Assembly (NCBI GenBank): GCA_019638595.1
Contig: JAHBTJ010000006.1
Span: 62,001 to 126,000 of the forward strand
DNA: 64,000 nt
Direction: 5' to 3'
Source: Chitinophagaceae bacterium
Lineage (GTDB): Bacteria > Bacteroidota > Bacteroidia > Chitinophagales > Chitinophagaceae
Shown here one piece after another: positions 1 through 64,000 of the stretch (positions are counted from its first letter, which is position 1; each line of letters starts with the position of its first letter). A program made the translations under genes and the position numbers. The notes beneath the pieces were generated by a model that was given only the letters and a program-made list of their open reading frames with translations, searched no databases and was not told the DNA's origin.

Positions 1-5
1 AGGAG
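1..5 (+). promoter_or_regulatory. Shine-Dalgarno-like AGGAG before the first dehydrogenase gene
   Basis: AGGAG lies 10 nt upstream of the ATG at 16. A clear Shine-Dalgarno sequence is unusual in this window and supports that start. Confidence 0.5.
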
Positions 6-15
6 CTGAGTTTAC

Positions 16-2304
16 ATGAATAAGAAAATATTCCTGATTTTTTGTATTGCTTATGCAGCAACAGGCTTGATTTCCTGTAACAATAAGAAACAACCGGCAG
101 GTAATTACAGCAGGGAGGAGATAGTAGCGCAGGCTCCCGTATTATCGCCCGAAGCGTCGTTACAGCAAATGAAAACAGAAGACGGCTTTGAGGTAAAGCT
201 TGTTTGTGCCGAACCATTGATCAGCTCGCCGGTAGCGATGCTCTTTGATGAAAAAGCGCGGATATGGGCGGTGGAAATGATCGGGTACATGCCCGACACT
301 ACAGGTGCCGGCGAAGAAACAGCGAATGGAAAAATCGTGATACTGGAGGATAAAGACGGAGACGGTGTATATGATACACGCAAAATATTTATGGATTCGC
401 TGGTGCTGCCGCGCGCTATTTGTTTTGTTGAGGGAGGATTGCTTGTTGCGGAGCCTCCACGGCTTTGGTATGTGCAGGTTGACAATGATAAGGCGGGGAA
501 AAAAATAATGATTGATTCCGCCTATGCCGAAGGAGGAAATGTGGAGCATCAGCCCAATGGGCTATTCAGGGCGATGGACAACTGGATATACAGCGCTAAA
601 TCTGCTAAGCGTTACCGAAAGGCGGGAGACAATTGGTTGATCGAAAAAACTCATTTCAGGGGGCAATGGGGAATATCGCAGGATGATTTCGGAAGGCTCT
701 TTTACAATAATAACTCACAAAACCTGATAGGCGATTATTTTTTACCGGGATTGGGGCGCAACAACATAAATCAAAAAAAAGTAGCGGGCTATGATGTTGA
801 TATTGTAAAAGATAACCGTGTGTATCCTGTACGTCCTACACCGGGAGTGAACAGGGGATATATGAAAGATGTGCTGGATGACAGTTCGCGCCTGTTGAAT
901 TTTACAGCAGCCTGTGGTCCCGTTATATACCGGGGTGGCCTGTTTGGCGAAGCGTATTACCAGAACGCTTTTGTAGCCGAACCATCGGCGAATCTCATAA
1001 AAAGAAACATCCTTGTGCAAAACGGTTTTGTTATATCAGGAAGCCAGGCGTACAGGGGAAAAGAATTTTTAGCAAGTTATGACGAACGGTTTCGCCCTGT
1101 GAGCTTATACAACGGGCCCGACGGTGCATTATACATTGCAGACATGTACAGGGGCATCATTCAGCATAAAACCTATCTGACCCCTTATCTCAAAAATGAG
1201 ATCAATAAAAGATCACTCACGCTGCCTCTCAATTGCGGCAGGATCTACAAGGTTGTACCTGTTGGAAAGCATGCTGAAAACGTAAGGCTTCCGGGTGATC
1301 CCCAATCTCTTGTAGCATTGCTGCAATCGCCTGATGGCTGGGTAAGAGATAAAGCCCAGCAAATGCTGGTAGACGGGAAGTTTGGCGACGCTGTTCCTTT
1401 GTTGAAAGAAAATGTTCAATTTTCTTCGTCGCGCAATGTGATACTCCATTCATTGTGGACGCTCGAAGGATTGAACGCGTTGAACAGTAATGATATATTG
1501 CTTTTACTCAGGCATAAGGACGCGGCAATACGGGCGCACGGGGTGGCAGTGCTCGCGTCTCTTATCAGCAAAAATAATTACAGGGAATATGTACCGCTGC
1601 TGCAACAAATGATGCAGCAACATGACAGCCTGGTTGCGCCTTATATCGGCTTTGTCGTAAACAAAATAGCACCCGCAGATAAAAAAGCCGCTCATGATCT
1701 GTTATTGGCGTTGGCGGGAACATTTCCGGATAATGAATGGGTGGCGGATGCTATTATCAGTAACCTCGAAAACCAGGAAGGAACATTTTACCGGCAGGTA
1801 GCAACCCGTATTCCTGATACAAGTTTTGCCATCCACAGGCGTTTCAGGAAGGTGATCAATGATATTAAAAACAACCAGATCGCGGCCAACAGTAAGCAGT
1901 TGAAAGCGCAATTTCCCGGGGGGGTGCAATTGTTCCAAACCATTTGCCAAACATGCCATGGCGCTGATGGAAACGGCATCACTTCACTGGCGCCGCCGCT
2001 CAATAATTCGGAATGGGTTACAGGCAACAAAAACAAATTGATAGCAATTGTTTTATACGGTCTTTCAGGACCCGTTAAAGTGCAGAACAAATTATACAAG
2101 GCTCCCGAAATTAACGGCGATATGCCCGGTATAGCTGCCAATAAGGAAGTTACAGACGAAGACATAGCCCAGGTGTTAAGCTATATCCGTAAAAGCTGGA
2201 ATAATAATAGCGGCAGTGTTTCAAAAGAAGAAGTAAGCAATATCAGGCAGAAGTTCAGGGGGCGGCAGAACAGCTTTAGTATGGAGGAATTGAACGACTG
2301 GTAA
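16..2304 (+). CDS. PVC-type membrane-bound dehydrogenase with C-terminal cytochrome c (lipoprotein)
   Basis: A 762-residue predicted periplasmic lipoprotein: a hydrophobic leader ends in the lipobox LISC with Cys21. Residues of about 50-400 form a sugar/sorbosone-dehydrogenase-like beta-propeller containing an Asp-rich loop (DKDGDGVYD). Residues of about 420-620 look like HEAT repeats. A c-type haem domain at 630-735 carries CQTCH (Cys644, Cys647, His648). Proteins of this architecture are common in Bacteroidota and Planctomycetota and are thought to oxidise sugars or alcohols and pass electrons to the haem, but the substrate cannot be read from sequence. A paralogue follows 142 nt downstream. 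The start is supported by an AGGAG site. Family call is firm, reaction is inference. Confidence 0.85.
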   Translation: MNKKIFLIFCIAYAATGLISCNNKKQPAGNYSREEIVAQAPVLSPEASLQQMKTEDGFEVKLVCAEPLISSPVAMLFDEKARIWAVEMIGYMPDTTGAGEETANGKIVILEDKDGDGVYDTRKIFMDSLVLPRAICFVEGGLLVAEPPRLWYVQVDNDKAGKKIMIDSAYAEGGNVEHQPNGLFRAMDNWIYSAKSAKRYRKAGDNWLIEKTHFRGQWGISQDDFGRLFYNNNSQNLIGDYFLPGLGRNNINQKKVAGYDVDIVKDNRVYPVRPTPGVNRGYMKDVLDDSSRLLNFTAACGPVIYRGGLFGEAYYQNAFVAEPSANLIKRNILVQNGFVISGSQAYRGKEFLASYDERFRPVSLYNGPDGALYIADMYRGIIQHKTYLTPYLKNEINKRSLTLPLNCGRIYKVVPVGKHAENVRLPGDPQSLVALLQSPDGWVRDKAQQMLVDGKFGDAVPLLKENVQFSSSRNVILHSLWTLEGLNALNSNDILLLLRHKDAAIRAHGVAVLASLISKNNYREYVPLLQQMMQQHDSLVAPYIGFVVNKIAPADKKAAHDLLLALAGTFPDNEWVADAIISNLENQEGTFYRQVATRIPDTSFAIHRRFRKVINDIKNNQIAANSKQLKAQFPGGVQLFQTICQTCHGADGNGITSLAPPLNNSEWVTGNKNKLIAIVLYGLSGPVKVQNKLYKAPEINGDMPGIAANKEVTDEDIAQVLSYIRKSWNNNSGSVSKEEVSNIRQKFRGRQNSFSMEELNDW

Positions 2305-2446
2305 AACACCCCCGGCTTCCTGTAAAAATTTAAATGCGTTTGCCCTGCTCCCCAGCGCGTTATATCCGGAGTAAGTATGTATATTGTGAGGCTCCTGGCA
2401 AGTGTAACCGGCAAATTACTGTTTCACAAAACTACAACCCGCAAAC

Positions 2447-5400
2447 ATGAAAAAGTCTTTAAGGCTTACCGGCAAAGCCTGTTCTTACGCATTGTTCGCA
2501 CAGCTTCTGATCGTGTGTGTATGCTTATTTTCCTGCAAACAAAAAGAATCTTCATCAGGTTACCAGCCACAGGTACCCGAAGGATATACCGTAGAAGTAG
2601 CCGCCGGTCCTGGCCTGGTTGACTACCCGATGTTTAGTACGCTGGATGAAACAGGAAGGCTTTTTGTTTTTGAGTCTACCGGTAACGTATACGAGCATAC
2701 GTCAGACGCTTTTAAAAAACCTTTATTCAGGATTAAATTGCTGGAAGATAAAAATGGCGATGGTATATATGATAAAAGCACGGTGTTCGCAGATACGGTG
2801 CGGTTTCCGCAGGGCGGTGTATTTTACAAGGGTAGCCTGTATGCGTCATCGGCCCCGGACCTGTTAAAGCTTACCGATACCGATGGCGACGGAGTAGCCG
2901 ATAAAAGAGAAATCATCCTTTCCGGATGGACGTTGAATGTAAATGCCAACAGCCTGGTAGGCCCTTTTATGGGGCCCGACGGCTGGTTGTATATGACGAG
3001 TGCGATCATGGGATTTGATGTTACAAGTAAGGAAGGGCAGAGGATGAAGGGCGAAACGTCGCGTATATGGAGAGTAAAACCCAACGGATCGCAACTGGAG
3101 TGGATATCGGCAGGAGGAATGAATAATCCTGTAGAGCTCACATTTACACCGGCGGGAGAAATAATAGGAACTGAAACTTATTTTACCGACCCCAAAGCCG
3201 GTCAAAGAGATGCGCTGGTATACTGGACGGAAGGAGGTGTGTATCCTAAGCCCAATACCAATATAGACAGGGACAGGCTGCCGCGCACCGGTGAGCTAAT
3301 GCCGGTAATAGCGAAGTTTTCGAGGGTATCGCCCGCGGGTATCGCGCGTTTCCGCAGTAACGGGCTGGGTGAAGATCATAGAGGTAATTTATTCAGCGCC
3401 CAGTTCAATACACATCGTATCATGCGGCATAAGCTGTTCAGGGATGGCGCGTCTTTTAAAACAGAAGATGAACCTTTCTTTACAGTATCGCACGAAGATT
3501 TCCATCCTACCGATGTGCTGGAAGACGCTGACGGAAGCATGCTGGTGGTTGAAACAGGCGGATGGTTTATTAAAGGCTGCCCTTTATCGCAGGTATCCAA
3601 GCCGGAATTAAAAGGCTCAATATACCGGGTAAGAAAAAAAGGAGCGCCCGCGGTAGAAGACCCCTATGGCAATAAAATAGACTGGGGCGCTGTTTCGGCG
3701 GAAGACGCTATACGCTACCTGCAGGACGCAAGGTGCTTTGTAAGCGACCGCGCCAAACAGGCACTGATAGATATGGGAGAGAAAGCCTTGCCTCTTCTGA
3801 AAGGTTTGCAGGGGAAAACCACAGGCGCAGAAGTGGTTGAGAAGATTATTTTTACCCTCTGCCAGGTTGGTTCGCCCGAAGCGGTAAAGCAGCTCCGCAC
3901 TTTTTTAGATCATAGCGATGAATCGGCGAGGATCGCTGCTGTACGGTCACTGGGGCTTTTGCGTGATATCGCTTCCGTAAATACGCTGAATGAAATGCTT
4001 TTGAAAGACGGGTCGCTGCCTGTAAAAAGGCAGGTAGCTACTGCGCTTGGACAGATCAATGACCGCACTTCCGTAAAATATTTATTAAGCGCCGCTGAAA
4101 AGGAACAGGATCGCTTTAACAGGCATGCCATCATTTATGCATTGATATTGCTCAATGATGCGGAAGCTGTTCGCCCGGCATTGTCGCACGCATCACCCCT
4201 GGTGCAGGATGCGGCCCTGGTTGCGCTCGACCAGATGCAGGCTTCTGTTTTACAGGCAGGAGATATCATACGCTTTCTTTCAGGTAAGAATGAAATGCTG
4301 AGGAATACCGGTTTATGGATAGCATCCCACCACCCGGATTGGGCGGGCGAAATGCTTCTTTTTTTGAAAAAAAGATTTGCGGAAGGAGAGCCTGGCGCCG
4401 GTGAAGAACAGTTGTACAAAGAGTTGCTGGTATCTTTTGCCGGACAGGAAAAAACGCAGGCGTTTGTGGCGGATGGTCTCAACACCGGCAGCCGGAAATA
4501 TCAATTGTTTTTTTTGGATGTAATGGCAAAAAGCAGGATGAAAGATTTTCCAGCGGGGTGGATTAAAGCAGTGGGCAATCGCCTGCTCCCGGAAACAGAT
4601 ATGGCTGTAAAAACAGCCGCAATGAATCTTGTTTCGATGCGGGAGCTGGAACAACTGGTGAAAGAAACAAAACAGGTGGCGGACGATCAGAACAATCCCG
4701 ATCTGTTACGGATGGACGCTGTTTCGGTTTTGCTGAAGCAGGATTCAATACTACGCCCTTCGGATTTTTCATTCCTGTATTCGCTTATTCAACCCGGAAA
4801 AGAAGCACCGTTAAGGCAAAGGGCGGCCCATGTTATGGGAGAGGCGCAATTAACAGAAAGCCAGTTGCAACAAATTACCAATGAATATCTTCCCCGTGCC
4901 GACGATTATATGCTCCCGCGTATTGTTCCGATGTATACCGGCGCATACCCTGTAGCGTTAGCAGAAAAAATGATAGCGGTTTTACAGCAATCGCCATCGC
5001 TGGATGGATTTACAGAAAGTGGATTGAGAAAGATCTTTGAAAAATATCCTCCTGCAATAAAACCTGCTATGGATAAGCTGCTGGCAAAGCTGGGTGAGGT
5101 GCATAGCGGGCGCCTGAAAAAACTGCAGGAATATGAAGACCGGATACCCGAAGGGTCTTTAGAACGGGGGCGTCAGTTGTTTTTTGGGAAAGCTACCTGC
5201 GCTACCTGCCATACGGTAGGCAGCCAGGGCGGGCATATGGGGCCAGACCTTACTTCTATCCAGCGCGACCGTTCGGCGCACGACCTGCTGGAAGCCATTG
5301 TATACCCCGGCGCAAGCTTTGTACGTGAATTTGAAACCTATAATGTAAAAACAAATACCACTACGTATAAAGGTATTCTTAAAGAAAAAACACCCGAAAG

Positions 5401-5599
5401 CGTTAGTATAGAAATAGCGCCCGGTAATATAGTACGTGTATACAGGAAAGATATTCATTCTATTGATGCCGATAATGTGTCAATGATGCCCCAGGGGTTG
5501 GATAAGCTGTTAACCACACAGGAAATGGCTGATCTGATGGCTTTTTTAATAGGGCAGGACCAGGATCCGGATACTGACCAAAAGATATTGAGGCATTGA
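2447..5599 (+). CDS. PVC-type membrane-bound dehydrogenase with HEAT repeats and cytochrome c (lipoprotein)
   Basis: A 1050-residue paralogue of the preceding gene, longer because of an expanded HEAT-like region (about 410-880). The leader ends in LFSC with Cys30, so it should be lipid-anchored. The propeller has two Asp-rich loops (DKNGDGIYD and DTDGDGVAD). The haem motif CATCH lies at Cys918/Cys921/His922 near the C-terminus and is followed by the domain usual for PVC-type haem-binding proteins. The two genes probably form one transcription unit, ending at the hairpin at 5661-5702. Two haem dehydrogenases in tandem suggest different substrates or successive steps; neither substrate is identifiable. 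Confidence 0.85.
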   Translation: MKKSLRLTGKACSYALFAQLLIVCVCLFSCKQKESSSGYQPQVPEGYTVEVAAGPGLVDYPMFSTLDETGRLFVFESTGNVYEHTSDAFKKPLFRIKLLEDKNGDGIYDKSTVFADTVRFPQGGVFYKGSLYASSAPDLLKLTDTDGDGVADKREIILSGWTLNVNANSLVGPFMGPDGWLYMTSAIMGFDVTSKEGQRMKGETSRIWRVKPNGSQLEWISAGGMNNPVELTFTPAGEIIGTETYFTDPKAGQRDALVYWTEGGVYPKPNTNIDRDRLPRTGELMPVIAKFSRVSPAGIARFRSNGLGEDHRGNLFSAQFNTHRIMRHKLFRDGASFKTEDEPFFTVSHEDFHPTDVLEDADGSMLVVETGGWFIKGCPLSQVSKPELKGSIYRVRKKGAPAVEDPYGNKIDWGAVSAEDAIRYLQDARCFVSDRAKQALIDMGEKALPLLKGLQGKTTGAEVVEKIIFTLCQVGSPEAVKQLRTFLDHSDESARIAAVRSLGLLRDIASVNTLNEMLLKDGSLPVKRQVATALGQINDRTSVKYLLSAAEKEQDRFNRHAIIYALILLNDAEAVRPALSHASPLVQDAALVALDQMQASVLQAGDIIRFLSGKNEMLRNTGLWIASHHPDWAGEMLLFLKKRFAEGEPGAGEEQLYKELLVSFAGQEKTQAFVADGLNTGSRKYQLFFLDVMAKSRMKDFPAGWIKAVGNRLLPETDMAVKTAAMNLVSMRELEQLVKETKQVADDQNNPDLLRMDAVSVLLKQDSILRPSDFSFLYSLIQPGKEAPLRQRAAHVMGEAQLTESQLQQITNEYLPRADDYMLPRIVPMYTGAYPVALAEKMIAVLQQSPSLDGFTESGLRKIFEKYPPAIKPAMDKLLAKLGEVHSGRLKKLQEYEDRIPEGSLERGRQLFFGKATCATCHTVGSQGGHMGPDLTSIQRDRSAHDLLEAIVYPGASFVREFETYNVKTNTTTYKGILKEKTPESVSIEIAPGNIVRVYRKDIHSIDADNVSMMPQGLDKLLTTQEMADLMAFLIGQDQDPDTDQKILRH

Positions 5600-5660
5600 G
5601 TATAGAAGAATTTTGAGATTTATCAATAATTCTTACCGGGGGTTTGTTCCTTCAAAAAAT

Positions 5661-5702
5661 AAGTCCCGACGCCTTTGTTTTCCGCGGCACCGGGACTTTT
5701 TG
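5661..5702. terminator. Bidirectional intrinsic terminator between convergent genes
   Basis: AAGTCCCG at 5661-5668 pairs with CGGGACTT at 5691-5698. A T-run follows on the plus strand and an A-run (AAAAAATAAG) precedes on the left, so it can stop both the dehydrogenase transcript and the convergent receptor transcript. Confidence 0.7.
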
Positions 5703-5733
5703 TTTAGTGTGTTTTTTAAAAAAACGGGATCTT

Positions 5734-8652
5734 TTAGAAAATATTGTATGCAAAGCTTACATAGTACAACCCGCCGATTTGAGGGTTACCATAGGCGTTC
5801 ATATAGTATTTGTTCAATACATTGGTAGCGCCCAGTTTCATCAGTGAACCGATAGCGGGGAACCGGTAACCGATCATGGCATCCATTGTAAAAAAAGAAG
5901 GAACAGTGCCTGTGGCAAAATCCGCTTCCCATAAAAATTCGCTCTGCCAGCGGCCTGTTACATTAAACACTACGCGTTTTGTTTTTCCAAAACCAGCATG
6001 TCCAATCCCTGCATTCAGCCTGTGGCTGGGCGTATTGAACTGTGCGCTGAAATCAGATGGAACATTCCCGAGTTCATCATGAAAATAATTAGCAAAAAAT
6101 GATAACCCGCCGGTCAGCCGGTAATCAAGCCCGATACCATATCCTGAATTTTTTACTTTGATCGGATCAATCTTTACTCCTCCGCTTCCGTCGCCGGACA
6201 TCGTGGACGCGTTTTCAACGATCGAATAAATAGTATTGCTGGTAGGCACCAGTGCAGAAGGTTTGGCTACCAGTGTGCGCCCGATAAAATTCTGGTACTC
6301 GCCGGTATAATAATAAACATCTATCAAAAGTTTTTTTGCTATCAGCCCTTTATATCCAATTTCATAAGAGGTAACGCTTTCGGGCTTCAGTTCCTGTGGC
6401 GTATAAGTGCCAATTGGCTGAGCGCTGCTGTTGAGGCGATATACAGGCTGGGTTCCCAGGTTGGGGCCTGGTTTGCCTCCGGGTAATGTTGCCTGCTGTA
6501 TCCAGGGCAACCCGCCCACCAGGAATTGTCCGCCGCCAATTTCAAGATTGATGTACTGTTGTTGGGTAGAAGGGAAACGATAAGCAGTTTGATAGCTCAG
6601 CCGCACATTGTGATCCTGGGCCAGCTTTACCAGCGCGGTAGCGCGTGGTGTGAACCTTCCTTTGAAATTATCGTTCTTGTCGTATCTTCCGCTAACGCTC
6701 AGGGTTAAACGATCGCTGAACAATTTTTTAGTGAGCTGTCCATAAGCGCCGTATTCATTGATCTTGATCGGCCCGTCATAATCTATAAATAAAGTACCCT
6801 GCGAATTCAGTATATATTGTTTCCATGACGCGCCAATTGCCAGCTCTACAAATGGAATGATATCCCTGAAATTATATTGTCCTTCCGTCATCCATAAATC
6901 GCTTTTATCGAGGAACAATCCGCCTGCGGGAATAGGTGTATTACGCACCTGGTCGAACAATTGCTTAAACGCCGGCGAACCCGCTGCCGGGCGTCCCTGG
7001 TCTGCGAAGCTGCGGGCGAGATTATGAGCGGTCGCTTCATCGGCGCCCGAAAGCCTTGCCTGCGAAAAAGCTGCCACATACTCAGGGAACCAGGTTGTGC
7101 TGGGTTTCCAGGCTTCGTTTAACCGGCGGGCCGTAATGGTGGCGTTATAGGCCTGTCCCGCGTTTTCCTGTGTTGTATAGCCCCGCACAAACCAGTTTTT
7201 ACTTCTCAGCTCCAGCTTGTACTGACCAATTTTAGCATCCTTCAACGAATACCGGTCGCTGCCGGTATACACCGTGCTTCCTGTGCCAAAATAGCCTGTT
7301 AAAGAAGCTTCAAGGTTTGAAGTGATCTTATAGTGTATGCTCCCTGATAATTTAAAATTCACGGTGTTGGGATTGATCATTTCATTTTCAGCGTAACCCG
7401 TGCGGGAGGCGCTTTGCTCGGGAATCACTCCATTTCTTAACCCAAAATAAAAAGGTACCAGGTTGGTTACGCCGGGCCGCAGGGCCTCCGGCAAACCGGC
7501 AATAAAAGCACCTATTTGCTGAGGAGTTGCATTGGCAGGAAGTAATCCGTTCATGATCTGAACAATGTCAACTGTACCCCCTGTAGCGTCCAGTATGCCT
7601 TGTTGTGTTTGCGCCTGAACCAGTTGCGCCAGGCTTTGCATACTGAATCCGTTGTCGCGCATATTGGTTTCATCGCCGTATACATTTACTCCGTCATAAT
7701 TGGGGTCTGTTTGATGATTGCCCGGCTTTAACTGGCGGGTACGGCGGTCGTAATTTTGCGTGCTGTTGGCAATCCAGTCTTTTGCCTGTATAAGCTGTAA
7801 ACCTACTTTAAACGCGAATTTGTTATTGAACGCTTTTGCCCAGCGCAGCGACCAGTCGTTGTACCAGCCGGGTTGGTCGCGTTGTTTTTTATCTACATGA
7901 TTCATACCTGTTTTTACCTGGAAGCTAAGCCCCTGGTATTTAAAAGGATCTTTGCTATTGATCAGCAACGTGCCATTCATGCCACCCGATCCATACAGGG
8001 CAGAAGATGCTCCGGGTAACAGTTCCATATTATCTACATCCAGCTCTGTTAGTCCCACAAAATTCCCCAGCGAAAAATTAAGCCCGGGGGCCTGGTTGTC
8101 CATGCCATCTACCAGTTGGTTCATACGCGTGTTACCGGAAAAGTTAAATCCCCTTGTACTGGGCGTTTTAAACGTAAGGGAAGAGGTAGTGATATCTACT
8201 CCTTTTAATTGCGCTACCATATCATAATAGCTGGTGGCAGGCGAGTTCCGGATATTAGCGGAGCTTACTCTTTCAATGGTTACGGGCGATTCCATCACCC
8301 GGGTGGCGGTACGTGTTGCAGCTACTACCACTTCTTCGCCGAGCACCGCTGCGGGAGATAGTGTTACATTAACTTCTCCCGGCCCGTTAACTTCTACCTC
8401 TTTGGATTCAAACCCGATGGAGGAAAACACAAGTGTGAAAGGAGTTGTTAGCGAAACATTTAGTTTATAAAACCCTTTGGGGTCGGTAAATGTGCCTGCG
8501 GCAGAACCTTTTACCAGTATCGAAACGGCGCCCACCGGCTCATCGGTAGAGCTGTTTTTTACGGTTCCGGATACTGTTACAGTTTGCGCGGATAAATGGG
8601 TTGAAATAAGTGCAAGCAATAACGTAATGGCACTACGTAAATTTTTTTTCAT
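5734..8652 (-). CDS. TonB-dependent receptor with carboxypeptidase-like N-terminal domain
   Basis: A 972-residue outer-membrane receptor. I place the start at 8652 because a typical signal peptide (MKKNLRSAITLLLALISTHL, then SAQ) begins there; the frame is open 32 codons further upstream. After the signal come a carboxypeptidase D regulatory-like domain (about 24-110, with a GFESKEVEV-type strand), a plug domain (about 125-235, containing LLPGASSALYGSGGMNG) and a 22-stranded-barrel-type region ending in Phe (YNIF), typical for outer-membrane insertion. No SusD partner is next to it, so it is not a classical SusC/D pair. The ligand is unknown; the DUF1080 gene upstream on the same strand hints at a carbohydrate, which is inference. 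Confidence 0.85.
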   Translation of the reverse strand: MKKNLRSAITLLLALISTHLSAQTVTVSGTVKNSSTDEPVGAVSILVKGSAAGTFTDPKGFYKLNVSLTTPFTLVFSSIGFESKEVEVNGPGEVNVTLSPAAVLGEEVVVAATRTATRVMESPVTIERVSSANIRNSPATSYYDMVAQLKGVDITTSSLTFKTPSTRGFNFSGNTRMNQLVDGMDNQAPGLNFSLGNFVGLTELDVDNMELLPGASSALYGSGGMNGTLLINSKDPFKYQGLSFQVKTGMNHVDKKQRDQPGWYNDWSLRWAKAFNNKFAFKVGLQLIQAKDWIANSTQNYDRRTRQLKPGNHQTDPNYDGVNVYGDETNMRDNGFSMQSLAQLVQAQTQQGILDATGGTVDIVQIMNGLLPANATPQQIGAFIAGLPEALRPGVTNLVPFYFGLRNGVIPEQSASRTGYAENEMINPNTVNFKLSGSIHYKITSNLEASLTGYFGTGSTVYTGSDRYSLKDAKIGQYKLELRSKNWFVRGYTTQENAGQAYNATITARRLNEAWKPSTTWFPEYVAAFSQARLSGADEATAHNLARSFADQGRPAAGSPAFKQLFDQVRNTPIPAGGLFLDKSDLWMTEGQYNFRDIIPFVELAIGASWKQYILNSQGTLFIDYDGPIKINEYGAYGQLTKKLFSDRLTLSVSGRYDKNDNFKGRFTPRATALVKLAQDHNVRLSYQTAYRFPSTQQQYINLEIGGGQFLVGGLPWIQQATLPGGKPGPNLGTQPVYRLNSSAQPIGTYTPQELKPESVTSYEIGYKGLIAKKLLIDVYYYTGEYQNFIGRTLVAKPSALVPTSNTIYSIVENASTMSGDGSGGVKIDPIKVKNSGYGIGLDYRLTGGLSFFANYFHDELGNVPSDFSAQFNTPSHRLNAGIGHAGFGKTKRVVFNVTGRWQSEFLWEADFATGTVPSFFTMDAMIGYRFPAIGSLMKLGATNVLNKYYMNAYGNPQIGGLYYVSFAYNIF

Positions 8653-8813
8653 AATAAGCAATTGATTGATTAAATGATGCACACACAATTTAATGATTGT
8701 AATGCGCTTACTGAAATTTTTTTGATGGTTAAATGAAGGGATAGGCATTTATCCAGCCAGCCAAAATTGGCAAAATGCTGTTTTGCATGAATGGTTGCAG
8801 CGAATAGATTACT

Positions 8814-9605
8814 TTATTTCTTTTTATACTGTTTTTCCAGGTTCATTATTTCCACTTTTCTGAATTCTACAGGATGGCTTTCGCTTTGCAGTGAAATATA
8901 GCCCGATGACAGGAGCTTTCCTTCCGGCTTATAAGCCGGGTCAAAGTCGGTTACTGCCCCGCCACCGGTTTGGGGTTTTTGATATACCAGTACGGTATCT
9001 CCGTTCGCAATGTGTTGTATAACCGAATCTCCTAAAACCAATACCTCTGCCCGAACCCATTCTTCGTTGCGAAAGGTTCTGGAAGTGGAGTTAATACAGT
9101 GCTGTGTAACCAGCTTCCCGTCCATTTCTACATTGGTGCCGGGCGTACATAAATTACAGGTGGTTCTTTCGCCGGTTGAATCACCGCCCAGCAGTTGTAC
9201 TTCAATAGAGATCGGGAAATCCTGGTTTTTGTGCATGGTGGAGGGGGGCTGGCAATGTATCATAATGCCGCTGTTTTTATATGCCCAGCCGGGCCCGTTT
9301 TTAGCCTGTTCACCCACAAAGCGGTATTCCACCGCTATGATGTAATAGGAGTAAGGCGCTTTATAAAAAATATGGCCGAACTTCTCGTCAAAGGCTTCAT
9401 ACTGGTTGTACGATACTACCATTTTCCCATCCTGCACCCTGAATGTATTTCCGTAATTCTCGCCGAGCTCATATCCTCTTATTTTGGGTGTCCATCCCTT
9501 CAGGTTTTTCCCGTTAAAAAGCTGCTTCCATTTTCCCTTTACAGGAGTTTGTGCGTACACGGTGATGCACAAAGCAATCATCAGCAGGGTGAATGTATAT
9601 CTCAT
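8814..9605 (-). CDS. DUF1080 (3-keto-disaccharide hydrolase-like) secreted protein
   Basis: A 263-residue protein with a signal peptide (MRYTFTLLMIALCITVYAQ). The rest matches the DUF1080 fold, a concanavalin-like jelly roll: LFNGKNLKGW near residue 30 and NSGIMIHCQ in the middle are the family hallmarks. Some family members hydrolyse 3-keto-glycosides; most are untested. It lies 161 nt upstream of the TonB receptor on the same strand. DUF1080 proteins often occur with the cytochrome-type dehydrogenases seen at 16-5599, so these four genes may concern oxidised sugars (inference). Confidence 0.85.
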   Translation of the reverse strand: MRYTFTLLMIALCITVYAQTPVKGKWKQLFNGKNLKGWTPKIRGYELGENYGNTFRVQDGKMVVSYNQYEAFDEKFGHIFYKAPYSYYIIAVEYRFVGEQAKNGPGWAYKNSGIMIHCQPPSTMHKNQDFPISIEVQLLGGDSTGERTTCNLCTPGTNVEMDGKLVTQHCINSTSRTFRNEEWVRAEVLVLGDSVIQHIANGDTVLVYQKPQTGGGAVTDFDPAYKPEGKLLSSGYISLQSESHPVEFRKVEIMNLEKQYKKK

Positions 9606-9667
9606 GAAAATTCTTTTAAATTAACGGAGACAATTTAACGGCTTTTTTTATAACCCGTGCGAAAATT

Positions 9668-9705
9668 TTGTAACAGGATTTCCAACCTTTCAAAAACTGG
9701 AAACC
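9668..9705. repeat. 38-bp palindromic repeat, copy 1
   Basis: Differs by one base from 9920-9957. The core GGTTTCCA...TGGAAACC is an inverted repeat with an A-rich centre, so transcripts could fold. Confidence 0.75.
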
Positions 9706-9919
9706 ATTGTTGTCCGGTTAAAAACATTTTGAAATTACACAAACTCTTTGCTATAGCAGGTTCTGCTCCCTCTCCGTGAGGAGTCCTGATAGCTATCGGG
9801 AGGTGTGAGGCGATTAGCTGAATTTTAGCAGCACTCCAGGTGTCGGGAGATTTCTCCCTTATAAGAAAATTATACTATCATTTTACATGCCGCAATTCGG
9901 TCGAAAAGACGTTTTCTGA

Positions 9920-9957
9920 TTGTAACAGGGTTTCCAACCTTTCAAAAACTGGAAACC
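9920..9957. repeat. 38-bp palindromic repeat, copy 2
   Basis: Second copy of the repeat at 9668-9705, with a perfect GGGTTTCCA...TGGAAACCC stem. Copies lie 252 bp apart. Confidence 0.75.
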
Positions 9958-9995
9958 CTCAACGCAAAAGAGGGCAGTCTCCAATGAGCCATTCT

Positions 9996-10150
9996 ATAAT
10001 GATCAGGGTGCATTCAAAATTGTCGCACGAAATAAATATTCTTGTTGAACGTCATCCCGAGCAAAGCGAGGGATCTCCTGCTATATTCAGGAGATCCCTC
10101 CTTATAGTCGGCATGACGACCGTGACAATTTAGAATGCACCATAATGATC
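9996..10150. mobile_element. MITE-like element with terminal inverted repeats and nested hairpin
   Basis: Terminal inverted repeats of 17 bp at 10008-10024 and 10124-10140 match at 16 positions. They are flanked by a 9-bp direct repeat ATAATGATC (9996-10004 and 10142-10150), 3 and 1 bp away. Inside, CGTCAT/ATGACG (10050-10055, 10113-10118) encloses a perfect 12-bp stem (10069-10080 with 10088-10099). No protein is encoded. A non-autonomous mobile or REP-like element is the best reading. Confidence 0.5.
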
Positions 10151-10192
10151 CCGATCATCCTTTTGCATTCGGCTTTTTATTAATATTGCCGC

Positions 10193-10567
10193 ATGAAAGC
10201 TTTTAATATAATTTTTTGCATACTGTTTATAATATCCGCGGCTTTACAATATAATGATCCCGATCCTTACCTGTGGATCCCGATCTATCTTTTTGGCGCT
10301 TCCGCGTGCTGGCTGGCTTTCCGAAATAAGTTGTATCCTAAAGTATACCTGGCCGGCACCCTTGTTTTTTTAGTGTACGCCATTTATCTTTTTGTTACCA
10401 AAGATGGTGTATGGGATTGGATGACACAGCACAATGCTGAAAATATTGCGGAAACCATGAAAGCCGAAAAGCCCTGGATAGAAGATACGAGGGAGTTTTT
10501 CGGCCTTGCTATATTAATGGCTGTATTGATGATTGATTACCGGTATGCAAAACGCAGGAAGCTTTGA
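10193..10567 (+). CDS. TMEM220 family membrane protein
   Basis: A 124-residue integral membrane protein with about four hydrophobic segments. The N-terminal pattern, a helix followed by LQYNDPDPYLWIPIYL, is characteristic of the transmembrane 220 family found in Bacteroidota and animals. Function unknown. It starts 43 bp after the MITE-like element and its stop codon runs directly into a heptad repeat array. Confidence 0.8.
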   Translation: MKAFNIIFCILFIISAALQYNDPDPYLWIPIYLFGASACWLAFRNKLYPKVYLAGTLVFLVYAIYLFVTKDGVWDWMTQHNAENIAETMKAEKPWIEDTREFFGLAILMAVLMIDYRYAKRRKL

Positions 10568-10602
10568 GCAATCGGCTATCAGTCTATCAGCTTTCGGCTA
10601 TC
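10567..10602. repeat. Heptad tandem array H1
   Basis: Units read AGCAATC, GGCTATC, AGTCTATC (8 nt), AGCTTTC, GGCTATC. The array begins on the last base of the preceding stop codon. It is a short degenerate array of the 7-bp family described in the findings. Confidence 0.7.
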
Positions 10603-10981
10603 AGGTATACATTAATACAAAAAACCGGTTATAAAACCGGTCATTGTATCCAATAATTCCGATGGGTCAGTGAGTACATTCATTTACTCTTGGCGTTGAT
10701 ACTGCAACCTCGGTGTTTGTGGTTTCCCTTAAACCTGGGATCCTTTATCCTAATTTTTTTATTTCGTCGTGTTGTGTTCGTTTGATGATGTAAAGATGCT
10801 ACAGATTTACCCCAACCGGAACTTTATTCGACAATGCTGTTTCTTTGTTCGATTTTCAGGCATTTTATCCCGATAAGGGTTATTCCTTACTGCGTATACA
10901 GGATATTTAGTGAGCGCTTTGGGGTTATCATTAGTGCATTGTATGTCCCGTATTGATGTATGATAGGCATTTATCAGGTGA
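10603..10981. other. Intergenic region with a weak terminator-like hairpin
   Basis: No gene recognised between two convergent genes. ACCGGTT (10624-10630) pairs with AACCGGT (10635-10641) and has a T6 tract when read on the minus strand, so it could end the macroglobulin transcript, although it lies about 340 bp past the stop. Confidence 0.4.
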
Positions 10982-13900
10982 TCACTCTACAACAATCCGG
11001 ATCCCCTCTGAATGTGAAATGAATTCAGGAGCATACATACACTGAATGGTAGCTATACCGGCAGAGAAATTACCCTGGTGGGTTACAAACAGCGGGTATT
11101 CAAAAACGTAAATGCCTTTTGATAACCAGCTAAAAAAGAAATTGGTTGATGCATCTTTTGTGCTTTCGTAATATCCCAAACCGCCCTGCCATTTATAACT
11201 GCTGAGCACATTTACGGGTTCCGTACCTGCTGCTCTTGCATCCTTCATATGCACATATTCCATATTCCTGTCTGCCCTTAATTCGATCCTTACTTTTAAT
11301 TTGTCTCCCACTTTTAATATCGTATTGTTATTAACCGGTTCCAGCACAGGGCCGCGATCCGTATTTTTTTCCACAAACAAATTCTTTTTTAATTGCAAAG
11401 ACATGGTTTTACTTCCAGGCGGAGTTATCTTATCAAGATCCTCAAAATACTGCCAGTATGCCGCTCCCCAACTGCCGGATTGATTTTTGGTATTTTTATC
11501 CGGGGAAACAGTTACCTGTATATTGCCCATTGACGGCGATACTTCTCCGGCGGGTATGTTCTTTTTGAAAAAACCAGTTCCTGCCCCGGCCTGCTGATCT
11601 GTGGAAATTACAGCCGGCCCGAGATTGATTTTCACATGAGGTTCGGCAACCAGCCAGTCTGTACCCTGCAGCAGTAAAGCGTAACAGGCCTCAGCGGTTG
11701 CTTTGGTATTGCTCCAGTGCTGGGTTTGCTTTTGTTTCAGTAACCATATCTTCATATCATTTACAGCCTTATCGTCTTTGGTAATTTCAGTAAAAGCTTC
11801 TATCAGCAGCGATTGTGTTTCAATGGGGGCTTCATGCCAGTAGTATCCCCAACGGTTCTCTTTCCAGTACATTCCCAGCTCATCGTGTTGTACCGCGTTT
11901 TCTTTCAGCGAAGCCAGTATGGCAAGGGGCGTAACTTTGTCGCCTGAGCGGAACAGCGATAAGGCGATCATGCCCTGCATGTATTTTGTTTGTTTCAGCC
12001 AGAATGTTTTGGCCTGCTGCCGGAAATAGTTGTACGCCGTAACAGCTTTTTCATTCACTTTTTTGCCGGGAAAAAAGCTGCGCATATACAGGTATTGTAT
12101 AGCTGAGTACTGCAGATTGTTACTTTTCAGGTTTGCTTTTGTCCTGATAAGCTGATCGTACTCTTCTTTTATTCCTGAGTCGGCATAATCCAGCGCGCTG
12201 TTTATGATCTCCTGCCAGTCGTTTTGTTGCTGTTTTGACAGGGTACTGAGCTTTTGTAAATGACCGATACCTGTGAGTATGTATTGTGTAATATAACGGT
12301 CGTCGTTACCGCCTTTGAACCAGACAAAGCCCCCGTTGGATGTTTGCATGTCCTTTATCTTATCAAAAGCAGATATTGTTGCGGCGCTCATCCGCACCAT
12401 ATCAAAAAGCAGCGCGATGTTCTTTTTTTGCTCAGCTTCATTATTTGCCTGTACCAGCCAGGGTGTTTCCTGTAGTAACACGCTTTTTAATTCTTCATTT
12501 TTCTGCAGGGCAGATTGTAAACCGTTACCCGATGGGTCAGCGCTCCATTTCTCGAAAACGGCTTTGATCTTTGGATTGCTGTTGGCAATAGTACCAGCCA
12601 GCATATTGGCATAATACCCGTTAAAGGTTTGCTCGGCACATTCGTACGGGTATTCCGCCAGGTAGGGGAGCGACTGCACCGCGTACCATGCGGGATTGGC
12701 GGTATACTCTACCGTTAGCCCGTAATTTTTTTGCGTGGTGCTGTTACCGGATTTCAATAATTTTTCAAAGCTGAATTTTTTTGTACCTGTTGTACGCATA
12801 TTCAAAGGCAATGCTTCCGTTACCAGCATCTGGTTGGTTAATACCGGCAAGGCATTTTCTTCCCCATCGCTTAATTCCCCGTTGTTAGAGGTAGCTGTAA
12901 TGCGGTACAGCAGGGGGGCATTGAATTGCTGCGGGATGCTGATCAGGAACTGAACCGGTATGCTTTGCCCTGCGGCTGCCGAAAATGTTTTGGATACTAC
13001 CGCATTATTAAACAGGTTGTCTACCGATTCGTTGGTGATGGCATTGATCAGTTCCAGCTTTGCGGATCCATTGATCACCTTGTCGCTTATATTAACGATC
13101 TTAGCGCTGAAAGCCATGCTGTCTTTCTCTCTCACAAAGCGTGGCGCGTTGGGTTGTATCATTAATTCTTTTTGGGTTACAGTCAACTGTTGCGCGTAAC
13201 CCATTGCCAGGTCTTTAGTATGTGCAAAGCTCATCAGCTTCCATTGTGTGAGCGCTTCAGGCATGGTAAAGCTAAACGCAATATTTCCGGCGCTGTCTGT
13301 TTTCAGATCCGGGAAAAAGAAAGCGGTTTCGTTGAAGTTTTTGCGGGGTGTTACCTGAATACCCTCGTTGTTTTTTTCCGAAGGTGAGTTATTATCTATT
13401 TCCGTATTGTCCGCCTTGTTCGTTTTCGTTTCAAAATCAAAATAGCCGGATGGATTAACTTCAGCTTTCTTCCTGTATACACCGCGACTATTGTCTGTAT
13501 CTTTTGACTTATCTAACTCCATGTCAGGCACTGCAGCGGAAGGCATAGCTTGCGCGATGCGATTGGCTGAGTTAAACAGTTCCCCTTGCCTAAAATACAT
13601 TGGCTTTACAACCAACTCATCATATCTTTTTTCGAACGACGAGTAATCTACAGGCAGATTGTTTTTTTCATAAGACTGCACCTGCATGAATGATTTTCCA
13701 CTGCTCCAGTTGCTATAAAAATAAAAGTTGGGCCAAATGCCGGGTATGCTCCACGAATGAGGCTTGAACTGGTCCAGCGATGCATCATACATCGAAGCCA
13801 GCATTTCCGCAGCCACCTTTTCACCTTTTGCGCCGCTTATTTTTACTTCCCATTTTTCCCGGCTGCCGGGTTGCAGTTTATCTCTGAACGTTGAAAATTG

Positions 13901-16900
13901 CACCGAGAGCTCTTTATTGCTCCAGGGAACATGAATAGTATTGTTACTGCTGTAAAAGCGGTTGTGCTTTACAAAAAACTGGGTGAGCCCAAAACCACCC
14001 CTGTCGGATTCGGTGACCAACTGGCTGAATACCTTTTTTTCGTTGTTTAAAGTATGGAATGAAAATTCTTTTTGAACCAGCTCCTGGTTCGTACCCGTTC
14101 CACTTAACGGACGGGGTTGATCAGGCATTTCCTTATTCACCTGTTGTATAAGGAAAACATCATCGGCGCCAGTCCCGCTGAGTAGTTGTGCTGTTTGCCC
14201 GGGTTGTAATGTTTTTGACTGGAGTGTTTGCCATTGATACGACAAAGAAGGGATTTTTTTAGAAGCTCCGTCATACAATTGTATGTATTCTATCGCTTTC
14301 ACTTCGCCGCCGTCTTTATCGTAGGCGGTGGCTTCCAGGGCGTACCAGCCAGGTGAAAATTTAATATTTGAGATTTGAGATTTGACATTGACTGCTGTTG
14401 TTATGGTGTTTGTATATACTGCTGCCTGCTTTGGCCAGTTGCGGTGGTCTGATTCATCTTTGTATTCATCGTGCGGAAAATATTGTATGAACTCCGCTTC
14501 GCTGAAAATGAACCGGTCAGGTGTTTCCCAGTAACGGTCACGGATCAGCCTTTTGGGCGCCAGCAAGGGATAAATAGCAAGCTGTGCTTTTGTTTCCTGC
14601 CATTCGCCGGAAAGGTTTTTGCTGGTAATCGAAATAGCCTGGAAGCTGTCAATAGCAACAGGAGAAGAGGGCAGGTCAAAACCGAGCACAAGCGATTTGT
14701 AGCCTACAGGAACGGTTGAGGTGGCGCTCCTGGTTTCCCCGTTTATATCTGTAACATCCACCTGTACCGAATAATCAAATACCGGGTCAAGCTTTTTATC
14801 GAGCGTCAGGTCGGGAATGGCTTTAAACTCCAGGCTGAATTTTCCATCGGGGCCTGTAGTGGTAGTTCCATTGGCTATTTCCATGCCAACAGTACGTGGT
14901 AATCCTCTCCTGTAATACAGCCAGGGGTAGATGAATCTCACCATTCTCGTTATCCTGTATTTTACCGTAGCCCCGTCAATAGTATTACCTGCATACGCTT
15001 TTGCATTTCCGCTGATACTAACGGTATCGTTCACCCTGAAGCTTTGCCTGGGTTTTTCAATTTCCACCTGGAATTTCGGACGCTTGTATTCCTCTACAGA
15101 AAAATTGATGGCTGAGTAATTGTAATCATTGGCTTCAATAGTAAAATTGCCTGTAAGTACATTTTGCGGTAAACGGAACTGGCCTTGTATGGAACCATAT
15201 TCATTCAGCGTGAGCGTTACAGAATCCACGGTTTGTCCGTTGGGGTCACGCAGATACACGGTGGCTTCCCTGGCAGTGATTATTTTTGCCGTTTTGGTTG
15301 CTTTATTCCTGGATATGCCTATGCCTTTGAAATATACGCTTTGTCCCGGCCGGTAAATACTCCTGTCGGTGAAAAAGTAGATTTTACTGTTTTGCTTTTC
15401 AAATTCTTCATCACCTATATTGCCTAATGCATCATAGCGGGTGTATTCGTAGGTATAGTCCTCCATAAACAAGTGATCTTTCTGCCAGGTGATCTCCAGG
15501 CGGATATTGCGGCTTTGTTTTTCGCCGGGCTTCAGCCGGAAATAACCGTTTTGATCTGTAGTGAGCATTTCAGCTTTTTGCAATTTATTTTTCCTGTCGG
15601 TGTAATCATATTTCGAGGTCCACACCTGGATGGTTGCGCCATTCAAAGGCTTGCCTGTATTCCGGTGCAGGGCAAAATAATCCGACTCGTTGTTGACAAA
15701 GCTGATAGCTGATACATAGAAAAACTGCGCCGCCATCAGGTTTTTGTCTAAGCTGAAATCTTTATTGATGCCGGTGAGTAAAATATATTTTCCTGCCGGT
15801 AAGGCGTCCACTTTTATTTCCACGCTGTGCGACCTGTAATCGTTGGCTACCGGTAAAGGCTGCTGCCATTGCTTTACAGCGGGCATTGCGGCCAGCCTCG
15901 ACCAATACACATCTTCATAAACGTTCGATGCTTCGGCATTAAAGTTGTTGCCAGTTTTTATGATCCTGAAATAGCAGTCGGAAAGATTCCTGTATTTTAC
16001 CAGGGTTCTGAAAGCTTCGCCGGGAACATTCACTTTTTCAGTAACCAGGTCAAGCGATTTTTGCAGGATGTTATTCAGCAGGTTCCGGCAGGTCGCTGCA
16101 CCTTCTGTTTTAGGAAATTGCTGCATGGTCTGGTCGCATATTTTTTTTGCAGCCGGAAGCGCTGCACTATCAAAGCCTGAACCACTTTCCTGGTCTACAT
16201 TTCCTTTACTGTAATAGTACTGAGCCAGCAATGCCCATGCCTGTGAGGTGGCGGGCATTTTTTCGTATTGAGCAATGATATGCTGTAAGGCCATTTTGTA
16301 AACCTCATCTTTTTCGGGCATTACAGCCTGCCGGTAAACAAACTGTAACCGGCGCAGATCCGCGTCAATAAGCGCGTCGGGTTCTTTGTCGTTGCTGTGG
16401 AATGTTAAAAGCTGCTGGTAGATCAGCAAGGCTTTGTATTGAAGGGCTGCCGTATCCCGGGTGGTAAATTTGTGATGAATAAAATCGGCAACAGGATCAA
16501 AGGCGGCGTTTTCATTGATGGCAAAAGCATAAGCAGGCCGGGTAATATCCCGCTCATCGTTCTCAAAATAATCCAGTGCACGGTGCGCCAGCAGATCGTA
16601 TAATGTTGGGCGCAGCTTGCGGGTATTTCCTTTTATAAGAATGGGCTCATATACCTCAAGCTTTATCTGTTGCAATAATTTTTCATGGTGTAAAGAAGTA
16701 AGGTATAGCTCGCTTATTTTTTTATGCAGGTCGTCAATGGTCCAGGTGGCTATATCTTCTTTATTAAAGTTAGCGGTATTGGTCCTGTCGTAAAGATTCC
16801 AGCGGTTTTGCCGGAAATAATTCCAGTACATTTCTGCTACAACCGATTGCAGGATTTGTTTTGCCGGTTCGGCAGCGGACTGAATTTCATTTTCAATGTT

Positions 16901-17182
16901 CCTGATCCGGTGAACCTCATAATTTTCATCAGAACCAGTAGCAGGCAACGATAATTTGTATAACAATGCTTTTATAAGCTGGGGCTCATTTTTTTCCTTT
17001 TTGGCACGATTGTATATTTTATCCACTTCGGCTGCTGCCGATTGAATCAATCCTTTTTTCTGTATCAGTTCATCAATTTTTTTCCAGGCGCTATCGTAAG
17101 TATTCATCTTTGTCTGGCTTTTAGCGTAAAAAATCAACAGGCAACCCAACAGGCATAAAAACAAGTGCTTCAAGCATTTCAT
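10982..17182 (-). CDS. Bacterial alpha-2-macroglobulin family protein with intact thioester
   Basis: A 2066-residue secreted protein with a signal peptide ending YAKSQ. The first 550 residues are helical and repeat-like. An MG2-type domain around residue 607 carries RSIYRPGQSVYFKG. The A2M core (PEALTQWKL, about 1330-1345) is followed by the thioester motif CAEQ at Cys1515-Gln1518 and an alpha/alpha toroid-like region rich in Tyr and Trp, then a receptor-binding-like end. In known members the Cys-Gln thioester traps proteases that cut the bait region. Bacterial homologues often pair with the glycan synthase PbpC; none is nearby. There is no clear lipobox, so whether it is anchored or free is unknown. 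Regulatory signals were not recognised. Confidence 0.85.
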   Translation of the reverse strand: MKCLKHLFLCLLGCLLIFYAKSQTKMNTYDSAWKKIDELIQKKGLIQSAAAEVDKIYNRAKKEKNEPQLIKALLYKLSLPATGSDENYEVHRIRNIENEIQSAAEPAKQILQSVVAEMYWNYFRQNRWNLYDRTNTANFNKEDIATWTIDDLHKKISELYLTSLHHEKLLQQIKLEVYEPILIKGNTRKLRPTLYDLLAHRALDYFENDERDITRPAYAFAINENAAFDPVADFIHHKFTTRDTAALQYKALLIYQQLLTFHSNDKEPDALIDADLRRLQFVYRQAVMPEKDEVYKMALQHIIAQYEKMPATSQAWALLAQYYYSKGNVDQESGSGFDSAALPAAKKICDQTMQQFPKTEGAATCRNLLNNILQKSLDLVTEKVNVPGEAFRTLVKYRNLSDCYFRIIKTGNNFNAEASNVYEDVYWSRLAAMPAVKQWQQPLPVANDYRSHSVEIKVDALPAGKYILLTGINKDFSLDKNLMAAQFFYVSAISFVNNESDYFALHRNTGKPLNGATIQVWTSKYDYTDRKNKLQKAEMLTTDQNGYFRLKPGEKQSRNIRLEITWQKDHLFMEDYTYEYTRYDALGNIGDEEFEKQNSKIYFFTDRSIYRPGQSVYFKGIGISRNKATKTAKIITAREATVYLRDPNGQTVDSVTLTLNEYGSIQGQFRLPQNVLTGNFTIEANDYNYSAINFSVEEYKRPKFQVEIEKPRQSFRVNDTVSISGNAKAYAGNTIDGATVKYRITRMVRFIYPWLYYRRGLPRTVGMEIANGTTTTGPDGKFSLEFKAIPDLTLDKKLDPVFDYSVQVDVTDINGETRSATSTVPVGYKSLVLGFDLPSSPVAIDSFQAISITSKNLSGEWQETKAQLAIYPLLAPKRLIRDRYWETPDRFIFSEAEFIQYFPHDEYKDESDHRNWPKQAAVYTNTITTAVNVKSQISNIKFSPGWYALEATAYDKDGGEVKAIEYIQLYDGASKKIPSLSYQWQTLQSKTLQPGQTAQLLSGTGADDVFLIQQVNKEMPDQPRPLSGTGTNQELVQKEFSFHTLNNEKKVFSQLVTESDRGGFGLTQFFVKHNRFYSSNNTIHVPWSNKELSVQFSTFRDKLQPGSREKWEVKISGAKGEKVAAEMLASMYDASLDQFKPHSWSIPGIWPNFYFYSNWSSGKSFMQVQSYEKNNLPVDYSSFEKRYDELVVKPMYFRQGELFNSANRIAQAMPSAAVPDMELDKSKDTDNSRGVYRKKAEVNPSGYFDFETKTNKADNTEIDNNSPSEKNNEGIQVTPRKNFNETAFFFPDLKTDSAGNIAFSFTMPEALTQWKLMSFAHTKDLAMGYAQQLTVTQKELMIQPNAPRFVREKDSMAFSAKIVNISDKVINGSAKLELINAITNESVDNLFNNAVVSKTFSAAAGQSIPVQFLISIPQQFNAPLLYRITATSNNGELSDGEENALPVLTNQMLVTEALPLNMRTTGTKKFSFEKLLKSGNSTTQKNYGLTVEYTANPAWYAVQSLPYLAEYPYECAEQTFNGYYANMLAGTIANSNPKIKAVFEKWSADPSGNGLQSALQKNEELKSVLLQETPWLVQANNEAEQKKNIALLFDMVRMSAATISAFDKIKDMQTSNGGFVWFKGGNDDRYITQYILTGIGHLQKLSTLSKQQQNDWQEIINSALDYADSGIKEEYDQLIRTKANLKSNNLQYSAIQYLYMRSFFPGKKVNEKAVTAYNYFRQQAKTFWLKQTKYMQGMIALSLFRSGDKVTPLAILASLKENAVQHDELGMYWKENRWGYYWHEAPIETQSLLIEAFTEITKDDKAVNDMKIWLLKQKQTQHWSNTKATAEACYALLLQGTDWLVAEPHVKINLGPAVISTDQQAGAGTGFFKKNIPAGEVSPSMGNIQVTVSPDKNTKNQSGSWGAAYWQYFEDLDKITPPGSKTMSLQLKKNLFVEKNTDRGPVLEPVNNNTILKVGDKLKVRIELRADRNMEYVHMKDARAAGTEPVNVLSSYKWQGGLGYYESTKDASTNFFFSWLSKGIYVFEYPLFVTHQGNFSAGIATIQCMYAPEFISHSEGIRIVVE

Positions 17183-17288
17183 AGTTAAGTGGTTAAATAT
17201 TCTTCAAAATTACTGTTTGCAGCTCAATGGATCGTAAACTCATTGTGATACTAAAGATGCAGGAAGGTTAAAGATTGCATAATGTTGC

Positions 17289-17417
17289 AGGTTGAGGTTT
17301 ATGGTTTCAGGTTACAAGTTGCAGGTTTGCTGAAAGCTAATAGCTGATAGCTATTTGTTTGCTCTGAATGACAAGACGGGCTGATGGCTGATAGCCGATT
17401 GCTGACAGCTGACAGCT
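17289..17417. repeat. Heptad tandem array H2
   Basis: A run of 7-bp units that drifts from GGTTTAT/GGTTTCA/GGTTACA types (17289-17328) to GCTGATA types (17329-17356), a 23-bp gap, then GCTGATG, GCTGATA, GCCGATT, GCTGACA, GCTGACA (17380-17414). It ends 1-2 bp from the stop codon of the methyltransferase gene at 17419. Confidence 0.75.
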
Positions 17418-17418
17418 C

Positions 17419-18591
17419 CTACAACACCTGCACGATCAAAAACTTGAGGTAATTGGTATTTTCCATACCGGGAATGATAGGATGATCAGAAGACTGCGCC
17501 CGGAAAGTGACCTGCCGCAGCTTACGACGGGCATCTTTGGCGGCCATACCGATTATTTCAAGAAAAAGTTCCGGCTGTACCAGGTTGGTGCAACTGGAGG
17601 TAACAAGAAATCCGCCCGGCTTTACCAGCTTCATGCCGCGCAGGTTGATCTCTTTATAACCGGTAATTGCTTTCTGGATATTTTCGCGGGTTTTGGTGAA
17701 CGAAGGCGGATCAAGCATCACCACATCATATTGCCTCCCTTCTTTTGCCCAGGCTTTCAGCGCATCAAATGCATTTACACAATCAAAGCGGCAAATATTT
17801 TCATAGCCGTTCAGGGCTGCGTTTTTTGTTGCCTGCACGCATGCGTTTTCAGAAATATCCAGACCCAGCACAGATTTCGCGCCGTAATGCGCCGCATGAA
17901 TTTCAAAAGTGCCTGTATAGCAAAATGCACCCAGCACATCGGCTCCTTTTACAATATGTTGTATGGCTCTTCGGTTGTCCTGCTGATCCAGGAAATACCC
18001 CGTTTTTTGCCCGTTCGCTATATCTACGTTGAACTTCAGCCCGTTTTCATTGATGACGATATTGGTATCGAAAGGCGCCGACAGAAAACCTTTTTGTTGG
18101 GGCAAGCCTTCCAGCTCACGTACGGGCACATCATTGCGTTCATATATTCCTTTGGGGGAAAATATTTTTTCAATGGCTTTTACAATAGCGGGTTTCCATA
18201 CATCAATACCCAACGCCAGGGTTTGCAGCACAAAATAATCATTGAACTTATCAATGATCAGTTGCGGCAACTGATCGGCCTCGCCAAATATCAGCCTGCA
18301 GTTTTCTTGATAGCCGATTTGCCGGCGGTATTGCCAGGCTTCCAATAAACGCCGGTAAAAAAAGTCTTCATTAATTTCTTCCTGCCGGTTGCGGGTCAGC
18401 AACCGTACAATGATCTGCGATCTAGGATTGACATACCCTTTGCCTATAAATTTTTTGTCGTGTGTATATACTTCCGCCGTTTCACCTCCTGAAGGATTGC
18501 CTTCTGTTTCTTTTACTTCATTGGCAAATATCCAGGGGTGACCATTTATAACGCGGTTGCTTATTTTTTGACGGAGGTATACTTTTATCAT
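17419..18591 (-). CDS. rlmI: Class I SAM-dependent rRNA methyltransferase, RlmI type (PUA plus methyltransferase)
   Basis: A 390-residue cytosolic protein. I chose the ATG at 18591 because the N-terminal PUA domain (MIKVYLRQKI, then GHPWIFANEV) starts there; the frame is open 18 codons further up. The SAM-binding motif GAFCYTGTFEIHA lies near residue 210 and the catalytic-type motif LDPPSF near residue 290. The family methylates cytosine in large-subunit rRNA (C1962 in E. coli for RlmI). The gene symbol is by family resemblance; specificity could differ. It is transcribed alone; the stop codon abuts heptad array H2. Confidence 0.85.
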   Translation of the reverse strand: MIKVYLRQKISNRVINGHPWIFANEVKETEGNPSGGETAEVYTHDKKFIGKGYVNPRSQIIVRLLTRNRQEEINEDFFYRRLLEAWQYRRQIGYQENCRLIFGEADQLPQLIIDKFNDYFVLQTLALGIDVWKPAIVKAIEKIFSPKGIYERNDVPVRELEGLPQQKGFLSAPFDTNIVINENGLKFNVDIANGQKTGYFLDQQDNRRAIQHIVKGADVLGAFCYTGTFEIHAAHYGAKSVLGLDISENACVQATKNAALNGYENICRFDCVNAFDALKAWAKEGRQYDVVMLDPPSFTKTRENIQKAITGYKEINLRGMKLVKPGGFLVTSSCTNLVQPELFLEIIGMAAKDARRKLRQVTFRAQSSDHPIIPGMENTNYLKFLIVQVL

Positions 18592-18735
18592 GGGCGCAAA
18601 GGTAGGGAAGAGAGGAGTACGGGCAATGATAAGAACAATCGGCACTGTTACGCTAATGATGATCTGCTACAATATAGTATCTTAGGCAGCGTATATGCCC
18701 GGGTAGAACCCATTTTCTCATCTAAACTTTTTTGA

Positions 18736-19914
18736 TTGTCTGAAACGTTTGAATACAGGATACACAAGGGCTGGAGGATTGTTATTTATTTAGCAGCTCC
18801 TGTAATGATATTCGTATTTGCCGGGCTGCTTGTTATGACCGTTGCCGGCCGGGATGAACAGCTTTTGAAAATATACTGGTTGCTCCTGCCTGTTAGTATT
18901 GGCATGATATTACTGGCGGGAGTGGGTTTGCTGGATGCGATCAAAAGCAGGCTATGGCTGGGCGAATCCGGTATTATTGCGGAGAGCGCTTTGCGCCGGC
19001 AGGAGCTGATGTCGCACGAAATAAAAGGGTATACCGTGGCAGACAAGTATATTTTCATACACCCGAACGATAGCAGACTGAAGAAAATAAAGATCAGCAC
19101 ATATGTTGAAAAGAGGAGTGAAATAGAAAGATGGCTGGCGGATCGTTATCCCGACCTGGATATGCTGGAGGCTGAACGGGAGCAAGCGGAAATATTAAGC
19201 AATAATGACTTTGGGGGAAGCACGCGGGAGCGGGCAGAAAAGCTGGAGTCAGCACGAAAGAAAGCACGTATATTGAACCGGACAGGAACAATAATTGCGC
19301 TGTGGGCGATATTTTATCCCGAACCATATGATTACCTCCTGCTCGCTGCCATGATCATTCCTGTAGTATGTATAGTGGTTTTACAAACATCCGGTGGACT
19401 GATGAGGCTGGAGGAGAAAAAAGGAACATCCTATCCTTCGGTTTTTGCCGGTATTTTTATGCCTGCCGTGGCTCTTTTTTTAAGATCCATGCTGGATCAT
19501 ACTATATTCGATTATTCAAAGTTGTGGGCGCCATTGATTGTAACGGCTTTAACAGCGGGGCTGGCCGCCGCCGTTGCCGGTAAAAAAAGAACCCGCCAAG
19601 GAATTAATTACTATGGAATGATTGTCGCCTGTTGCCTTGCTTTTATTTATTGTTTCGGCGCGGCTTTGTTTATAAACTGCAGGTTCGATCCATCTGCGCC
19701 AAAGCAATATACCGCTACGGTGTTGAGCAAACGGGTAAGCTCCGGTAAAACTACCTCGTATTATGTTACACTAAGTCCGTGGGGGCCACAGGTAAGCTCC
19801 GGTGAAGTAAGCATCTCTAAAAACTTGTATACCCTGCTTGAAGAGAATAGCGGGGTGAAGGTTTATTTCCTTAAAGGAAGAGTGGGAATTCCATGGTTTG
19901 TGATAGACCGTTAA
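18736..19914 (+). CDS. Uncharacterised multi-pass membrane protein
   Basis: A 392-residue protein of no family I recognise. It starts with TTG; the first in-frame ATG would cut into the first membrane helix (about 13-35). A second helix lies at about 44-62, then a soluble charged stretch (about 65-180, with a Glu/Arg-rich helix at 145-178), then four more hydrophobic segments (about 185-320) and a C-terminal soluble tail of about 60 residues rich in Ser, Lys and beta-strand pattern. The first 130 residues have the two-helix plus strand layout of bacterial PH-like membrane proteins, which is a weak inference. It converges on the DUF1801 gene with an 18-bp gap. Confidence 0.7.
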   Translation: MSETFEYRIHKGWRIVIYLAAPVMIFVFAGLLVMTVAGRDEQLLKIYWLLLPVSIGMILLAGVGLLDAIKSRLWLGESGIIAESALRRQELMSHEIKGYTVADKYIFIHPNDSRLKKIKISTYVEKRSEIERWLADRYPDLDMLEAEREQAEILSNNDFGGSTRERAEKLESARKKARILNRTGTIIALWAIFYPEPYDYLLLAAMIIPVVCIVVLQTSGGLMRLEEKKGTSYPSVFAGIFMPAVALFLRSMLDHTIFDYSKLWAPLIVTALTAGLAAAVAGKKRTRQGINYYGMIVACCLAFIYCFGAALFINCRFDPSAPKQYTATVLSKRVSSGKTTSYYVTLSPWGPQVSSGEVSISKNLYTLLEENSGVKVYFLKGRVGIPWFVIDR

Positions 19915-19932
19915 AATACAGCTTGCGCCCTG

Positions 19933-20313
19933 TTATTTTGTTTTTTTCGGCTTTGTATTTTCTTTGATGGATTGTAAACGGAATTTTACAATTTTAGCAA
20001 TAAGTGAAACGGGCATGGGTTCATCTATGGGAAATTGTACGGAGCCTTTCCCTTGTTTGTATACTGAAAGCTCCTTCTTAAAAGCTTCGTGCCCGTTAGG
20101 CGTAGCATAAAAGCCGATATGATTTTTATAACCCGCAAAATATACCAACGGCTTTCTGTTAAAGGTATAGGCGGGCATCGCATAACTGATAGATTCTTCA
20201 GCCTCCGGAGCTGCTTTTTGAATAGTGCTGCGTACCAGTTGTAAAATCTTTTGTGTGCCTGCGGGAAAGGAGGCGATATATTCCTCCACGTTGGCGGGTT
20301 TGGCAGTATTCAT
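19933..20313 (-). CDS. DUF1801 domain protein (YdhG/CyaY-like fold)
   Basis: A 126-residue cytosolic protein. SISYAMPAYTF followed by YFAGYKNHIGFYATP is the recognisable DUF1801 core. Relatives in Bacillus have been described as iron chaperones, but most are uncharacterised and function should not be assumed. The Lys-rich tail (TKPKKTK) is ordinary for the family. Single-gene unit. Confidence 0.8.
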   Translation of the reverse strand: MNTAKPANVEEYIASFPAGTQKILQLVRSTIQKAAPEAEESISYAMPAYTFNRKPLVYFAGYKNHIGFYATPNGHEAFKKELSVYKQGKGSVQFPIDEPMPVSLIAKIVKFRLQSIKENTKPKKTK

Positions 20314-20648
20314 ACCTGTTTATTTTATTTAAAGCTATGTAAGACCCCTGTCAGGGTCGTAAAATCTTTTAGCGAAAATACTGCTGCGGTAAATAATATG
20401 GCCGGTGTGTGTGCGACAAATTGAAGGGGTATTGCGACATAAATGCTTGCGAGTTATATGTTTGGTTCAAAGAAAAGATTGCCAAAAATAGTTTTAATTT
20501 GTTGTTATAAAGGCGAAAACGAGGGCAAAGGCAGGCTGTTAGTATGCCTCTTGAAGGTTACCCATTAGTAGAATAATAACAATAAGGGATTCATGCACTA
20601 TAGGTGCTACCCTTTCTTAAATGCAAACCCAAGTAAAAAGAATATGCT
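20314..20648. other. Intergenic region, nothing recognised
   Basis: This 335-bp gap between divergent genes holds no coding pattern, hairpin or repeat that I can support. It presumably contains promoters for both neighbours. Confidence 0.5.
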
Positions 20649-21128
20649 ATGAATTTACCTGCTCTGCTGGCAAAGCATATAAAAGAAGTTTTTTTTGGAA
20701 AAAACTGGACCTGGGTGAATTGTAAAGATACTCTGGACGGGGTAACCTGGCAGCAGGCGATAACAAAAGTTCATTCTTTTAATACAATCGCCGCGCTTGT
20801 ATACCATATCAATTATTATGTAAGGGCAGTTACAAAAGTGCTGGAAGGTGGCGTGCTGGATTCAAAAGACAAATACAGCTTTGATCATCCGCCTATCAAT
20901 AATCAGCAGGACTGGGAAACTTTTATGAATGAAGTATGGAATGATGTGGAAAAATTTGTGGTACTGGTAGAGCAATTGCCGGATGACAAGCTGACGGAAA
21001 TTTTTGCAGATGAAAAATATGGTAGTTTTTACAGGAACATCCAGGGCGTTATTGAACATACGCATTATCATCTGGGGCAAATTGTGCTGACTAAGAAGAT
21101 ACTCTTTGAGGAAAATCCGGTTTTATGA
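20649..21128 (+). CDS. DinB-like putative metal-dependent protein
   Basis: A 159-residue four-helix-bundle protein. Three histidine positions typical of the DinB/YfiT fold are visible: one in LVYHINYY (about residue 57) and two in EHTHYHLGQIV near residue 140, which in the family bind a metal. Some family members are thiol transferases; many are stress-induced with unknown reaction. Its TGA overlaps the convergent LytTR gene, whose stop is the adjacent TTA, so the two reading frames share 6 bp. Confidence 0.75.
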   Translation: MNLPALLAKHIKEVFFGKNWTWVNCKDTLDGVTWQQAITKVHSFNTIAALVYHINYYVRAVTKVLEGGVLDSKDKYSFDHPPINNQQDWETFMNEVWNDVEKFVVLVEQLPDDKLTEIFADEKYGSFYRNIQGVIEHTHYHLGQIVLTKKILFEENPVL

Positions 21129-21854
21129 AAACCTGATCTTATCCCATAATTTATTCTGTACTACCTGTTTTATGACCAACTCCCGGTAATTCCTGCTCAT
21201 AGGTATACGATGTTGCAGAATAAAGATTTCGTTCCCTTCTATGCTTTCAATTTTGTTGATAGATACTATGTAAGATTTATGTACACGGATAAATTGCTGC
21301 GGATCCAGGTTTTCCTCAAGATTCTTAATATACAACAATGTAATATACTTTCCACGGGTGGTGTAAATGCTTACATAGTTCTGCATACCTTCTATATACA
21401 AAATATCCTCAAATAGAATTTTTTCGTATTTATTGCCACACTTAATAAAAAAGTAATCTGTTTTAGGGCCCGTTTCGCTGGCTGTAGTTTTGCTGATCAG
21501 TTGATAGTAGTCTTTCGCCTTACTAACCGCTTTCAAAAACCGCTCGAAGGTGATTGGCTTTAACAGGTAGTCTATCACATCTAACCGGAAACCTTCAAGG
21601 GCGTAACTGGGATAGGCTGTGGTCACGATTACCATGGGCGGATTTTTCACGATTTTCAGGAAATCAATTCCACTCATCTTAGGCATCTGTATGTCCAGAA
21701 AGATAAGATCAATCGGATTTTTATCAAGCATATCCATCAGGCTCACGGGATTGTCGCAGTTGCCGGCCAATTCCAGGAAATGAACTTCACGTACATAATT
21801 GGAAAGTCCTTCCCGGGCAAGCGGTTCATCATCTACTATTATACAACGCAGCAT
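21123..21854 (-). CDS. LytTR-family response regulator
   Basis: A 243-residue cytosolic regulator. The receiver domain has Asp8/Asp9, the phospho-acceptor Asp54 in LIFLDIQMPKMSG, Thr near 78 and Lys near 98. The C-terminal LytTR DNA-binding domain (about 140-240) shows YIEGMQNYVSIYT and FIRVHKSYIV. It lies 16 nt downstream of a LytS-type kinase on the same strand and should be its partner. Such pairs in Bacteroidota usually control nearby export or surface genes; the outer-membrane protein at 23485 is a candidate target, by position only. Confidence 0.9.
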   Translation of the reverse strand: MLRCIIVDDEPLAREGLSNYVREVHFLELAGNCDNPVSLMDMLDKNPIDLIFLDIQMPKMSGIDFLKIVKNPPMVIVTTAYPSYALEGFRLDVIDYLLKPITFERFLKAVSKAKDYYQLISKTTASETGPKTDYFFIKCGNKYEKILFEDILYIEGMQNYVSIYTTRGKYITLLYIKNLEENLDPQQFIRVHKSYIVSINKIESIEGNEIFILQHRIPMSRNYRELVIKQVVQNKLWDKIRFS

Positions 21855-21870
21855 ATATTTATTACTAAAA

Positions 21871-23028
21871 TCAGGTGGTGATCAAATGTTTTGTCGGCAA
21901 TGAACCGGTTTGAATTTCAGCATGATATTCCGATGCTTCTAACTTTAATAACAGCTCTGCTTTAAAATACTTATCGTTCTTTTCAATATCCAGCTTGTGT
22001 TTGCCGGGGTATATAAGTTCAAGCCTCCTGTGCACATTCTGTAACCCTATGCCACTGTATTTTATCGCCTGTACATTAGGTAAGGGAGATACACTGTTTA
22101 TAACAGAAAACTTCAAATTTCCCTCCTGCATACCAAGATATATATGTATCCGGTTTGATGAACCGGTTTGAAAGGATACATGTTTGAACGCGTTCTCCAC
22201 AAATGTCATGAGAATGAAGGGCGCTATTGCATATGTATCCGCAAATTTTTTTTCGATGTTCACCTGTACTTCTGTTTGATTGTTTTGCCGCAGCTTTTCC
22301 AGTTCGATAAAATTTTCGAGATAGTTAATTTCCCGGGAAAGAGCGATCACTTTCTCATTGCTTTCATATAGCTGGTGCCGCAATAGCTCCGAGAATTTGG
22401 CGAGCGATGCTGATGCCATATCCGGGTTTTTATGGATCAATACAAAAATGGAGTTGATGGTGTTGAACAGGAAATGAGGGTTAAACTGGTATTTCAGGAA
22501 TTTTAATTCAGTTTCCAGCTTTTCGTTTTCAAGCAATTGCTCTCTTCGTTTGGCCTGTAACCAGTTTTTTGTAAGTTTTACACTCATGCCCAAAGTCATG
22601 CTGGCGGCGGAAGAAGCGAGGGTATTGACCTGGAAGAAATAAAAGTAGTTATTTGGATCTACACCATACAATGCTTCGAAGGGCTGCCCCGAGAGCCAGG
22701 AGCTTACATAATACCCCGGAACAATACACACCGCACAAACAATTACCACGAGCGCTACGAGGAAAATGTATTTGATGAAATGCCCTTTTTCGAGATAACG
22801 GGGAATGAGATAGTAAAGGTTAAAATATACTCCCAATGCCTGGAAAATGACGTAAAAAGTATTTTTAATGGCATAAGGCGTGGAAAATGCCGAGTTGAAA
22901 ATCACCAGCGGATCACCTACTGATACGGACCACCATATACAATGATACACAAACCAAAATGGAATGTGGTATAATTTATACCTGATCCACCAGCTTTGAG
23001 ATGATGTATAATTGGTATTTGGGTGCAT
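21871..23028 (-). CDS. LytS/YehU-type sensor histidine kinase
   Basis: A 385-residue membrane kinase. Four or five hydrophobic segments fill residues of about 20-150. A short coiled coil (about 158-178) leads to the His_kinase motif FNPHFLFNTINS with phospho-acceptor His185. The ATPase part has FVENAFKH and GIGLQNV, giving the N and G boxes. No periplasmic sensor domain of size is present, so sensing is probably within the membrane. Co-transcribed with the LytTR regulator. Confidence 0.9.
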   Translation of the reverse strand: MHPNTNYTSSQSWWIRYKLYHIPFWFVYHCIWWSVSVGDPLVIFNSAFSTPYAIKNTFYVIFQALGVYFNLYYLIPRYLEKGHFIKYIFLVALVVIVCAVCIVPGYYVSSWLSGQPFEALYGVDPNNYFYFFQVNTLASSAASMTLGMSVKLTKNWLQAKRREQLLENEKLETELKFLKYQFNPHFLFNTINSIFVLIHKNPDMASASLAKFSELLRHQLYESNEKVIALSREINYLENFIELEKLRQNNQTEVQVNIEKKFADTYAIAPFILMTFVENAFKHVSFQTGSSNRIHIYLGMQEGNLKFSVINSVSPLPNVQAIKYSGIGLQNVHRRLELIYPGKHKLDIEKNDKYFKAELLLKLEASEYHAEIQTGSLPTKHLITT

Positions 23029-23484
23029 GCTCTGGTAAAATACGGAAACTATTTACGTATTTCACCCCGGTTATGTAAAATGCACTAAATAATTGACAAG
23101 CAGCATTTCTCAGGTTACGAAAGGTAGGGGAATGAGGAGCATTTCGTCAAATATTGGTTACCGGTTGATAAGCGTCAAACTGAATAATGTGTTATTGACA
23201 TCCGGTGCGAGGAAAGAAGCAGTCACCGCGGTGAAGAAACGGGACAGATGCACAAGATGGCTTTGGCGCAGTAAGCAGCAGTTGAGGCAGACTTCATCAG
23301 TGCGCCGCGCCATGACGGTAAGGGATTGATGATTTGCATCAGGCTTATGCGCAACACGCGTACACGGAAGAAAAATACATCTGACAGAAACTCAGTTGCA
23401 TTTGGTCAATTAAACAATACCGGTAATCACACGTTTTTTATTTATCCTGCTGGCTGTATTTGATTTGCGGGAAATATCAGCGCA
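23029..23484. other. Intergenic region upstream of divergent kinase and receptor genes
   Basis: A 456-bp gap with no convincing gene. A 78-codon frame at 23093-23329 has no start context or family resemblance. Promoters for the kinase operon and the barrel protein should be here; none is clear enough to mark. Confidence 0.5.
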
Positions 23485-25947
23485 ATGAAATACGTTTTTC
23501 TACTCCTTTTTTGTTGGCTGCTGATCGGTGTTGTGCAGGCGCAGGTATCCCTCTCGGGAAGTGTGATTGCAACTGATGGAAAACCGGTCGCTTCAGCCAA
23601 TATTCTTTTACTGCGACATGCAGACAGTGTTTTGGTAAAAGGTGCTGTTACCAACGATGCAGGTGTTTATTCGTTTCCGGGTATTGTGGCGGGAGAGTTC
23701 CTGCTGCGTTTCAGCATGGTAGGTTATAGTACTGTATATACACCGATCCACATTACTACGGCAGGTAACAATGTCAATGCCGGTATCCAGGTATTGGAAG
23801 AAATAAAGACAGAACTGAAAACCATTGTTATTAAACCAGAAAAGCCACTCTATCAGCAAAGGCCGGAAGGCATTGTTGTAAATGTATCTGAAAATGTGCT
23901 TACCAGGGGTAGCACGGTGTTGGAAGTATTGACCCGCTCACCGGGAGTAGCTGTTGATCAGCGTAACAACAGCATTTCCTTAAATGGCAAAACAGGTGTA
24001 ACGGTCATGATCAATGAAAAGCCGGTTCGTATGTCTGTAGAGCAGGTAGTTGTTTTCTTAAACGGAATGAGTGCTAACGATATCGAAAAAATTGAATTGC
24101 TTTCAATGCCTCCGGCCGGTTACGACGCAGATGGCGGCGCCGGGGTGATCAACATCCGACTCAAAAAAAATAAACGGCAGGGAACTACAGGCAGTATATC
24201 CGTTACAGGTGGATACGGAAAGCGGGAAAAAGCAACAGGCAGCGGTACCCTCAGCTATGCTTCGGAAAAAGTGAATATTTATAGTTCTTTTACGTACTCT
24301 CATAACCGGTCATATAGTAATATGTTCATCGCCAGTGGCCAGCATATGCCCTTTATGGGCGGCGATGTGTATATGACGTCGCAAGATACTTCCCGGGTGC
24401 GTCGCAACTCCCGTGATATGCTATTGGGTGTAGATATTACTCCGGGCAAAGGCATTACTGTGGGGGCAAATGTTACCTATAATGGCAGCAGCGCATCTGC
24501 AGCATCGGTTACAAATGCGGGTTATAATGTTCTGCCCGATTCTTTGCTGAGTTACCAGGGTTACAACCGGTCTGTCAATCGCTGGAATAACAGCATGACT
24601 TCTGTATACATTGAAAAAAAGTGGGACGAAAAGCAAAAACTTACGCTCGATGCCGACTACCTGGTTTTTAAAAATAAGGCGTTTGCCGACGTTATAAGCA
24701 CTTTTACAGACAAGCATGGTAATCAGCCAGGAACAGATGAAATGTTATTTGCGCCGGTACAAAAAGGTTTTGCGGGCACGAAGATAAAGGTGGGCGTGTT
24801 TAAAACTGACTATTCAAACCAACTCAGTAAAAAGCTGAAATTGGAAACTGGTTTTAAAACAAGCATTACCCGTAACGAAAGTGCATCGGGCATCCAAAGT
24901 TTCCTGAATGGAAATTGGATAGAAAGCGATCAAACATCTAACAATATTATTATGCGTGAACAGGTGCATGCTGCATATGCGTCTTTCAATGCCGTTCTTT
25001 CTCCCTCCTGGCGGGCTACGGTTGGCGCCAGGTATGAATATTCACATACGCACATGAAGAATGCGACAACTGGCGAAGACATTACCACGCGAAAGTTGGG
25101 AAAATTATTTCCAAACGTTTTTCTGTCGAAAAAAATGCAGGCAGGGTGGGAGTGGCAGTTTTCGTACACACGGCGTATAAGCCGTCCTTCTTACAACGAC
25201 CTCGCGTCTTATGTTGGATACAGTGATCCCACAGCGGTTTATACCGGCAATCCCTTTTTAAAGCCTGCTGTTACTGATAATGTAAAAATAGGAATCACTC
25301 ATAAGAAATACTCATTTTCGTTGTTGTACAGCAGAGACAATAATGTTATCAGCAGGAACCAGTTAACAGAAAGCATTGACCGTGATATGTTACTGATCTC
25401 TCCGCAAAATTTACCCAAACAGGACTTTGTAACACTCCAGTGGTTATTGCCTGTTTCCGTAAACGAATGGTGGAAGATGAATTATGGATTTACCGGTGGG
25501 TTAAGACGTTACAAAGTGAACCATACCAAACAGGCATTTACCCAAAACTATTTTGGTTATTCTGCTAATTTCAACCAGGTATTTACATTGCCGGCAGGTT
25601 TTTCCACTGAACTCTCGGGTTGGTACAATGCACGCTCGTTCGACGGTTCCCGGAGGTTAGCCGGTTTTTTTATATTAAATGCAGGAGTTAAAAAAGAATT
25701 GAAAAGGAACGCCGGCATTTTTCAGCTAACGGCATCGGATATTTTAGGTAAGGAGCGATACCTGATTAACTACGGATTGCTGACGGAAGAAGCTTTTTCG
25801 ATTCGCAACACGGTAGATGAGCGGACGGAGTCTGCAGTGTTCCCCATTATTAAACTCACTTATTCACGTTCCTTTGGATCTGTAAAAAAGGAAAATAAAC
25901 AACGTAATACCACACAAGAGGAAAGCAGCCGTGTGATACGGGAGTAG
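23485..25947 (+). CDS. Outer-membrane beta-barrel receptor, TonB-dependent-like (OMP_b-brl_3 type)
   Basis: An 820-residue outer-membrane protein. A signal peptide ending VQAQ is followed by a carboxypeptidase-like regulatory domain (about 22-100), a reduced plug (about 120-225, with EVLTRSPGVAVDQ and GYDADGGAGVINI) and a long barrel. The architecture and length fit the outer-membrane barrel family 3 of Bacteroidota, often found with LytS/LytTR pairs. No TonB box is certain. The C-terminal tail after the last strand is charged and ends in IRE rather than an aromatic residue, common for this family. Substrate unknown. Confidence 0.85.
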   Translation: MKYVFLLLFCWLLIGVVQAQVSLSGSVIATDGKPVASANILLLRHADSVLVKGAVTNDAGVYSFPGIVAGEFLLRFSMVGYSTVYTPIHITTAGNNVNAGIQVLEEIKTELKTIVIKPEKPLYQQRPEGIVVNVSENVLTRGSTVLEVLTRSPGVAVDQRNNSISLNGKTGVTVMINEKPVRMSVEQVVVFLNGMSANDIEKIELLSMPPAGYDADGGAGVINIRLKKNKRQGTTGSISVTGGYGKREKATGSGTLSYASEKVNIYSSFTYSHNRSYSNMFIASGQHMPFMGGDVYMTSQDTSRVRRNSRDMLLGVDITPGKGITVGANVTYNGSSASAASVTNAGYNVLPDSLLSYQGYNRSVNRWNNSMTSVYIEKKWDEKQKLTLDADYLVFKNKAFADVISTFTDKHGNQPGTDEMLFAPVQKGFAGTKIKVGVFKTDYSNQLSKKLKLETGFKTSITRNESASGIQSFLNGNWIESDQTSNNIIMREQVHAAYASFNAVLSPSWRATVGARYEYSHTHMKNATTGEDITTRKLGKLFPNVFLSKKMQAGWEWQFSYTRRISRPSYNDLASYVGYSDPTAVYTGNPFLKPAVTDNVKIGITHKKYSFSLLYSRDNNVISRNQLTESIDRDMLLISPQNLPKQDFVTLQWLLPVSVNEWWKMNYGFTGGLRRYKVNHTKQAFTQNYFGYSANFNQVFTLPAGFSTELSGWYNARSFDGSRRLAGFFILNAGVKKELKRNAGIFQLTASDILGKERYLINYGLLTEEAFSIRNTVDERTESAVFPIIKLTYSRSFGSVKKENKQRNTTQEESSRVIRE

Positions 25948-26060
25948 ACCGGGGATTATCTGCTGTTCTGTTTGTTATCATTTTCCTGAAAGACCATGAT
26001 GGTTGTGCCGATCATTTGGTTATATTGCGCTTCAACTAAATATGATTTATTAAACAATTG

Positions 26061-27548
26061 ATGAGCCTTATGAGAAAGCTTGTATTGCTGTTATCGCTGG
26101 CAACGGTTTGTTGCTATTGTAGTGCCAAAGATTATAATGCCCTTGATTTTGGCGCTAAAGCGGATGGCATTGGTTTGAACACCACGATCATCCAGGGTGC
26201 TATTGACTACATTACCACGCACGGTGGAGGGCGGCTGGTATTCGCTCCCGGTACTTATTTAACCGGCACTATCTATCTTAAATCGAATGTGGTGCTGCAC
26301 CTGGACAGCGGCGCTGTATTACTTGGCTCTGTTAATCCCTTTGATTATGTAAAAGATCCTTATATAGGCTGGATGTCGCTGATATTTGCCCTGAAGCAGG
26401 AAAATATTGGTATTACAGGCAAAGGAATGATTGACGGAAGAGGGTTTTATACGGCCAATAATATGGTTTCCAATATTCACAAGGGTATTGTAAAAGACCC
26501 CTTGAAATTAGATCGCCCCAACGAAACCAACCGCCCGCAGAATGTTTATTTCCGGGAATGTAAAAATATTGTCATCAAAGGAATTACATTAAAGGATCCT
26601 GCCAGTTGGAACCAGACATACGATCAATGCAAAAATTTGTATGTAGATAGTATTAAAGTAGACAGCAAAAACTACTGGAACAATGATGGTATTGACGTGG
26701 TAGATTGCGACGGGGTAGTAATTAAAAATTCATTTTTTGATGCGGCGGATGATGTGTTATGTTTTAAATCGCACGATCCTTCTAAAATTTGTGAAAATGT
26801 AGTGGTAGACAATTGTATAGGTCGTTCAAGCGCCAACGGATTAAAGTTCGGTACGGTTTCCCGCGGCGGCTTCAGGAACTTTAAAGTAACGAATATTACT
26901 ATATACGATACCTACCGTTCCGCTATCACTTTTGCCGCGGTGGACGGAGGGATTGTGGAAAATATTTTGGTAGACGGGGTGAAATCTACCAATACCGGGA
27001 ACGTGATTTATTTACGGATTGGCGACAGGTGGAGCGGAGGTAAAACACCCTCCATGAAAAATGTTGTCATAAAAAATGTATACGCTGAAGTGCCGGCCGG
27101 AAAAGCTGATTCAGGGTATCTCTATGAAGGCCCGGTGGAAGATCTGCCACGGAATATTTCCCCGGCCAGCATTGTAGGGTTGGGTGAGCATAAAATACAA
27201 AATGTTACGCTTGAGAATATCAGGATCGTGTATCCGGGTGGCTCTAACCCTAATTACGCCTACAGGGGGCTTACCAAAGCAGCGTTGGACAGCATACCCG
27301 AAATGCCAACCGCCTATCCCGAGTTTTCCCAGTTTAAAGAATTGCCAGCCTGGGGCTTTTACCTGCGTCATGCGGAAGGAATTCACTTTAAAAATGTGAC
27401 CTTAGTTGCAAAGGAAAAAGAATATCGCCCGGCTATAGTAGCGGATGATGTAAAAAACATTTCATTTGAAAAACTGGATGTGCAGGAGCCGGACAGTAAG
27501 AAAAAGAAACAGGTATTCCTCCACAACTCTACCCAGGTAAAAAAATAG
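26061..27548 (+). CDS. Glycoside hydrolase family 28 (polygalacturonase-like), secreted
   Basis: A 495-residue secreted enzyme. ATG codons at 26061 and 26070 both precede a signal peptide ending in CSA. The parallel beta-helix opens with FGAKADG, standard for pectinases. Numbering from the codon before the ATG, NNDGID at 208-213 and the Asp pair at 231-232 supply the three catalytic acids of GH28; GLKFGT at 261-266 sits where many members have GHG, a substitution seen in some Bacteroidota enzymes. It probably cleaves galacturonan or rhamnogalacturonan outside the cytoplasm. A partial paralogue follows after 21 bp. Confidence 0.85.
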   Translation: MSLMRKLVLLLSLATVCCYCSAKDYNALDFGAKADGIGLNTTIIQGAIDYITTHGGGRLVFAPGTYLTGTIYLKSNVVLHLDSGAVLLGSVNPFDYVKDPYIGWMSLIFALKQENIGITGKGMIDGRGFYTANNMVSNIHKGIVKDPLKLDRPNETNRPQNVYFRECKNIVIKGITLKDPASWNQTYDQCKNLYVDSIKVDSKNYWNNDGIDVVDCDGVVIKNSFFDAADDVLCFKSHDPSKICENVVVDNCIGRSSANGLKFGTVSRGGFRNFKVTNITIYDTYRSAITFAAVDGGIVENILVDGVKSTNTGNVIYLRIGDRWSGGKTPSMKNVVIKNVYAEVPAGKADSGYLYEGPVEDLPRNISPASIVGLGEHKIQNVTLENIRIVYPGGSNPNYAYRGLTKAALDSIPEMPTAYPEFSQFKELPAWGFYLRHAEGIHFKNVTLVAKEKEYRPAIVADDVKNISFEKLDVQEPDSKKKKQVFLHNSTQVKK

Positions 27549-27569
27549 TGAACCATTAACAACAGCAAA

Positions 27570-28304
27570 ATGAATTTCTTTAAAATAGTATTGATCGTTT
27601 TTGTACTGCCTTTTTCAGCATTGGCAAAGGATTATAATGCCTCCTTATTTGGTGCAAAATCAGACGGCTTCACCTTAAATACAAAGTCTATACAAAAAGG
27701 TATTGACTATATAAGCGAGAACGGGGGAGGAACACTGGTATTTTATGTAGGCAGGTATCTTACCGGAAGCATTCAACTGAAATCGAACGTTACTATAAAG
27801 CTGGAAGAAGGGGCAGTATTGGTGGGGTCAGGATCCATTTACGATTACAATTCCTCCGGCGGCATTAAAGCAATTATCAGTGCCGACGGGCAGCAAAATA
27901 TCGGTATATCCGGTAAAGGTGTAATAGAAGGCAGAAGCGCTTTGTTGTTAAGCAATATGCAGGCGTTACAGGAAAAAGGATTTTTGCTTGATTCTCTTAC
28001 GCAAAAGCCGGTAATGCTGGGCTTTAGCAATTGTACGAATATTAGCATTGATTCCGTAAACCTGTGGGATGCTGCGGGTACTGTACAAACTTTCAGAAAA
28101 TGTACGGAAGTAAAAATAGACCGTGTTACGATCAAAAGTAAAGCTGCTACAGAAGCGGGAAATATTTTTATTGATAATACCCGGGTGAATATCATTAACT
28201 CCTATGTGGAAACACCGGGTAAAACATTACAATGGACAGGCGACCGGAGTGAAATAAAAATTGAAAAATCAATTGATAGTAAAGGAAACCTTTTGCAACC
28301 ATAG
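27570..28304 (+). CDS. Truncated, catalytically incomplete GH28-like beta-helix protein
   Basis: A 244-residue secreted protein homologous to the first half of the preceding enzyme (shared KDYNA, FGAK-DG, YLTG, LKSNV, GKG-I-GR patterns). The alignment carries to about residue 180, then the protein ends without the NNDGID and Asp-Asp motifs, so it should not hydrolyse glycosidic bonds by the GH28 mechanism. Either a tandem-duplicate relic that stays open or a binding protein. The reading frame and signal peptide are intact, favouring expression. Confidence 0.7.
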   Translation: MNFFKIVLIVFVLPFSALAKDYNASLFGAKSDGFTLNTKSIQKGIDYISENGGGTLVFYVGRYLTGSIQLKSNVTIKLEEGAVLVGSGSIYDYNSSGGIKAIISADGQQNIGISGKGVIEGRSALLLSNMQALQEKGFLLDSLTQKPVMLGFSNCTNISIDSVNLWDAAGTVQTFRKCTEVKIDRVTIKSKAATEAGNIFIDNTRVNIINSYVETPGKTLQWTGDRSEIKIEKSIDSKGNLLQP

Positions 28305-28415
28305 CAGGGTATTGGGTGCTGATGTGTGTCGTTTTTATTGAATCCGCCAGGGATTGAGTGTGAATCCGCCGCGGATATACTTTGCTGCATATACAGCATA
28401 TAGCGGTATGCTGTC

Positions 28416-28523
28416 CGAACCTGCCTGCCGCAGGCACGGCGAACTCCTATAGATATTTTGCTGTGCAAAGCGTTTCTTTGCTATGCAAGGCGCCCATGAC
28501 TATCCCTGCGTCAGGCAGGTTCG
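28416..28523. repeat. Inverted-repeat element with 12-bp ends
   Basis: CGAACCTGCCTG (28416-28427) and its exact complement (28512-28523) bound a 108-bp segment. The left end overlaps the small palindrome TGCCTG-CCG-CAGGCA (28422-28436). Non-coding; MITE-like or REP-like. Confidence 0.5.
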
Positions 28524-28562
28524 CTTCTTAATGGTTGCCTGCACCTCTTAAATTATATCGCA

Positions 28563-30449
28563 ATGAGATCAACCAGCTTTGTTTTGTTTTTCCTGGCCCT
28601 CTTATACCTTCGTGGCAATGGTCAGGCGTTACCCCGGGATATAATATCACCCGGTGGAAAGCTTCGGGCAGTGTTTAACCTGGATCCTGTGAACAACGAA
28701 TTGTCGTACCGCGTTATATACAGGGAACGCCCTGTAATATTAAAGTCGGCGTTGGGCATAACCTGGAATGGCATAACCTGGAACGACCAATTGATCCTGG
28801 AAAGCCAAACAAACAGGCAGCAGGATACGACCTGGCACCCAATGTATGGCGAACGCAGTACGGTAAGAGATCATTTTAACGAAACAACGCTCACGTTAGG
28901 AAAAAAAGGATTTGCCGGCAGGAAGTTGCAGATCGTGGTCAGGGCGTATGACCAGGGTATCGCTTTCCGGTATGTATTCCCCGAACTGCCGGATGGCGGT
29001 CCGTATCTGCGTATAACGGAAGAGGCTACCCTTTTTTCCTTTCCTGATAAAACACAGGCATGGTATACGCCCCGTGCCCAAACCCTGTATCAATTATTGC
29101 CGTTAAAAAGCTGGCCCGGCGAATCGGAAAGACCCTTAACCCTGGAGCTCCCCAACGGCTTATATGTTTGCCTGGGAGAAGCCGGATTGGTCAATTATTC
29201 CCGTACAAAATTTAAGTTGCATGCAGGCAGCCCTAACGCGATCCTGTGTTCAATGTATGACGCTGTAGATGAGATTGCGCCGTTCAGTTCTCCCTGGCGG
29301 GTAATAATGGTAGCGGAGCAGCCCGGTGATCTGCTTGTTAATAATGATATCATTCTAAATTTGAATCCTCCCTGCGCCATCAAAAATGCCGAATGGATCA
29401 AACCCGGGAAGGTGATGCGGGAAATAACGCTCTCCACAGGGGGAGCAAAGAAACTGGTAGATTTTGCGGTGAAACGGAACCTGCAGTATATTCATTTTGA
29501 TGCGGGATGGTATGGATACGAATACGCCGCTGCTTCCAATGCTACCCGTGTAGAAGTGGATCCGCGGCGAAATCCAAAGAATGATCTGAATCTTCCTGAA
29601 GCGATCAGGTATGCTCGTTCACATAATATCGGGGTGATCTTATACGTCAATCAAAGGGCGTTAGCCGCACAGTTGGATTCTATTTTGCCGCTGTATGAAA
29701 AATGGGGTGTAGCAGGAGTAAAATTCGGCTTTGTCCAGGTGGGCTCGCACCGTTGGACAACCTGGCTGCACGATGCGATTAAGAAATGCGCCCAATATCA
29801 TTTGATGGTGAATATTCACGACGAGTACCGGCCTACGGGCTTCAGCCGTACCTATCCGAACCTCATGACGCAGGAAGGTATTCTCGGCAACGAGGGCATG
29901 CCCGACGCCATGCACAATACCATTTTGCCATTTACCCGTTTTGTGGCAGGGGCTGCCGATTATACTTTTTGTTACTATTACCGTAAAGAGTTTGGTCATC
30001 CTGAACGTCATATCCGGACAACACCTGCACATCAACTCGCCTTGCCGGTAATTTTCTATAGCCCGTGGCAATACATGTACTGGTATGACAAGCCTGAAGA
30101 TTACCAGGGTGAGCCGGAGCTTGAATTCTGGGATACATTACCAACCACTTGGGATGATACAAAGGTTGTTCAGGGCGGGATTGGTAAATACATAACCGTT
30201 GCACGAAAAAGCGGTGAGGACTGGTTTGTAGGTGCCATTACAGGCAATGAGGAAAGAGATATGAAAATACCGCTGGATTTCCTGGATGCAGGAAAAAAGT
30301 ATGAGGCAAGTATTTATTCAGACGATCCCGGAGTAAACACCCGGACAAAAGTAGCTATAAAGAGAATGATAGTAAACGCATCTACGGTACTGGATGCCAG
30401 GTTACAACCATCCGGCGGGCAGGCTATCCGGATCACCGCTGTTAAATAG
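28563..30449 (+). CDS. Glycoside hydrolase family 97 enzyme, secreted
   Basis: A 628-residue enzyme with a signal peptide (ends GNGQA). The GH97 N-terminal beta-sandwich covers about 25-285, the TIM barrel about 290-560 and the C-terminal sandwich the rest. Visible barrel motifs: IHFDAGWYG (310-318), VKFGF (386-390), NIHDEYRPTG (417-426), TQEGILGNEG (436-445). Retaining alpha-galactosidase members carry an Asp nucleophile in the VKFGF strand; Gly occupies it here, which points to the inverting alpha-glucosidase (SusB-like) type. That last step is inference. It lies among pectin and carotenoid genes without a Sus locus. Confidence 0.85.
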   Translation: MRSTSFVLFFLALLYLRGNGQALPRDIISPGGKLRAVFNLDPVNNELSYRVIYRERPVILKSALGITWNGITWNDQLILESQTNRQQDTTWHPMYGERSTVRDHFNETTLTLGKKGFAGRKLQIVVRAYDQGIAFRYVFPELPDGGPYLRITEEATLFSFPDKTQAWYTPRAQTLYQLLPLKSWPGESERPLTLELPNGLYVCLGEAGLVNYSRTKFKLHAGSPNAILCSMYDAVDEIAPFSSPWRVIMVAEQPGDLLVNNDIILNLNPPCAIKNAEWIKPGKVMREITLSTGGAKKLVDFAVKRNLQYIHFDAGWYGYEYAAASNATRVEVDPRRNPKNDLNLPEAIRYARSHNIGVILYVNQRALAAQLDSILPLYEKWGVAGVKFGFVQVGSHRWTTWLHDAIKKCAQYHLMVNIHDEYRPTGFSRTYPNLMTQEGILGNEGMPDAMHNTILPFTRFVAGAADYTFCYYYRKEFGHPERHIRTTPAHQLALPVIFYSPWQYMYWYDKPEDYQGEPELEFWDTLPTTWDDTKVVQGGIGKYITVARKSGEDWFVGAITGNEERDMKIPLDFLDAGKKYEASIYSDDPGVNTRTKVAIKRMIVNASTVLDARLQPSGGQAIRITAVK

Positions 30450-30556
30450 TGTAAAAAAGAGGACGGAAATTGAACTCATTCAATAAAATATACGGATCCG
30501 GGAACAGCGGCAAAAGTTATCTCCGCAAAAAACTAATTTCAATAACTTGTGATCAT

Positions 30557-32068
30557 ATGCATCATTTTCATACCAGGCAAAAGGCTGTTGTAATAGGAGC
30601 GGGGCTTGCTGGGCTCAGCGCCGCCACATCGCTTGCGCAGCATGGATACGATGTTACCGTAATAGAGAAAAATGAACAGGCAGGCGGAAGAGCGAGGATG
30701 TTCAACGCACATGGATTTTCGTTTGATATGGGGCCAAGTTGGTACTGGATGCCCGATGTAATAGAACGTTATTTCAGCCGATTTGGCAGATCTGCTTCAG
30801 ATTATTTTAAGCTGGTAAGGCTCGACCCTTCGTACCAGGTTATTTTCTCTAAAGAAGATGTGCTGGAAATACCGGCTGATTATGAAAAGCTCCGGCTCTT
30901 GTTTGAAAGTATGGAAAAGGGCGGTGCGGTTAAGCTCGACAGGTTTTTACAGGAAGCGAAATACAAGTACGAAGCGGGCATCAACGAATTTGTATACAAA
31001 CCTTCGGTAAGCATACAGGAATTTGCGGAATGGCGTTTTGTAAAGTCGCTTTTCCGGCTTGATATGCTTCGTTCTTTTTCGGACTATGCCGGAAAATATT
31101 TTAAAAATCCGCGCCTGTTGCAGATACTTGAATTCCCGGTACTGTTCCTGGGAGCGATGCCTTCAAAAACGCCTGCTTTGTACAGTATGATGAATTATGC
31201 GGACATGCGGCTGGGTACCTGGTATCCCCTGGGCGGCATGTATGAACTGGTAAAGGCAATGCAAGTGTTGGCTGTAGAGCACCATGTGGAGCTGCAGATG
31301 GGTATTACGGCAACAAAAATCAGGGCAAAAGAACAGATGGCTACGCATGTGGTAACAAATGATGTTACATTTGAAACGGATGTGCTGGTGGGAGCGGCGG
31401 ATTATCATCACATAGAAAATAATTTGCTTGACAAAGAAAACAGGACCTATTCAAATCGCTACTGGAGCAAAAAAACAATGGCTCCCTCGGCTTTGATATA
31501 TTACGTGGGCGTTGCAAAAAAATTGAGCAGGCTGCAACATCATAATCTTTTTTTTGAAGAAGATTTTAACCGGCATGCCAAAACTATTTACGAAACTATG
31601 GAGTGGCCGGAGCAACCATTGTTTTATGTTTGCTGTCCTTCAAGAACGGATGAAACAGTGGCGCCTGCCGGTATGGAAAATCTTTTTATTTTGATCCCGG
31701 TGGCTGCAGGATTAACGGATACCGAAACAATACGGGCCGGCTATTTTAACCAGGTGATCCAAAAGCTGGAGACGTTTTGTGGAGAAAATGTAAAGCAGCA
31801 TATTGTGTACGAAAGAAGTTATGCAGGATCCGATTTCCGGAAGGACTATCACGCGTACAGGGGTAATGCCTATGGGCTTGCCAATACGCTAACACAAACT
31901 GCTTTTATGAAACCATCTATAAAAAGTAAAAAAATAAAAAACCTGTTTTTTGCCGGGCAATTGACTGTTCCCGGGCCGGGAGTACCGCCTGCCATTATAT
32001 CGGGACAGGTAGCTGCCGACTATATAAACAGGTTGTTCAAACAAAACATCTATGAAAGAGCTTTTTGA
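30557..32068 (+). CDS. crtI: Phytoene desaturase (carotenoid biosynthesis)
   Basis: A 503-residue FAD enzyme. I place the start at ATG 30557, just before the dinucleotide-binding motif VVIGAGLAGLSAATSLA; a TTG at 30470 would add 29 residues without family support. GGRARMF and the C-terminal FFAGQLTVPGPGVPPAIISG are the desaturase signatures. It introduces double bonds into phytoene at the membrane. Its 3' end overlaps crtB by 17 bp, so the two are translationally coupled. No cyclase or ketolase gene is near, so the final carotenoid cannot be told. Confidence 0.9.
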   Translation: MHHFHTRQKAVVIGAGLAGLSAATSLAQHGYDVTVIEKNEQAGGRARMFNAHGFSFDMGPSWYWMPDVIERYFSRFGRSASDYFKLVRLDPSYQVIFSKEDVLEIPADYEKLRLLFESMEKGGAVKLDRFLQEAKYKYEAGINEFVYKPSVSIQEFAEWRFVKSLFRLDMLRSFSDYAGKYFKNPRLLQILEFPVLFLGAMPSKTPALYSMMNYADMRLGTWYPLGGMYELVKAMQVLAVEHHVELQMGITATKIRAKEQMATHVVTNDVTFETDVLVGAADYHHIENNLLDKENRTYSNRYWSKKTMAPSALIYYVGVAKKLSRLQHHNLFFEEDFNRHAKTIYETMEWPEQPLFYVCCPSRTDETVAPAGMENLFILIPVAAGLTDTETIRAGYFNQVIQKLETFCGENVKQHIVYERSYAGSDFRKDYHAYRGNAYGLANTLTQTAFMKPSIKSKKIKNLFFAGQLTVPGPGVPPAIISGQVAADYINRLFKQNIYERAF

Positions 32069-32888
32069 TATCGTTTCTGCAAAATGCAGTAAAATTACCA
32101 CCAGGCAGTACAGCACCTCGTTTGCGTTAGGCATTCAATTTCTTTCTCCACGCTTTCGCCCTGCCATTTATGGCATATATGGTTTTGTACGTTTTGCAGA
32201 TGAAATAGTGGATTCTTTTCATAACTACAACAAAGCGTACCTGCTCGGTAAATTCCGGAGCGAAACTTATGAGGCAGTGGCTGCAGGTATTAGCCTCAAT
32301 CCTATTTTAAACAGCTTTCAGCATGTAGTAAATCAATATGGTATTGAAAAGAATTTGATTGATGTTTTTATGGATAGCATGGAAATGGATCTGCAGAAGC
32401 ATTTTTATACCAGGAAGCTGTATGAAAAATACATTTTTGGTTCTGCGGAAGCAGTAGGATTGATGTGCTTAAAAGTTTTTTGTGAAGGTGATGAAAAGCT
32501 GTACGGGGTATTGAAATATCCTGCCATGAAACTGGGCGCTGCCTTTCAGAAGATCAATTTTTTGCGCGATGTAAAAGCGGATAATGAAGAGCTGGGCAGG
32601 ACTTATTTCCCCGGTATTGATCTGTGCAATTTCAGCACGGAAGATAAAATGAAAATTGAAAACGAGATCAGCGATGATCTGCAGGAAGCGTTGTCGGGCA
32701 TCAGGCAACTGCCGCTGAGCTCAAGACGCGGGGTTTATCTTGCCTATAAATACTACCTGGCTTTATTCAAAAAAATAAGGAACGTGCCTCCTCAGAAAAT
32801 TTTATCGGAGCGCATACGTATTCCCGGCAGGGAGAAAATAGGACTGATGTTTGGTACAATGGTGAGATACCGCCTGGATCTTATGTAA
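32052..32888 (+). CDS. crtB: Phytoene synthase
   Basis: A 278-residue squalene/phytoene synthase. The two Mg-binding Asp-rich motifs are DEIVD (50-54) and DVKAD (173-177, followed by NEELGRTYF). It condenses two geranylgeranyl diphosphates to phytoene, the substrate of the enzyme encoded upstream. The start ATG lies inside the crtI gene. Length is usual for the Bacteroidota form. Confidence 0.9.
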   Translation: MKELFDIVSAKCSKITTRQYSTSFALGIQFLSPRFRPAIYGIYGFVRFADEIVDSFHNYNKAYLLGKFRSETYEAVAAGISLNPILNSFQHVVNQYGIEKNLIDVFMDSMEMDLQKHFYTRKLYEKYIFGSAEAVGLMCLKVFCEGDEKLYGVLKYPAMKLGAAFQKINFLRDVKADNEELGRTYFPGIDLCNFSTEDKMKIENEISDDLQEALSGIRQLPLSSRRGVYLAYKYYLALFKKIRNVPPQKILSERIRIPGREKIGLMFGTMVRYRLDLM

Positions 32889-32920
32889 CCAACCAGGTAT
32901 TGCAGGAAGAACCGGGGAGG

Positions 32921-33039
32921 GATTGCTGATTTTTGATTTGTTGATTTCTGATCTGTTGGGCTTTCGATGTTCTGGTTTGTATAACGTGTTCTGAAATAAA
33001 ACATGCTCATAGCTGACGGCTGATTGCTGACAGCTATTT
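32921..33039. repeat. Heptad tandem array H3
   Basis: Units of GATTTGT/TGATTTC type (32921-32976, with one 1-bp slip), then GCTCATA, GCTGACG, GCTGATT, GCTGACA, GCTATTT (33005-33039). The array starts 33 bp after the crtB stop. Confidence 0.65.
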
Positions 33040-33050
33040 TTCCCGCTATG

Positions 33051-33182
33051 CTAAGCGTCCTCGCTTAGTACGTTTTTCTTACCGCCTCCGGCTATTAACT
33101 GCGGAAAAAATGAAGTTGTTGCTGGTGTAAGTGCGTCGCCGGAGGCGACAACAGAGTGGTGCGTGGCGAAGACGCCACGCAC
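33051..33182. repeat. Cluster of three short hairpins downstream of crtB
   Basis: CTAAGCG/CGCTTAG (33051-33068) is followed by TACGTTTTT and may end the crtIB transcript. GTCGCC-GGA-GGCGAC (33135-33149) and GTGCGTGGCG-AAGA-CGCCACGCAC (33159-33182) are perfect hairpins lying just downstream of the gene on the opposite strand. Confidence 0.55.
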
Positions 33183-33209
33183 AGCGGAGAATTGGATGGA
33201 ATTAATTCT

Positions 33210-35120
33210 TTATTGGTAAATGTATTTAAACGAAACCTCTGTTTTTGAAATACTCCCCTTGGTATCTTTTGTGGTCGAAATATATTTTACCGGATATCCA
33301 TTTTCATCATAGATGTATTCAACAGTTGTAGTGGTTTTATCAGGAGAAGAAAGTGTTGGATGATCAAAAATGAGTATTGCATTATTTACACCGCTTCTGG
33401 CTGCAGCATTATCCCAAAATGAGTATTTGTGCGTGTAATACGGATTGATCTTATTGTCATATTTACCATGAGTGCTTAGTAGCTCTTCCTTTTTATTTTT
33501 CGGCTTGAAATAAAAATTCTTGAAGTTATTATTTTCGTATTCAAATCGGTATTGGTCTCCATTTGACCATTCTTCCTGTATCAATTGTTTTTTTGAATTA
33601 AATGTATATATTTTGGTGCCGGATAGTACCTTCTTTCCTCCTTCGACTTCGTATGCAGATTCTGTCAATTTGGTACTATCAAAATTCCAGGAGTATTCAA
33701 AAACAGCAGACTGGATTGAGCAGGAGGCATCGCGGCAAAGTATCCTTTTAAGAATGGCGCCCTTATTATTATAAGAATAGCGCCAATTCATTTCCATTTT
33801 ACTGTCCGAAATTTTTTTACCGTTCAAATCATACTCATCTGTAATGTATGTGCGAATTAAGCTATTTTTTTTATCATACTCAAAGTTCATTTTAAACCCT
33901 CCTTTCGTAAACTTAACTACGTAATTGCTCAGTAATTTATATCTCTTCTTCTCATTATTTGATTTCCCGTACACGAATGGATTTGTATCCTCTTTAAGAA
34001 GAGGGCGCCATTTATTTACTTCATATCTTTTTTCTACATAATCAATTTGATTGGCTATTACCTGAATATGCTGTTTTTCTCCTTTGAATTGTCTTCTCTT
34101 TGCGATATACTCTTTGGCCTTTTCAAAATTATTCAGCCATAAATACGCACAAGCCAGATTACACAGAACATTATTGATTACATCCTGGTTCATTCTGGTG
34201 TCTTTGCCTTGTGGTTCCGAAAGCATTCCTTCCCATATTGAAACGGCTTTATTCAATTCTGAAGTCCTTTTATCATAATTCGGCTGCAGTATTTTATTAA
34301 TCCGAACAAGAGAATCTGTTTTCATAAAAGACATTGCGTTTTTAAAATGATCTACCGCCTCATTATAATCATCATAATTTTCTTTTTTTGCTTTTGTAAC
34401 CTTCGACATACCCACTGAGATAATATGTTTAATTGGAAAATATTCAAGCAAAGGCTCATGCACCCGGAAAGATTCAAAAAACAATATCTCCTGGTAACTT
34501 TTGGCTGTATCTTTAAAAGCATACCAGGCAGTTCTTAAATCGCCTTCATTAAAATAATCCTTACCATAATGGTCATTTAAACTACCATCGCCAAAATAAA
34601 GTTTTTTTGTTTTTCCTCCCACGTCCTGCCTGAATATAATATCCCCGTTTTTTTTTCTAAAATTCATTACACCTGCCGGATCTGTAAATTCTACTTCTAA
34701 AAATTTAGTATCTCTTTTCTCAATCACATTTTTTCCTTTAGCATCTTTTCTGGTCTTGTCTTCTCTGTAAACGTATCCCGCCTGCACCTTCTCACTAACA
34801 AACTTCACCCCGGATTTAAAAGCGACATCCAAAACAACATCTGCTTCATCTTCGTCTTCAAGAAAATAATATGCATTTAACCCGGAAATAGTTTTCCTCA
34901 AATTGACAAAATATTTTTCCACATCAGATGAAAATATATCGCCAACAGCGTAAAACTTTCCCGAAAAAGTTTGCACATTTTCCGGCAAGCTTTTTTCCGG
35001 CAGCGCTATAAATTCAATCGGGATAATTTCTTCTTTAAATTTTTGTGCAAGTCCATTTTTGAAGAATACTGTTATCAGTAACATTAAGAAAAGGGATTTG
35101 TAATATGATTTCTTTTCCAT
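33210..35120 (-). CDS. Secreted protein of unknown function, paralogue of the 38116 gene product in its N-terminal half
   Basis: A 636-residue protein with a signal peptide ending GLAQ. Residues of about 25-385 are clearly homologous to the N-terminal half of the protein encoded at 38116-40359: LPEKSLPENVQTF aligns with LPYKRLPEDIKTY, and LQPNYDKR with VQPDYEKR. Part of this half is TPR-like (ACAYLWLNNFEKAKEYIAKR). The C-terminal part instead has YD/RHS-like strand pairs (YEYDKKNSLIRTYI-type, YSYNNKGAILKRI), as in text-like wall or shell repeats. It is the last gene of a probable four-gene operon; gap to the preceding gene 24 bp. Function not recognised. Confidence 0.75.
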   Translation of the reverse strand: MEKKSYYKSLFLMLLITVFFKNGLAQKFKEEIIPIEFIALPEKSLPENVQTFSGKFYAVGDIFSSDVEKYFVNLRKTISGLNAYYFLEDEDEADVVLDVAFKSGVKFVSEKVQAGYVYREDKTRKDAKGKNVIEKRDTKFLEVEFTDPAGVMNFRKKNGDIIFRQDVGGKTKKLYFGDGSLNDHYGKDYFNEGDLRTAWYAFKDTAKSYQEILFFESFRVHEPLLEYFPIKHIISVGMSKVTKAKKENYDDYNEAVDHFKNAMSFMKTDSLVRINKILQPNYDKRTSELNKAVSIWEGMLSEPQGKDTRMNQDVINNVLCNLACAYLWLNNFEKAKEYIAKRRQFKGEKQHIQVIANQIDYVEKRYEVNKWRPLLKEDTNPFVYGKSNNEKKRYKLLSNYVVKFTKGGFKMNFEYDKKNSLIRTYITDEYDLNGKKISDSKMEMNWRYSYNNKGAILKRILCRDASCSIQSAVFEYSWNFDSTKLTESAYEVEGGKKVLSGTKIYTFNSKKQLIQEEWSNGDQYRFEYENNNFKNFYFKPKNKKEELLSTHGKYDNKINPYYTHKYSFWDNAAARSGVNNAILIFDHPTLSSPDKTTTTVEYIYDENGYPVKYISTTKDTKGSISKTEVSFKYIYQ

Positions 35121-35144
35121 TAGCTGGGGTTTAAAAAAATATTT

Positions 35145-37427
35145 TTAGAAAAGTGATATTTTCTTTAACTCATTATTTTCAAAAAAATAAACATTATCAT
35201 CGTTGTCAACACAAATAGCCTGTATAATAAGTTCATTATTGCCCGGAGCGGCAACATCTGCATTGCCGGGCTTATTACTAAAAAGTGTGCTTACCCTCTT
35301 TGTCCGCATATCAAGCTCTCTTATCCGATAATTATAGCGGTCAGACACTAAAATATTTCCGTTTCTTCTTACTGCTAAACTGCTTGGGTTGCTGAATGAA
35401 GCTTCATTAAATGCGCCATCTTTAAATTTCTCCAGATCAACAGCCGAATATTTCTTGGTATTTGTTCCTGCCAAAATCTTTAATTCTCCTGTTGTCTTAT
35501 GCACGGTCCAGATATAGTTGTTCTTTGCATCGGTCACTGCCAACAGGCTATCATTTATATTACAAACAGCTTGCGGATTAACGAGCCTGCCTACACCTCT
35601 TATGCCAGGCATCGCAGTATATTTTGTTTTAGGTTCAGCAGGAATGCCTGCTAAAGTTGACACAACCCCTTCAGGTGAAATTTCCCTTATCAGTCCATTA
35701 CCCTCATCCGCTACGTATAAATTATTATTCTCATCAATTGTAATAGACTTCGGCGCCTTAAACCTGGCTTCTTCACCCCGCCCGTCTTTATAACTACCTT
35801 CATCCTGTCCTGATTCACCGCCACCTGCAAAAGTTGATACTACACCCGATACCGAAATTTTCCGGATCCTGTGATTATAGGTATCCGCAACAAAAACGTT
35901 ACCTCCTTTGTCTATTGCGATATCCCAGGGCTGATGAAACATGGCCTGTTTCCCCGCACCATCCCTAAATCCCGGCTTTCTGATTTTTGTTAAACTTGCT
36001 AATGTTGAATATGTACCGGCATGTGTTGTTACATTTCCGGTAAGTGAAACTTTTCTTATCAGGTGATTTTTCCTGTCTGCGACATATATATAATTATCTG
36101 CCGACATCTTCATGCCCCAAATGTTGCCACCGAAAAGTACCCCTGCACCTCTGCCATTCCTCATCCCAATATCCTCCCTGTCGCCGGCGATCAATTCAGC
36201 TTTTAATATTTTGTTTTTGGGTGACGATGTATTACTCCTGGCGGAGGAGGCAGGTACATTGTCTTTGCTGGCGCCATTGTTATCAGTTACACCAACAACA
36301 CGCATTCCATTCGCATCAATAATTATTGCATTATTACTTTTGTTAAAAGCAATCAGTTCAGGCAGCATAAATACCGCTTCGGTTGCGGAGCCATCTTTAA
36401 ATCCGCCATATAAGAATACCTTTTGCTTTTCATCATAGCGCTGATTGGTATTACCGGCAATAGTTACGATTTTATTGTCCGGCGTAATCATCTTCACCAA
36501 ATGCATTCCCTGTGTAAACACAAGATTGCCCATCGCATCTTCTGCAACTGCATGGGGATAAAATATTCTCGAATCCAAAGCAGGCCCGTCATTACCTTCT
36601 ATTACGAACCCTTGTTTTTTCCCCGCTATCTTTGTAGCATACCCTGAAGCATCTACTTTCTTTATCATAAAATTTCCATAATCAACAACCAACATATCTC
36701 CATTTCTGCGAAAACCTATGTAAGAAGGTAAATCAAATCTTGATGTTTTGGCATCACCGTCTACATCCCCTTTGGAATAAGCATTACCGCTAAAGACTTC
36801 CAGTGATCGTAGCCCTGTGATTTTAAAGACCGCATGATGCCTTGTAAGTGTACAATACAAAGTATTATCTGAACCAATAGTAAAGTTTTTAACTTCTTTT
36901 AATTTTACTTCTTTCCCGTCTATAGTATTGCCTGCTTTTATCTCAAAAACAGTCGAGACGGTTCCGTCTTTGGCTATTTTTCTAATTGTGATTCTTGAAT
37001 CCATTACATACAAACTGCCTTCATTATCTAAGTGTAGTTGCTCTGGTAAGTAAAACCTGGCAAGGGCTGCACTTTCATCTATTCTGGCCCTTTCCTTTCC
37101 CCCTGCAATTGTCTTAATGGTTGCCGGGTTGCTTTTAAAGTCTACCATTCGCACTCTGCCATTTCCTGCATCAGAGAAATAAATATTCCCGTCGGGTGCT
37201 ACAGCCACCCCGCTTACCTGACAAACTTCTGCTGTTGCCAGAACGCCATCACTGAACCTGCATTCGTAGAGTCGCTTGTAATCATTATAATTCGTCTTGT
37301 TTTTTATTAAGGTTGTTACATTACCATTGTACTGATAACTGGTACTACCTGGCGCCTGGGCAAATATCAACTGCTGACCCGCAAAAAGAAATTTAAACAG
37401 AACTAAGTAAAAAGAGCGTTTGTTCAT
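35145..37427 (-). CDS. Secreted NHL-repeat beta-propeller protein
   Basis: A 760-residue exported protein (signal peptide ends IFAQ). At least eight NHL repeats are visible; the clearest are GVAVAPDGNIYFSDAGNGRV, DIAIDKGGNVFVADTYNHRI, SITIDENNNLYVADEGNGLI and SLAVRRNGNILVSDRYNYRI. The repeats fill nearly the whole chain, enough for one or two six-bladed propellers separated by a low-complexity linker near residue 390. NHL propellers bind proteins or ligands; no catalytic motif is visible. Lies between two genes of unknown function in the same probable operon. Confidence 0.8.
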   Translation of the reverse strand: MNKRSFYLVLFKFLFAGQQLIFAQAPGSTSYQYNGNVTTLIKNKTNYNDYKRLYECRFSDGVLATAEVCQVSGVAVAPDGNIYFSDAGNGRVRMVDFKSNPATIKTIAGGKERARIDESAALARFYLPEQLHLDNEGSLYVMDSRITIRKIAKDGTVSTVFEIKAGNTIDGKEVKLKEVKNFTIGSDNTLYCTLTRHHAVFKITGLRSLEVFSGNAYSKGDVDGDAKTSRFDLPSYIGFRRNGDMLVVDYGNFMIKKVDASGYATKIAGKKQGFVIEGNDGPALDSRIFYPHAVAEDAMGNLVFTQGMHLVKMITPDNKIVTIAGNTNQRYDEKQKVFLYGGFKDGSATEAVFMLPELIAFNKSNNAIIIDANGMRVVGVTDNNGASKDNVPASSARSNTSSPKNKILKAELIAGDREDIGMRNGRGAGVLFGGNIWGMKMSADNYIYVADRKNHLIRKVSLTGNVTTHAGTYSTLASLTKIRKPGFRDGAGKQAMFHQPWDIAIDKGGNVFVADTYNHRIRKISVSGVVSTFAGGGESGQDEGSYKDGRGEEARFKAPKSITIDENNNLYVADEGNGLIREISPEGVVSTLAGIPAEPKTKYTAMPGIRGVGRLVNPQAVCNINDSLLAVTDAKNNYIWTVHKTTGELKILAGTNTKKYSAVDLEKFKDGAFNEASFSNPSSLAVRRNGNILVSDRYNYRIRELDMRTKRVSTLFSNKPGNADVAAPGNNELIIQAICVDNDDNVYFFENNELKKISLF

Positions 37428-37472
37428 CTTAAAAGGAATATTGTGTTTATTAAATTACCTTAGCAGAAAGCA

Positions 37473-37988
37473 TTAATTTTTGCCTGCATTCCATTGCCAG
37501 CATAACCCGCCATGCAGAGGAACGGGGCCAAGTCCCCCTTCTAAGTATAAGAACCGCCATCTTACTCCGGCACCTGCCCGCGGCAAAAAATACCTGGCAT
37601 CGTTTCCTTTGCTTGAGTTAAAAGCAGCTAATTCTCCTTTCACATAAAAGTTGAGCTTGTCTTCCAGGTTCAAAAAAAAGTAGGTGCCCCGCACTCCAAA
37701 TTCGCCGTAAAATTTGTCGTTCAGCATAGCAACCACGTCTGCAGTATTGTAAAGTCCAAGATAAAGTCCCTTACTGTGACCATATTCCGTATAAGGCTTA
37801 AAGATTGATTTTACATTGGTGTTCCAGTAAGAAATATAAAATCCGCCGACACCATATCCCATATTAAACCACTGAGGTCTACTTAAAAAACGTTTTTCCT
37901 GCTGTTGTGCTGATGCCGGTAATGTTGAAATAAATAAGAAAACTATTACAAAAGAAACCCGGCTTAAAGTCTTTTTAAATGAAGTCAT
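37473..37988 (-). CDS. Small predicted outer-membrane or periplasmic beta-rich protein
   Basis: A 171-residue exported protein (signal ends PASAQ). Alternating aromatic/Gly strands (YGVGGFYISYW, FGVRGTYFFL, AGVRWRFLYLEGGLG) suggest an eight-stranded barrel. No family recognised. Second gene of the probable operon, 45 bp upstream of the NHL gene. Confidence 0.65.
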   Translation of the reverse strand: MTSFKKTLSRVSFVIVFLFISTLPASAQQQEKRFLSRPQWFNMGYGVGGFYISYWNTNVKSIFKPYTEYGHSKGLYLGLYNTADVVAMLNDKFYGEFGVRGTYFFLNLEDKLNFYVKGELAAFNSSKGNDARYFLPRAGAGVRWRFLYLEGGLGPVPLHGGLCWQWNAGKN

Positions 37989-38115
37989 CTCGTAAGCAGT
38001 TTAGTTAAAAAGATTATTGATTTACCTGTATGTGATATTTTAAATCTAAAATCCAGCTCTTCCCAATATCTCCCTATCGCACAGGCAAATACTGCGCGGA
38101 AGAGGCCGCCATTTC

Positions 38116-40359
38116 TCAATTGATCTGGATCATTGCTGATTTTGGTACGCTTAACTTTCCGAATACGAGATTTTTGTCGGGGACAGATGTTATTTTTTTG
38201 AATTCTTTGCTGCTTACTTTGAAATATATCTTCCCATCAGAAACTTCTTTGACTGTCAAAGTTTCAATTTTTGTTTCTGATGTTTCTTTACCCGCATCTC
38301 TTATTACTATATCAATCTGATCGTGCCTGGCTATTCCCCGCGACTCTTTAGCATCAATATAAATGGAATGCTCACTTCCAACTTCGTTAAAACTCAATTG
38401 CAGATATACAGGAAAGTGCTCTCCCAGGATATCTTTCAGGTCTTTCTCTACTTTATTTACAATCTCTGTAATAGCAGCCATCTTGGTTCTTGCCATTCCC
38501 TGATCTGCCAGTGAACCTCCATATGCTGATCCAACGGCACCATCCAATGTTGATTCACCCGCAGATTTACCTTTGGTCAAACCTAATAAGCCCACTGCGC
38601 CCCCGGCAATAGCCTTTATATTTGCCTTCTTGAGTAGTCCCTTATTTTTTGTCTTTGAAATTTTATTAGATTGACCGCTCTCCATGTCCAATATTTCAAC
38701 GGTGTATCTGATCTCTCCTTCAAAACCGGCGTAGTTTATCTGTGTATCTTGGCTCCCCTGTGCTTTTACCGGTTTGGCATCTACCATATCCAGGTGGCAA
38801 AAAACAACTTTCCGTATGCCTTTCTGTTTTGCCTTTTCGAGCAATGTGGCGTGTTTAATTTTATTGTTGGTATTTGTTTCAAAACTGAACGGAAGGAGCA
38901 GTACGTTCAATTTTTCGCTATTAGTGCCTACGGCAGATTCCTTAAAAAGCTGTGCAGAATCATAAATAGAAAACCGGTTAAGCGCATTAGCGGCTACATT
39001 TATTCTGGCCGTCAGCAAATCAAGTGTTTCTTCGATGTCAATTTTTTCTTCCAGCCTTGCTTTGGCATCAGCGGTATATCGCACATTCCCGGTAGTATTG
39101 CTAACCGGTGTTGTAGCTGGTGCAAACCCGATTTGCAAGCCCTGGATGTCCTGTGCAGATGCGGTGTTTGCAGCAGCGGCCGCTGAAGGCTGTTGTGCAG
39201 GCAATCCCGGTAAATCGTAATTGTACACAAATTCTTTTGAATACTGATTTTCTTCAAATTGGGGATCAGAGGTATGTAATTTGCGCCAGTTGTTGGCAGC
39301 GCTTCGTTCTTCTACGCTTGATATATGATCTTCTATTCTTTTCAACCCGTCAAATGCATTGCCGAATATGCCGCTTTTTTCCTGCTTTCTTTTTGCCAGG
39401 TACTCTTTTGCCTTTTCAGTATCACCTGTCCATACATAAGTTTCTGCAAGGTTCATTAAGATATCCCGGTAAATTTTACCATTTATACGGGCATTCTTTT
39501 CATCTTTATATTCGGATAATGCTTTTTCCCAGATAGCGATGGCCTCTCTCAGTGTTTCCTGGCGTTTTTCATAATCCGGTTGTACCAGCGTGTTAATATA
39601 GGAAATCCGGTCGCTGGATATATACTTCACGGCAGAAGCAAAAAGATCTTTTGCTTTAGCAAGGTCATCGTAATTATGGTCTTTATGGCTGATGACATAT
39701 TCTATGTCGGTGCGTTTGGTTTGGTGGGTCAGGAGATATTTAACCAGGACGCCTCTCGCTTCTGAAGGGGTGGTTTTGAATGAATGCAGTTCATAGTCAG
39801 AAAGGAAGCTGTTACCCAGCTTATTCCAGGCAGCATTTAATTGTTCCGTGCTTATATAGTGATCCTTGTAGTTATCGGACCCGAACGAAGAATATTTTTC
39901 TTCTCCGCCAAATTTAGCTGATTCCAGTTGCCGGCCTTTATGAAGCAGCCTGATTGATATTTCCGGTGTATTATAATATACATAGTATATATGCGGATAG
40001 TACTTTTTTTCCGGAGCATCCTTTTTCTCTTTGTGAGTATATTCCTTTACTTCACTTTTCAGGCGTTTAAATTCCAGTTCCTTCAATACTTTTACTTCTA
40101 TTACCAGGTCGCCATTTTCTTTTACCGGCGCATATCCATTTAGAATGAAATTAGACGCCTCTCCTTCCCTGAGCAGCACGTTTCCCCACCGGGAGTGCAA
40201 TGCCGTAACATTAACCTGGTATGTTTTAATGTCTTCCGGCAGTCTTTTATACGGTAAGCGAACATAAGAAACCTGGAATTTTTCTTCCTTGGTTTTCTGT
40301 GCGCTTACATCCATCATAATGAAAGGAAGCAGGAGCAATACGAAGTGTTTATTTTTCAT
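38116..40359 (-). CDS. Secreted protein of unknown function, first gene of a four-gene operon
   Basis: A 747-residue protein; I start it at ATG 40359 where a signal peptide (MKNKHFVLLLLPFIMMDVSA) begins. The N-terminal ~365 residues match the protein at 33210-35120 and include a TPR-like stretch (LAETYVWTGDTEKAKEYLAK). After an Ala-rich linker (about 400-415) comes a different C-terminal region: LNVLLLPFSFETN, VVFCHLDMVD, EVEI-type strands and a Gly-rich helix (IKAIAGGAVGLLGLTKG), reminiscent of CsgG-like or surface-assembly folds, but this is a weak inference. A conserved upstream region with a decayed regulator 3' end lies 80-240 bp before the start. Confidence 0.7.
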   Translation of the reverse strand: MKNKHFVLLLLPFIMMDVSAQKTKEEKFQVSYVRLPYKRLPEDIKTYQVNVTALHSRWGNVLLREGEASNFILNGYAPVKENGDLVIEVKVLKELEFKRLKSEVKEYTHKEKKDAPEKKYYPHIYYVYYNTPEISIRLLHKGRQLESAKFGGEEKYSSFGSDNYKDHYISTEQLNAAWNKLGNSFLSDYELHSFKTTPSEARGVLVKYLLTHQTKRTDIEYVISHKDHNYDDLAKAKDLFASAVKYISSDRISYINTLVQPDYEKRQETLREAIAIWEKALSEYKDEKNARINGKIYRDILMNLAETYVWTGDTEKAKEYLAKRKQEKSGIFGNAFDGLKRIEDHISSVEERSAANNWRKLHTSDPQFEENQYSKEFVYNYDLPGLPAQQPSAAAAANTASAQDIQGLQIGFAPATTPVSNTTGNVRYTADAKARLEEKIDIEETLDLLTARINVAANALNRFSIYDSAQLFKESAVGTNSEKLNVLLLPFSFETNTNNKIKHATLLEKAKQKGIRKVVFCHLDMVDAKPVKAQGSQDTQINYAGFEGEIRYTVEILDMESGQSNKISKTKNKGLLKKANIKAIAGGAVGLLGLTKGKSAGESTLDGAVGSAYGGSLADQGMARTKMAAITEIVNKVEKDLKDILGEHFPVYLQLSFNEVGSEHSIYIDAKESRGIARHDQIDIVIRDAGKETSETKIETLTVKEVSDGKIYFKVSSKEFKKITSVPDKNLVFGKLSVPKSAMIQIN

Positions 40360-40439
40360 AAACAAAATATTGAGAGGTTTAATAATTGGTTGAGATGAGG
40401 TTTGTGTACAGTTGTGGAGCATTTATTGTTCATTCCATA

Positions 40440-40600
40440 ATGCTTTCTTTTCAAACATCGTCTTTGGCGAATGTAACATCCGTTTATTTTTGAGGTTGTC
40501 CCCATGGTAGGGATGTTCCTGAATGTTTTTTTTGATGATCTTTTGTAGCACCCTGGCCTGGCTACTATTAAAAAAAATGCAGCTACCTTATGAAGTTGAT
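40440..40600 (-). promoter_or_regulatory. Conserved upstream region, copy A (most decayed)
   Basis: Similar to 43270-43400 and 44930-45081. Shared blocks, plus strand: AATGTAACATC-NN-TTTA, then CATGGTAGG-ATGTTC, then a T-rich tract and AAATGCAGCTACCTT, which corresponds to the last codons of the regulator gene. Lies 81-241 bp upstream of the gene starting at 40359. Confidence 0.55.
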
Positions 40601-40692
40601 TTAAACAAAGTTTCAACCCTGACTATTTGACCAAATGAAAAAGTTGCACCCAACAGTAGCATCAGCGTCAATTTCAATCTTTTCATATTACC

Positions 40693-43191
40693 TTATTGTA
40701 CCTCTATTTTAAAATCAAAGTATCCCACATTGTTAGAGTAGTCAGCGTCATTAACGGCAATCTCAAGTAAGCCGCCGCTATCCATTTCGAATGTTTTAGG
40801 ACGTCCGGCATTCATCCACGAAGTGTTTTGTATTCTGATCATAAATGCCCCATGCGGTATTCTGCGTTCAATGCTATAATTATCATATCCGTTAGTTCCG
40901 GCAGGCGTTATTCCGTTCAGGGCCCAACCAAGCTTCATTGATCCGGTACAATATACCGCAATCTTATCCCCCTTTGCCAAACGCAATGTAGAAAGAAACT
41001 TATTTGTAACGGTTCCGCCATAAACCTTTTTGCCATCCTTTTCATACATCAGTTCCAGACCATTTATCTCCCGCTGCACCTTAGCGCGGCTTTCGCCGTA
41101 CGAGCCGATCAGACCTTGTAACATTCCCCCCATTAAATCCGGGCCGGTTGAATAGATTGTTCCCGACTCTACATCCCTGTAATATTTAGGACTAAAATCA
41201 GCATGTTTTAAAAAATTTGCCATATCATCATTGTTCCCGCTATTCCCTCCGGCTTTCTTGCTGCTGCCCTGAGCCTGAGAAAACCAAAATCTCGAGGCAA
41301 TTTCATTCTTAGCAACGCCAATTCCTTCATCGTAAAATTTAGACAAAACATTCATGGCCGATCCGTGTTTTTCTATTGCCGCATTTCTAAACCAGAAGAA
41401 AGCACTTTTTTCATCTTTGGCTATAAGCTCCCCTCCCTCGCTATATACCAATCCTAAGTGAAACATACCGTCAGGATTTTTTAAGTCGGCCGCCTTTTTA
41501 AACCAGTCCACCGCCACCTTTTCATTTTTTTTTATTCCCTGATTACCTAAATAAAATAGTTTGCCCAGGAAAACCATCGCATCTGAATTTTTCCGGGTCG
41601 CCGCCTGATTCGCAAATGATACTGATTTCTTTACATCCGGCTCTATATTTTCAGCATTGTTATATAGTAAAGCCATTGCCATCATTGCCCGGTCATCCCC
41701 CTTGCTTATACCACGATTATACCATGCAATGGCAGAATCAATATTCTTCTTAACATGGATGCCGTTTTCATACAAATCGCCTATTAATACCGCCGCCTGC
41801 GACAACCCAAGTTTGTAAGCCGACAAAGCATAGTCAAAAGCATCTTTATATTCACGGCTTAAAAACGAAATCCTGGATTTGTCGAACACTGCCGGTGGAA
41901 ATCCATTGTCTGCTCCTATGTCCAGCAAAAACTGGCTATTGTCTCTTTCTTTTCTGTACTTATCGAAATAATGGTAAATGCTGTACAGCAAAAACATAGC
42001 TTCAGGATCTCCCTTTCTAGCTTCATTTTTCAGGGTTTCCACTCGTTCCTTTTCATCTGACAAAGCATTATCACACTTTAATAAAAAACTCCAGACTTTC
42101 GCTTTTATATCGCCACTGTTAGCAAGACGTTTAATGTTTGACTTGTTGAGTTCCGCGGTGCCGGTACCAGCCCCATAGAAAAATGTAACTGCCTTCATTC
42201 GTTCATTTGGAATGGGAACCGGATATTTTTCTACTTTTTTCTCAAAAAATCCCTCTGCTGCTATACTTATTTTTGAAGAAGCAAGAAGAAAAGTATCCCT
42301 TCGCGTGCCATAAAACTCATAAATCAACACCTCTAAATCTATATGGTTAAGGTCAAAAAAGCCGGTTGAAACAGGATAACTGATTTTTGAAGCAGTTAAA
42401 GGTATCAGCAGATTATTTGTTTTTCTGTTCGTTCTATTATCCAGAAAAACCTTCTCTGCACTGTGCGCAGTAAGTATACCCATACGTTCTCTTTGTGAAA
42501 CCTGAGTTGCATTTGTAGTGCTTTGAGAAAATCCGAAGGAAATGCTGCCTGAATCGTTATATCTAAGCACACTGCTTTTATTAGCACCGCTCTCATATTT
42601 AAGATTTTCCAGTTTTACAAAATCAGGTTGAACAGTTGATTGAAACTCTGCAGGAACTTCAACTGAAGAGCGGCTAAGTTCCACTCGCATTTCATAGTTG
42701 CCGATCACTATTACCGGGCTTCTAAGTATATAGTTGTTCTCAGACTCAAGATAGTCAAAGTGGTACATGTCTAATGTCCATGGATGTTTCTTTTCATTCT
42801 CAATAATGCTGATCTCTTTTACTTTAAACCTTCCTGTAGCATCCATGTAGCCATATGCCTGTTTCTTTACTGTTTGAAGTTTGGCAAATGGAGAAATTGA
42901 ATTTCTGCTTACAACCCATGCACCTTTAGCCGATTGTTCCAGCAATACAGAATACCTGCCGTTGCCTAACGGGCTTATATACATCACTACTTCTAATGCG
43001 TTGTTAGGGTGATGTGATTTACCTTTCCATGTACCTGTAATATCTTTTGCGGAGCAAAAAATGTGAAACAAAAAGAAGATACCTGTAATGAATAATATCA
43101 TCCTGAAGCGTTGCAGGGCATTCCATTTGTACCTGCCTGATCGCTGGAATACAGGCACGTCAACAGTATTGAAGGTTAAAGGTTGTTTCAT
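40693..43191 (-). CDS. Secreted Sel1-repeat protein
   Basis: An 832-residue protein. The ATG at 43191 gives a long polar N-terminus before the hydrophobic leader; an ATG at 43101 (MILFITGIFFLFHIFC) gives a normal signal peptide and may be the true start. The mature N-terminus (ITGTWKGKSHHPNNALEVVMYI) looks like a lipocalin-like or immunoglobulin-like strand set. Five or so Sel1 units lie at about 470-650 (e.g. AVLIGDLYENGIHVKKNIDS, HLGLVYSEGG). The last 130 residues form a beta domain ending YFDFKIEVQ. Sel1 repeats mediate protein contacts. A PAS-HTH gene lies 174 bp upstream on the same strand. Confidence 0.75.
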   Translation of the reverse strand: MKQPLTFNTVDVPVFQRSGRYKWNALQRFRMILFITGIFFLFHIFCSAKDITGTWKGKSHHPNNALEVVMYISPLGNGRYSVLLEQSAKGAWVVSRNSISPFAKLQTVKKQAYGYMDATGRFKVKEISIIENEKKHPWTLDMYHFDYLESENNYILRSPVIVIGNYEMRVELSRSSVEVPAEFQSTVQPDFVKLENLKYESGANKSSVLRYNDSGSISFGFSQSTTNATQVSQRERMGILTAHSAEKVFLDNRTNRKTNNLLIPLTASKISYPVSTGFFDLNHIDLEVLIYEFYGTRRDTFLLASSKISIAAEGFFEKKVEKYPVPIPNERMKAVTFFYGAGTGTAELNKSNIKRLANSGDIKAKVWSFLLKCDNALSDEKERVETLKNEARKGDPEAMFLLYSIYHYFDKYRKERDNSQFLLDIGADNGFPPAVFDKSRISFLSREYKDAFDYALSAYKLGLSQAAVLIGDLYENGIHVKKNIDSAIAWYNRGISKGDDRAMMAMALLYNNAENIEPDVKKSVSFANQAATRKNSDAMVFLGKLFYLGNQGIKKNEKVAVDWFKKAADLKNPDGMFHLGLVYSEGGELIAKDEKSAFFWFRNAAIEKHGSAMNVLSKFYDEGIGVAKNEIASRFWFSQAQGSSKKAGGNSGNNDDMANFLKHADFSPKYYRDVESGTIYSTGPDLMGGMLQGLIGSYGESRAKVQREINGLELMYEKDGKKVYGGTVTNKFLSTLRLAKGDKIAVYCTGSMKLGWALNGITPAGTNGYDNYSIERRIPHGAFMIRIQNTSWMNAGRPKTFEMDSGGLLEIAVNDADYSNNVGYFDFKIEVQ

Positions 43192-43269
43192 CGTAACGTT
43201 TAAGAGTTATCGGTTCTTCGTAATTTTATTCTCCTGCTTTGCCTTTGAACAAAGGGAATATTTAGCTGT

Positions 43270-43365
43270 GTCTCAATACTTTCTTTTCAGACATTGCTCT
43301 TTAACGAATGTAACATCTCTTTACTTTTCAGTCAGTCACTATGGTAGGTACATTCCAAAATGTTT
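43270..43365 (-). promoter_or_regulatory. Conserved upstream region, copy B (next to intact regulator gene)
   Basis: This stretch between the regulator stop codon and the Sel1 gene is homologous to copies A and C. Blocks: AATGTAACATC, CTTTACTTTT, GTCACTATGGTAGGTACATT. Probably carries the promoter of the Sel1 gene or a binding site for the regulator. Confidence 0.6.
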
Positions 43366-44187
43366 TTATATTAGTCCTGCATGCTTAAAATACAATGCCG
43401 CTTCCTTTGCCGTACTAAAGCTTTTCCGGGAAAATGCTTCCGCTTTTTTTAAGATCCGTTTGTTGAATGTGTCTACTGTTGATTTTTTGATATTAAAAGC
43501 TTCTCCTATCGTTTCGCTGGTACTTTCTTTTTGCCGGGCATATGTTTGTAATATTCTTAATTCCTGGAAGGAAAAATTTGTATGCTCTGAAAATTTTTTC
43601 CGGATAAGCGTCAATAGTTTTTCACCTGTATGCATATCATGTCCGTTACCGGGATATATACGCGTGTGATAGCTTTCGTTGCTGAATTCTTTTATGACAT
43701 GAAAATAACAGAGGTATTCCATCATCCTGTTCCCCTCGGTTAACTGGAAGGGCGCACATTCCCGTTTACAATAAATGTATTTGCCTGTTGCATGTTTTAA
43801 CGCGATAATGCTGGCACAAACAGGCTGCATAAACTGTAGCCTGAGTTCATTATGCATGAGCAGCTCCAGTAAAGCCATGCTATAATAACCCTGCATGGCA
43901 GCATGCGTAGGGTGGATGATCTTCAGGTAGTCCCTGAGCGAAAAATCCGCATCAGCGTATCCCAGCCAACGGGCAACACCATTGCAATGCACAATCCTGT
44001 TCTCTGCCAGGCTTATAGTGAAATATATATGTTCCCGGTGTATCTCTTTATCCAGATGCTGCAATATGGCTTGCTGCTCAAAAGCGGAAACAGACGGTTT
44101 ATGGTGATCTTCGGACAGGTAGGCGGCTAACAGTTCCTCATGCATAATAGCAATATCGGGCGATATGTATTTCGAGATCTGAAGCAT
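43366..44187 (-). CDS. PAS-type and LuxR-like HTH transcriptional regulator
   Basis: A 273-residue cytosolic protein. Residues of about 40-190 have a PAS-like pattern (YFTISLAENRIVHCNGVARW, WLGYADADFSLRDYLKIIHP). The C-terminal ~65 residues are a LuxR/GerE-type helix-turn-helix (FSFQELRILQTYARQ, then GEAFNIKKSTVDTFNKRI). No receiver domain. It probably regulates adjacent genes: relics of paralogous regulator genes occur in the same relative position upstream of two other genes nearby. Ligand or signal unknown. Confidence 0.75.
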   Translation of the reverse strand: MLQISKYISPDIAIMHEELLAAYLSEDHHKPSVSAFEQQAILQHLDKEIHREHIYFTISLAENRIVHCNGVARWLGYADADFSLRDYLKIIHPTHAAMQGYYSMALLELLMHNELRLQFMQPVCASIIALKHATGKYIYCKRECAPFQLTEGNRMMEYLCYFHVIKEFSNESYHTRIYPGNGHDMHTGEKLLTLIRKKFSEHTNFSFQELRILQTYARQKESTSETIGEAFNIKKSTVDTFNKRILKKAEAFSRKSFSTAKEAALYFKHAGLI

Positions 44188-44270
44188 TGCGACGATATTG
44201 CTATTTATGCTTAATAGCCATTACCTGCCTGTTATCATCATTCTTTCTGAAAAAAATTATTAGTAAAGCA

Positions 44271-44303
44271 GGGGTTCCGAACCTTTAAAAGGTTCGGAAC
44301 CCC
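44271..44303. repeat. Perfect 33-bp palindrome (GAACC-type REP)
   Basis: Left arm GGGGTTCCGAACCTTT and its exact complement meet around one central A. The same core occurs at 45244-45274. Located downstream of the lipoprotein gene, upstream of the regulator gene; could act as a terminator-like hairpin. Confidence 0.7.
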
Positions 44304-44377
44304 TCAGAATCATGATCATTGCCCTGCAATAACGATGTTGTTTTTTTGTTGAAAGCTGGTTGAAAATAAAATGGTGT

Positions 44378-44854
44378 CTATTGTCGTGTAAAGGTCCATG
44401 TGACAGTATAAGTCACGCGTTCTACTAACGATACCTGAAGCTTTAAAGTGTGCTCATCCAATTGCGATATTGTATACCCCTCCTCATTCCAGTCATCTGC
44501 CCAATCATCCCCCTCAAACATAAGTATTTTCCCATCATTCGTTAGCGTCCACTGCCCGGGTTCGATCGGATAATCATCATCGCATGGCAAGGAACCATAA
44601 TCGCCTTTCACGGTACCATCGGACATAAAAATTGTAAGATTATCTTGTTCACAAGATTCCAATAAAGTAAAGATATCGGTATCAAGGGTGCCGTCGCCAT
44701 CCCAGTCAACAGGCGGTGAAATTGTCCTGGCGGTCAATTTCCATGTTCCCACCAGCAATGCCTTCCGGTCGTTTCCCGGCTTGGGATCATTATCTTTTTT
44801 GCAGGCAGTAGCAATCATTGAAAATAAAATCAGGCAGGAGATTATCTTTCTCAT
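44378..44854 (-). CDS. Small lipocalin-like lipoprotein
   Basis: A 158-residue lipoprotein; I use the ATG at 44854 (MRKIISCLILFSMIATAC, lipobox Cys18). The frame is open 15 codons further up. After a polar spacer comes LLVGTWKLTARTISP, the start of the lipocalin-like pattern common in Bacteroidota lipoproteins, then a DWDGDGTLDTD segment that could bind calcium, and strands up to TVTWTFTRQ. Ligand unknown. Confidence 0.7.
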   Translation of the reverse strand: MRKIISCLILFSMIATACKKDNDPKPGNDRKALLVGTWKLTARTISPPVDWDGDGTLDTDIFTLLESCEQDNLTIFMSDGTVKGDYGSLPCDDDYPIEPGQWTLTNDGKILMFEGDDWADDWNEEGYTISQLDEHTLKLQVSLVERVTYTVTWTFTRQ

Positions 44855-44929
44855 ATGTTTTTTTAAAGATGATTCAATATACATTTTCAACATTAGCATA
44901 AAGATCAGCAGGCATGTTGTTGCACTGTA

Positions 44930-45021
44930 TCAATATGCTTATGTTGCTCAGTATCAGCGGCAAATGTAGTATCCCTTTACTTTTAATGCTGTCACTATGA
45001 TAGGTATATTTATTATTGCTT
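44930..45021 (-). promoter_or_regulatory. Conserved upstream region, copy C
   Basis: Closest to copy B: CCTTTACTTTT, GTCACTATGATAGGTATATT, then TTTTATATTAGTCCTGCATGCTT, which continues into a relic of a regulator gene. Lies 76-170 bp upstream of the lipoprotein start. Confidence 0.6.
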
Positions 45022-45081
45022 TTATATTAGTCCTGCATGCTTGCAATACAACGCTAATCCATTTTTATTAATCGGGAGCAT
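45022..45081 (-). pseudogene. Relic of a PAS-HTH regulator 3' end
   Basis: On the minus strand the frame reads NGLALYCKHAGLI and a stop; the intact regulator at 43366-44187 ends EAALYFKHAGLI and a stop. The stop codon and following sequence are conserved too. Upstream codons show no further match, so only the tail remains. Confidence 0.65.
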
Positions 45082-45182
45082 TCAGTTTTAAAACCCGGTA
45101 CTTAAGTAAAGTATGCAATTACTCAACCACCCGCACGTTTGCGAGCCCGCCTGCATTAAAATCTGAGTTAAAGCAAAAATTT

Positions 45183-45284
45183 GGCGGGAGAAGCAATCCT
45201 CGTGCATATTCATCTTTCAAACAGAGGAGACTGCTTGCCTGTAGGGTTTCGAACCTTCCAAAGGTTCGGAACCCTTCTCCCGCC
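45183..45284. repeat. Nested inverted-repeat element containing a GAACC palindrome
   Basis: GGCGGGAGAAG (45183-45193) and its exact complement (45274-45284) enclose the palindrome GGGTTTCGAACCTT...AAGGTTCGGAACCC (45244-45274, one mismatch). No protein; MITE- or REP-like. Confidence 0.55.
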
Positions 45285-45477
45285 GCAAACTGCCTTTAAT
45301 TCCCCGGCGGTCTCGCAGGAGACGGCAAAAGTGTTTTGGTTTTACGACCAACACTAAAGCAAAGTATACATTTAAAAAGCTGCAATAAGGAGGCTGTTGT
45401 TGCAGTAAGCTGCTTACATTATACATTTGCAATAAAAGAATGAGAAATAATGGCACATGGCAGCTACGCCGTAAAAA

Positions 45478-45579
45478 TTATTGTATCAGCGTAAAATCTG
45501 CCCAATAGTACGGCGCGTATTTTTTACGCATGGTTTGTTGTGTATGTAAAAATGTCTCTCGAATGGTTTTGCCGTTCAG
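45478..45579 (-). pseudogene. Relic of a second CHAT-protease gene (last 33 codons)
   Basis: The minus-strand frame reads LNGKTIRETFLHTQQ, continues TMRKKYAPYYWADFTLIQ and stops. The intact protease at 46724 ends LNGKTIREAFLHTQQ, IMRKQYAPYYWAGFTLVQ and stops. 28 of 33 residues agree. A stop codon follows two codons upstream of the match. It lies on the far side of the nuclease gene. Confidence 0.85.
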
Positions 45580-45642
45580 GGCTTACCGCGTCATGCAGAG
45601 GGAAGGCGTCACTCATGGTGAGAGGGGGTGAGTATTTACTAA

Positions 45643-45676
45643 AAAACGGCTGTTACCTGATGATAACAGCCGTTTT
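45643..45676 (-). terminator. Strong intrinsic terminator after the nuclease gene
   Basis: AAAACGGCTGTTA pairs perfectly over 13 bp with TAACAGCCGTTTT across an 8-nt loop. Read on the minus strand it ends in a T6 run, 21 bp past the nuclease stop codon. Confidence 0.8.
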
Positions 45677-45696
45677 CTTATACGGTTCACAAGGTC

Positions 45697-46653
45697 TTAT
45701 GCCTTCTTTTTTCCTTTCACCTTTTTTACAAAGGCTTCGGTAACACCGGCAAATCCGGCAATTTCTGCAACGGTAAATTTACCGGCGTCGAGGAGGTTTT
45801 GCACTACCTGGAGTTTACCTTTTTCAATGCCCTTCTCAATACCTATTTCAATACCTTCCTCCCGCTCTATTTTCTTTATGGTTTCTATGATACCCATGGC
45901 GATGGTCCCTCCTGTTAATTGATTGATCTGTGTATCAAATTTACGGTTTATTTCTTCATTTCCAATGTAGATAAAATTTTTCAAAAAGAACAACAGCTTT
46001 TCTATCTTCTCATGGCTGAATTTTTTGCTTTGTATCAACGCCCTTGCTACGGTAAGCCGGTGGTTAGCCAGTTCTTTTTCAGGCACTTTGCCCTGTAACA
46101 ACGCTTTTTGTGCCGCCAGCACAATCAAGGCAAAAGGATTATCCATCGCCAGCAGTTCCTTTTCAGAGTGGTCAAATATATGATAGGCATTATAGCGGTA
46201 GGTAATTTCAGTTCCCATAAATGTTTTATGGAACGTATCGGGGTGCTGCTGGCGCTTATTGCCTGTGAATATTGCCAGGGCGGTTACATCTACGGCATAG
46301 CGGTCGTATATCCTGTACCAGTACTGGAACATGCGTTTGGGAAAATACTTTATGCTGCCACCCTGTATCTCAATATGCACCAGTATCCACTCTTCTCTGC
46401 CGTTTTTGAGGAATGTTTTTACCAGCATATCTACAAACCTGCTGCCGCCCTGTTTTGTAAGTTCAGGAAACAATTCGATCAGTTCCTTATCAAGAAACAC
46501 AAAGCCTTTACGGAAATCGAATACTTTGGTAGCATTGGTAAAACAAAAACGAAGCAGGTGGGGAAAGAGTTCTTCAAAAGCCGCCTTTAAAAGAGAATCG
46601 TCTTTTTTGCGGGGTGTGGTATTATCATGGTCACGCATAGCCTTTTTGTTCAT
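45697..46653 (-). CDS. Rpn/YhgA-like PD-(D/E)XK nuclease (putative recombination-promoting)
   Basis: A 318-residue cytosolic protein. The nuclease core reads GGSRFVDMLVKTFL (Asp75) and WILVHIEIQGG (Glu95, Gln97), the D...ExQ pattern of the Rpn/transposase_31-like group. The C-terminus has the Glu/Lys/Gly-rich repeats (GIEIGIEKGIEKGK) and a small helix-turn-helix-like end typical of the group. E. coli Rpn proteins cut DNA and raise recombination. A second ATG at codon 6 is possible. The gene sits 70 bp after a CHAT gene and is followed by a relic of another CHAT 3' end. Confidence 0.8.
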   Translation of the reverse strand: MNKKAMRDHDNTTPRKKDDSLLKAAFEELFPHLLRFCFTNATKVFDFRKGFVFLDKELIELFPELTKQGGSRFVDMLVKTFLKNGREEWILVHIEIQGGSIKYFPKRMFQYWYRIYDRYAVDVTALAIFTGNKRQQHPDTFHKTFMGTEITYRYNAYHIFDHSEKELLAMDNPFALIVLAAQKALLQGKVPEKELANHRLTVARALIQSKKFSHEKIEKLLFFLKNFIYIGNEEINRKFDTQINQLTGGTIAMGIIETIKKIEREEGIEIGIEKGIEKGKLQVVQNLLDAGKFTVAEIAGFAGVTEAFVKKVKGKKKA

Positions 46654-46723
46654 AGCAGGGTGTTTTACTTTGTATAGCGTTTATAACAGGTTAAATGTAA
46701 GATATTTTCCCGGTAAGGAATAA

Positions 46724-49555
46724 TTATTGCACCAGCGTAAAACCTGCCCAATAGTACGGCGCGTATTGTTTGCGCATGATTTGTTGCGTATGTAAAAATG
46801 CTTCGCGGATGGTTTTACCGTTCAGCCAATAAGTATAAAATGTTTCCATAAATTCGGAGGTTTCTTTATCGGGCACCTGCCAGAGACTGGCCATTACATA
46901 ATCCACCCCAGCCAGCTTAAATGCCCTTTGCAGGCCAAACACGCCTTCGCTTCCTTCTATTCTTCCCAGCCCGGTTTCACAGGCAGACAAAACAGCCAGT
47001 TGTGTATTGGGCAATTGTACGGCACTTATCTCCAACCCCGTCAGTATGCCGTCGTCTTCATTCAACCCGGCTTCGCCTTTCCAGCCTTTATTACCGCCCG
47101 CCATTACCAGCCCGCAACGCAACAGGGGATTGTCTGACGCTTTAAAAACTGCACCGGCATCGTTTTCCTGTACCGTATCAGGCAGTGTAAAACCGTGGGT
47201 GGCAAAATGAATAACTTCGGGAGAATGATCACCTCCCAAATTTCTGAAAACCGCTTCCGTGGCATTATCTGCAGTAAATGCGACGGCTCTTTTTTGTAAA
47301 GTCTCTGTATTTGTTTTTATGGTATTGATCTCTTGTAAAGTATGGGGAAGAAAACTAAAAGAATCCAGGTCAGCGCCACGGCTTTCGCGGTACACCCAGG
47401 CATAAGGATCGGGAGACACCGGAACACCCGCATCAGCAGACTGGCGGCTATAATTGATACCGCCAAACATAGCAATCGAAACAGGGGCGGGCGACCGAGA
47501 TTCCTGCAAGGCTACCTGCCGGGTAGAAGCAAGCTGTATAAGATCGTACCTGTCGCAAAGCAATTCATTGCTTTTGCAAGGTATGGCGGCAAAGGCCACC
47601 CGGTGCAGCATACCGGCAGGTGAAAAATATACCGTTTTAGTTTCGGTAAGATAAGACTCTAATGGCTGCCATACCAATTGGTACAGGGCATTTGTGGCGC
47701 TTTGGTGCCGTGCTGCTGCTTTTCTTCCCCTGCTGTTTAGAACCGCTTTGTAAGGAAATTTTTTTATGGCATCCGTCAGTTGCCTTCTTTCGCACAACAC
47801 TATAAACTGAGGTGCACTATCTTGCGGGCGAAGCAGTAAAGCTGCGTAATAAACAGTGTCGGCTTCCGCCCTGGTAGTAATATATTTACCGTTGAACCTG
47901 ACAAATTCAATAGCTGTTTCGCCGGGTTTCAGGCTTCTTCGAATATCCTGCCAGGTAATAGCCAGGTTTTCCTTCATATCCCGGTAGTCCGCTGACCGGC
48001 GCAATATCTCCTTTTCCTGCCGGTTCAGCACCTCGCCAACAGAGTCCGTATTGATATTTCTTTGGGTTACAGGCGTAAGTAAAAGGTTTGTATAAAAAGA
48101 CTTTTGCTGCAGGTAATTTTGCCAAAGTGTGCTAAGCGTACTATCTCTTGGCTGCGTCATATTTTGATACAGTGTCCTGGTATTTTGTAAACCGATGCTA
48201 CCTGCCAGCAGCCTGCTGTTGTAGGCGGCCCCCGCAATTGCCGGAGTTGTATGACGGAGTAAAAAACGGTAAGGACTACTCTCCGCAACATCTTTGTTCG
48301 CTCTTATATAGGCAAGCAATTCCATCTCAGATAAAAACTCCAGCTTTTCCAGCAGTAGTTTATTTTCTGCAGTCATCGCTTCCTGTAAGTATATCGCTGC
48401 CTTATCAACATCATCGGCATATAACAATTCCGCCATATCATGAAGCACTTTCAGCCGGTCGGAATGTAGTTCCATACCCAGCCCGTTGTAAATAGCCAGG
48501 CATTTTTGAAATAAAGGCTCTGCCAGCTTTTTTCTGCCGGTCAAAGCATACAACCTGGCTAAATTTTTAGTGCTATAAGCATAATAGGTAAATGCTTCCC
48601 CGCCATTTTCACGGATAATTTCCGCTGCTGCTTCCAGGTAGCTTTCCGCTACTTCATATTTTCCCATCTCCATATTTACGATGCCCAGGCGGTTTAAGAT
48701 CGGGATATTATTAGCAGCGTTTTTGCCTATGGCCTGTTCCCGGATGTCCAATGCCTTCCTGAACATCGAATCGGCTTTCTCCAGGTGTCCATTACGCTGG
48801 TATATATCCGCCAGGCTACCTATTCCTTGGGTATATGCGGGATGCTTTTCTGAATATGTCTCCTTTATGCCTTCGAAAAGCCGTACTATCGTTGTATTCA
48901 GCTTTTCATAAAATCCCATTTTTCTATAGAGTATGATTAAATGTGACAGGCCTGATAAGTAAGCACCTCCATCAACAGGTTCCCGGAGCGCTATTTCACA
49001 TACATTCGTGGATAATTCATCTGCCTTTTTCAGGTTGCCGGTTTTCATATGGAAATAGGCATAATTGATCAGGTAACTGGTATAAAATGCTTTATAATAT
49101 CCGCCATCGCCCTGATTATATAAACTATCTATTTTCCCAAAAATATCTGTTATGTTTTGAAAATGTTGCTCAGCCTCTTGAAACCATTGCTCAGCATCCC
49201 GGTATTGCCCTAAATCGGTGTACACTCTTCCAAGACATACAATAAGACATCCATACTCCGCACTATTTTCTCCATATATTTTTTTTGTCTTCTCAATAGC
49301 TTTCCCATAATAAACCCGGGCGCTGTCCAGTTTCATCAACTCAACATAAATCGCGGACAATTTGTTCGTAACAGATATATAGGCGCTGTCGTTTCCGGTA
49401 TTTTTTACCGCTTCGAAGCTTCTTTTTGCGAAAGGCAATGCCAGGGCATATTGGCCTTTGTTGATGTAATATATTGCGGAGTCCATTTCGCCCTGTTCCT
49501 GGGCACGAGCCAGCAGGCAGAAAAGTATTCCCGTAAGTACTAAAAACAATTTCAT
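46724..49555 (-). CDS. Exported TPR-CHAT caspase-like protease
   Basis: A 943-residue protein from ATG 49555, where a signal peptide (MKLFLVLTGILFCLLARAQ) starts; an ATG at 49582 adds nine residues. Residues of about 25-400 contain many TPR units (e.g. GCLIVCLGRVYTDLGQYRDA, LNRLGIVNMEMGKYEVAESY). The CHAT domain (about 650-943) has both catalytic motifs: HFATHG with His787 and SACETG with Cys859, so it should be an active cysteine protease. Such domains act in cell death, and in type III-E CRISPR loci as Csx29. With a signal peptide it would work in the periplasm. An anti-sigma-like and a sigma gene lie upstream. Confidence 0.85.
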   Translation of the reverse strand: MKLFLVLTGILFCLLARAQEQGEMDSAIYYINKGQYALALPFAKRSFEAVKNTGNDSAYISVTNKLSAIYVELMKLDSARVYYGKAIEKTKKIYGENSAEYGCLIVCLGRVYTDLGQYRDAEQWFQEAEQHFQNITDIFGKIDSLYNQGDGGYYKAFYTSYLINYAYFHMKTGNLKKADELSTNVCEIALREPVDGGAYLSGLSHLIILYRKMGFYEKLNTTIVRLFEGIKETYSEKHPAYTQGIGSLADIYQRNGHLEKADSMFRKALDIREQAIGKNAANNIPILNRLGIVNMEMGKYEVAESYLEAAAEIIRENGGEAFTYYAYSTKNLARLYALTGRKKLAEPLFQKCLAIYNGLGMELHSDRLKVLHDMAELLYADDVDKAAIYLQEAMTAENKLLLEKLEFLSEMELLAYIRANKDVAESSPYRFLLRHTTPAIAGAAYNSRLLAGSIGLQNTRTLYQNMTQPRDSTLSTLWQNYLQQKSFYTNLLLTPVTQRNINTDSVGEVLNRQEKEILRRSADYRDMKENLAITWQDIRRSLKPGETAIEFVRFNGKYITTRAEADTVYYAALLLRPQDSAPQFIVLCERRQLTDAIKKFPYKAVLNSRGRKAAARHQSATNALYQLVWQPLESYLTETKTVYFSPAGMLHRVAFAAIPCKSNELLCDRYDLIQLASTRQVALQESRSPAPVSIAMFGGINYSRQSADAGVPVSPDPYAWVYRESRGADLDSFSFLPHTLQEINTIKTNTETLQKRAVAFTADNATEAVFRNLGGDHSPEVIHFATHGFTLPDTVQENDAGAVFKASDNPLLRCGLVMAGGNKGWKGEAGLNEDDGILTGLEISAVQLPNTQLAVLSACETGLGRIEGSEGVFGLQRAFKLAGVDYVMASLWQVPDKETSEFMETFYTYWLNGKTIREAFLHTQQIMRKQYAPYYWAGFTLVQ

Positions 49556-49581
49556 AAACTGCTGTTGATACTGAAAGACCA

Positions 49582-49659
49582 TTTTTCTAAAGCATCCGGT
49601 ATTTTTTCCGCATCCTTTACTAATATAGGATTTTCCTTATTAGCAGCAATATTGTTTTC
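49582..49659 (-). pseudogene. Relic of a second anti-sigma-like gene 3' end, touching the CHAT gene
   Basis: The frame reads NNIAANKENPILVKDAEKI then PDALEK; the intact gene at 50398-51321 ends RNIVNNKQDPALVKNAEKI, LDSIGK, stop. About half the residues are identical. The ancestral TGA stop position now reads TGG, overlapping the ATG at 49582. Upstream the frame is stopped within a few codons. Confidence 0.7.
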
Positions 49660-49753
49660 TTTTTTCTATGATCCTGAAGTAGTAAGAAGTATAACCTTGA
49701 TTGATTATCCCAATAGTTTGCTAAATTTGTTCGTTAAATAAGTTTAGTCTGGT

Positions 49754-49976
49754 ATGTACACTACTTATCATCTGGCATCGGCGCAAGAAATTACTACCGA
49801 TGTTATAGAAGCCATTAAAGCAGCCTTTAAAACTAAACCCGTCAAACTTACTGTTGAGGTGGAAGACAATGAAACAGGGTATTTGTTAAGCAATCCTGCC
49901 AATAAAGCCATGCTGCTACAATTCTATTGAACAGGATAAAGACGGGCAATCCATCACCACCAACATTAAAGACTAA
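49754..49976 (+). pseudogene. Frameshifted Phd/YefM-like antitoxin gene
   Basis: The frame starts MYTTYHLASAQEITTDVIEA and runs to GYLLSNPANKAMLLQ, a pattern common in short Bacteroidota antitoxins, then stops at 49928-49930. Removing one base near 49919 restores a natural tail (NSIEQDKDGQSITTNIKD, stop at 49974-49976). So the gene carries a +1 frameshift. Downstream, LKPVAFEQYNE followed by stop may be the start of a decayed RelE/YoeB-type toxin. Confidence 0.65.
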
Positions 49977-50113
49977 TACCGGATATACAGCTTAAGCCTG
50001 TCGCTTTTGAACAATACAACGAGTAAATATGATATAAAGGTTACCGGGGGAAGATACACCACCTTGTGTACAGTGACACCAATGAATAGCTTGTTAGTCG
50101 TCCGTACTTATTG

Positions 50114-50224
50114 TCAGGCGTGCTGTTCCCGCATTATCTTTCTGAAGTCTGCAAGTTCCTGCTCTGTCCACGGTTCGGACTTAGTTGATAAGTCTACATT
50201 TTTGGGTTCTTTTATCAGTCCCAT
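50114..50224 (-). CDS. Short ORF (36 aa), possible partner of an acetyltransferase toxin
   Basis: The frame reads MGLIKEPKNVDLSTKSEPW then TEQELADFRKIMREQHA. The LIKEP...VD...PWT..EL.DFRK pattern resembles small proteins encoded next to GNAT-like genes in Bacteroidota, as far as I can recall. It starts 4 bp after the stop of the GNAT relic on the same strand. It may be shortened at its C-terminus. Function unproven. Confidence 0.5.
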   Translation of the reverse strand: MGLIKEPKNVDLSTKSEPWTEQELADFRKIMREQHA

Positions 50225-50228
50225 ATTA

Positions 50229-50402
50229 TTAGCTTTTGAAATATTGTGAAATAAGTCTTAATGCAGCACTCGTTTCAATAAACATTCTAAGTCCACGAAA
50301 ATGTGTCGCATGAAGTGTTTGTTCATAATGTCTGATTAATGCCGACTTAGCATCAAATGCAAGAAAGCCTTGATAACCCTTCTCCACCGGCAAAAGATCA
50401 CT
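50229..50402 (-). pseudogene. 3' remnant of a GNAT-type acetyltransferase gene
   Basis: About 57 codons are open: SDLLPVEKGYQGFLAFDAKS, ALIRHYEQTLHATHFRGLRM, FIETSAALRLISQYFKS and stop. The GYQGF-AF-AK--LI-HYE-TL-A pattern fits the last part of GNAT proteins of the toxin-like group in Bacteroidota. The 5' part is gone; the fragment starts at the stop codon of the anti-sigma-like gene, so a deletion or insertion joined the two. Confidence 0.65.
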
Positions 50403-51321
50403 TACCTATACTATCCAGTATTTTCTCCGCGTTTTTTACCAATGCGGGATCCTGCTTATTGTTAACAATATTCCTGCACAGCTCAACCGCTTTTTCCCTG
50501 TTATTTTCTTTTAAATACGCTAACACCAGGTGCCATTGCGCTTTAACCTTTAACGCTTTACCCGGTTGGTTGTTTACTACCCAATCCAGGTTTATTATGG
50601 CTTCCTTAGTATTGCTGGTTTGTAAAAAGGCCAGCCCTTTATAATAATGTCCCAGTTGCAAAATGTTTTCTTTGCTGTCTGTTCCATTGGCGCCGCGGGT
50701 TTGGGGCAGGTTGTTCAGACTTAATTGTTGCAGGGTTTGGTAATTACCGGATTCATAGTCTGTTAATGCCGCTGCCAGGTAAAGGGGATAATTTTCGGGC
50801 AGCGCCTCTTTTTTGAAATATTGTTTGAACAGGAGCGCCAGGTCAACCATCCTGCCGTTGTCTTTTGCCGGTTCGGTTTCCGGCTTGTTTACTGTTACCT
50901 GGTCACTCTTTTGTTGTAAAGTATTTGTATCCGGCCTGTTTGTAACAACCAGGGCTGCCTGCGGCGTATCAGTATCGTTCATATCCGAAACAACCGGGGC
51001 TTTTCGCGGCTTTTGCCAAAATATGGTAAAGAGCATACAAGCTGTTATAACGGCAGCGCCAACGGCAATCCATTTTCGCATACTCATTATCCTGCCGGGC
51101 ATTGTATGGTCTGCCGGGTTCTCTTTTGCAGGCACGGTACCCGGCAGGCTGGTGATGTTGCCTAAAGCGAAATTATCTCTCAACGATTGTTCAAAGTCAA
51201 GCTGCGCACGCATTTCAGGATGGGAGTCCAGCTCTTTTTCAAATGCATTCATTTCATCCGGCTCCATGTCCGCATCCAGGAAACGGATGATCCTTTCGTA
51301 TTGTTCGCTTGTAATGCTCAT
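50398..51321 (-). CDS. Anti-sigma-factor-like membrane protein with periplasmic TPR region
   Basis: A 307-residue single-pass protein. The cytosolic N-terminus (EQYERIIRFLDADMEPDEMN, AFEKELDSHPEMRAQL) has the helical layout of Bacteroidota anti-sigma factors and lacks a zinc-binding HxxxCxxC motif. One membrane helix lies at about 84-102. The periplasmic part has a Thr/Pro-rich linker (105-165) and TPR-like helices (about 180-305). It lies downstream of a sigma factor and upstream of the CHAT gene. Its periplasmic part is the natural candidate partner or substrate of the protease (inference). Confidence 0.7.
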   Translation of the reverse strand: MSITSEQYERIIRFLDADMEPDEMNAFEKELDSHPEMRAQLDFEQSLRDNFALGNITSLPGTVPAKENPADHTMPGRIMSMRKWIAVGAAVITACMLFTIFWQKPRKAPVVSDMNDTDTPQAALVVTNRPDTNTLQQKSDQVTVNKPETEPAKDNGRMVDLALLFKQYFKKEALPENYPLYLAAALTDYESGNYQTLQQLSLNNLPQTRGANGTDSKENILQLGHYYKGLAFLQTSNTKEAIINLDWVVNNQPGKALKVKAQWHLVLAYLKENNREKAVELCRNIVNNKQDPALVKNAEKILDSIGK

Positions 51322-51332
51322 ACCGGAAATAT

Positions 51333-51440
51333 TTATAGTTTGTGGTTTTTAGTTTATAGTGGAGCTTTGAGCTATCAGCTATCAGCTATCAGCAATCAGC
51401 GGTCAGGTGTTTATAGTTTATAGTTTTTTGTTTATAGAGG
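51333..51440. repeat. Heptad tandem array H4
   Basis: TTTATAG-type units, then AGCTATC, AGCTATC, AGCTATC, AGCAATC, AGCGGTC (51370-51404), then TTTATAG-type units again. The best-preserved stretch of the family in the window. Confidence 0.8.
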
Positions 51441-51473
51441 TATTTCCTGTGCTCTGAAGAACGGTCGGTGTTC

Positions 51474-51569
51474 AGCTAAATAGCTATCAGCTATCGGGTG
51501 TTTAGGCACGCACATAAATTAAACTACAAACCATAAACCATAAACATCAAACCTGTAACCTGCAACCTT
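51474..51569. repeat. Heptad tandem array H5
   Basis: AGCTAAA, AGCTATC, AGCTATC (51474-51495), a short gap, then AAACTAC, AAACCAT, AAACCAT, AAACATC, AAACCTG, TAACCTG, CAACCTT (51521-51569). The last unit is 1 bp from the sigma factor stop codon at 51571. Confidence 0.75.
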
Positions 51570-51570
51570 C

Positions 51571-52188
51571 TCATCCTTTTTCCATCTCTTCCATCAAATT
51601 CCGCAATCTTTCCATGCACCTGTAAATACGGCTGGTAGCAGAATCTACTTTAATAGCCAAAAGCGCTGCTATCTCATCATTTGATTTTTCTTCAATATGC
51701 CTCCACTGGATGATCTGCCTGTCTGTGGCAGGTATTTTCGCCAAAGCCTGCATAAGGTTTTGGTAATCTTTTTCTTTCATTTCAGTTTCTGTTTCACCGG
51801 TATGGTACCCGGTTTCGTTTGGGAAATGCAGCGCCAGCTTTTTGTTTTTTTCAGCCAGCCGTTCCTCCTCTTTTAAATGACTTAACAATTGGTACCTGCA
51901 ATATTTGAACAATACCGTTTTTACGCTGGCATTGCTTTGATAAAGCTCACCGCGGCCGGCAGATTCTTTTAATTTCAGCACGCCGTCTGTAAAAGAATCA
52001 TTGGCTAAAGCTTCAATAAGGTCAACGGGATAGTGCCGGTAAGTTATTGTAGCCCATTTTACAAACAGTAGCCGGTAGCAGGAATAAAAGCAGGTAATGA
52101 TATGTTCGGAAATATCCTGCCGGTTGTTTTTAAATGCAGAAGAGATCGTCTCTATATTTAGCAACTTCTGGCAGTTTGTACGCTTCAT
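51571..52188 (-). CDS. RNA polymerase sigma factor, ECF/sigma-70 family
   Basis: A 205-residue regulator. Region 2 covers about 30-100 (YRLLFVKWATITYRHYPVDL resembles the core-binding helix) and region 4 about 135-205, with IPATDRQIIQWRHIEEKSND followed by EIAALLAIKVDSATSRIYRC, a clear recognition helix set. It should direct transcription of its own cluster when released by the anti-sigma-like protein encoded next on the same strand (250-bp gap). Start at MKRTNC is the only good choice. Confidence 0.85.
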   Translation of the reverse strand: MKRTNCQKLLNIETISSAFKNNRQDISEHIITCFYSCYRLLFVKWATITYRHYPVDLIEALANDSFTDGVLKLKESAGRGELYQSNASVKTVLFKYCRYQLLSHLKEEERLAEKNKKLALHFPNETGYHTGETETEMKEKDYQNLMQALAKIPATDRQIIQWRHIEEKSNDEIAALLAIKVDSATSRIYRCMERLRNLMEEMEKG

Positions 52189-52570
52189 TGATTGTAATTG
52201 AATCGCTCTCTTGTTCAGTTGCCAAATATAAAATCTCCGGGTGTAACCACCAAGCCGGAAGGGTGCATTTCAAACTTTCTCATTCAAAGAATATCATTAT
52301 TATTCACAGGTATGGTTTGCGCAGGAGAACTTTTCTTACCGAAGGTAAATCTGCCTGGCATCTGTACTGATGCTCAACATTTGTCCCATTGCCCGACAGA
52401 TTTCTCACCCGCCGTGATATGCTTTTAGTTCAGAATGCCAGGAGGGCGGGTTCGAAATGACGCTGCAAGGGTTATTCACTGCGCTCCCCTCCTGATGAAG
52501 ATTAATGAGTTAGCGACACGTCATTGGCAGGCACGAGACATCTGCACTCGCTATTTCTGTTACCGGCCAG
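52189..52570. other. Intergenic region, nothing recognised
   Basis: Upstream of the sigma gene and downstream of the efflux adaptor. I see no gene, strong hairpin or array here; the sigma promoter should lie within it. Confidence 0.5.
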
Positions 52571-52645
52571 CTAAACTATAAACAACAAACTATAAACAAA
52601 CTATGCCCACAGCCGATAGCTCATCGCTAACGGCTACCAGCTATC
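52571..52645. repeat. Heptad tandem array H6
   Basis: AAACTAT, AAACAAC, AAACTAT, AAACAAA, then AGCCGAT, AGCTCAT, CGCTAAC, GGCTACC, AGCTATC (52611-52645). Ends 4 bp from the stop codon of the adaptor gene. Confidence 0.7.
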
Positions 52646-52649
52646 TCCA

Positions 52650-53789
52650 TCAATGATGATCATCCTCCGATGAATTTTTCATTTTTGCCAGCACCGGGTA
52701 GGCATTTTTCATGATGATCTTTTTACCCGTTATGTTCTCCCCGGTACTGATCAGCTCAACCATGCCTTTTTCTGTAACTCCCGTTTCAACAGGCAGTAGC
52801 CTGAATGTATGGGCGTTGGTATTTTCCAGTATGAACTTGTCTTTGCCGTAACGAACCACCGCTTCATCAGGAACGGCGGGCACCTCGGTATTGCTTATTT
52901 TGATCCTGGCATTCAGGAACATGCCCGGTAACAGTTGCTTGGGTTGTTTTTCAAAATGACAGTGAACCAGCGCGCTCCGGTTATCATCCACATTTTTCGT
53001 TACCAGCAGCACCTCGCACTCATATTCGGCTGAAGGGTCATCCACAAAAGTTACCATTACCTGCTGTTTAGGCTTTACCTTTCCCAGGTCTTTTTCAAAA
53101 ACCGTCAACGCGGCATGTATATCATCGGGATTGATCAGCTCGAACAGAACATCGGACGGGTTTACATATTTACCGATGTTCACATTTACTTTTGATACAA
53201 ATCCATTGATGGGAGAGTATACCGGCACGCTCCGTGAAATATTTGTTTCATCCAGCTTTGCGGGGTCAATGGCTATCAGCCTCAGTTTTTCCTCATAGCC
53301 TTTTACCAGTATTTTTTGAGAGGTATATGCCGCTTTCGCCTGCTGGAATATTTTATCGGCGCTTACATTGCTTTGATTAAGCACTGTTTGCCGTTCAAAA
53401 TCCTTTTCCGCGTATTCGAGGCTTGCTTTAGCCACCAGGTAATCCTGCTGCAATTGTATCAGGGCAGGGTCTTCTATGGTGGCGATTATTTCTCCCTTGT
53501 TTACATGCATGCCCGGCAGCAGTCCCGTACGTTTCAAATATCCTCCCAGCGGAAAGCTGATGGACACTATATTTTGCGGTGGCACATCCACCAACCCGTT
53601 TACTTTGAGCTCGCTGTTCAGGGTTCTTTTTTCGATCACTCCTGTTTCAACGCCCGCATTTTTTAATTGCTCCTCTGTTAGTGTTATTACATCCACAGAT
53701 TGTTCTTCTGTATGTTCTTCGTGCTCCTGACCGGGAGAACAGGCTCCGGCAAAAAGAAAAGCTATATATATAATATTGAAATAACGCAT
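52650..53789 (-). CDS. RND heavy-metal efflux periplasmic adaptor (CzcB/CusB-like lipoprotein)
   Basis: A 379-residue membrane-fusion protein anchored by a lipobox (AGAC, Cys17). His/Glu-rich ends (GQEHEEHTEEQ after the lipid anchor, SSEDDHH at the C-terminus) fit metal binding. A barrel/lipoyl pair (IISISFPLGGYLKR; GEIIATIEDPALI) flanks a short helical hairpin (about 120-160), with YSPINGFVSKVNVNIGKYV after it. It should link the pump to the outer-membrane channel. 3 bp separate it from the pump gene. Confidence 0.85.
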   Translation of the reverse strand: MRYFNIIYIAFLFAGACSPGQEHEEHTEEQSVDVITLTEEQLKNAGVETGVIEKRTLNSELKVNGLVDVPPQNIVSISFPLGGYLKRTGLLPGMHVNKGEIIATIEDPALIQLQQDYLVAKASLEYAEKDFERQTVLNQSNVSADKIFQQAKAAYTSQKILVKGYEEKLRLIAIDPAKLDETNISRSVPVYSPINGFVSKVNVNIGKYVNPSDVLFELINPDDIHAALTVFEKDLGKVKPKQQVMVTFVDDPSAEYECEVLLVTKNVDDNRSALVHCHFEKQPKQLLPGMFLNARIKISNTEVPAVPDEAVVRYGKDKFILENTNAHTFRLLPVETGVTEKGMVELISTGENITGKKIIMKNAYPVLAKMKNSSEDDHH

Positions 53790-53792
53790 TGT

Positions 53793-56700
53793 TTACTGTT
53801 TTGTGGTTAAGTATTCTGAAGCAATAATTACCTGGTTGTATGCATATACTGCATCGAGGTAATTCATTTGAATGGAAACGGCATTGTTCATCAGCACTGT
53901 CCATTCCAGGTAACTGATCTCTCCTTTTTCGAAGCTGAGCGTGGCCGATTTTATAATGAGATCAGCTTGCTGCAAGCCTGTTTGCTCGTAATAGCGTATG
54001 CCTGCCTGTTGTTTCCTGTATTCATCCGTTAATTGCTGTAACTGGTTTTTTAGTTGCTGTTCGGCAGACTGTGTATGGAGCTTTGCTATTTCTTCATTCA
54101 CTTTCGCTGCTCTTATCCTGGCTTTGGTTGCCGCATTAAATATAGGAATACCCACCGACAGGCTGGCTATATGAAACCTCCTGCCCGGTCCGAAATACTC
54201 CTCTGTAACTCCGTCAACACTCTGGTAACCTACCAGTGATTGATTACTATACCCGGCGGTTATGTCGGGCGATAGTTTGGACTTTTCAACCGCTGTTTGT
54301 GCGGCAACGGCTTTTTCCTGCATCACATTATATAACACTCTGGGATGCGATTTTATATCCGCGGTATCAGGCAGCATGCCGGTTGTTATTTTTAACGATG
54401 GGTAATCCGGCAAAAGAAGCATACCGGTATTAAGCAGCCATTGTAATTTTTTTTGTTCAATGGCTATATCCGCTTCCGTTTGCTGTTGCTGCACCTGCAG
54501 TTGCTGCAGTTGGGCATCGGCGGTAGTTTTTTCCAGGATATTGCTTTCACCCGTTTGCAGCCTGAGCGCTGCTGCCTGCTGAAAACGGCTGTAAATGGAA
54601 TCCATTCTTTGCAGCAGCTTCTTTCTTTCCAGCAAATCGGTAAGCCGGTAAAAAACAAATTTCACTTCCTGGTTTAATTCCGCCTGTTTCCAATGGCTCA
54701 TTTGCAGTTGAGCTTCTTCTGCCGACCGGTAAAGCATTTGATGTTTCCGGTATACATGCGGCAGGTTAAAAGACTGGTTAATGTAAAATCGTGTATCCGT
54801 ATGGGCGCTGTTTACATGCCCGTACTCCCCGCCCAGCAGGGTTTTGGCGGGATCAAATATACCGGTCTGCAGCTCTTTCCAGTACAGGGCTTCTTTTTTG
54901 ATGGATTGCAGGTTCAGGTTATTTACATCCGCCTGCTTCAGCATGTCGTTGAGCGACCATCGTTGCTGGGCCTGCGAAGCGGATGAAATCAGCATGAGCA
55001 TTATTACGGGGGTGATGGTTTTCATCGTAATAACTGTATTCTTTTTCTTTTCAAACCATGTGTAAAGTACCGGCAATACTACCAGCGTAAGCAAAGTGGC
55101 TGTCATCAATCCCCCTATTACTACCGTTGCGAGCGGTCTTTGCACTTCAGCTCCGGGACCGTTGCTGAGCGCCATAGGTAAAAAGCCAAGCGAGGCCACC
55201 GAGGCTGTCATCAATACGGGGCGCAACCTTGTTTGTGTACCTTTAAAAATGATCTCATGAATGTTGTGCATACCTTCTTTTTTTAACCGGTTAAATTCGG
55301 CGATCAATACAATGCCATTCAAAACCGCTACTCCAAACAACGCGATGAAGCCTACTCCTGCTGAAATGCTGAATGGCATGCCGCGTATCCACAGGGCAGA
55401 AACACCGCCAATAGCGGATAATGGAATGGCAGAAAAGATCAGCAGCCCGTATGTAACGGAAGAAAAGGAAAAGTAGAGCAATACCAGGATAAGAAATAGC
55501 GCTACCGGAACGGCTATGGATAAACGCTGTTTGGCTTCGGTAAGATTTTCAAATTGCCCGCCATATTTTATATAGTATCCTGAAGGAAAAACTAACTCCC
55601 TTTCTACTTTTTTACTCAATTCATTTACCACCGATTCCACGTCCCGCCCCCGTACGTTAAAGCCCACGACCACCCTTCGCTGCGCGTCTTCTCTTTGTAT
55701 CTGGTTGGGGCCTTCCTTTATTTCAATGTTTGCAACCTGGTACAACGGAATTTGTATACCTGCCGGAGTAGCGATCAGCAACTGCTGCACATCCGTAATA
55801 TCCTTTCTTGCGTCTGACTGCAGCCGGACGGCCAGGTCGTAGCGGCGCTCGTTTTCGTATATCTTTCCGGCCACTTCTCCGGCAAATGCCGCACGTATCA
55901 TCCTGTTTACATCACTAATATTAAGCTGGTAATGCGCCATGGCATCGCGTTTATACTGTACAACAATTTGCGGAAGACCGGTTACCGTTTCTACATACAG
56001 GTCTTTAGCGCCGTTAACAGAGCCGGCTATATTCCCGATACGATTTGCCAGCGCCGCCAGGCTGTCAAGATTTTCGCCAAATATCTTGCATACTACATCT
56101 TGTCGCGCGCCGGAGATCAGTTCGTTAAAGCGCATTTGTACCGGGAACTGGAATCCATATGTGATGCCGGGCACTTCTTCCATAGCCGCGCTCATCTTAT
56201 TGGCTAACTCATCAAATGAGCGGGCAGAAGTCCATTCTTTTTTGGGCTTTAAAGTGATCATTACATCCGTTACTTCCAGCGGCATGGGGTCGGTAGGTAT
56301 TTCGCTTGCGCCGATCCGGGTTACAATTTTTTCTACTTCCGGGAAACGGTTTTGCAGGATGGCAACTGCCTTTTGTGTAGTGTTGATGGTTTCAGTAAGG
56401 GAACTTCCCGTCATTAAACGTACATCCACTGCAAAATCCCCCTCGTCCAGCTCCGGTATAAATTCACCGCCCAGCCGCGTAACAAGCAACAGGGCAATTG
56501 CCAGCAATATAACGGAAACGCCTACCACCATTTTAGGAAATGCAAGGGCTTTTGAAAGCAGCGGGCGATACCAGCGTTGTAATTTCTTCATCATCTTATC
56601 CGCCCAGGTATCGCTGTGCGACAGCTTCCTGCTCATTAGTAACGACGACATCATGGGCACATAGGTAAGAGAAAGCAGGAAGGCGCCTATTAGAGCGAAA

Positions 56701-58154
56701 GATACTGTTTGCGCCATCGGGCGAAACATTTTACCTTCTATACCTGTAAGTGTGAGGATAGGGAGGTATACGATCAGGATAATGATCTGCCCGAATACGG
56801 CGGAGTTCATCATTTTTCCCGTAGCCTGTTCTACTTCGCTGTTTAGCTGCTCCTGCGATATGCGGGATATACCCAGGAATTTTTTGCCGTGCGAAAGCCC
56901 GTGTAAAACAGCCTCTACAATAATCACAGCCCCGTCTACTATCAGCCCGAAATCTAATGCGCCGAGGCTCATTAAATTACCGGATATGCCAAATATATTC
57001 ATGAGAATAATAGCGAAGAGCATTGATAGCGGGATCACGGAAGCCACAATAAGTCCCGCTCTCATATTCCCCAGAAAAATGACCAGTATAAAAATGACGA
57101 TCAGGGCACCTTCCGCCAGGTTGGTTCTTACGGTGCTCATAGCGTTATTCACCATTTTGGTACGGTCGTAAAATGTTTCCAGTATTATTCCTTCGGGCAG
57201 GGATTTCCTGATCTGCTCAATCCTTTCTTTTACATGTTGCACCACTTCGGAAGCGTTGGCGCCTTTCAGCATCAATACTACGGCGCCGGATACTTCGCCT
57301 TTATCTTTGTAGGTCAAGGCGCCATACCTAACGGCATTGCCTATACGAACGTCTGCCACGTCTTTGATGTGAACAGGTATGCCCCTGTCGGTAAGCCGTA
57401 TAAAGATATTCCCGATCTCATCGGTAGTTGAAGCCAGTCCTTCGGTACGTATGAACAAAGCCGACGGCCCCTTTTCAATATAAGCGCCTCCCGAATTTTC
57501 ATTGTTTTTTTCAAGCGCTGTAAATACGTCGGTAATGGTTACGTTCATGCTCTTCAGCCTGTCAGGCTGTACGGCTACTTCGTATTGCTTCAGGTATCCT
57601 CCAAAGCTGCTTACATCTGCCACCCCGGGCGTGCCTAACAACTGGCGTCTTACGATCCAGTCCTGCATAGACCTGAGTTCGGTCAGATCGTATTTGCTTT
57701 CGTATCCTTTTTTAGGGCGCAAAACATATTGATACACTTCTCCCAGCCCGGTAGTAGCCGGCGCCAGCTCAGGGTTGCCGGCAGAAGAAGGGATCTGTTC
57801 CCTGGCAAGATTAAGACGCTCGCTTACCTGCTGCCTGGCAAGATAAATATCCGTTTTATCGTCGAACACGATGGTAACTACGGATAGCCCAAACCGTGAG
57901 ATGGATCTTATTTCCTTTACATCGGGAATGTTGGCATTTGCCTGTTCCAGCGGGAAGGTGATCAAACGTTCTACTTCCGGAGCCGCAAGACTGGGAGAGG
58001 TAGTGATGATCTGCACCTGGTTGCTTGTAATATCGGGTAGCGCATCTATAGATAAATGCTTCAGGTCTATTATGCCCCATACAATTAATGCCAGGGTAAA
58101 TAAACCTACGATCAGCTTATTCCTTACGGAAAAGCGAATAATAGAATTTAACAT
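53793..58154 (-). CDS. CzcA/CusA-family heavy-metal RND pump fused to a TolC-like outer-membrane channel
   Basis: A 1453-residue fusion. Residues 1-1043 are a full RND pump with two six-helix groups and two porter loops. The proton-relay signature DFGLIVDGAVIIVE has Asp401, Asp407 and Glu414, the spacing of divalent-metal (CzcA-type) pumps. At 1044 a complete signal-peptide-like segment begins (MKTITPVIMLMLISS, then ASQAQQ) and leads into a TolC/CzcC-like chain (two long coiled-coil repeats, to 1453). Fusions of this kind are known in Bacteroidota. Substrate (zinc, cobalt, cadmium or copper) is not certain. Confidence 0.85.
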   Translation of the reverse strand: MLNSIIRFSVRNKLIVGLFTLALIVWGIIDLKHLSIDALPDITSNQVQIITTSPSLAAPEVERLITFPLEQANANIPDVKEIRSISRFGLSVVTIVFDDKTDIYLARQQVSERLNLAREQIPSSAGNPELAPATTGLGEVYQYVLRPKKGYESKYDLTELRSMQDWIVRRQLLGTPGVADVSSFGGYLKQYEVAVQPDRLKSMNVTITDVFTALEKNNENSGGAYIEKGPSALFIRTEGLASTTDEIGNIFIRLTDRGIPVHIKDVADVRIGNAVRYGALTYKDKGEVSGAVVLMLKGANASEVVQHVKERIEQIRKSLPEGIILETFYDRTKMVNNAMSTVRTNLAEGALIVIFILVIFLGNMRAGLIVASVIPLSMLFAIILMNIFGISGNLMSLGALDFGLIVDGAVIIVEAVLHGLSHGKKFLGISRISQEQLNSEVEQATGKMMNSAVFGQIIILIVYLPILTLTGIEGKMFRPMAQTVSFALIGAFLLSLTYVPMMSSLLMSRKLSHSDTWADKMMKKLQRWYRPLLSKALAFPKMVVGVSVILLAIALLLVTRLGGEFIPELDEGDFAVDVRLMTGSSLTETINTTQKAVAILQNRFPEVEKIVTRIGASEIPTDPMPLEVTDVMITLKPKKEWTSARSFDELANKMSAAMEEVPGITYGFQFPVQMRFNELISGARQDVVCKIFGENLDSLAALANRIGNIAGSVNGAKDLYVETVTGLPQIVVQYKRDAMAHYQLNISDVNRMIRAAFAGEVAGKIYENERRYDLAVRLQSDARKDITDVQQLLIATPAGIQIPLYQVANIEIKEGPNQIQREDAQRRVVVGFNVRGRDVESVVNELSKKVERELVFPSGYYIKYGGQFENLTEAKQRLSIAVPVALFLILVLLYFSFSSVTYGLLIFSAIPLSAIGGVSALWIRGMPFSISAGVGFIALFGVAVLNGIVLIAEFNRLKKEGMHNIHEIIFKGTQTRLRPVLMTASVASLGFLPMALSNGPGAEVQRPLATVVIGGLMTATLLTLVVLPVLYTWFEKKKNTVITMKTITPVIMLMLISSASQAQQRWSLNDMLKQADVNNLNLQSIKKEALYWKELQTGIFDPAKTLLGGEYGHVNSAHTDTRFYINQSFNLPHVYRKHQMLYRSAEEAQLQMSHWKQAELNQEVKFVFYRLTDLLERKKLLQRMDSIYSRFQQAAALRLQTGESNILEKTTADAQLQQLQVQQQQTEADIAIEQKKLQWLLNTGMLLLPDYPSLKITTGMLPDTADIKSHPRVLYNVMQEKAVAAQTAVEKSKLSPDITAGYSNQSLVGYQSVDGVTEEYFGPGRRFHIASLSVGIPIFNAATKARIRAAKVNEEIAKLHTQSAEQQLKNQLQQLTDEYRKQQAGIRYYEQTGLQQADLIIKSATLSFEKGEISYLEWTVLMNNAVSIQMNYLDAVYAYNQVIIASEYLTTKQ

Positions 58155-58200
58155 GCATATTTTTTTGTGCCTGTAAAAAGTAATTCAAGTCAATAGAAGA

Positions 58201-58581
58201 TCAGGCACAACGGGGAGGCTGAAAAATATCGAAGGAAGAAAATTGAGGTTTATTGATCTCATCATACAAATGAAACTCGCATGGCGCAGGGGGAGGGGAA
58301 GCGATATGCACTGTAATGAAATTACACTCACAGATGCTGGTGTTCAGCATATGGCAATCCATATCCCTGAAAGGGAGCTGCTGATCCTGCTGAAAATCGT
58401 CGGTAACGATAATGGGGCCGATATAGTGAATTTTAATGAAATAGGTGAAGGTCATACCGGGATCGGCTACCCGGTGTTTCTTAAAATGCTCCATCATGAA
58501 GGGTATCTTCAGGAGCTGATGAAACTCCGTAAACGCCAGCATGTAGATGGAAATAAATAATATGCCGATTAACTTTTTCAA
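58201..58581 (-). CDS. Small exported protein heading the metal efflux operon
   Basis: A 126-residue protein with a hydrophobic N-terminus (KLIGILFISIYMLAF). LLKIPFMMEHFKKHR, then TFTYFIKIHY, and the terminal QPPRC are a pattern I recall from uncharacterised proteins encoded before CzcA/CusA pumps in Bacteroidota. Several His, Cys and Asp residues in the second half could bind metal. It lies 46 bp upstream of the pump gene and is probably co-transcribed. Confidence 0.65.
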   Translation of the reverse strand: MKKLIGILFISIYMLAFTEFHQLLKIPFMMEHFKKHRVADPGMTFTYFIKIHYIGPIIVTDDFQQDQQLPFRDMDCHMLNTSICECNFITVHIASPPPAPCEFHLYDEINKPQFSSFDIFQPPRCA

Positions 58582-58713
58582 GGCAACGAAGGTACAAAAG
58601 ATGTTTCATTTTATGAAGTATGGCGGGGGAGACGGGCCACATTTCAGCCTTTCCCGGCTCCTTGCATAAGAGAAAATGAATAAGACCGGCAGGGTATTTA
58701 TATTTGCCTGATC

Positions 58714-60162
58714 CTATTTCTCCCATGCCGATCTTATCCTGAATACGTCTATGTTTTCAACATTTACTTCTCCTCCTTTACTGTAAAATTCCAACCCGTT
58801 AAAAGTATATACCGGTATGAAGTTACTGGTTACAGATATCCTTCCACCGTCTGCAAATACTTCGACAGATGCCCTGTCTACAAGGATGCGCAGATCAATT
58901 TTGTTGCCGGTGGGTGTATAGTCTATTGATTTGCCTAGAACGTTCAGCTTTTTATTTTTTACATCATAGCTGATGCGGGTACCACTGCTTTCGTAGTTGC
59001 CCTTTCGTACTACAAAGCCGCATTCCTCTGCATTGCCCGGTTGGATGGTTGCCTGGATATCCAGCGCATCGCCGGTAACGGACGAAAGTATATTGGTTCC
59101 GGGGGGCACTTTTTTAGCACCGGTTGAAAATTTTTCTCCATACAGGGTTTTGATTTCCGCTACCGGGTTCCTGCAAACGCGGACCCCTTCAGGGAATTTT
59201 TTTAGCGTAAGTACGCAGGGAAACGCCATTTGCTGGTTAAAAGGCGCGTCCGGGTAATGTCCCCCGTTCATCCAGCCGATTTGTATACGCCTGCCGTCTT
59301 CTTTGGGAATATCGCTGTAAGATTGAGCAGCATAGAAGTTGTTACCCAGGTCCATTTTTATTTTTTCCGATTCCGGCGTAAAAGTATAACCGTCAAAAGA
59401 TCCCAGCAGGTAACCGCCGTCCGCCCCATGCAATACCCATTTTTTTTCAGAGCTGCCTTCTACGGGTAATTCAAACAGGTCGGGGCATTCATACAATCCT
59501 TTTAAAAAACTTTTCTGTTCCCACTTCAGCAGGTTGTCGGAGGTATAAAACGCGATGCCTCTTTCTTTTTCATTCTTATCAGGGCCTATATATAAAACCA
59601 TCACCCATTTTTTGATAGGAGCATGCCAGAACACTTTGGGATCGCGCTCGTCCATGGTACCATTGTTCATGACCGGAATAACCGGGTCGTCGTACTGTTT
59701 CCAGGTTTCTCCTTTATCATTACTATATACCAGGCGTTGCCCGCAGCCAAAAGCTGTATAAATGGCGATCAGCGTTTTTTCTTTTCCTTTCTGTAATCCC
59801 GAAGTATTGTTCCAGTCTACCAGCGCGCTGCCCGAAAAGGCCGCACACTTATAATTATCCGGCGTACCCTCCAGCGGAAATACTGCCAATGGCTTGTGTT
59901 GCCAACTGAGCAGGTCTGTGCTTACCGCGTGCCCCCAGTGCATATTGCCCCAGTTCCTGCTGTAGGGATTGTGCTGGTAGAACAGGTGATAAGTACCTTT
60001 GTAGTATACCAGCCCGTTGGGGTCGTTCAACCAGTTTTTCTCCGCCGTAAAATGAAATTGCGGGCGATAGGGCTCATCGTAATATTTAACGGCAGATTGA
60101 GCTATGGCGTTATAGCCAGCCAATGTAAAAGCAATGGTTGAGACAAGATGGATGATGCGCAT
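58714..60162 (-). CDS. Glycoside hydrolase family 32 (levanase/invertase-like), secreted
   Basis: A 482-residue secreted enzyme; ATG 60162 is preferred over a TTG at 60171 that overlaps the previous gene. Signal peptide ends AIAQS. The five-bladed propeller has all three catalytic motifs: WLNDPNG (Asp47 nucleophile), RDPKVFW (173-179) and ECPDLF (Glu225 acid). A C-terminal beta-sandwich follows (about 345-480). It cleaves beta-fructosyl bonds in sucrose, levan or inulin; no SusC/D is present to tell which. One base separates it from the upstream gene. Confidence 0.9.
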   Translation of the reverse strand: MRIIHLVSTIAFTLAGYNAIAQSAVKYYDEPYRPQFHFTAEKNWLNDPNGLVYYKGTYHLFYQHNPYSRNWGNMHWGHAVSTDLLSWQHKPLAVFPLEGTPDNYKCAAFSGSALVDWNNTSGLQKGKEKTLIAIYTAFGCGQRLVYSNDKGETWKQYDDPVIPVMNNGTMDERDPKVFWHAPIKKWVMVLYIGPDKNEKERGIAFYTSDNLLKWEQKSFLKGLYECPDLFELPVEGSSEKKWVLHGADGGYLLGSFDGYTFTPESEKIKMDLGNNFYAAQSYSDIPKEDGRRIQIGWMNGGHYPDAPFNQQMAFPCVLTLKKFPEGVRVCRNPVAEIKTLYGEKFSTGAKKVPPGTNILSSVTGDALDIQATIQPGNAEECGFVVRKGNYESSGTRISYDVKNKKLNVLGKSIDYTPTGNKIDLRILVDRASVEVFADGGRISVTSNFIPVYTFNGLEFYSKGGEVNVENIDVFRIRSAWEK

Positions 60163-60163
60163 A

Positions 60164-62362
60164 CTATTCAATTGTGTACCATGTATAGCTTCCGGGTTCC
60201 AGCGTGAAAGTTAACGTTATTTCATATTCCCTGTTCAAACTGAGCGCCTGTTTGCTCTTTTCTTTTTCCGCGATCGTTGCAGACCGGCTTAAGCCTGCGT
60301 AATACAATGGTATTTGAACGGAGCGGCTTATTTTTTCTTTGGTAGGATTGTACAGCATCAGCAACCCTTTTGTTTTTAATAATGGGTTTACGTGCAGGAT
60401 GCCGTCCCAGTCCCTGCCATCCGGTCTGCGCAGATGTATAATATCTGAGTTAAGTATATCGCGGTATTTTTTATACCAGCTTACCACATTGCTTACCACC
60501 TGCCGGGTTGTTTCGGTATCGTATAAGCGCGGGCCCCTGTAACATGCCTGCACGCCTGCTCCGTAATATTGCATCATCAGTTGTTCATAATCTTTCAGGT
60601 GTTCGCTCAGCGGTTCTAAAACAGCCTCCGGGCCGCCACCCTGGTAGCGTGTAAGCGGCACAAATCCCCAACTCATGGAGGGCGTTTTTTCCCAAAGTCC
60701 GTCGTATATGTTCTGGCGGTTCAGTATTTTCTGATTTTCTCTTGGCAATGAAAAGTTCACTTCTCGGTAGCCAATGGCAATCTTATGAGTACCATCTAAA
60801 AAATACCAGTCGGGGGCGTTGATATAAACACCTTTTTCATTCAGCCAGCGATACAGTTCTTTCTGTATCTCCATCTGCCGCCATTGACTGTCGTCTAAGC
60901 CGGTATGCCCGGGGTGGGTTGTTGACGCGCAAACATCACCGGGATATGGACCATCGTTTTCCCAGATGTCAAATCCTGTTTGGGTGAAAAACAGCTTGAT
61001 TTTATCGCGATAGGCAAGTCCCCATTGGCTGCCAAAGCAGGGTGCATTACCAAAAAACGCGCCGCCTGGTTTGCCTGTTGCAGGGTCTACCACATCCGTT
61101 TCATCGTTTATCCGCCTGCTGCTGAATAAGGAGTAGCCGCCGATCTTTATATTTTTTGCATGAGCGTAGCCGGCTATTTTTTTCCACTTTTCAATATTGG
61201 GTGAAGATGAATCTTCCATGTTCAAATGGCTGCCAAAACTGAGTATCAAAGCTTCGTAACCCGTAGTCGCACATTGATCTATAGCGGTATATACCTGCTC
61301 ATCGTTTTTACTTACCAGGTGCATAAAGATGGGGTTGCTGGTCGTCCAGGGCGCTATGGCGCGGTACATTTTCCTGATCGCCAATCCCCGTCTTTCCCGG
61401 TCGTAGCTGTCCATGAGTAATTCATTGGTTCTAACGGAATGGAACAGTTCGCCGGGCTTGAGTTCTATGCCGGGAGCTTTTTCGGGGTATATCTCCAGCA
61501 GGCAGGGTGTTTGGTAATTATAGTTTACCTGCGATGTATATATGCTGTCTGTTTTCCAGTGCGTCGTCTGGTCGCTGATATCATATCGCATGGCATTGTT
61601 AAATGCGTAATTGGTTTCAATATACAGGCCATGCTGCTTTTTCATTTCTTCCGGCGACCCTACCACAGCGCTTTCTTCTTCTACCAACGCAAGTATTTCA
61701 TTTACCACACGGTTAAGTGTAACCGAAGCTTGTCCCTTGTTTTCGATGCTGATCCATTTTACAACCAATGGCAAGCCGTCGTATATGCCGTAGTTAACCT
61801 GCACTGCTAACCCCGCAAGCGCCGGCGCATTGTTTTTGTAGGTGAACGATATTTGTTTACCCGGGGCGGCTTTTTTGGCAGAAGCCCACCATGAGCGGGG
61901 CTCCCATTTTACAAAGGAGTGCAACTCCCCGGTACTGATGCCGGTCAGGTAAAAGTCATTGTCGTTCTTTTGGAAACGGTCCAGCCATTCAGGCAACAGG
62001 TATGCGTTCTCGGTTTGCCCGTAAAGACCGCCTACATTATAATCCTTACCATCAATGGTTAGCCTTGCTTCTGCCTTTACGGCGCGTATCAGTTGCTGAC
62101 CATTGCCCAGGTTTTTGAAATCATAACAGCTAACATTCGGAGTGATCCTGAATACTCTTTTAACAAGGCCGTTATATAGAACAATATCTTTCCCCTGGTT
62201 GCTTTTCCATATTCCTGCTTTTGTTGTAACAGGGTGTACCAGCCAGTCCTGCCCGGGCTGTTTTTCAAACGCATTGTTCCATACCGGAAGTTCCTGCAGA
62301 CCTGTTTGGGCAGAGGTAAACACAGATAAAAGAAAAAAGCCAACGATCAATAAATGTCGCAT
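60164..62362 (-). CDS. Putative GH36-like glycoside hydrolase (alpha-galactosidase-like), secreted
   Basis: A 732-residue enzyme with a signal peptide ending TSAQ. An N-terminal super-sandwich (about 40-300) leads to a (beta/alpha)8 barrel (about 330-600) and a C-terminal sandwich. Barrel-strand motifs include EALILSFGSHLNME, FDIWENDGPYPGD and INAPDWYFLDG; the acids in the latter two sit where clan GH-D enzymes have theirs. The layout fits melibiase-like enzymes but the match is from memory, so the activity is uncertain. Middle gene of the three-gene operon. Confidence 0.6.
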   Translation of the reverse strand: MRHLLIVGFFLLSVFTSAQTGLQELPVWNNAFEKQPGQDWLVHPVTTKAGIWKSNQGKDIVLYNGLVKRVFRITPNVSCYDFKNLGNGQQLIRAVKAEARLTIDGKDYNVGGLYGQTENAYLLPEWLDRFQKNDNDFYLTGISTGELHSFVKWEPRSWWASAKKAAPGKQISFTYKNNAPALAGLAVQVNYGIYDGLPLVVKWISIENKGQASVTLNRVVNEILALVEEESAVVGSPEEMKKQHGLYIETNYAFNNAMRYDISDQTTHWKTDSIYTSQVNYNYQTPCLLEIYPEKAPGIELKPGELFHSVRTNELLMDSYDRERRGLAIRKMYRAIAPWTTSNPIFMHLVSKNDEQVYTAIDQCATTGYEALILSFGSHLNMEDSSSPNIEKWKKIAGYAHAKNIKIGGYSLFSSRRINDETDVVDPATGKPGGAFFGNAPCFGSQWGLAYRDKIKLFFTQTGFDIWENDGPYPGDVCASTTHPGHTGLDDSQWRQMEIQKELYRWLNEKGVYINAPDWYFLDGTHKIAIGYREVNFSLPRENQKILNRQNIYDGLWEKTPSMSWGFVPLTRYQGGGPEAVLEPLSEHLKDYEQLMMQYYGAGVQACYRGPRLYDTETTRQVVSNVVSWYKKYRDILNSDIIHLRRPDGRDWDGILHVNPLLKTKGLLMLYNPTKEKISRSVQIPLYYAGLSRSATIAEKEKSKQALSLNREYEITLTFTLEPGSYTWYTIE

Positions 62363-62403
62363 CAGGGTTTGTTTTGTTTGAGCAATGAAGTTGTGTTTTA
62401 GGT

Positions 62404-62503
62404 GTCAGCTATGGGCTATCGGCTTTTGATTTGTTTATAGTTTATAGTTTTTTGTTTGTGGTTAATCTGAAATATCAAATCAGCAATCAACAAATCAGCA
62501 ATC
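62404..62503. repeat. Heptad tandem array H7
   Basis: AGCTATG, GGCTATC, GGCTTTT, GATTTGT, TTATAGT, TTATAGT, TTTTTGT and further AAATCAG-type units run for 100 bp and stop at the first base of the downstream stop codon (62504). They fill most of this gene gap. Confidence 0.75.
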
Positions 62504-64000
62504 CTATAGCGTTTCATTCAGGATATCCTTTACATGCACGAGCATCTCTTCTGCAGAAACAGTATTCAGTTGTTTGATATCAAATTGTTTAAGAACCGAT
62601 TCCAGCCTGCTTAAAGCCTGGGGATCATTGGCCTTCCTGTATAAATTCCTGAGGATAACGATTTTTTCAAAATCCTGTATGCCTTCTACCAGCTTTTCAA
62701 AACGAATAGAAGTGCGGGGTCCCGGGTATACCTGGTAGGTATCGCCTGCAGGCCAGGCGCTGAATCTTGAATCGCGCAGGGGATCGGCTACCCAGCTATT
62801 GTACGCCCAGCGGAGATAGCCTGTAAAACCTTTGGCCGCCGCATACCAGCCTATCCAAACATGTTCGGCGGGAGGTGAAAAAGTAAACCCGTTGGGATAA
62901 TTTTCGGTGCAGCAGGTATAATAGGTACTTGGTTTTCCTGCGGCAATTCTTTGCTGTAAAATGTCGTCCCCAAATTCAAGACTCGAAGCCAGGCAATAAT
63001 CAAATATGTCTTTTTCTATTTCGGGGTGGTAATTACCTGCAAGCGCTATCTTCCATTGGGGATCAACCTGCTTCAGCATTTTTATTACTACCTGCATGTC
63101 CTTCATCGGGCGTTCATCCATGGCAATAGTAGTAATACCAAACCATCCTTTTTGTTTAAGGTGTTTGGTAAAATCTTTCAGCATGCTGGTCCAGTGCGCA
63201 TTGTATTGCGGTGAGCCTACCGCCGCTTTAAGAGCCGTATCTTTTTGAGCGGCTTCGTCGTAGTAACGGAACGATAGCGCCCAGGGTACCATTGAATAAC
63301 AGTTGATGCGCTTTGTAATACCGCAGCTCATCACAAACGAAATGTATTTATCAAATAAACTGTAATCATATACCCAGGTACCGTTTTTCTTTTTTGTCCA
63401 TTTTATGAGCGAAGGAAAATCATCATAGGTCTGGTGCCCCCAGGGTTCCTCCATAATGCTGGCGGTAATATTTTTTTGTCCTGCATTTGCCAGCATGCTG
63501 TAGTAAGGCTTCATCAGCCTGAAATGTTCATCGCTCCAAAGCGGAACTCCATGCACTCTTGCAATAGCGGCAGGATGCTGCCACAGGTCAAGGTCAAAGC
63601 TCCAGGCAGAAGGTGGAGGCAGCACATGATTGATGACCCGTATGCTGAAAGGAAGCTGGTACGGCCGGTCGGCGTTGATGGTAATGCTGCCGTTATAAAC
63701 ACCGGCCGATATAGCGGGTGGAATTTGGATGCTCAGCCACAGCGGCTGCACTGAATTTTTTTCAACCGGTATATTAGGAATGATGTCAATCGCATCGGGC
63801 GACAGGGATGAGTCGAAATCGGCAGGTTTCCGGTATCCGCATCCGCCGGCAAATTCATCTGTTATCACGTATCGTACAAAACCGGCGCTGATAGCCGATT
63901 GGGGAATGATCTCTCCTTTTGCATTGGAGGGTTCGGTAATGGTATAGCTTACAGCCGGGATGGTTTGATTGGTCCATACCAGCAATTGTGTATGTATCTT
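62504..64000 (-). CDS. DUF4091 (GH123-like) glycoside hydrolase, 5' end outside the window
   Basis: At least 498 residues; the frame is open to the right edge, so the N-terminus is missing. IPPAISAGVYNGSITI and PLPFSIRVI-type strands form the N-terminal sandwich; the barrel holds SWSFDLDLWQHPAAIARVH, GITTIAMDERPMKD and the conserved end TSIRFEKLVEGIQDFEKI. The Asp-Glu pair in MDERP is the likely catalytic pair by comparison with GH123-type enzymes (N-acetyl-beta-galactosaminidases), but DUF4091 proteins have mostly untested activity. Confidence 0.8.
   Translation of the reverse strand, partial: KIHTQLLVWTNQTIPAVSYTITEPSNAKGEIIPQSAISAGFVRYVITDEFAGGCGYRKPADFDSSLSPDAIDIIPNIPVEKNSVQPLWLSIQIPPAISAGVYNGSITINADRPYQLPFSIRVINHVLPPPSAWSFDLDLWQHPAAIARVHGVPLWSDEHFRLMKPYYSMLANAGQKNITASIMEEPWGHQTYDDFPSLIKWTKKKNGTWVYDYSLFDKYISFVMSCGITKRINCYSMVPWALSFRYYDEAAQKDTALKAAVGSPQYNAHWTSMLKDFTKHLKQKGWFGITTIAMDERPMKDMQVVIKMLKQVDPQWKIALAGNYHPEIEKDIFDYCLASSLEFGDDILQQRIAAGKPSTYYTCCTENYPNGFTFSPPAEHVWIGWYAAAKGFTGYLRWAYNSWVADPLRDSRFSAWPAGDTYQVYPGPRTSIRFEKLVEGIQDFEKIVILRNLYRKANDPQALSRLESVLKQFDIKQLNTVSAEEMLVHVKDILNETL

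Follow-up and report, generated by a model that had tools for sequence, protein, structure and literature searches.

The window analysed here, a 64,000-nucleotide stretch of Chitinophagaceae DNA, encodes an ECF-type sigma factor, a membrane anti-sigma-like protein and an exported TPR-CHAT protein side by side, raising the question whether a caspase-like protein can govern a sigma factor from outside the inner membrane. The three almost certainly constitute a real functional unit. Since its members evolve together and are found side by side in many genomes of Bacteroidota, the trio probably serves signalling at the cell surface, with the caspase-like protein helping to switch the sigma factor on and cleavage as the putative step. 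A sequence-only reading had placed the three genes on one strand, and all three were indeed located on the minus strand, with the following features.

52223 to 52230, minus strand: TATATTTG, −7-like element upstream of the sigma gene (from class D sigma upstream regions)
51571 to 52188, minus strand: ECF-type sigma factor, 205 aa (TIGR02937 and Sigma70_r4_2)
50398 to 51321, minus strand: single-pass TPR anti-sigma-like protein, 307 aa (AF2 model, pLDDT 81)
51151 to 51321, minus strand: three-helix N-terminal part of the anti-sigma, residues 1–57, putative sigma-binding domain (AF2 helices 5–57)
51016 to 51087, minus strand: transmembrane helix of the anti-sigma, residues 79–102 (AF2 model and hydropathy)
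50404 to 50841, minus strand: outer TPR-like domain of the anti-sigma, residues 161–306 (AF2, profile A2, Foldseek)
46724 to 49555, minus strand: exported TPR-CHAT protein of 943 aa, as counted from the corrected start (Pfam and AF2; pLDDT 80.7, pTM 0.81)
49502 to 49555, minus strand: signal-peptide-like N terminus, MKLFLVLTGILFCLLARA (hydropathy, orthologs)
46730 to 47698, minus strand: CHAT domain (Pfam, residues 629–951 of the 952-aa ORF)
47195 to 47197, minus strand: putative catalytic His787 (kept in 53 of 53 trios)
46979 to 46981, minus strand: putative catalytic Cys859 (kept in 53 of 53 trios)

The sigma factor was assigned to the ECF sigma-70 group by a TIGR02937 score of 62.9 bits (cut-off 42.9), and Pfam recognised its region 4 only (Sigma70_r4_2, E 2e-9). 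The −7-like element was present in seven of eight class D sigma upstream regions, 42–55 bp before the start codon, and absent in L118; TAnnTTTG is presumably a housekeeping-type −7 element. Relatives of the anti-sigma-like protein stand after the sigma gene in the surveyed trios. For the anti-sigma-like protein itself, no Pfam match and only sub-threshold NCBIfam matches were obtained, among them an anti-sigma model (E 0.0019). Its AF2 model comprised helices at residues 5–57, one helix of transmembrane length (79–102), a low-confidence linker and helices at 161–306, in line with the earlier description of a single-pass protein with a predicted outer TPR part. In a profile search, the N-terminal part matched RseA (1or7_C) weakly, at E 0.025 and in second place among three hits. 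Profile A2, built from 29 anti-sigma relatives, retrieved TPR proteins from the PDB among the best 60 of 204 matches, and the best TPR match of the model in Foldseek was 2xev_A (E 0.0069, TMt 0.79), with no fold match reaching E 0.001.

In the TPR-CHAT protein, Pfam identified CHAT (E 5e-57) and TPR_12 (E 3.4e-34), and the CHAT domain together with the His/Cys dyad assigns it to the CHAT family. The start previously placed at 49582 was corrected to the likely position 49555, where the start codon overlaps (ATGA) a remnant reading frame lying upstream; in five of seven near-ortholog loci (L113, L114, L115, L117, L119) the CHAT ORF starts at the matching MK-plus-hydrophobic stretch, and L116 and L118 have a longer called ORF. 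The catalytic pair proposed from the sequence, His787 and Cys859, proved right in the 943-aa numbering and invariant, and the Cys loop was modelled with low confidence. The dyad was kept equally in unlinked CHAT proteins (180 of 180 and 178 of 178 aligned) and is thus no marker of trio function. The export signal, as judged by hydropathy, makes a cytosolic protease unlikely; since the TPR domain of the anti-sigma follows a single membrane helix, both proteins can meet outside the inner membrane, the predicted compartment of the CHAT protein and the anti-sigma outer part. PADLOC defence models gave no match to the sigma factor or the anti-sigma, and only a generic TPR model matched the CHAT protein (E 8.7e-11).

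The anti-sigma and CHAT genes lie approximately 815 bp apart in the window, so that the operon is interrupted rather than compact in this copy, a point missed in the sequence-only reading. Two further features lie here.

49654 to 50392, no strand assigned: approximately 740 bp of extra DNA without counterpart in the syntenic ortholog L114 (DNA alignment with L114)
49573 to 49653, minus strand: duplicate of the 3' end of the anti-sigma gene, adjoining the CHAT start (tblastn, blastn)

The second 3' end shares its closing ATGA with the start region of CHAT and was recognised by tblastn, with 14 of 24 residues identical (E 8e-5), and by blastn, with 44 of 60 (E 4e-6); both copies align to one stretch of L114. 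In L114-type and Terrimonas orthologs the operon is intact. Its origin as a relic of a tandem sigma/anti-sigma pair was rejected, as the extra sigma of L119 precedes a lipoprotein and not an anti-sigma. Apart from the anti-sigma gene at its edge, no ORF of more than 95 aa overlaps the extra DNA, and an antitoxin-like assignment of its small plus-strand ORF was dropped, because a T4 baseplate family below threshold (E 0.096) was all that Pfam returned.

Co-occurrence of the three families across Bacteroidota genomes had been set beforehand as a check, and a conserved neighbourhood was found, its absence thereby being excluded. In 60 genomes of the family, 73 CHAT matches were collected (CHAT ORF obtained for 71), and a sigma factor with a TPR anti-sigma adjoined 33 of them, one recognised by the anti-sigma alone; 16 of these loci were co-directional, six divergent and 11 convergent. 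No such pair was seen beside the other 40. In the genome of the window, three of four CHAT genes stand beside a sigma/anti-sigma pair. A second set, chosen by similarity across Bacteroidota, showed the pair at 26 of 78 loci; three of the 26 are contigs that the first collection had also contained. The long signal-less CHAT proteins (1772–1819 aa) had an adjacent pair in none of seven cases. A rough tree count for sigma labels gave nine changes versus 21.9 after shuffling, a value that is only indicative because the labels of L061 and L096 are false and convergent pairs are unlabelled.

The three proteins also co-evolve. Among 53 trios, nearest relatives were shared in 25 cases for sigma/anti-sigma, 19 for sigma/CHAT and 26 for anti-sigma/CHAT (approximately one after shuffling). 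Mantel correlations of tree distances were 0.34, 0.26 and 0.25, respectively, a level that none of 3000 shuffles reached. When distances were taken from plain identity, the sigma/CHAT correlation was weak (r 0.096) and was matched by 45 of 2000 shuffles. The conserved, co-evolving neighbourhood supports the earlier proposal of a CRISPR-free sigma/anti-sigma/CHAT system, and no Cas family was found in nine scanned window proteins (38116–53789).

An ECF-type promoter of the form GGTAACA-N16-GATMTAY precedes the CHAT operon in all five divergent class C loci, 16–42 bp upstream, and is the sole exact genome match in four of the five. By eye, the motif as such is absent in the divergent class D loci L040, L051, L130, L161 and L163. 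In class E, GGTTACA stands within 170 bp upstream of the sigma gene in five of seven loci, and only three of eight CHAT operons are preceded by GGTWACA over the same distance; among background genes, 37 of 593 have the motif within 200 bp. As a promoter, this class E motif is suggestive only.

A PDB search with the CHAT profile retrieved the Myxococcus xanthus anti-sigma DdvA as the best match (E 1.9e-12, with His and Cys aligned), followed by Craspase TPR-CHAT. The window CHAT domain alone retrieved nothing relevant, and Foldseek superposition of the CHAT model on DdvA was poor globally (TM approximately 0.25). DdvA is a natural anti-sigma/CHAT fusion; among 200 CHAT ORFs, none contained a match to the anti-sigma N terminus.

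The same observations were weighed against other explanations. With 68 ECF sigma factors over the cut-off in the genome of the window, approximately 12% of 3-kb genes would by arithmetic lie within 4.5 kb of one, but linkage at 33 of 73 loci in three orientations, its absence from the long signal-less CHAT proteins and the co-evolution of all three proteins make chance or synteny without functional link very improbable. The CHAT protein could instead be the output, the pair sensing envelope stress and inducing an exported CHAT protease with other substrates, in the envelope or among secreted proteins. This would fit as well, because the class C CHAT operon bears what seems to be the sigma factor's own promoter, and convergent loci with CHAT on its own transcript agree with it. 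The PorV (L005), S8 subtilase (L007, L092, L091, L096) and PKD/DUF7619/DUF7849 or barrel-like neighbours (L082, L094) would then be partners or substrates. By itself, this arrangement leaves both the DdvA fusion and the CHAT/anti-sigma co-evolution unexplained, and we regard it as rather unlikely.

The fusion can also be read differently: the TPR-CHAT body might bind a ligand and clamp the anti-sigma as a non-proteolytic sensor or co-inhibitor, a split DdvA. The CHAT domain within DdvA itself, the signal of which is given as unknown in the literature (PMC4374960), would suit such a role. The retention of His and Cys in every trio, aligned also in DdvA, speaks against it and renders it improbable. 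We favour, with some confidence, an action of CHAT on the sigma factor via the anti-sigma; that it proceeds by cleaving the anti-sigma is plausible, if slightly doubtful.

In the proposed mechanism, the single-pass anti-sigma would hold the ECF sigma factor through its cytoplasmic N terminus and would present its TPR domain on the outer side. The separate TPR-CHAT cysteine protease would be exported to the same compartment, tethered in several classes by a C-terminal membrane helix, and may dock on the anti-sigma TPR to TPR. Upon an envelope signal it would cut the outer part, and RseP-type intramembrane and then cytosolic proteolysis would follow; one strong M50 (RseP-type) match was present in the genome of the window (E 1.2e-52). 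Once freed, the sigma factor would transcribe its target genes; in the divergent class these would include the CHAT operon, giving positive feedback.

Among known systems, DdvS-DdvA (PDB 8rot, 8rw5) likewise combines an ECF sigma factor with a transmembrane anti-sigma and CHAT. DdvA, however, unites both in one polypeptide, whereas the trio has a separate exported CHAT protein and an anti-sigma with its own small TPR domain. In DegS-RseA-sigmaE, a membrane anti-sigma is under an outer protease, as proposed for the trio, with a CHAT cysteine protease with TPRs standing where DegS is a PDZ serine protease. In type III-E CRISPR, a TPR-CHAT protease, an inhibitor and an ECF-like sigma factor are encoded together as in the trio, and inhibitor cleavage in Csx29-Csx30-CASP-sigma relieves sigma inhibition (PMC10028731); Csx29 is RNA-activated via Cas7-11, whereas the trio has an exported protease and a single-pass membrane anti-sigma. 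EACC2/caspase/TRADD-N neighbourhoods, compared by their published description (PMC8195603), also link a caspase-like domain, an ECF sigma factor and a TPR protein (DUF1822), but with another caspase-like family and constant domain. No earlier description of the trio was found in the literature searched, and it adds a variant to the known caspase-like/sigma systems. Tentatively, extracytoplasmic TPR-CHAT proteins could act across Bacteroidota as CRISPR-free site-1 proteases of ECF sigma/anti-sigma switches, with DdvA as the fused form and Csx29-Csx30-sigma as a cytosolic, RNA-triggered relative. If so, control of a sigma factor by a caspase-like protease, a scheme known from one CRISPR subtype, would be common in the envelope signalling of a major phylum, bearing on how caspase-like proteases were recruited to signalling. 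Many exported Bacteroidota TPR-CHAT proteins (33 of 73 in the family sample) would gain a testable role and substrate, class C supplies a concrete promoter motif for testing, and the fused version, DdvA, would already provide a solved structure of the scheme.

The trio of an ECF-type sigma factor, a single-pass anti-sigma-like protein (below, anti-sigma) and an exported TPR-CHAT protein is present in the window, which belongs to a genome of 7.06 Mb in 52 contigs, as follows:

51571-52188, minus strand, ECF-type sigma factor of 205 aa (TIGR02937, 62.9 bits)
50398-51321, minus strand, single-pass protein (anti-sigma) of 307 aa without a Pfam match
46724-49555, minus strand, TPR-CHAT protein (Pfam CHAT, E 5e-57)

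The three genes had been placed on one strand by the sequence-only reading, and both this arrangement and the families were confirmed. A CHAT start at 49555 is preferred to 49582 because of an ATGA overlap with an upstream remnant frame and a matching start in 5/7 near-ortholog loci; the residues assigned earlier, His787 and Cys859, agree with numbering from 49555. Just 3′ of CHAT, an Rpn-type nuclease/transposase-like gene was found at 45697-46653 (TIGR01784, E 2.9e-8, below cut-off).

The window's genome contains four CHAT genes, three of which (window, contigs C23 and C51) have sigma and then TPR anti-sigma directly upstream; no such pair directly precedes the fourth (C9). Among 60 family genomes, sampled independently of similarity to the window, 32 gave CHAT matches, 73 in total by per-genome counts. 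All 73 loci were fetched, with the CHAT ORF identified by profile in 71. Adjoining sigma and anti-sigma genes were found in a first pass in 16 co-directional, 6 divergent and 7 convergent arrangements, and a six-frame rescan of the remaining loci added three with both genes (L068, L077, L058) and a fourth, L055, in which just the anti-sigma was found, the sigma factor lying beyond the fetched end. The co-occurrence search suggested earlier thus gave 33/73 linked CHAT matches in the family genomes, several unlinked loci stopping at contig edges, and 26/78 in a second set. Chance expectation at a 4.5-kb limit was approximately 12%, calculated for the window's genome only (68 ECF sigmas over cut-off). 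Of the seven long CHATs (1772-1819 aa), which lack a signal peptide, none had a sigma and anti-sigma pair. Two loci were rejected as linked: L061 (lone sigma without anti-sigma, the other match being a response regulator) and L096 (410-aa sigma not adjacent). Loci L036, L037 and L038 carry TPR-CHAT tandem arrays without sigma genes, adjoining genes that by eye resemble asparaginyl-tRNA synthetase and Rho.

The second set comprised 78 loci across Bacteroidota picked by similarity to class D CHATs (22 shorter than 10 kb; L117, L134 and L184, three of the linked loci, repeat L035, L039 and L040 of the first set). In the 26 loci with a sigma and a single-TM protein ≤4.5 kb from CHAT, the pair ran co-directionally with CHAT in 18 cases upstream and in 2 downstream, divergently in 4 and convergently in 2; the taxa represented included Terrimonas, Niabella, Paraflavisolibacter, Spirosoma, a Catalimonadaceae strain and Saprospiraceae MAGs. 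The pair is present in each of the seven closest relatives (L113-L119), although in L118 it follows CHAT. The outer domain of the anti-sigma appears to be exchangeable. In the anti-sigma-like proteins at L121 6892-7590 and L186 6002-6859, Pfam finds no TPR in the outer part.

Gene-order classes of linked CHAT loci

Class A: sigma, anti-sigma, CHAT (L005, L054, L062, L084, L087)
Class B: sigma, anti-sigma, often subtilase, CHAT (L007, L085, L088, L090, L091, L092, L095, L099)
Class C: sigma/anti-sigma divergent from an operon of PKD/DUF7619/DUF7849 protein and CHAT (L079, L082, L086, L089, L094)
Class D: window and relatives
Class E: lipoprotein-size gene, then CHAT; sigma/anti-sigma pair convergent downstream

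Classes A, B and D are present in the window's genome. A PorV (type IX secretion) gene lies directly downstream of one class A CHAT, that of L005 (2208-3329, Pfam), and the class C domains were verified in L082 and L094. Pfam places a Peptidase S8 subtilase just before CHAT in L007 (6479-7996), L092 (5166-6695) and L091 (3107-4564), verifying the class B subtilase, and in L096 (5742-7169), where no sigma pair is nearby. A conserved lipoprotein-like gene of approximately 300 aa precedes class E CHATs (L006 6863-7753, without Pfam match; L067 6198-7121; L073 6305-7297), and also CHATs at loci where no sigma pair was seen.

Co-evolution was evaluated with 53 trios. Mantel correlations of tree distances among sigma, anti-sigma and CHAT were 0.34, 0.26 and 0.25, with 0/3000 shuffles as high; the shuffles leave shared organism history in, yet several classes co-occur in a single genome. 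Plain identity distances gave weaker correlations (0.19, 0.10 and 0.18; 0, 45 and 1 of 2000 shuffles as high). Nearest neighbours agreed in 25/53 trios for sigma/anti-sigma, 19/53 for sigma/CHAT and 26/53 for anti-sigma/CHAT, versus approximately 1/53 after shuffling (maximum 7-8 of 2000), and across the five classes the nearest relative fell within its own class with one exception, a class C CHAT. We are highly confident that the trio is a functional unit. His and Cys are intact in 53/53 trio CHATs and in 180/180 and 178/178 aligned rows of a wider set (7 and 9 rows gapped); since both sets keep it, the dyad would indicate a protease and not point to a substrate.

The window copy is interrupted. 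In L114, a Chitinophagaceae MAG contig with the same flanking genes and a CHAT 77% identical to that of the window, 22 bp separate anti-sigma and CHAT. In the window, the final ~68 bp of the anti-sigma are duplicated, the copies flanking ~740 bp of extra DNA (49654-50392), of which a 127-bp part recurs at G000:C19:6394-6520 with 69% identity. Aligned with L114, DNA identity was 75% for sigma, 73% for anti-sigma and 80% for CHAT; long blocks on either side (82.6-90%) are more conserved than the trio genes, and shorter blocks from CHAT to the downstream genes fall to 67%.

The pattern GGTAACA-N16-GATMTAY occurs 16-42 bp before the first gene of the CHAT-bearing operon in 5/5 class C loci, a match given by construction, the pattern being derived from these loci. 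Independent evidence came from exact genome scans, which gave no further site in G029, G035, G002 and G065, four in G022 (one within the sigma gene, another 5′ of a lipoprotein gene adjoining CHAT) and two unrelated ones in the window's genome, which is without class C; the backward pattern gave 0 sites in the five class C genomes and 1 in the window's genome. Two of the G022 sites possibly mark extra sigma targets:

G022:C1:600798-600827, 37 bp upstream of the lipoprotein-like gene beside CHAT
G022:C1:689841-689870

Class D sigma genes are instead preceded by TATATTTG in 7/8, a sequence resembling the -7 element of housekeeping promoters in this phylum.

The class C promoter on the CHAT operon, together with the envelope-protein neighbours of CHAT, would fit CHAT being the output of the sigma factor, which we consider rather unlikely. 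CHAT probably acts on the sigma factor through the anti-sigma, a reading based on topology, on co-evolution, on the fusion seen in DdvA and on the precedent of Csx29-Csx30; more tentatively, on the same grounds, it may do so by cutting the anti-sigma, as proposed earlier. Csx29-Csx30 (PMC10028731) is a precedent for a CHAT protein cutting an inhibitor.

PADLOC gave no specific defence match for the trio proteins, and searches of the open-access PMC literature listed no paper shown to describe the linkage in Bacteroidota. The AF2 model of the anti-sigma (23 rows) had a pLDDT of 81 and a three-part layout; that of CHAT (28 rows) had a pLDDT of 80.7 and a pTM of 0.81, with loop 859-868 below 50. 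An anti-sigma N-terminal profile gave three PDB matches in all, RseA being second (E 0.025). Foldseek with the CHAT model ranked the transmembrane anti-sigma factor DdvA top (E 2.7e-14, TM just ~0.25), followed by separase, Csx29 and Craspase. A CHAT-domain profile built from 21 linked proteins and run against the PDB likewise matched DdvA best (8rot_B, E 1.9e-12, chain residues 836-977), before Craspase TPR-CHAT (1.2e-9) and Csx29 (0.0085). In Myxococcus xanthus, DdvA serves as anti-sigma to DdvS, and PMC4374960 describes the DdvA signal as unknown; the His and Cys of DdvA align with those of the linked CHAT profile.
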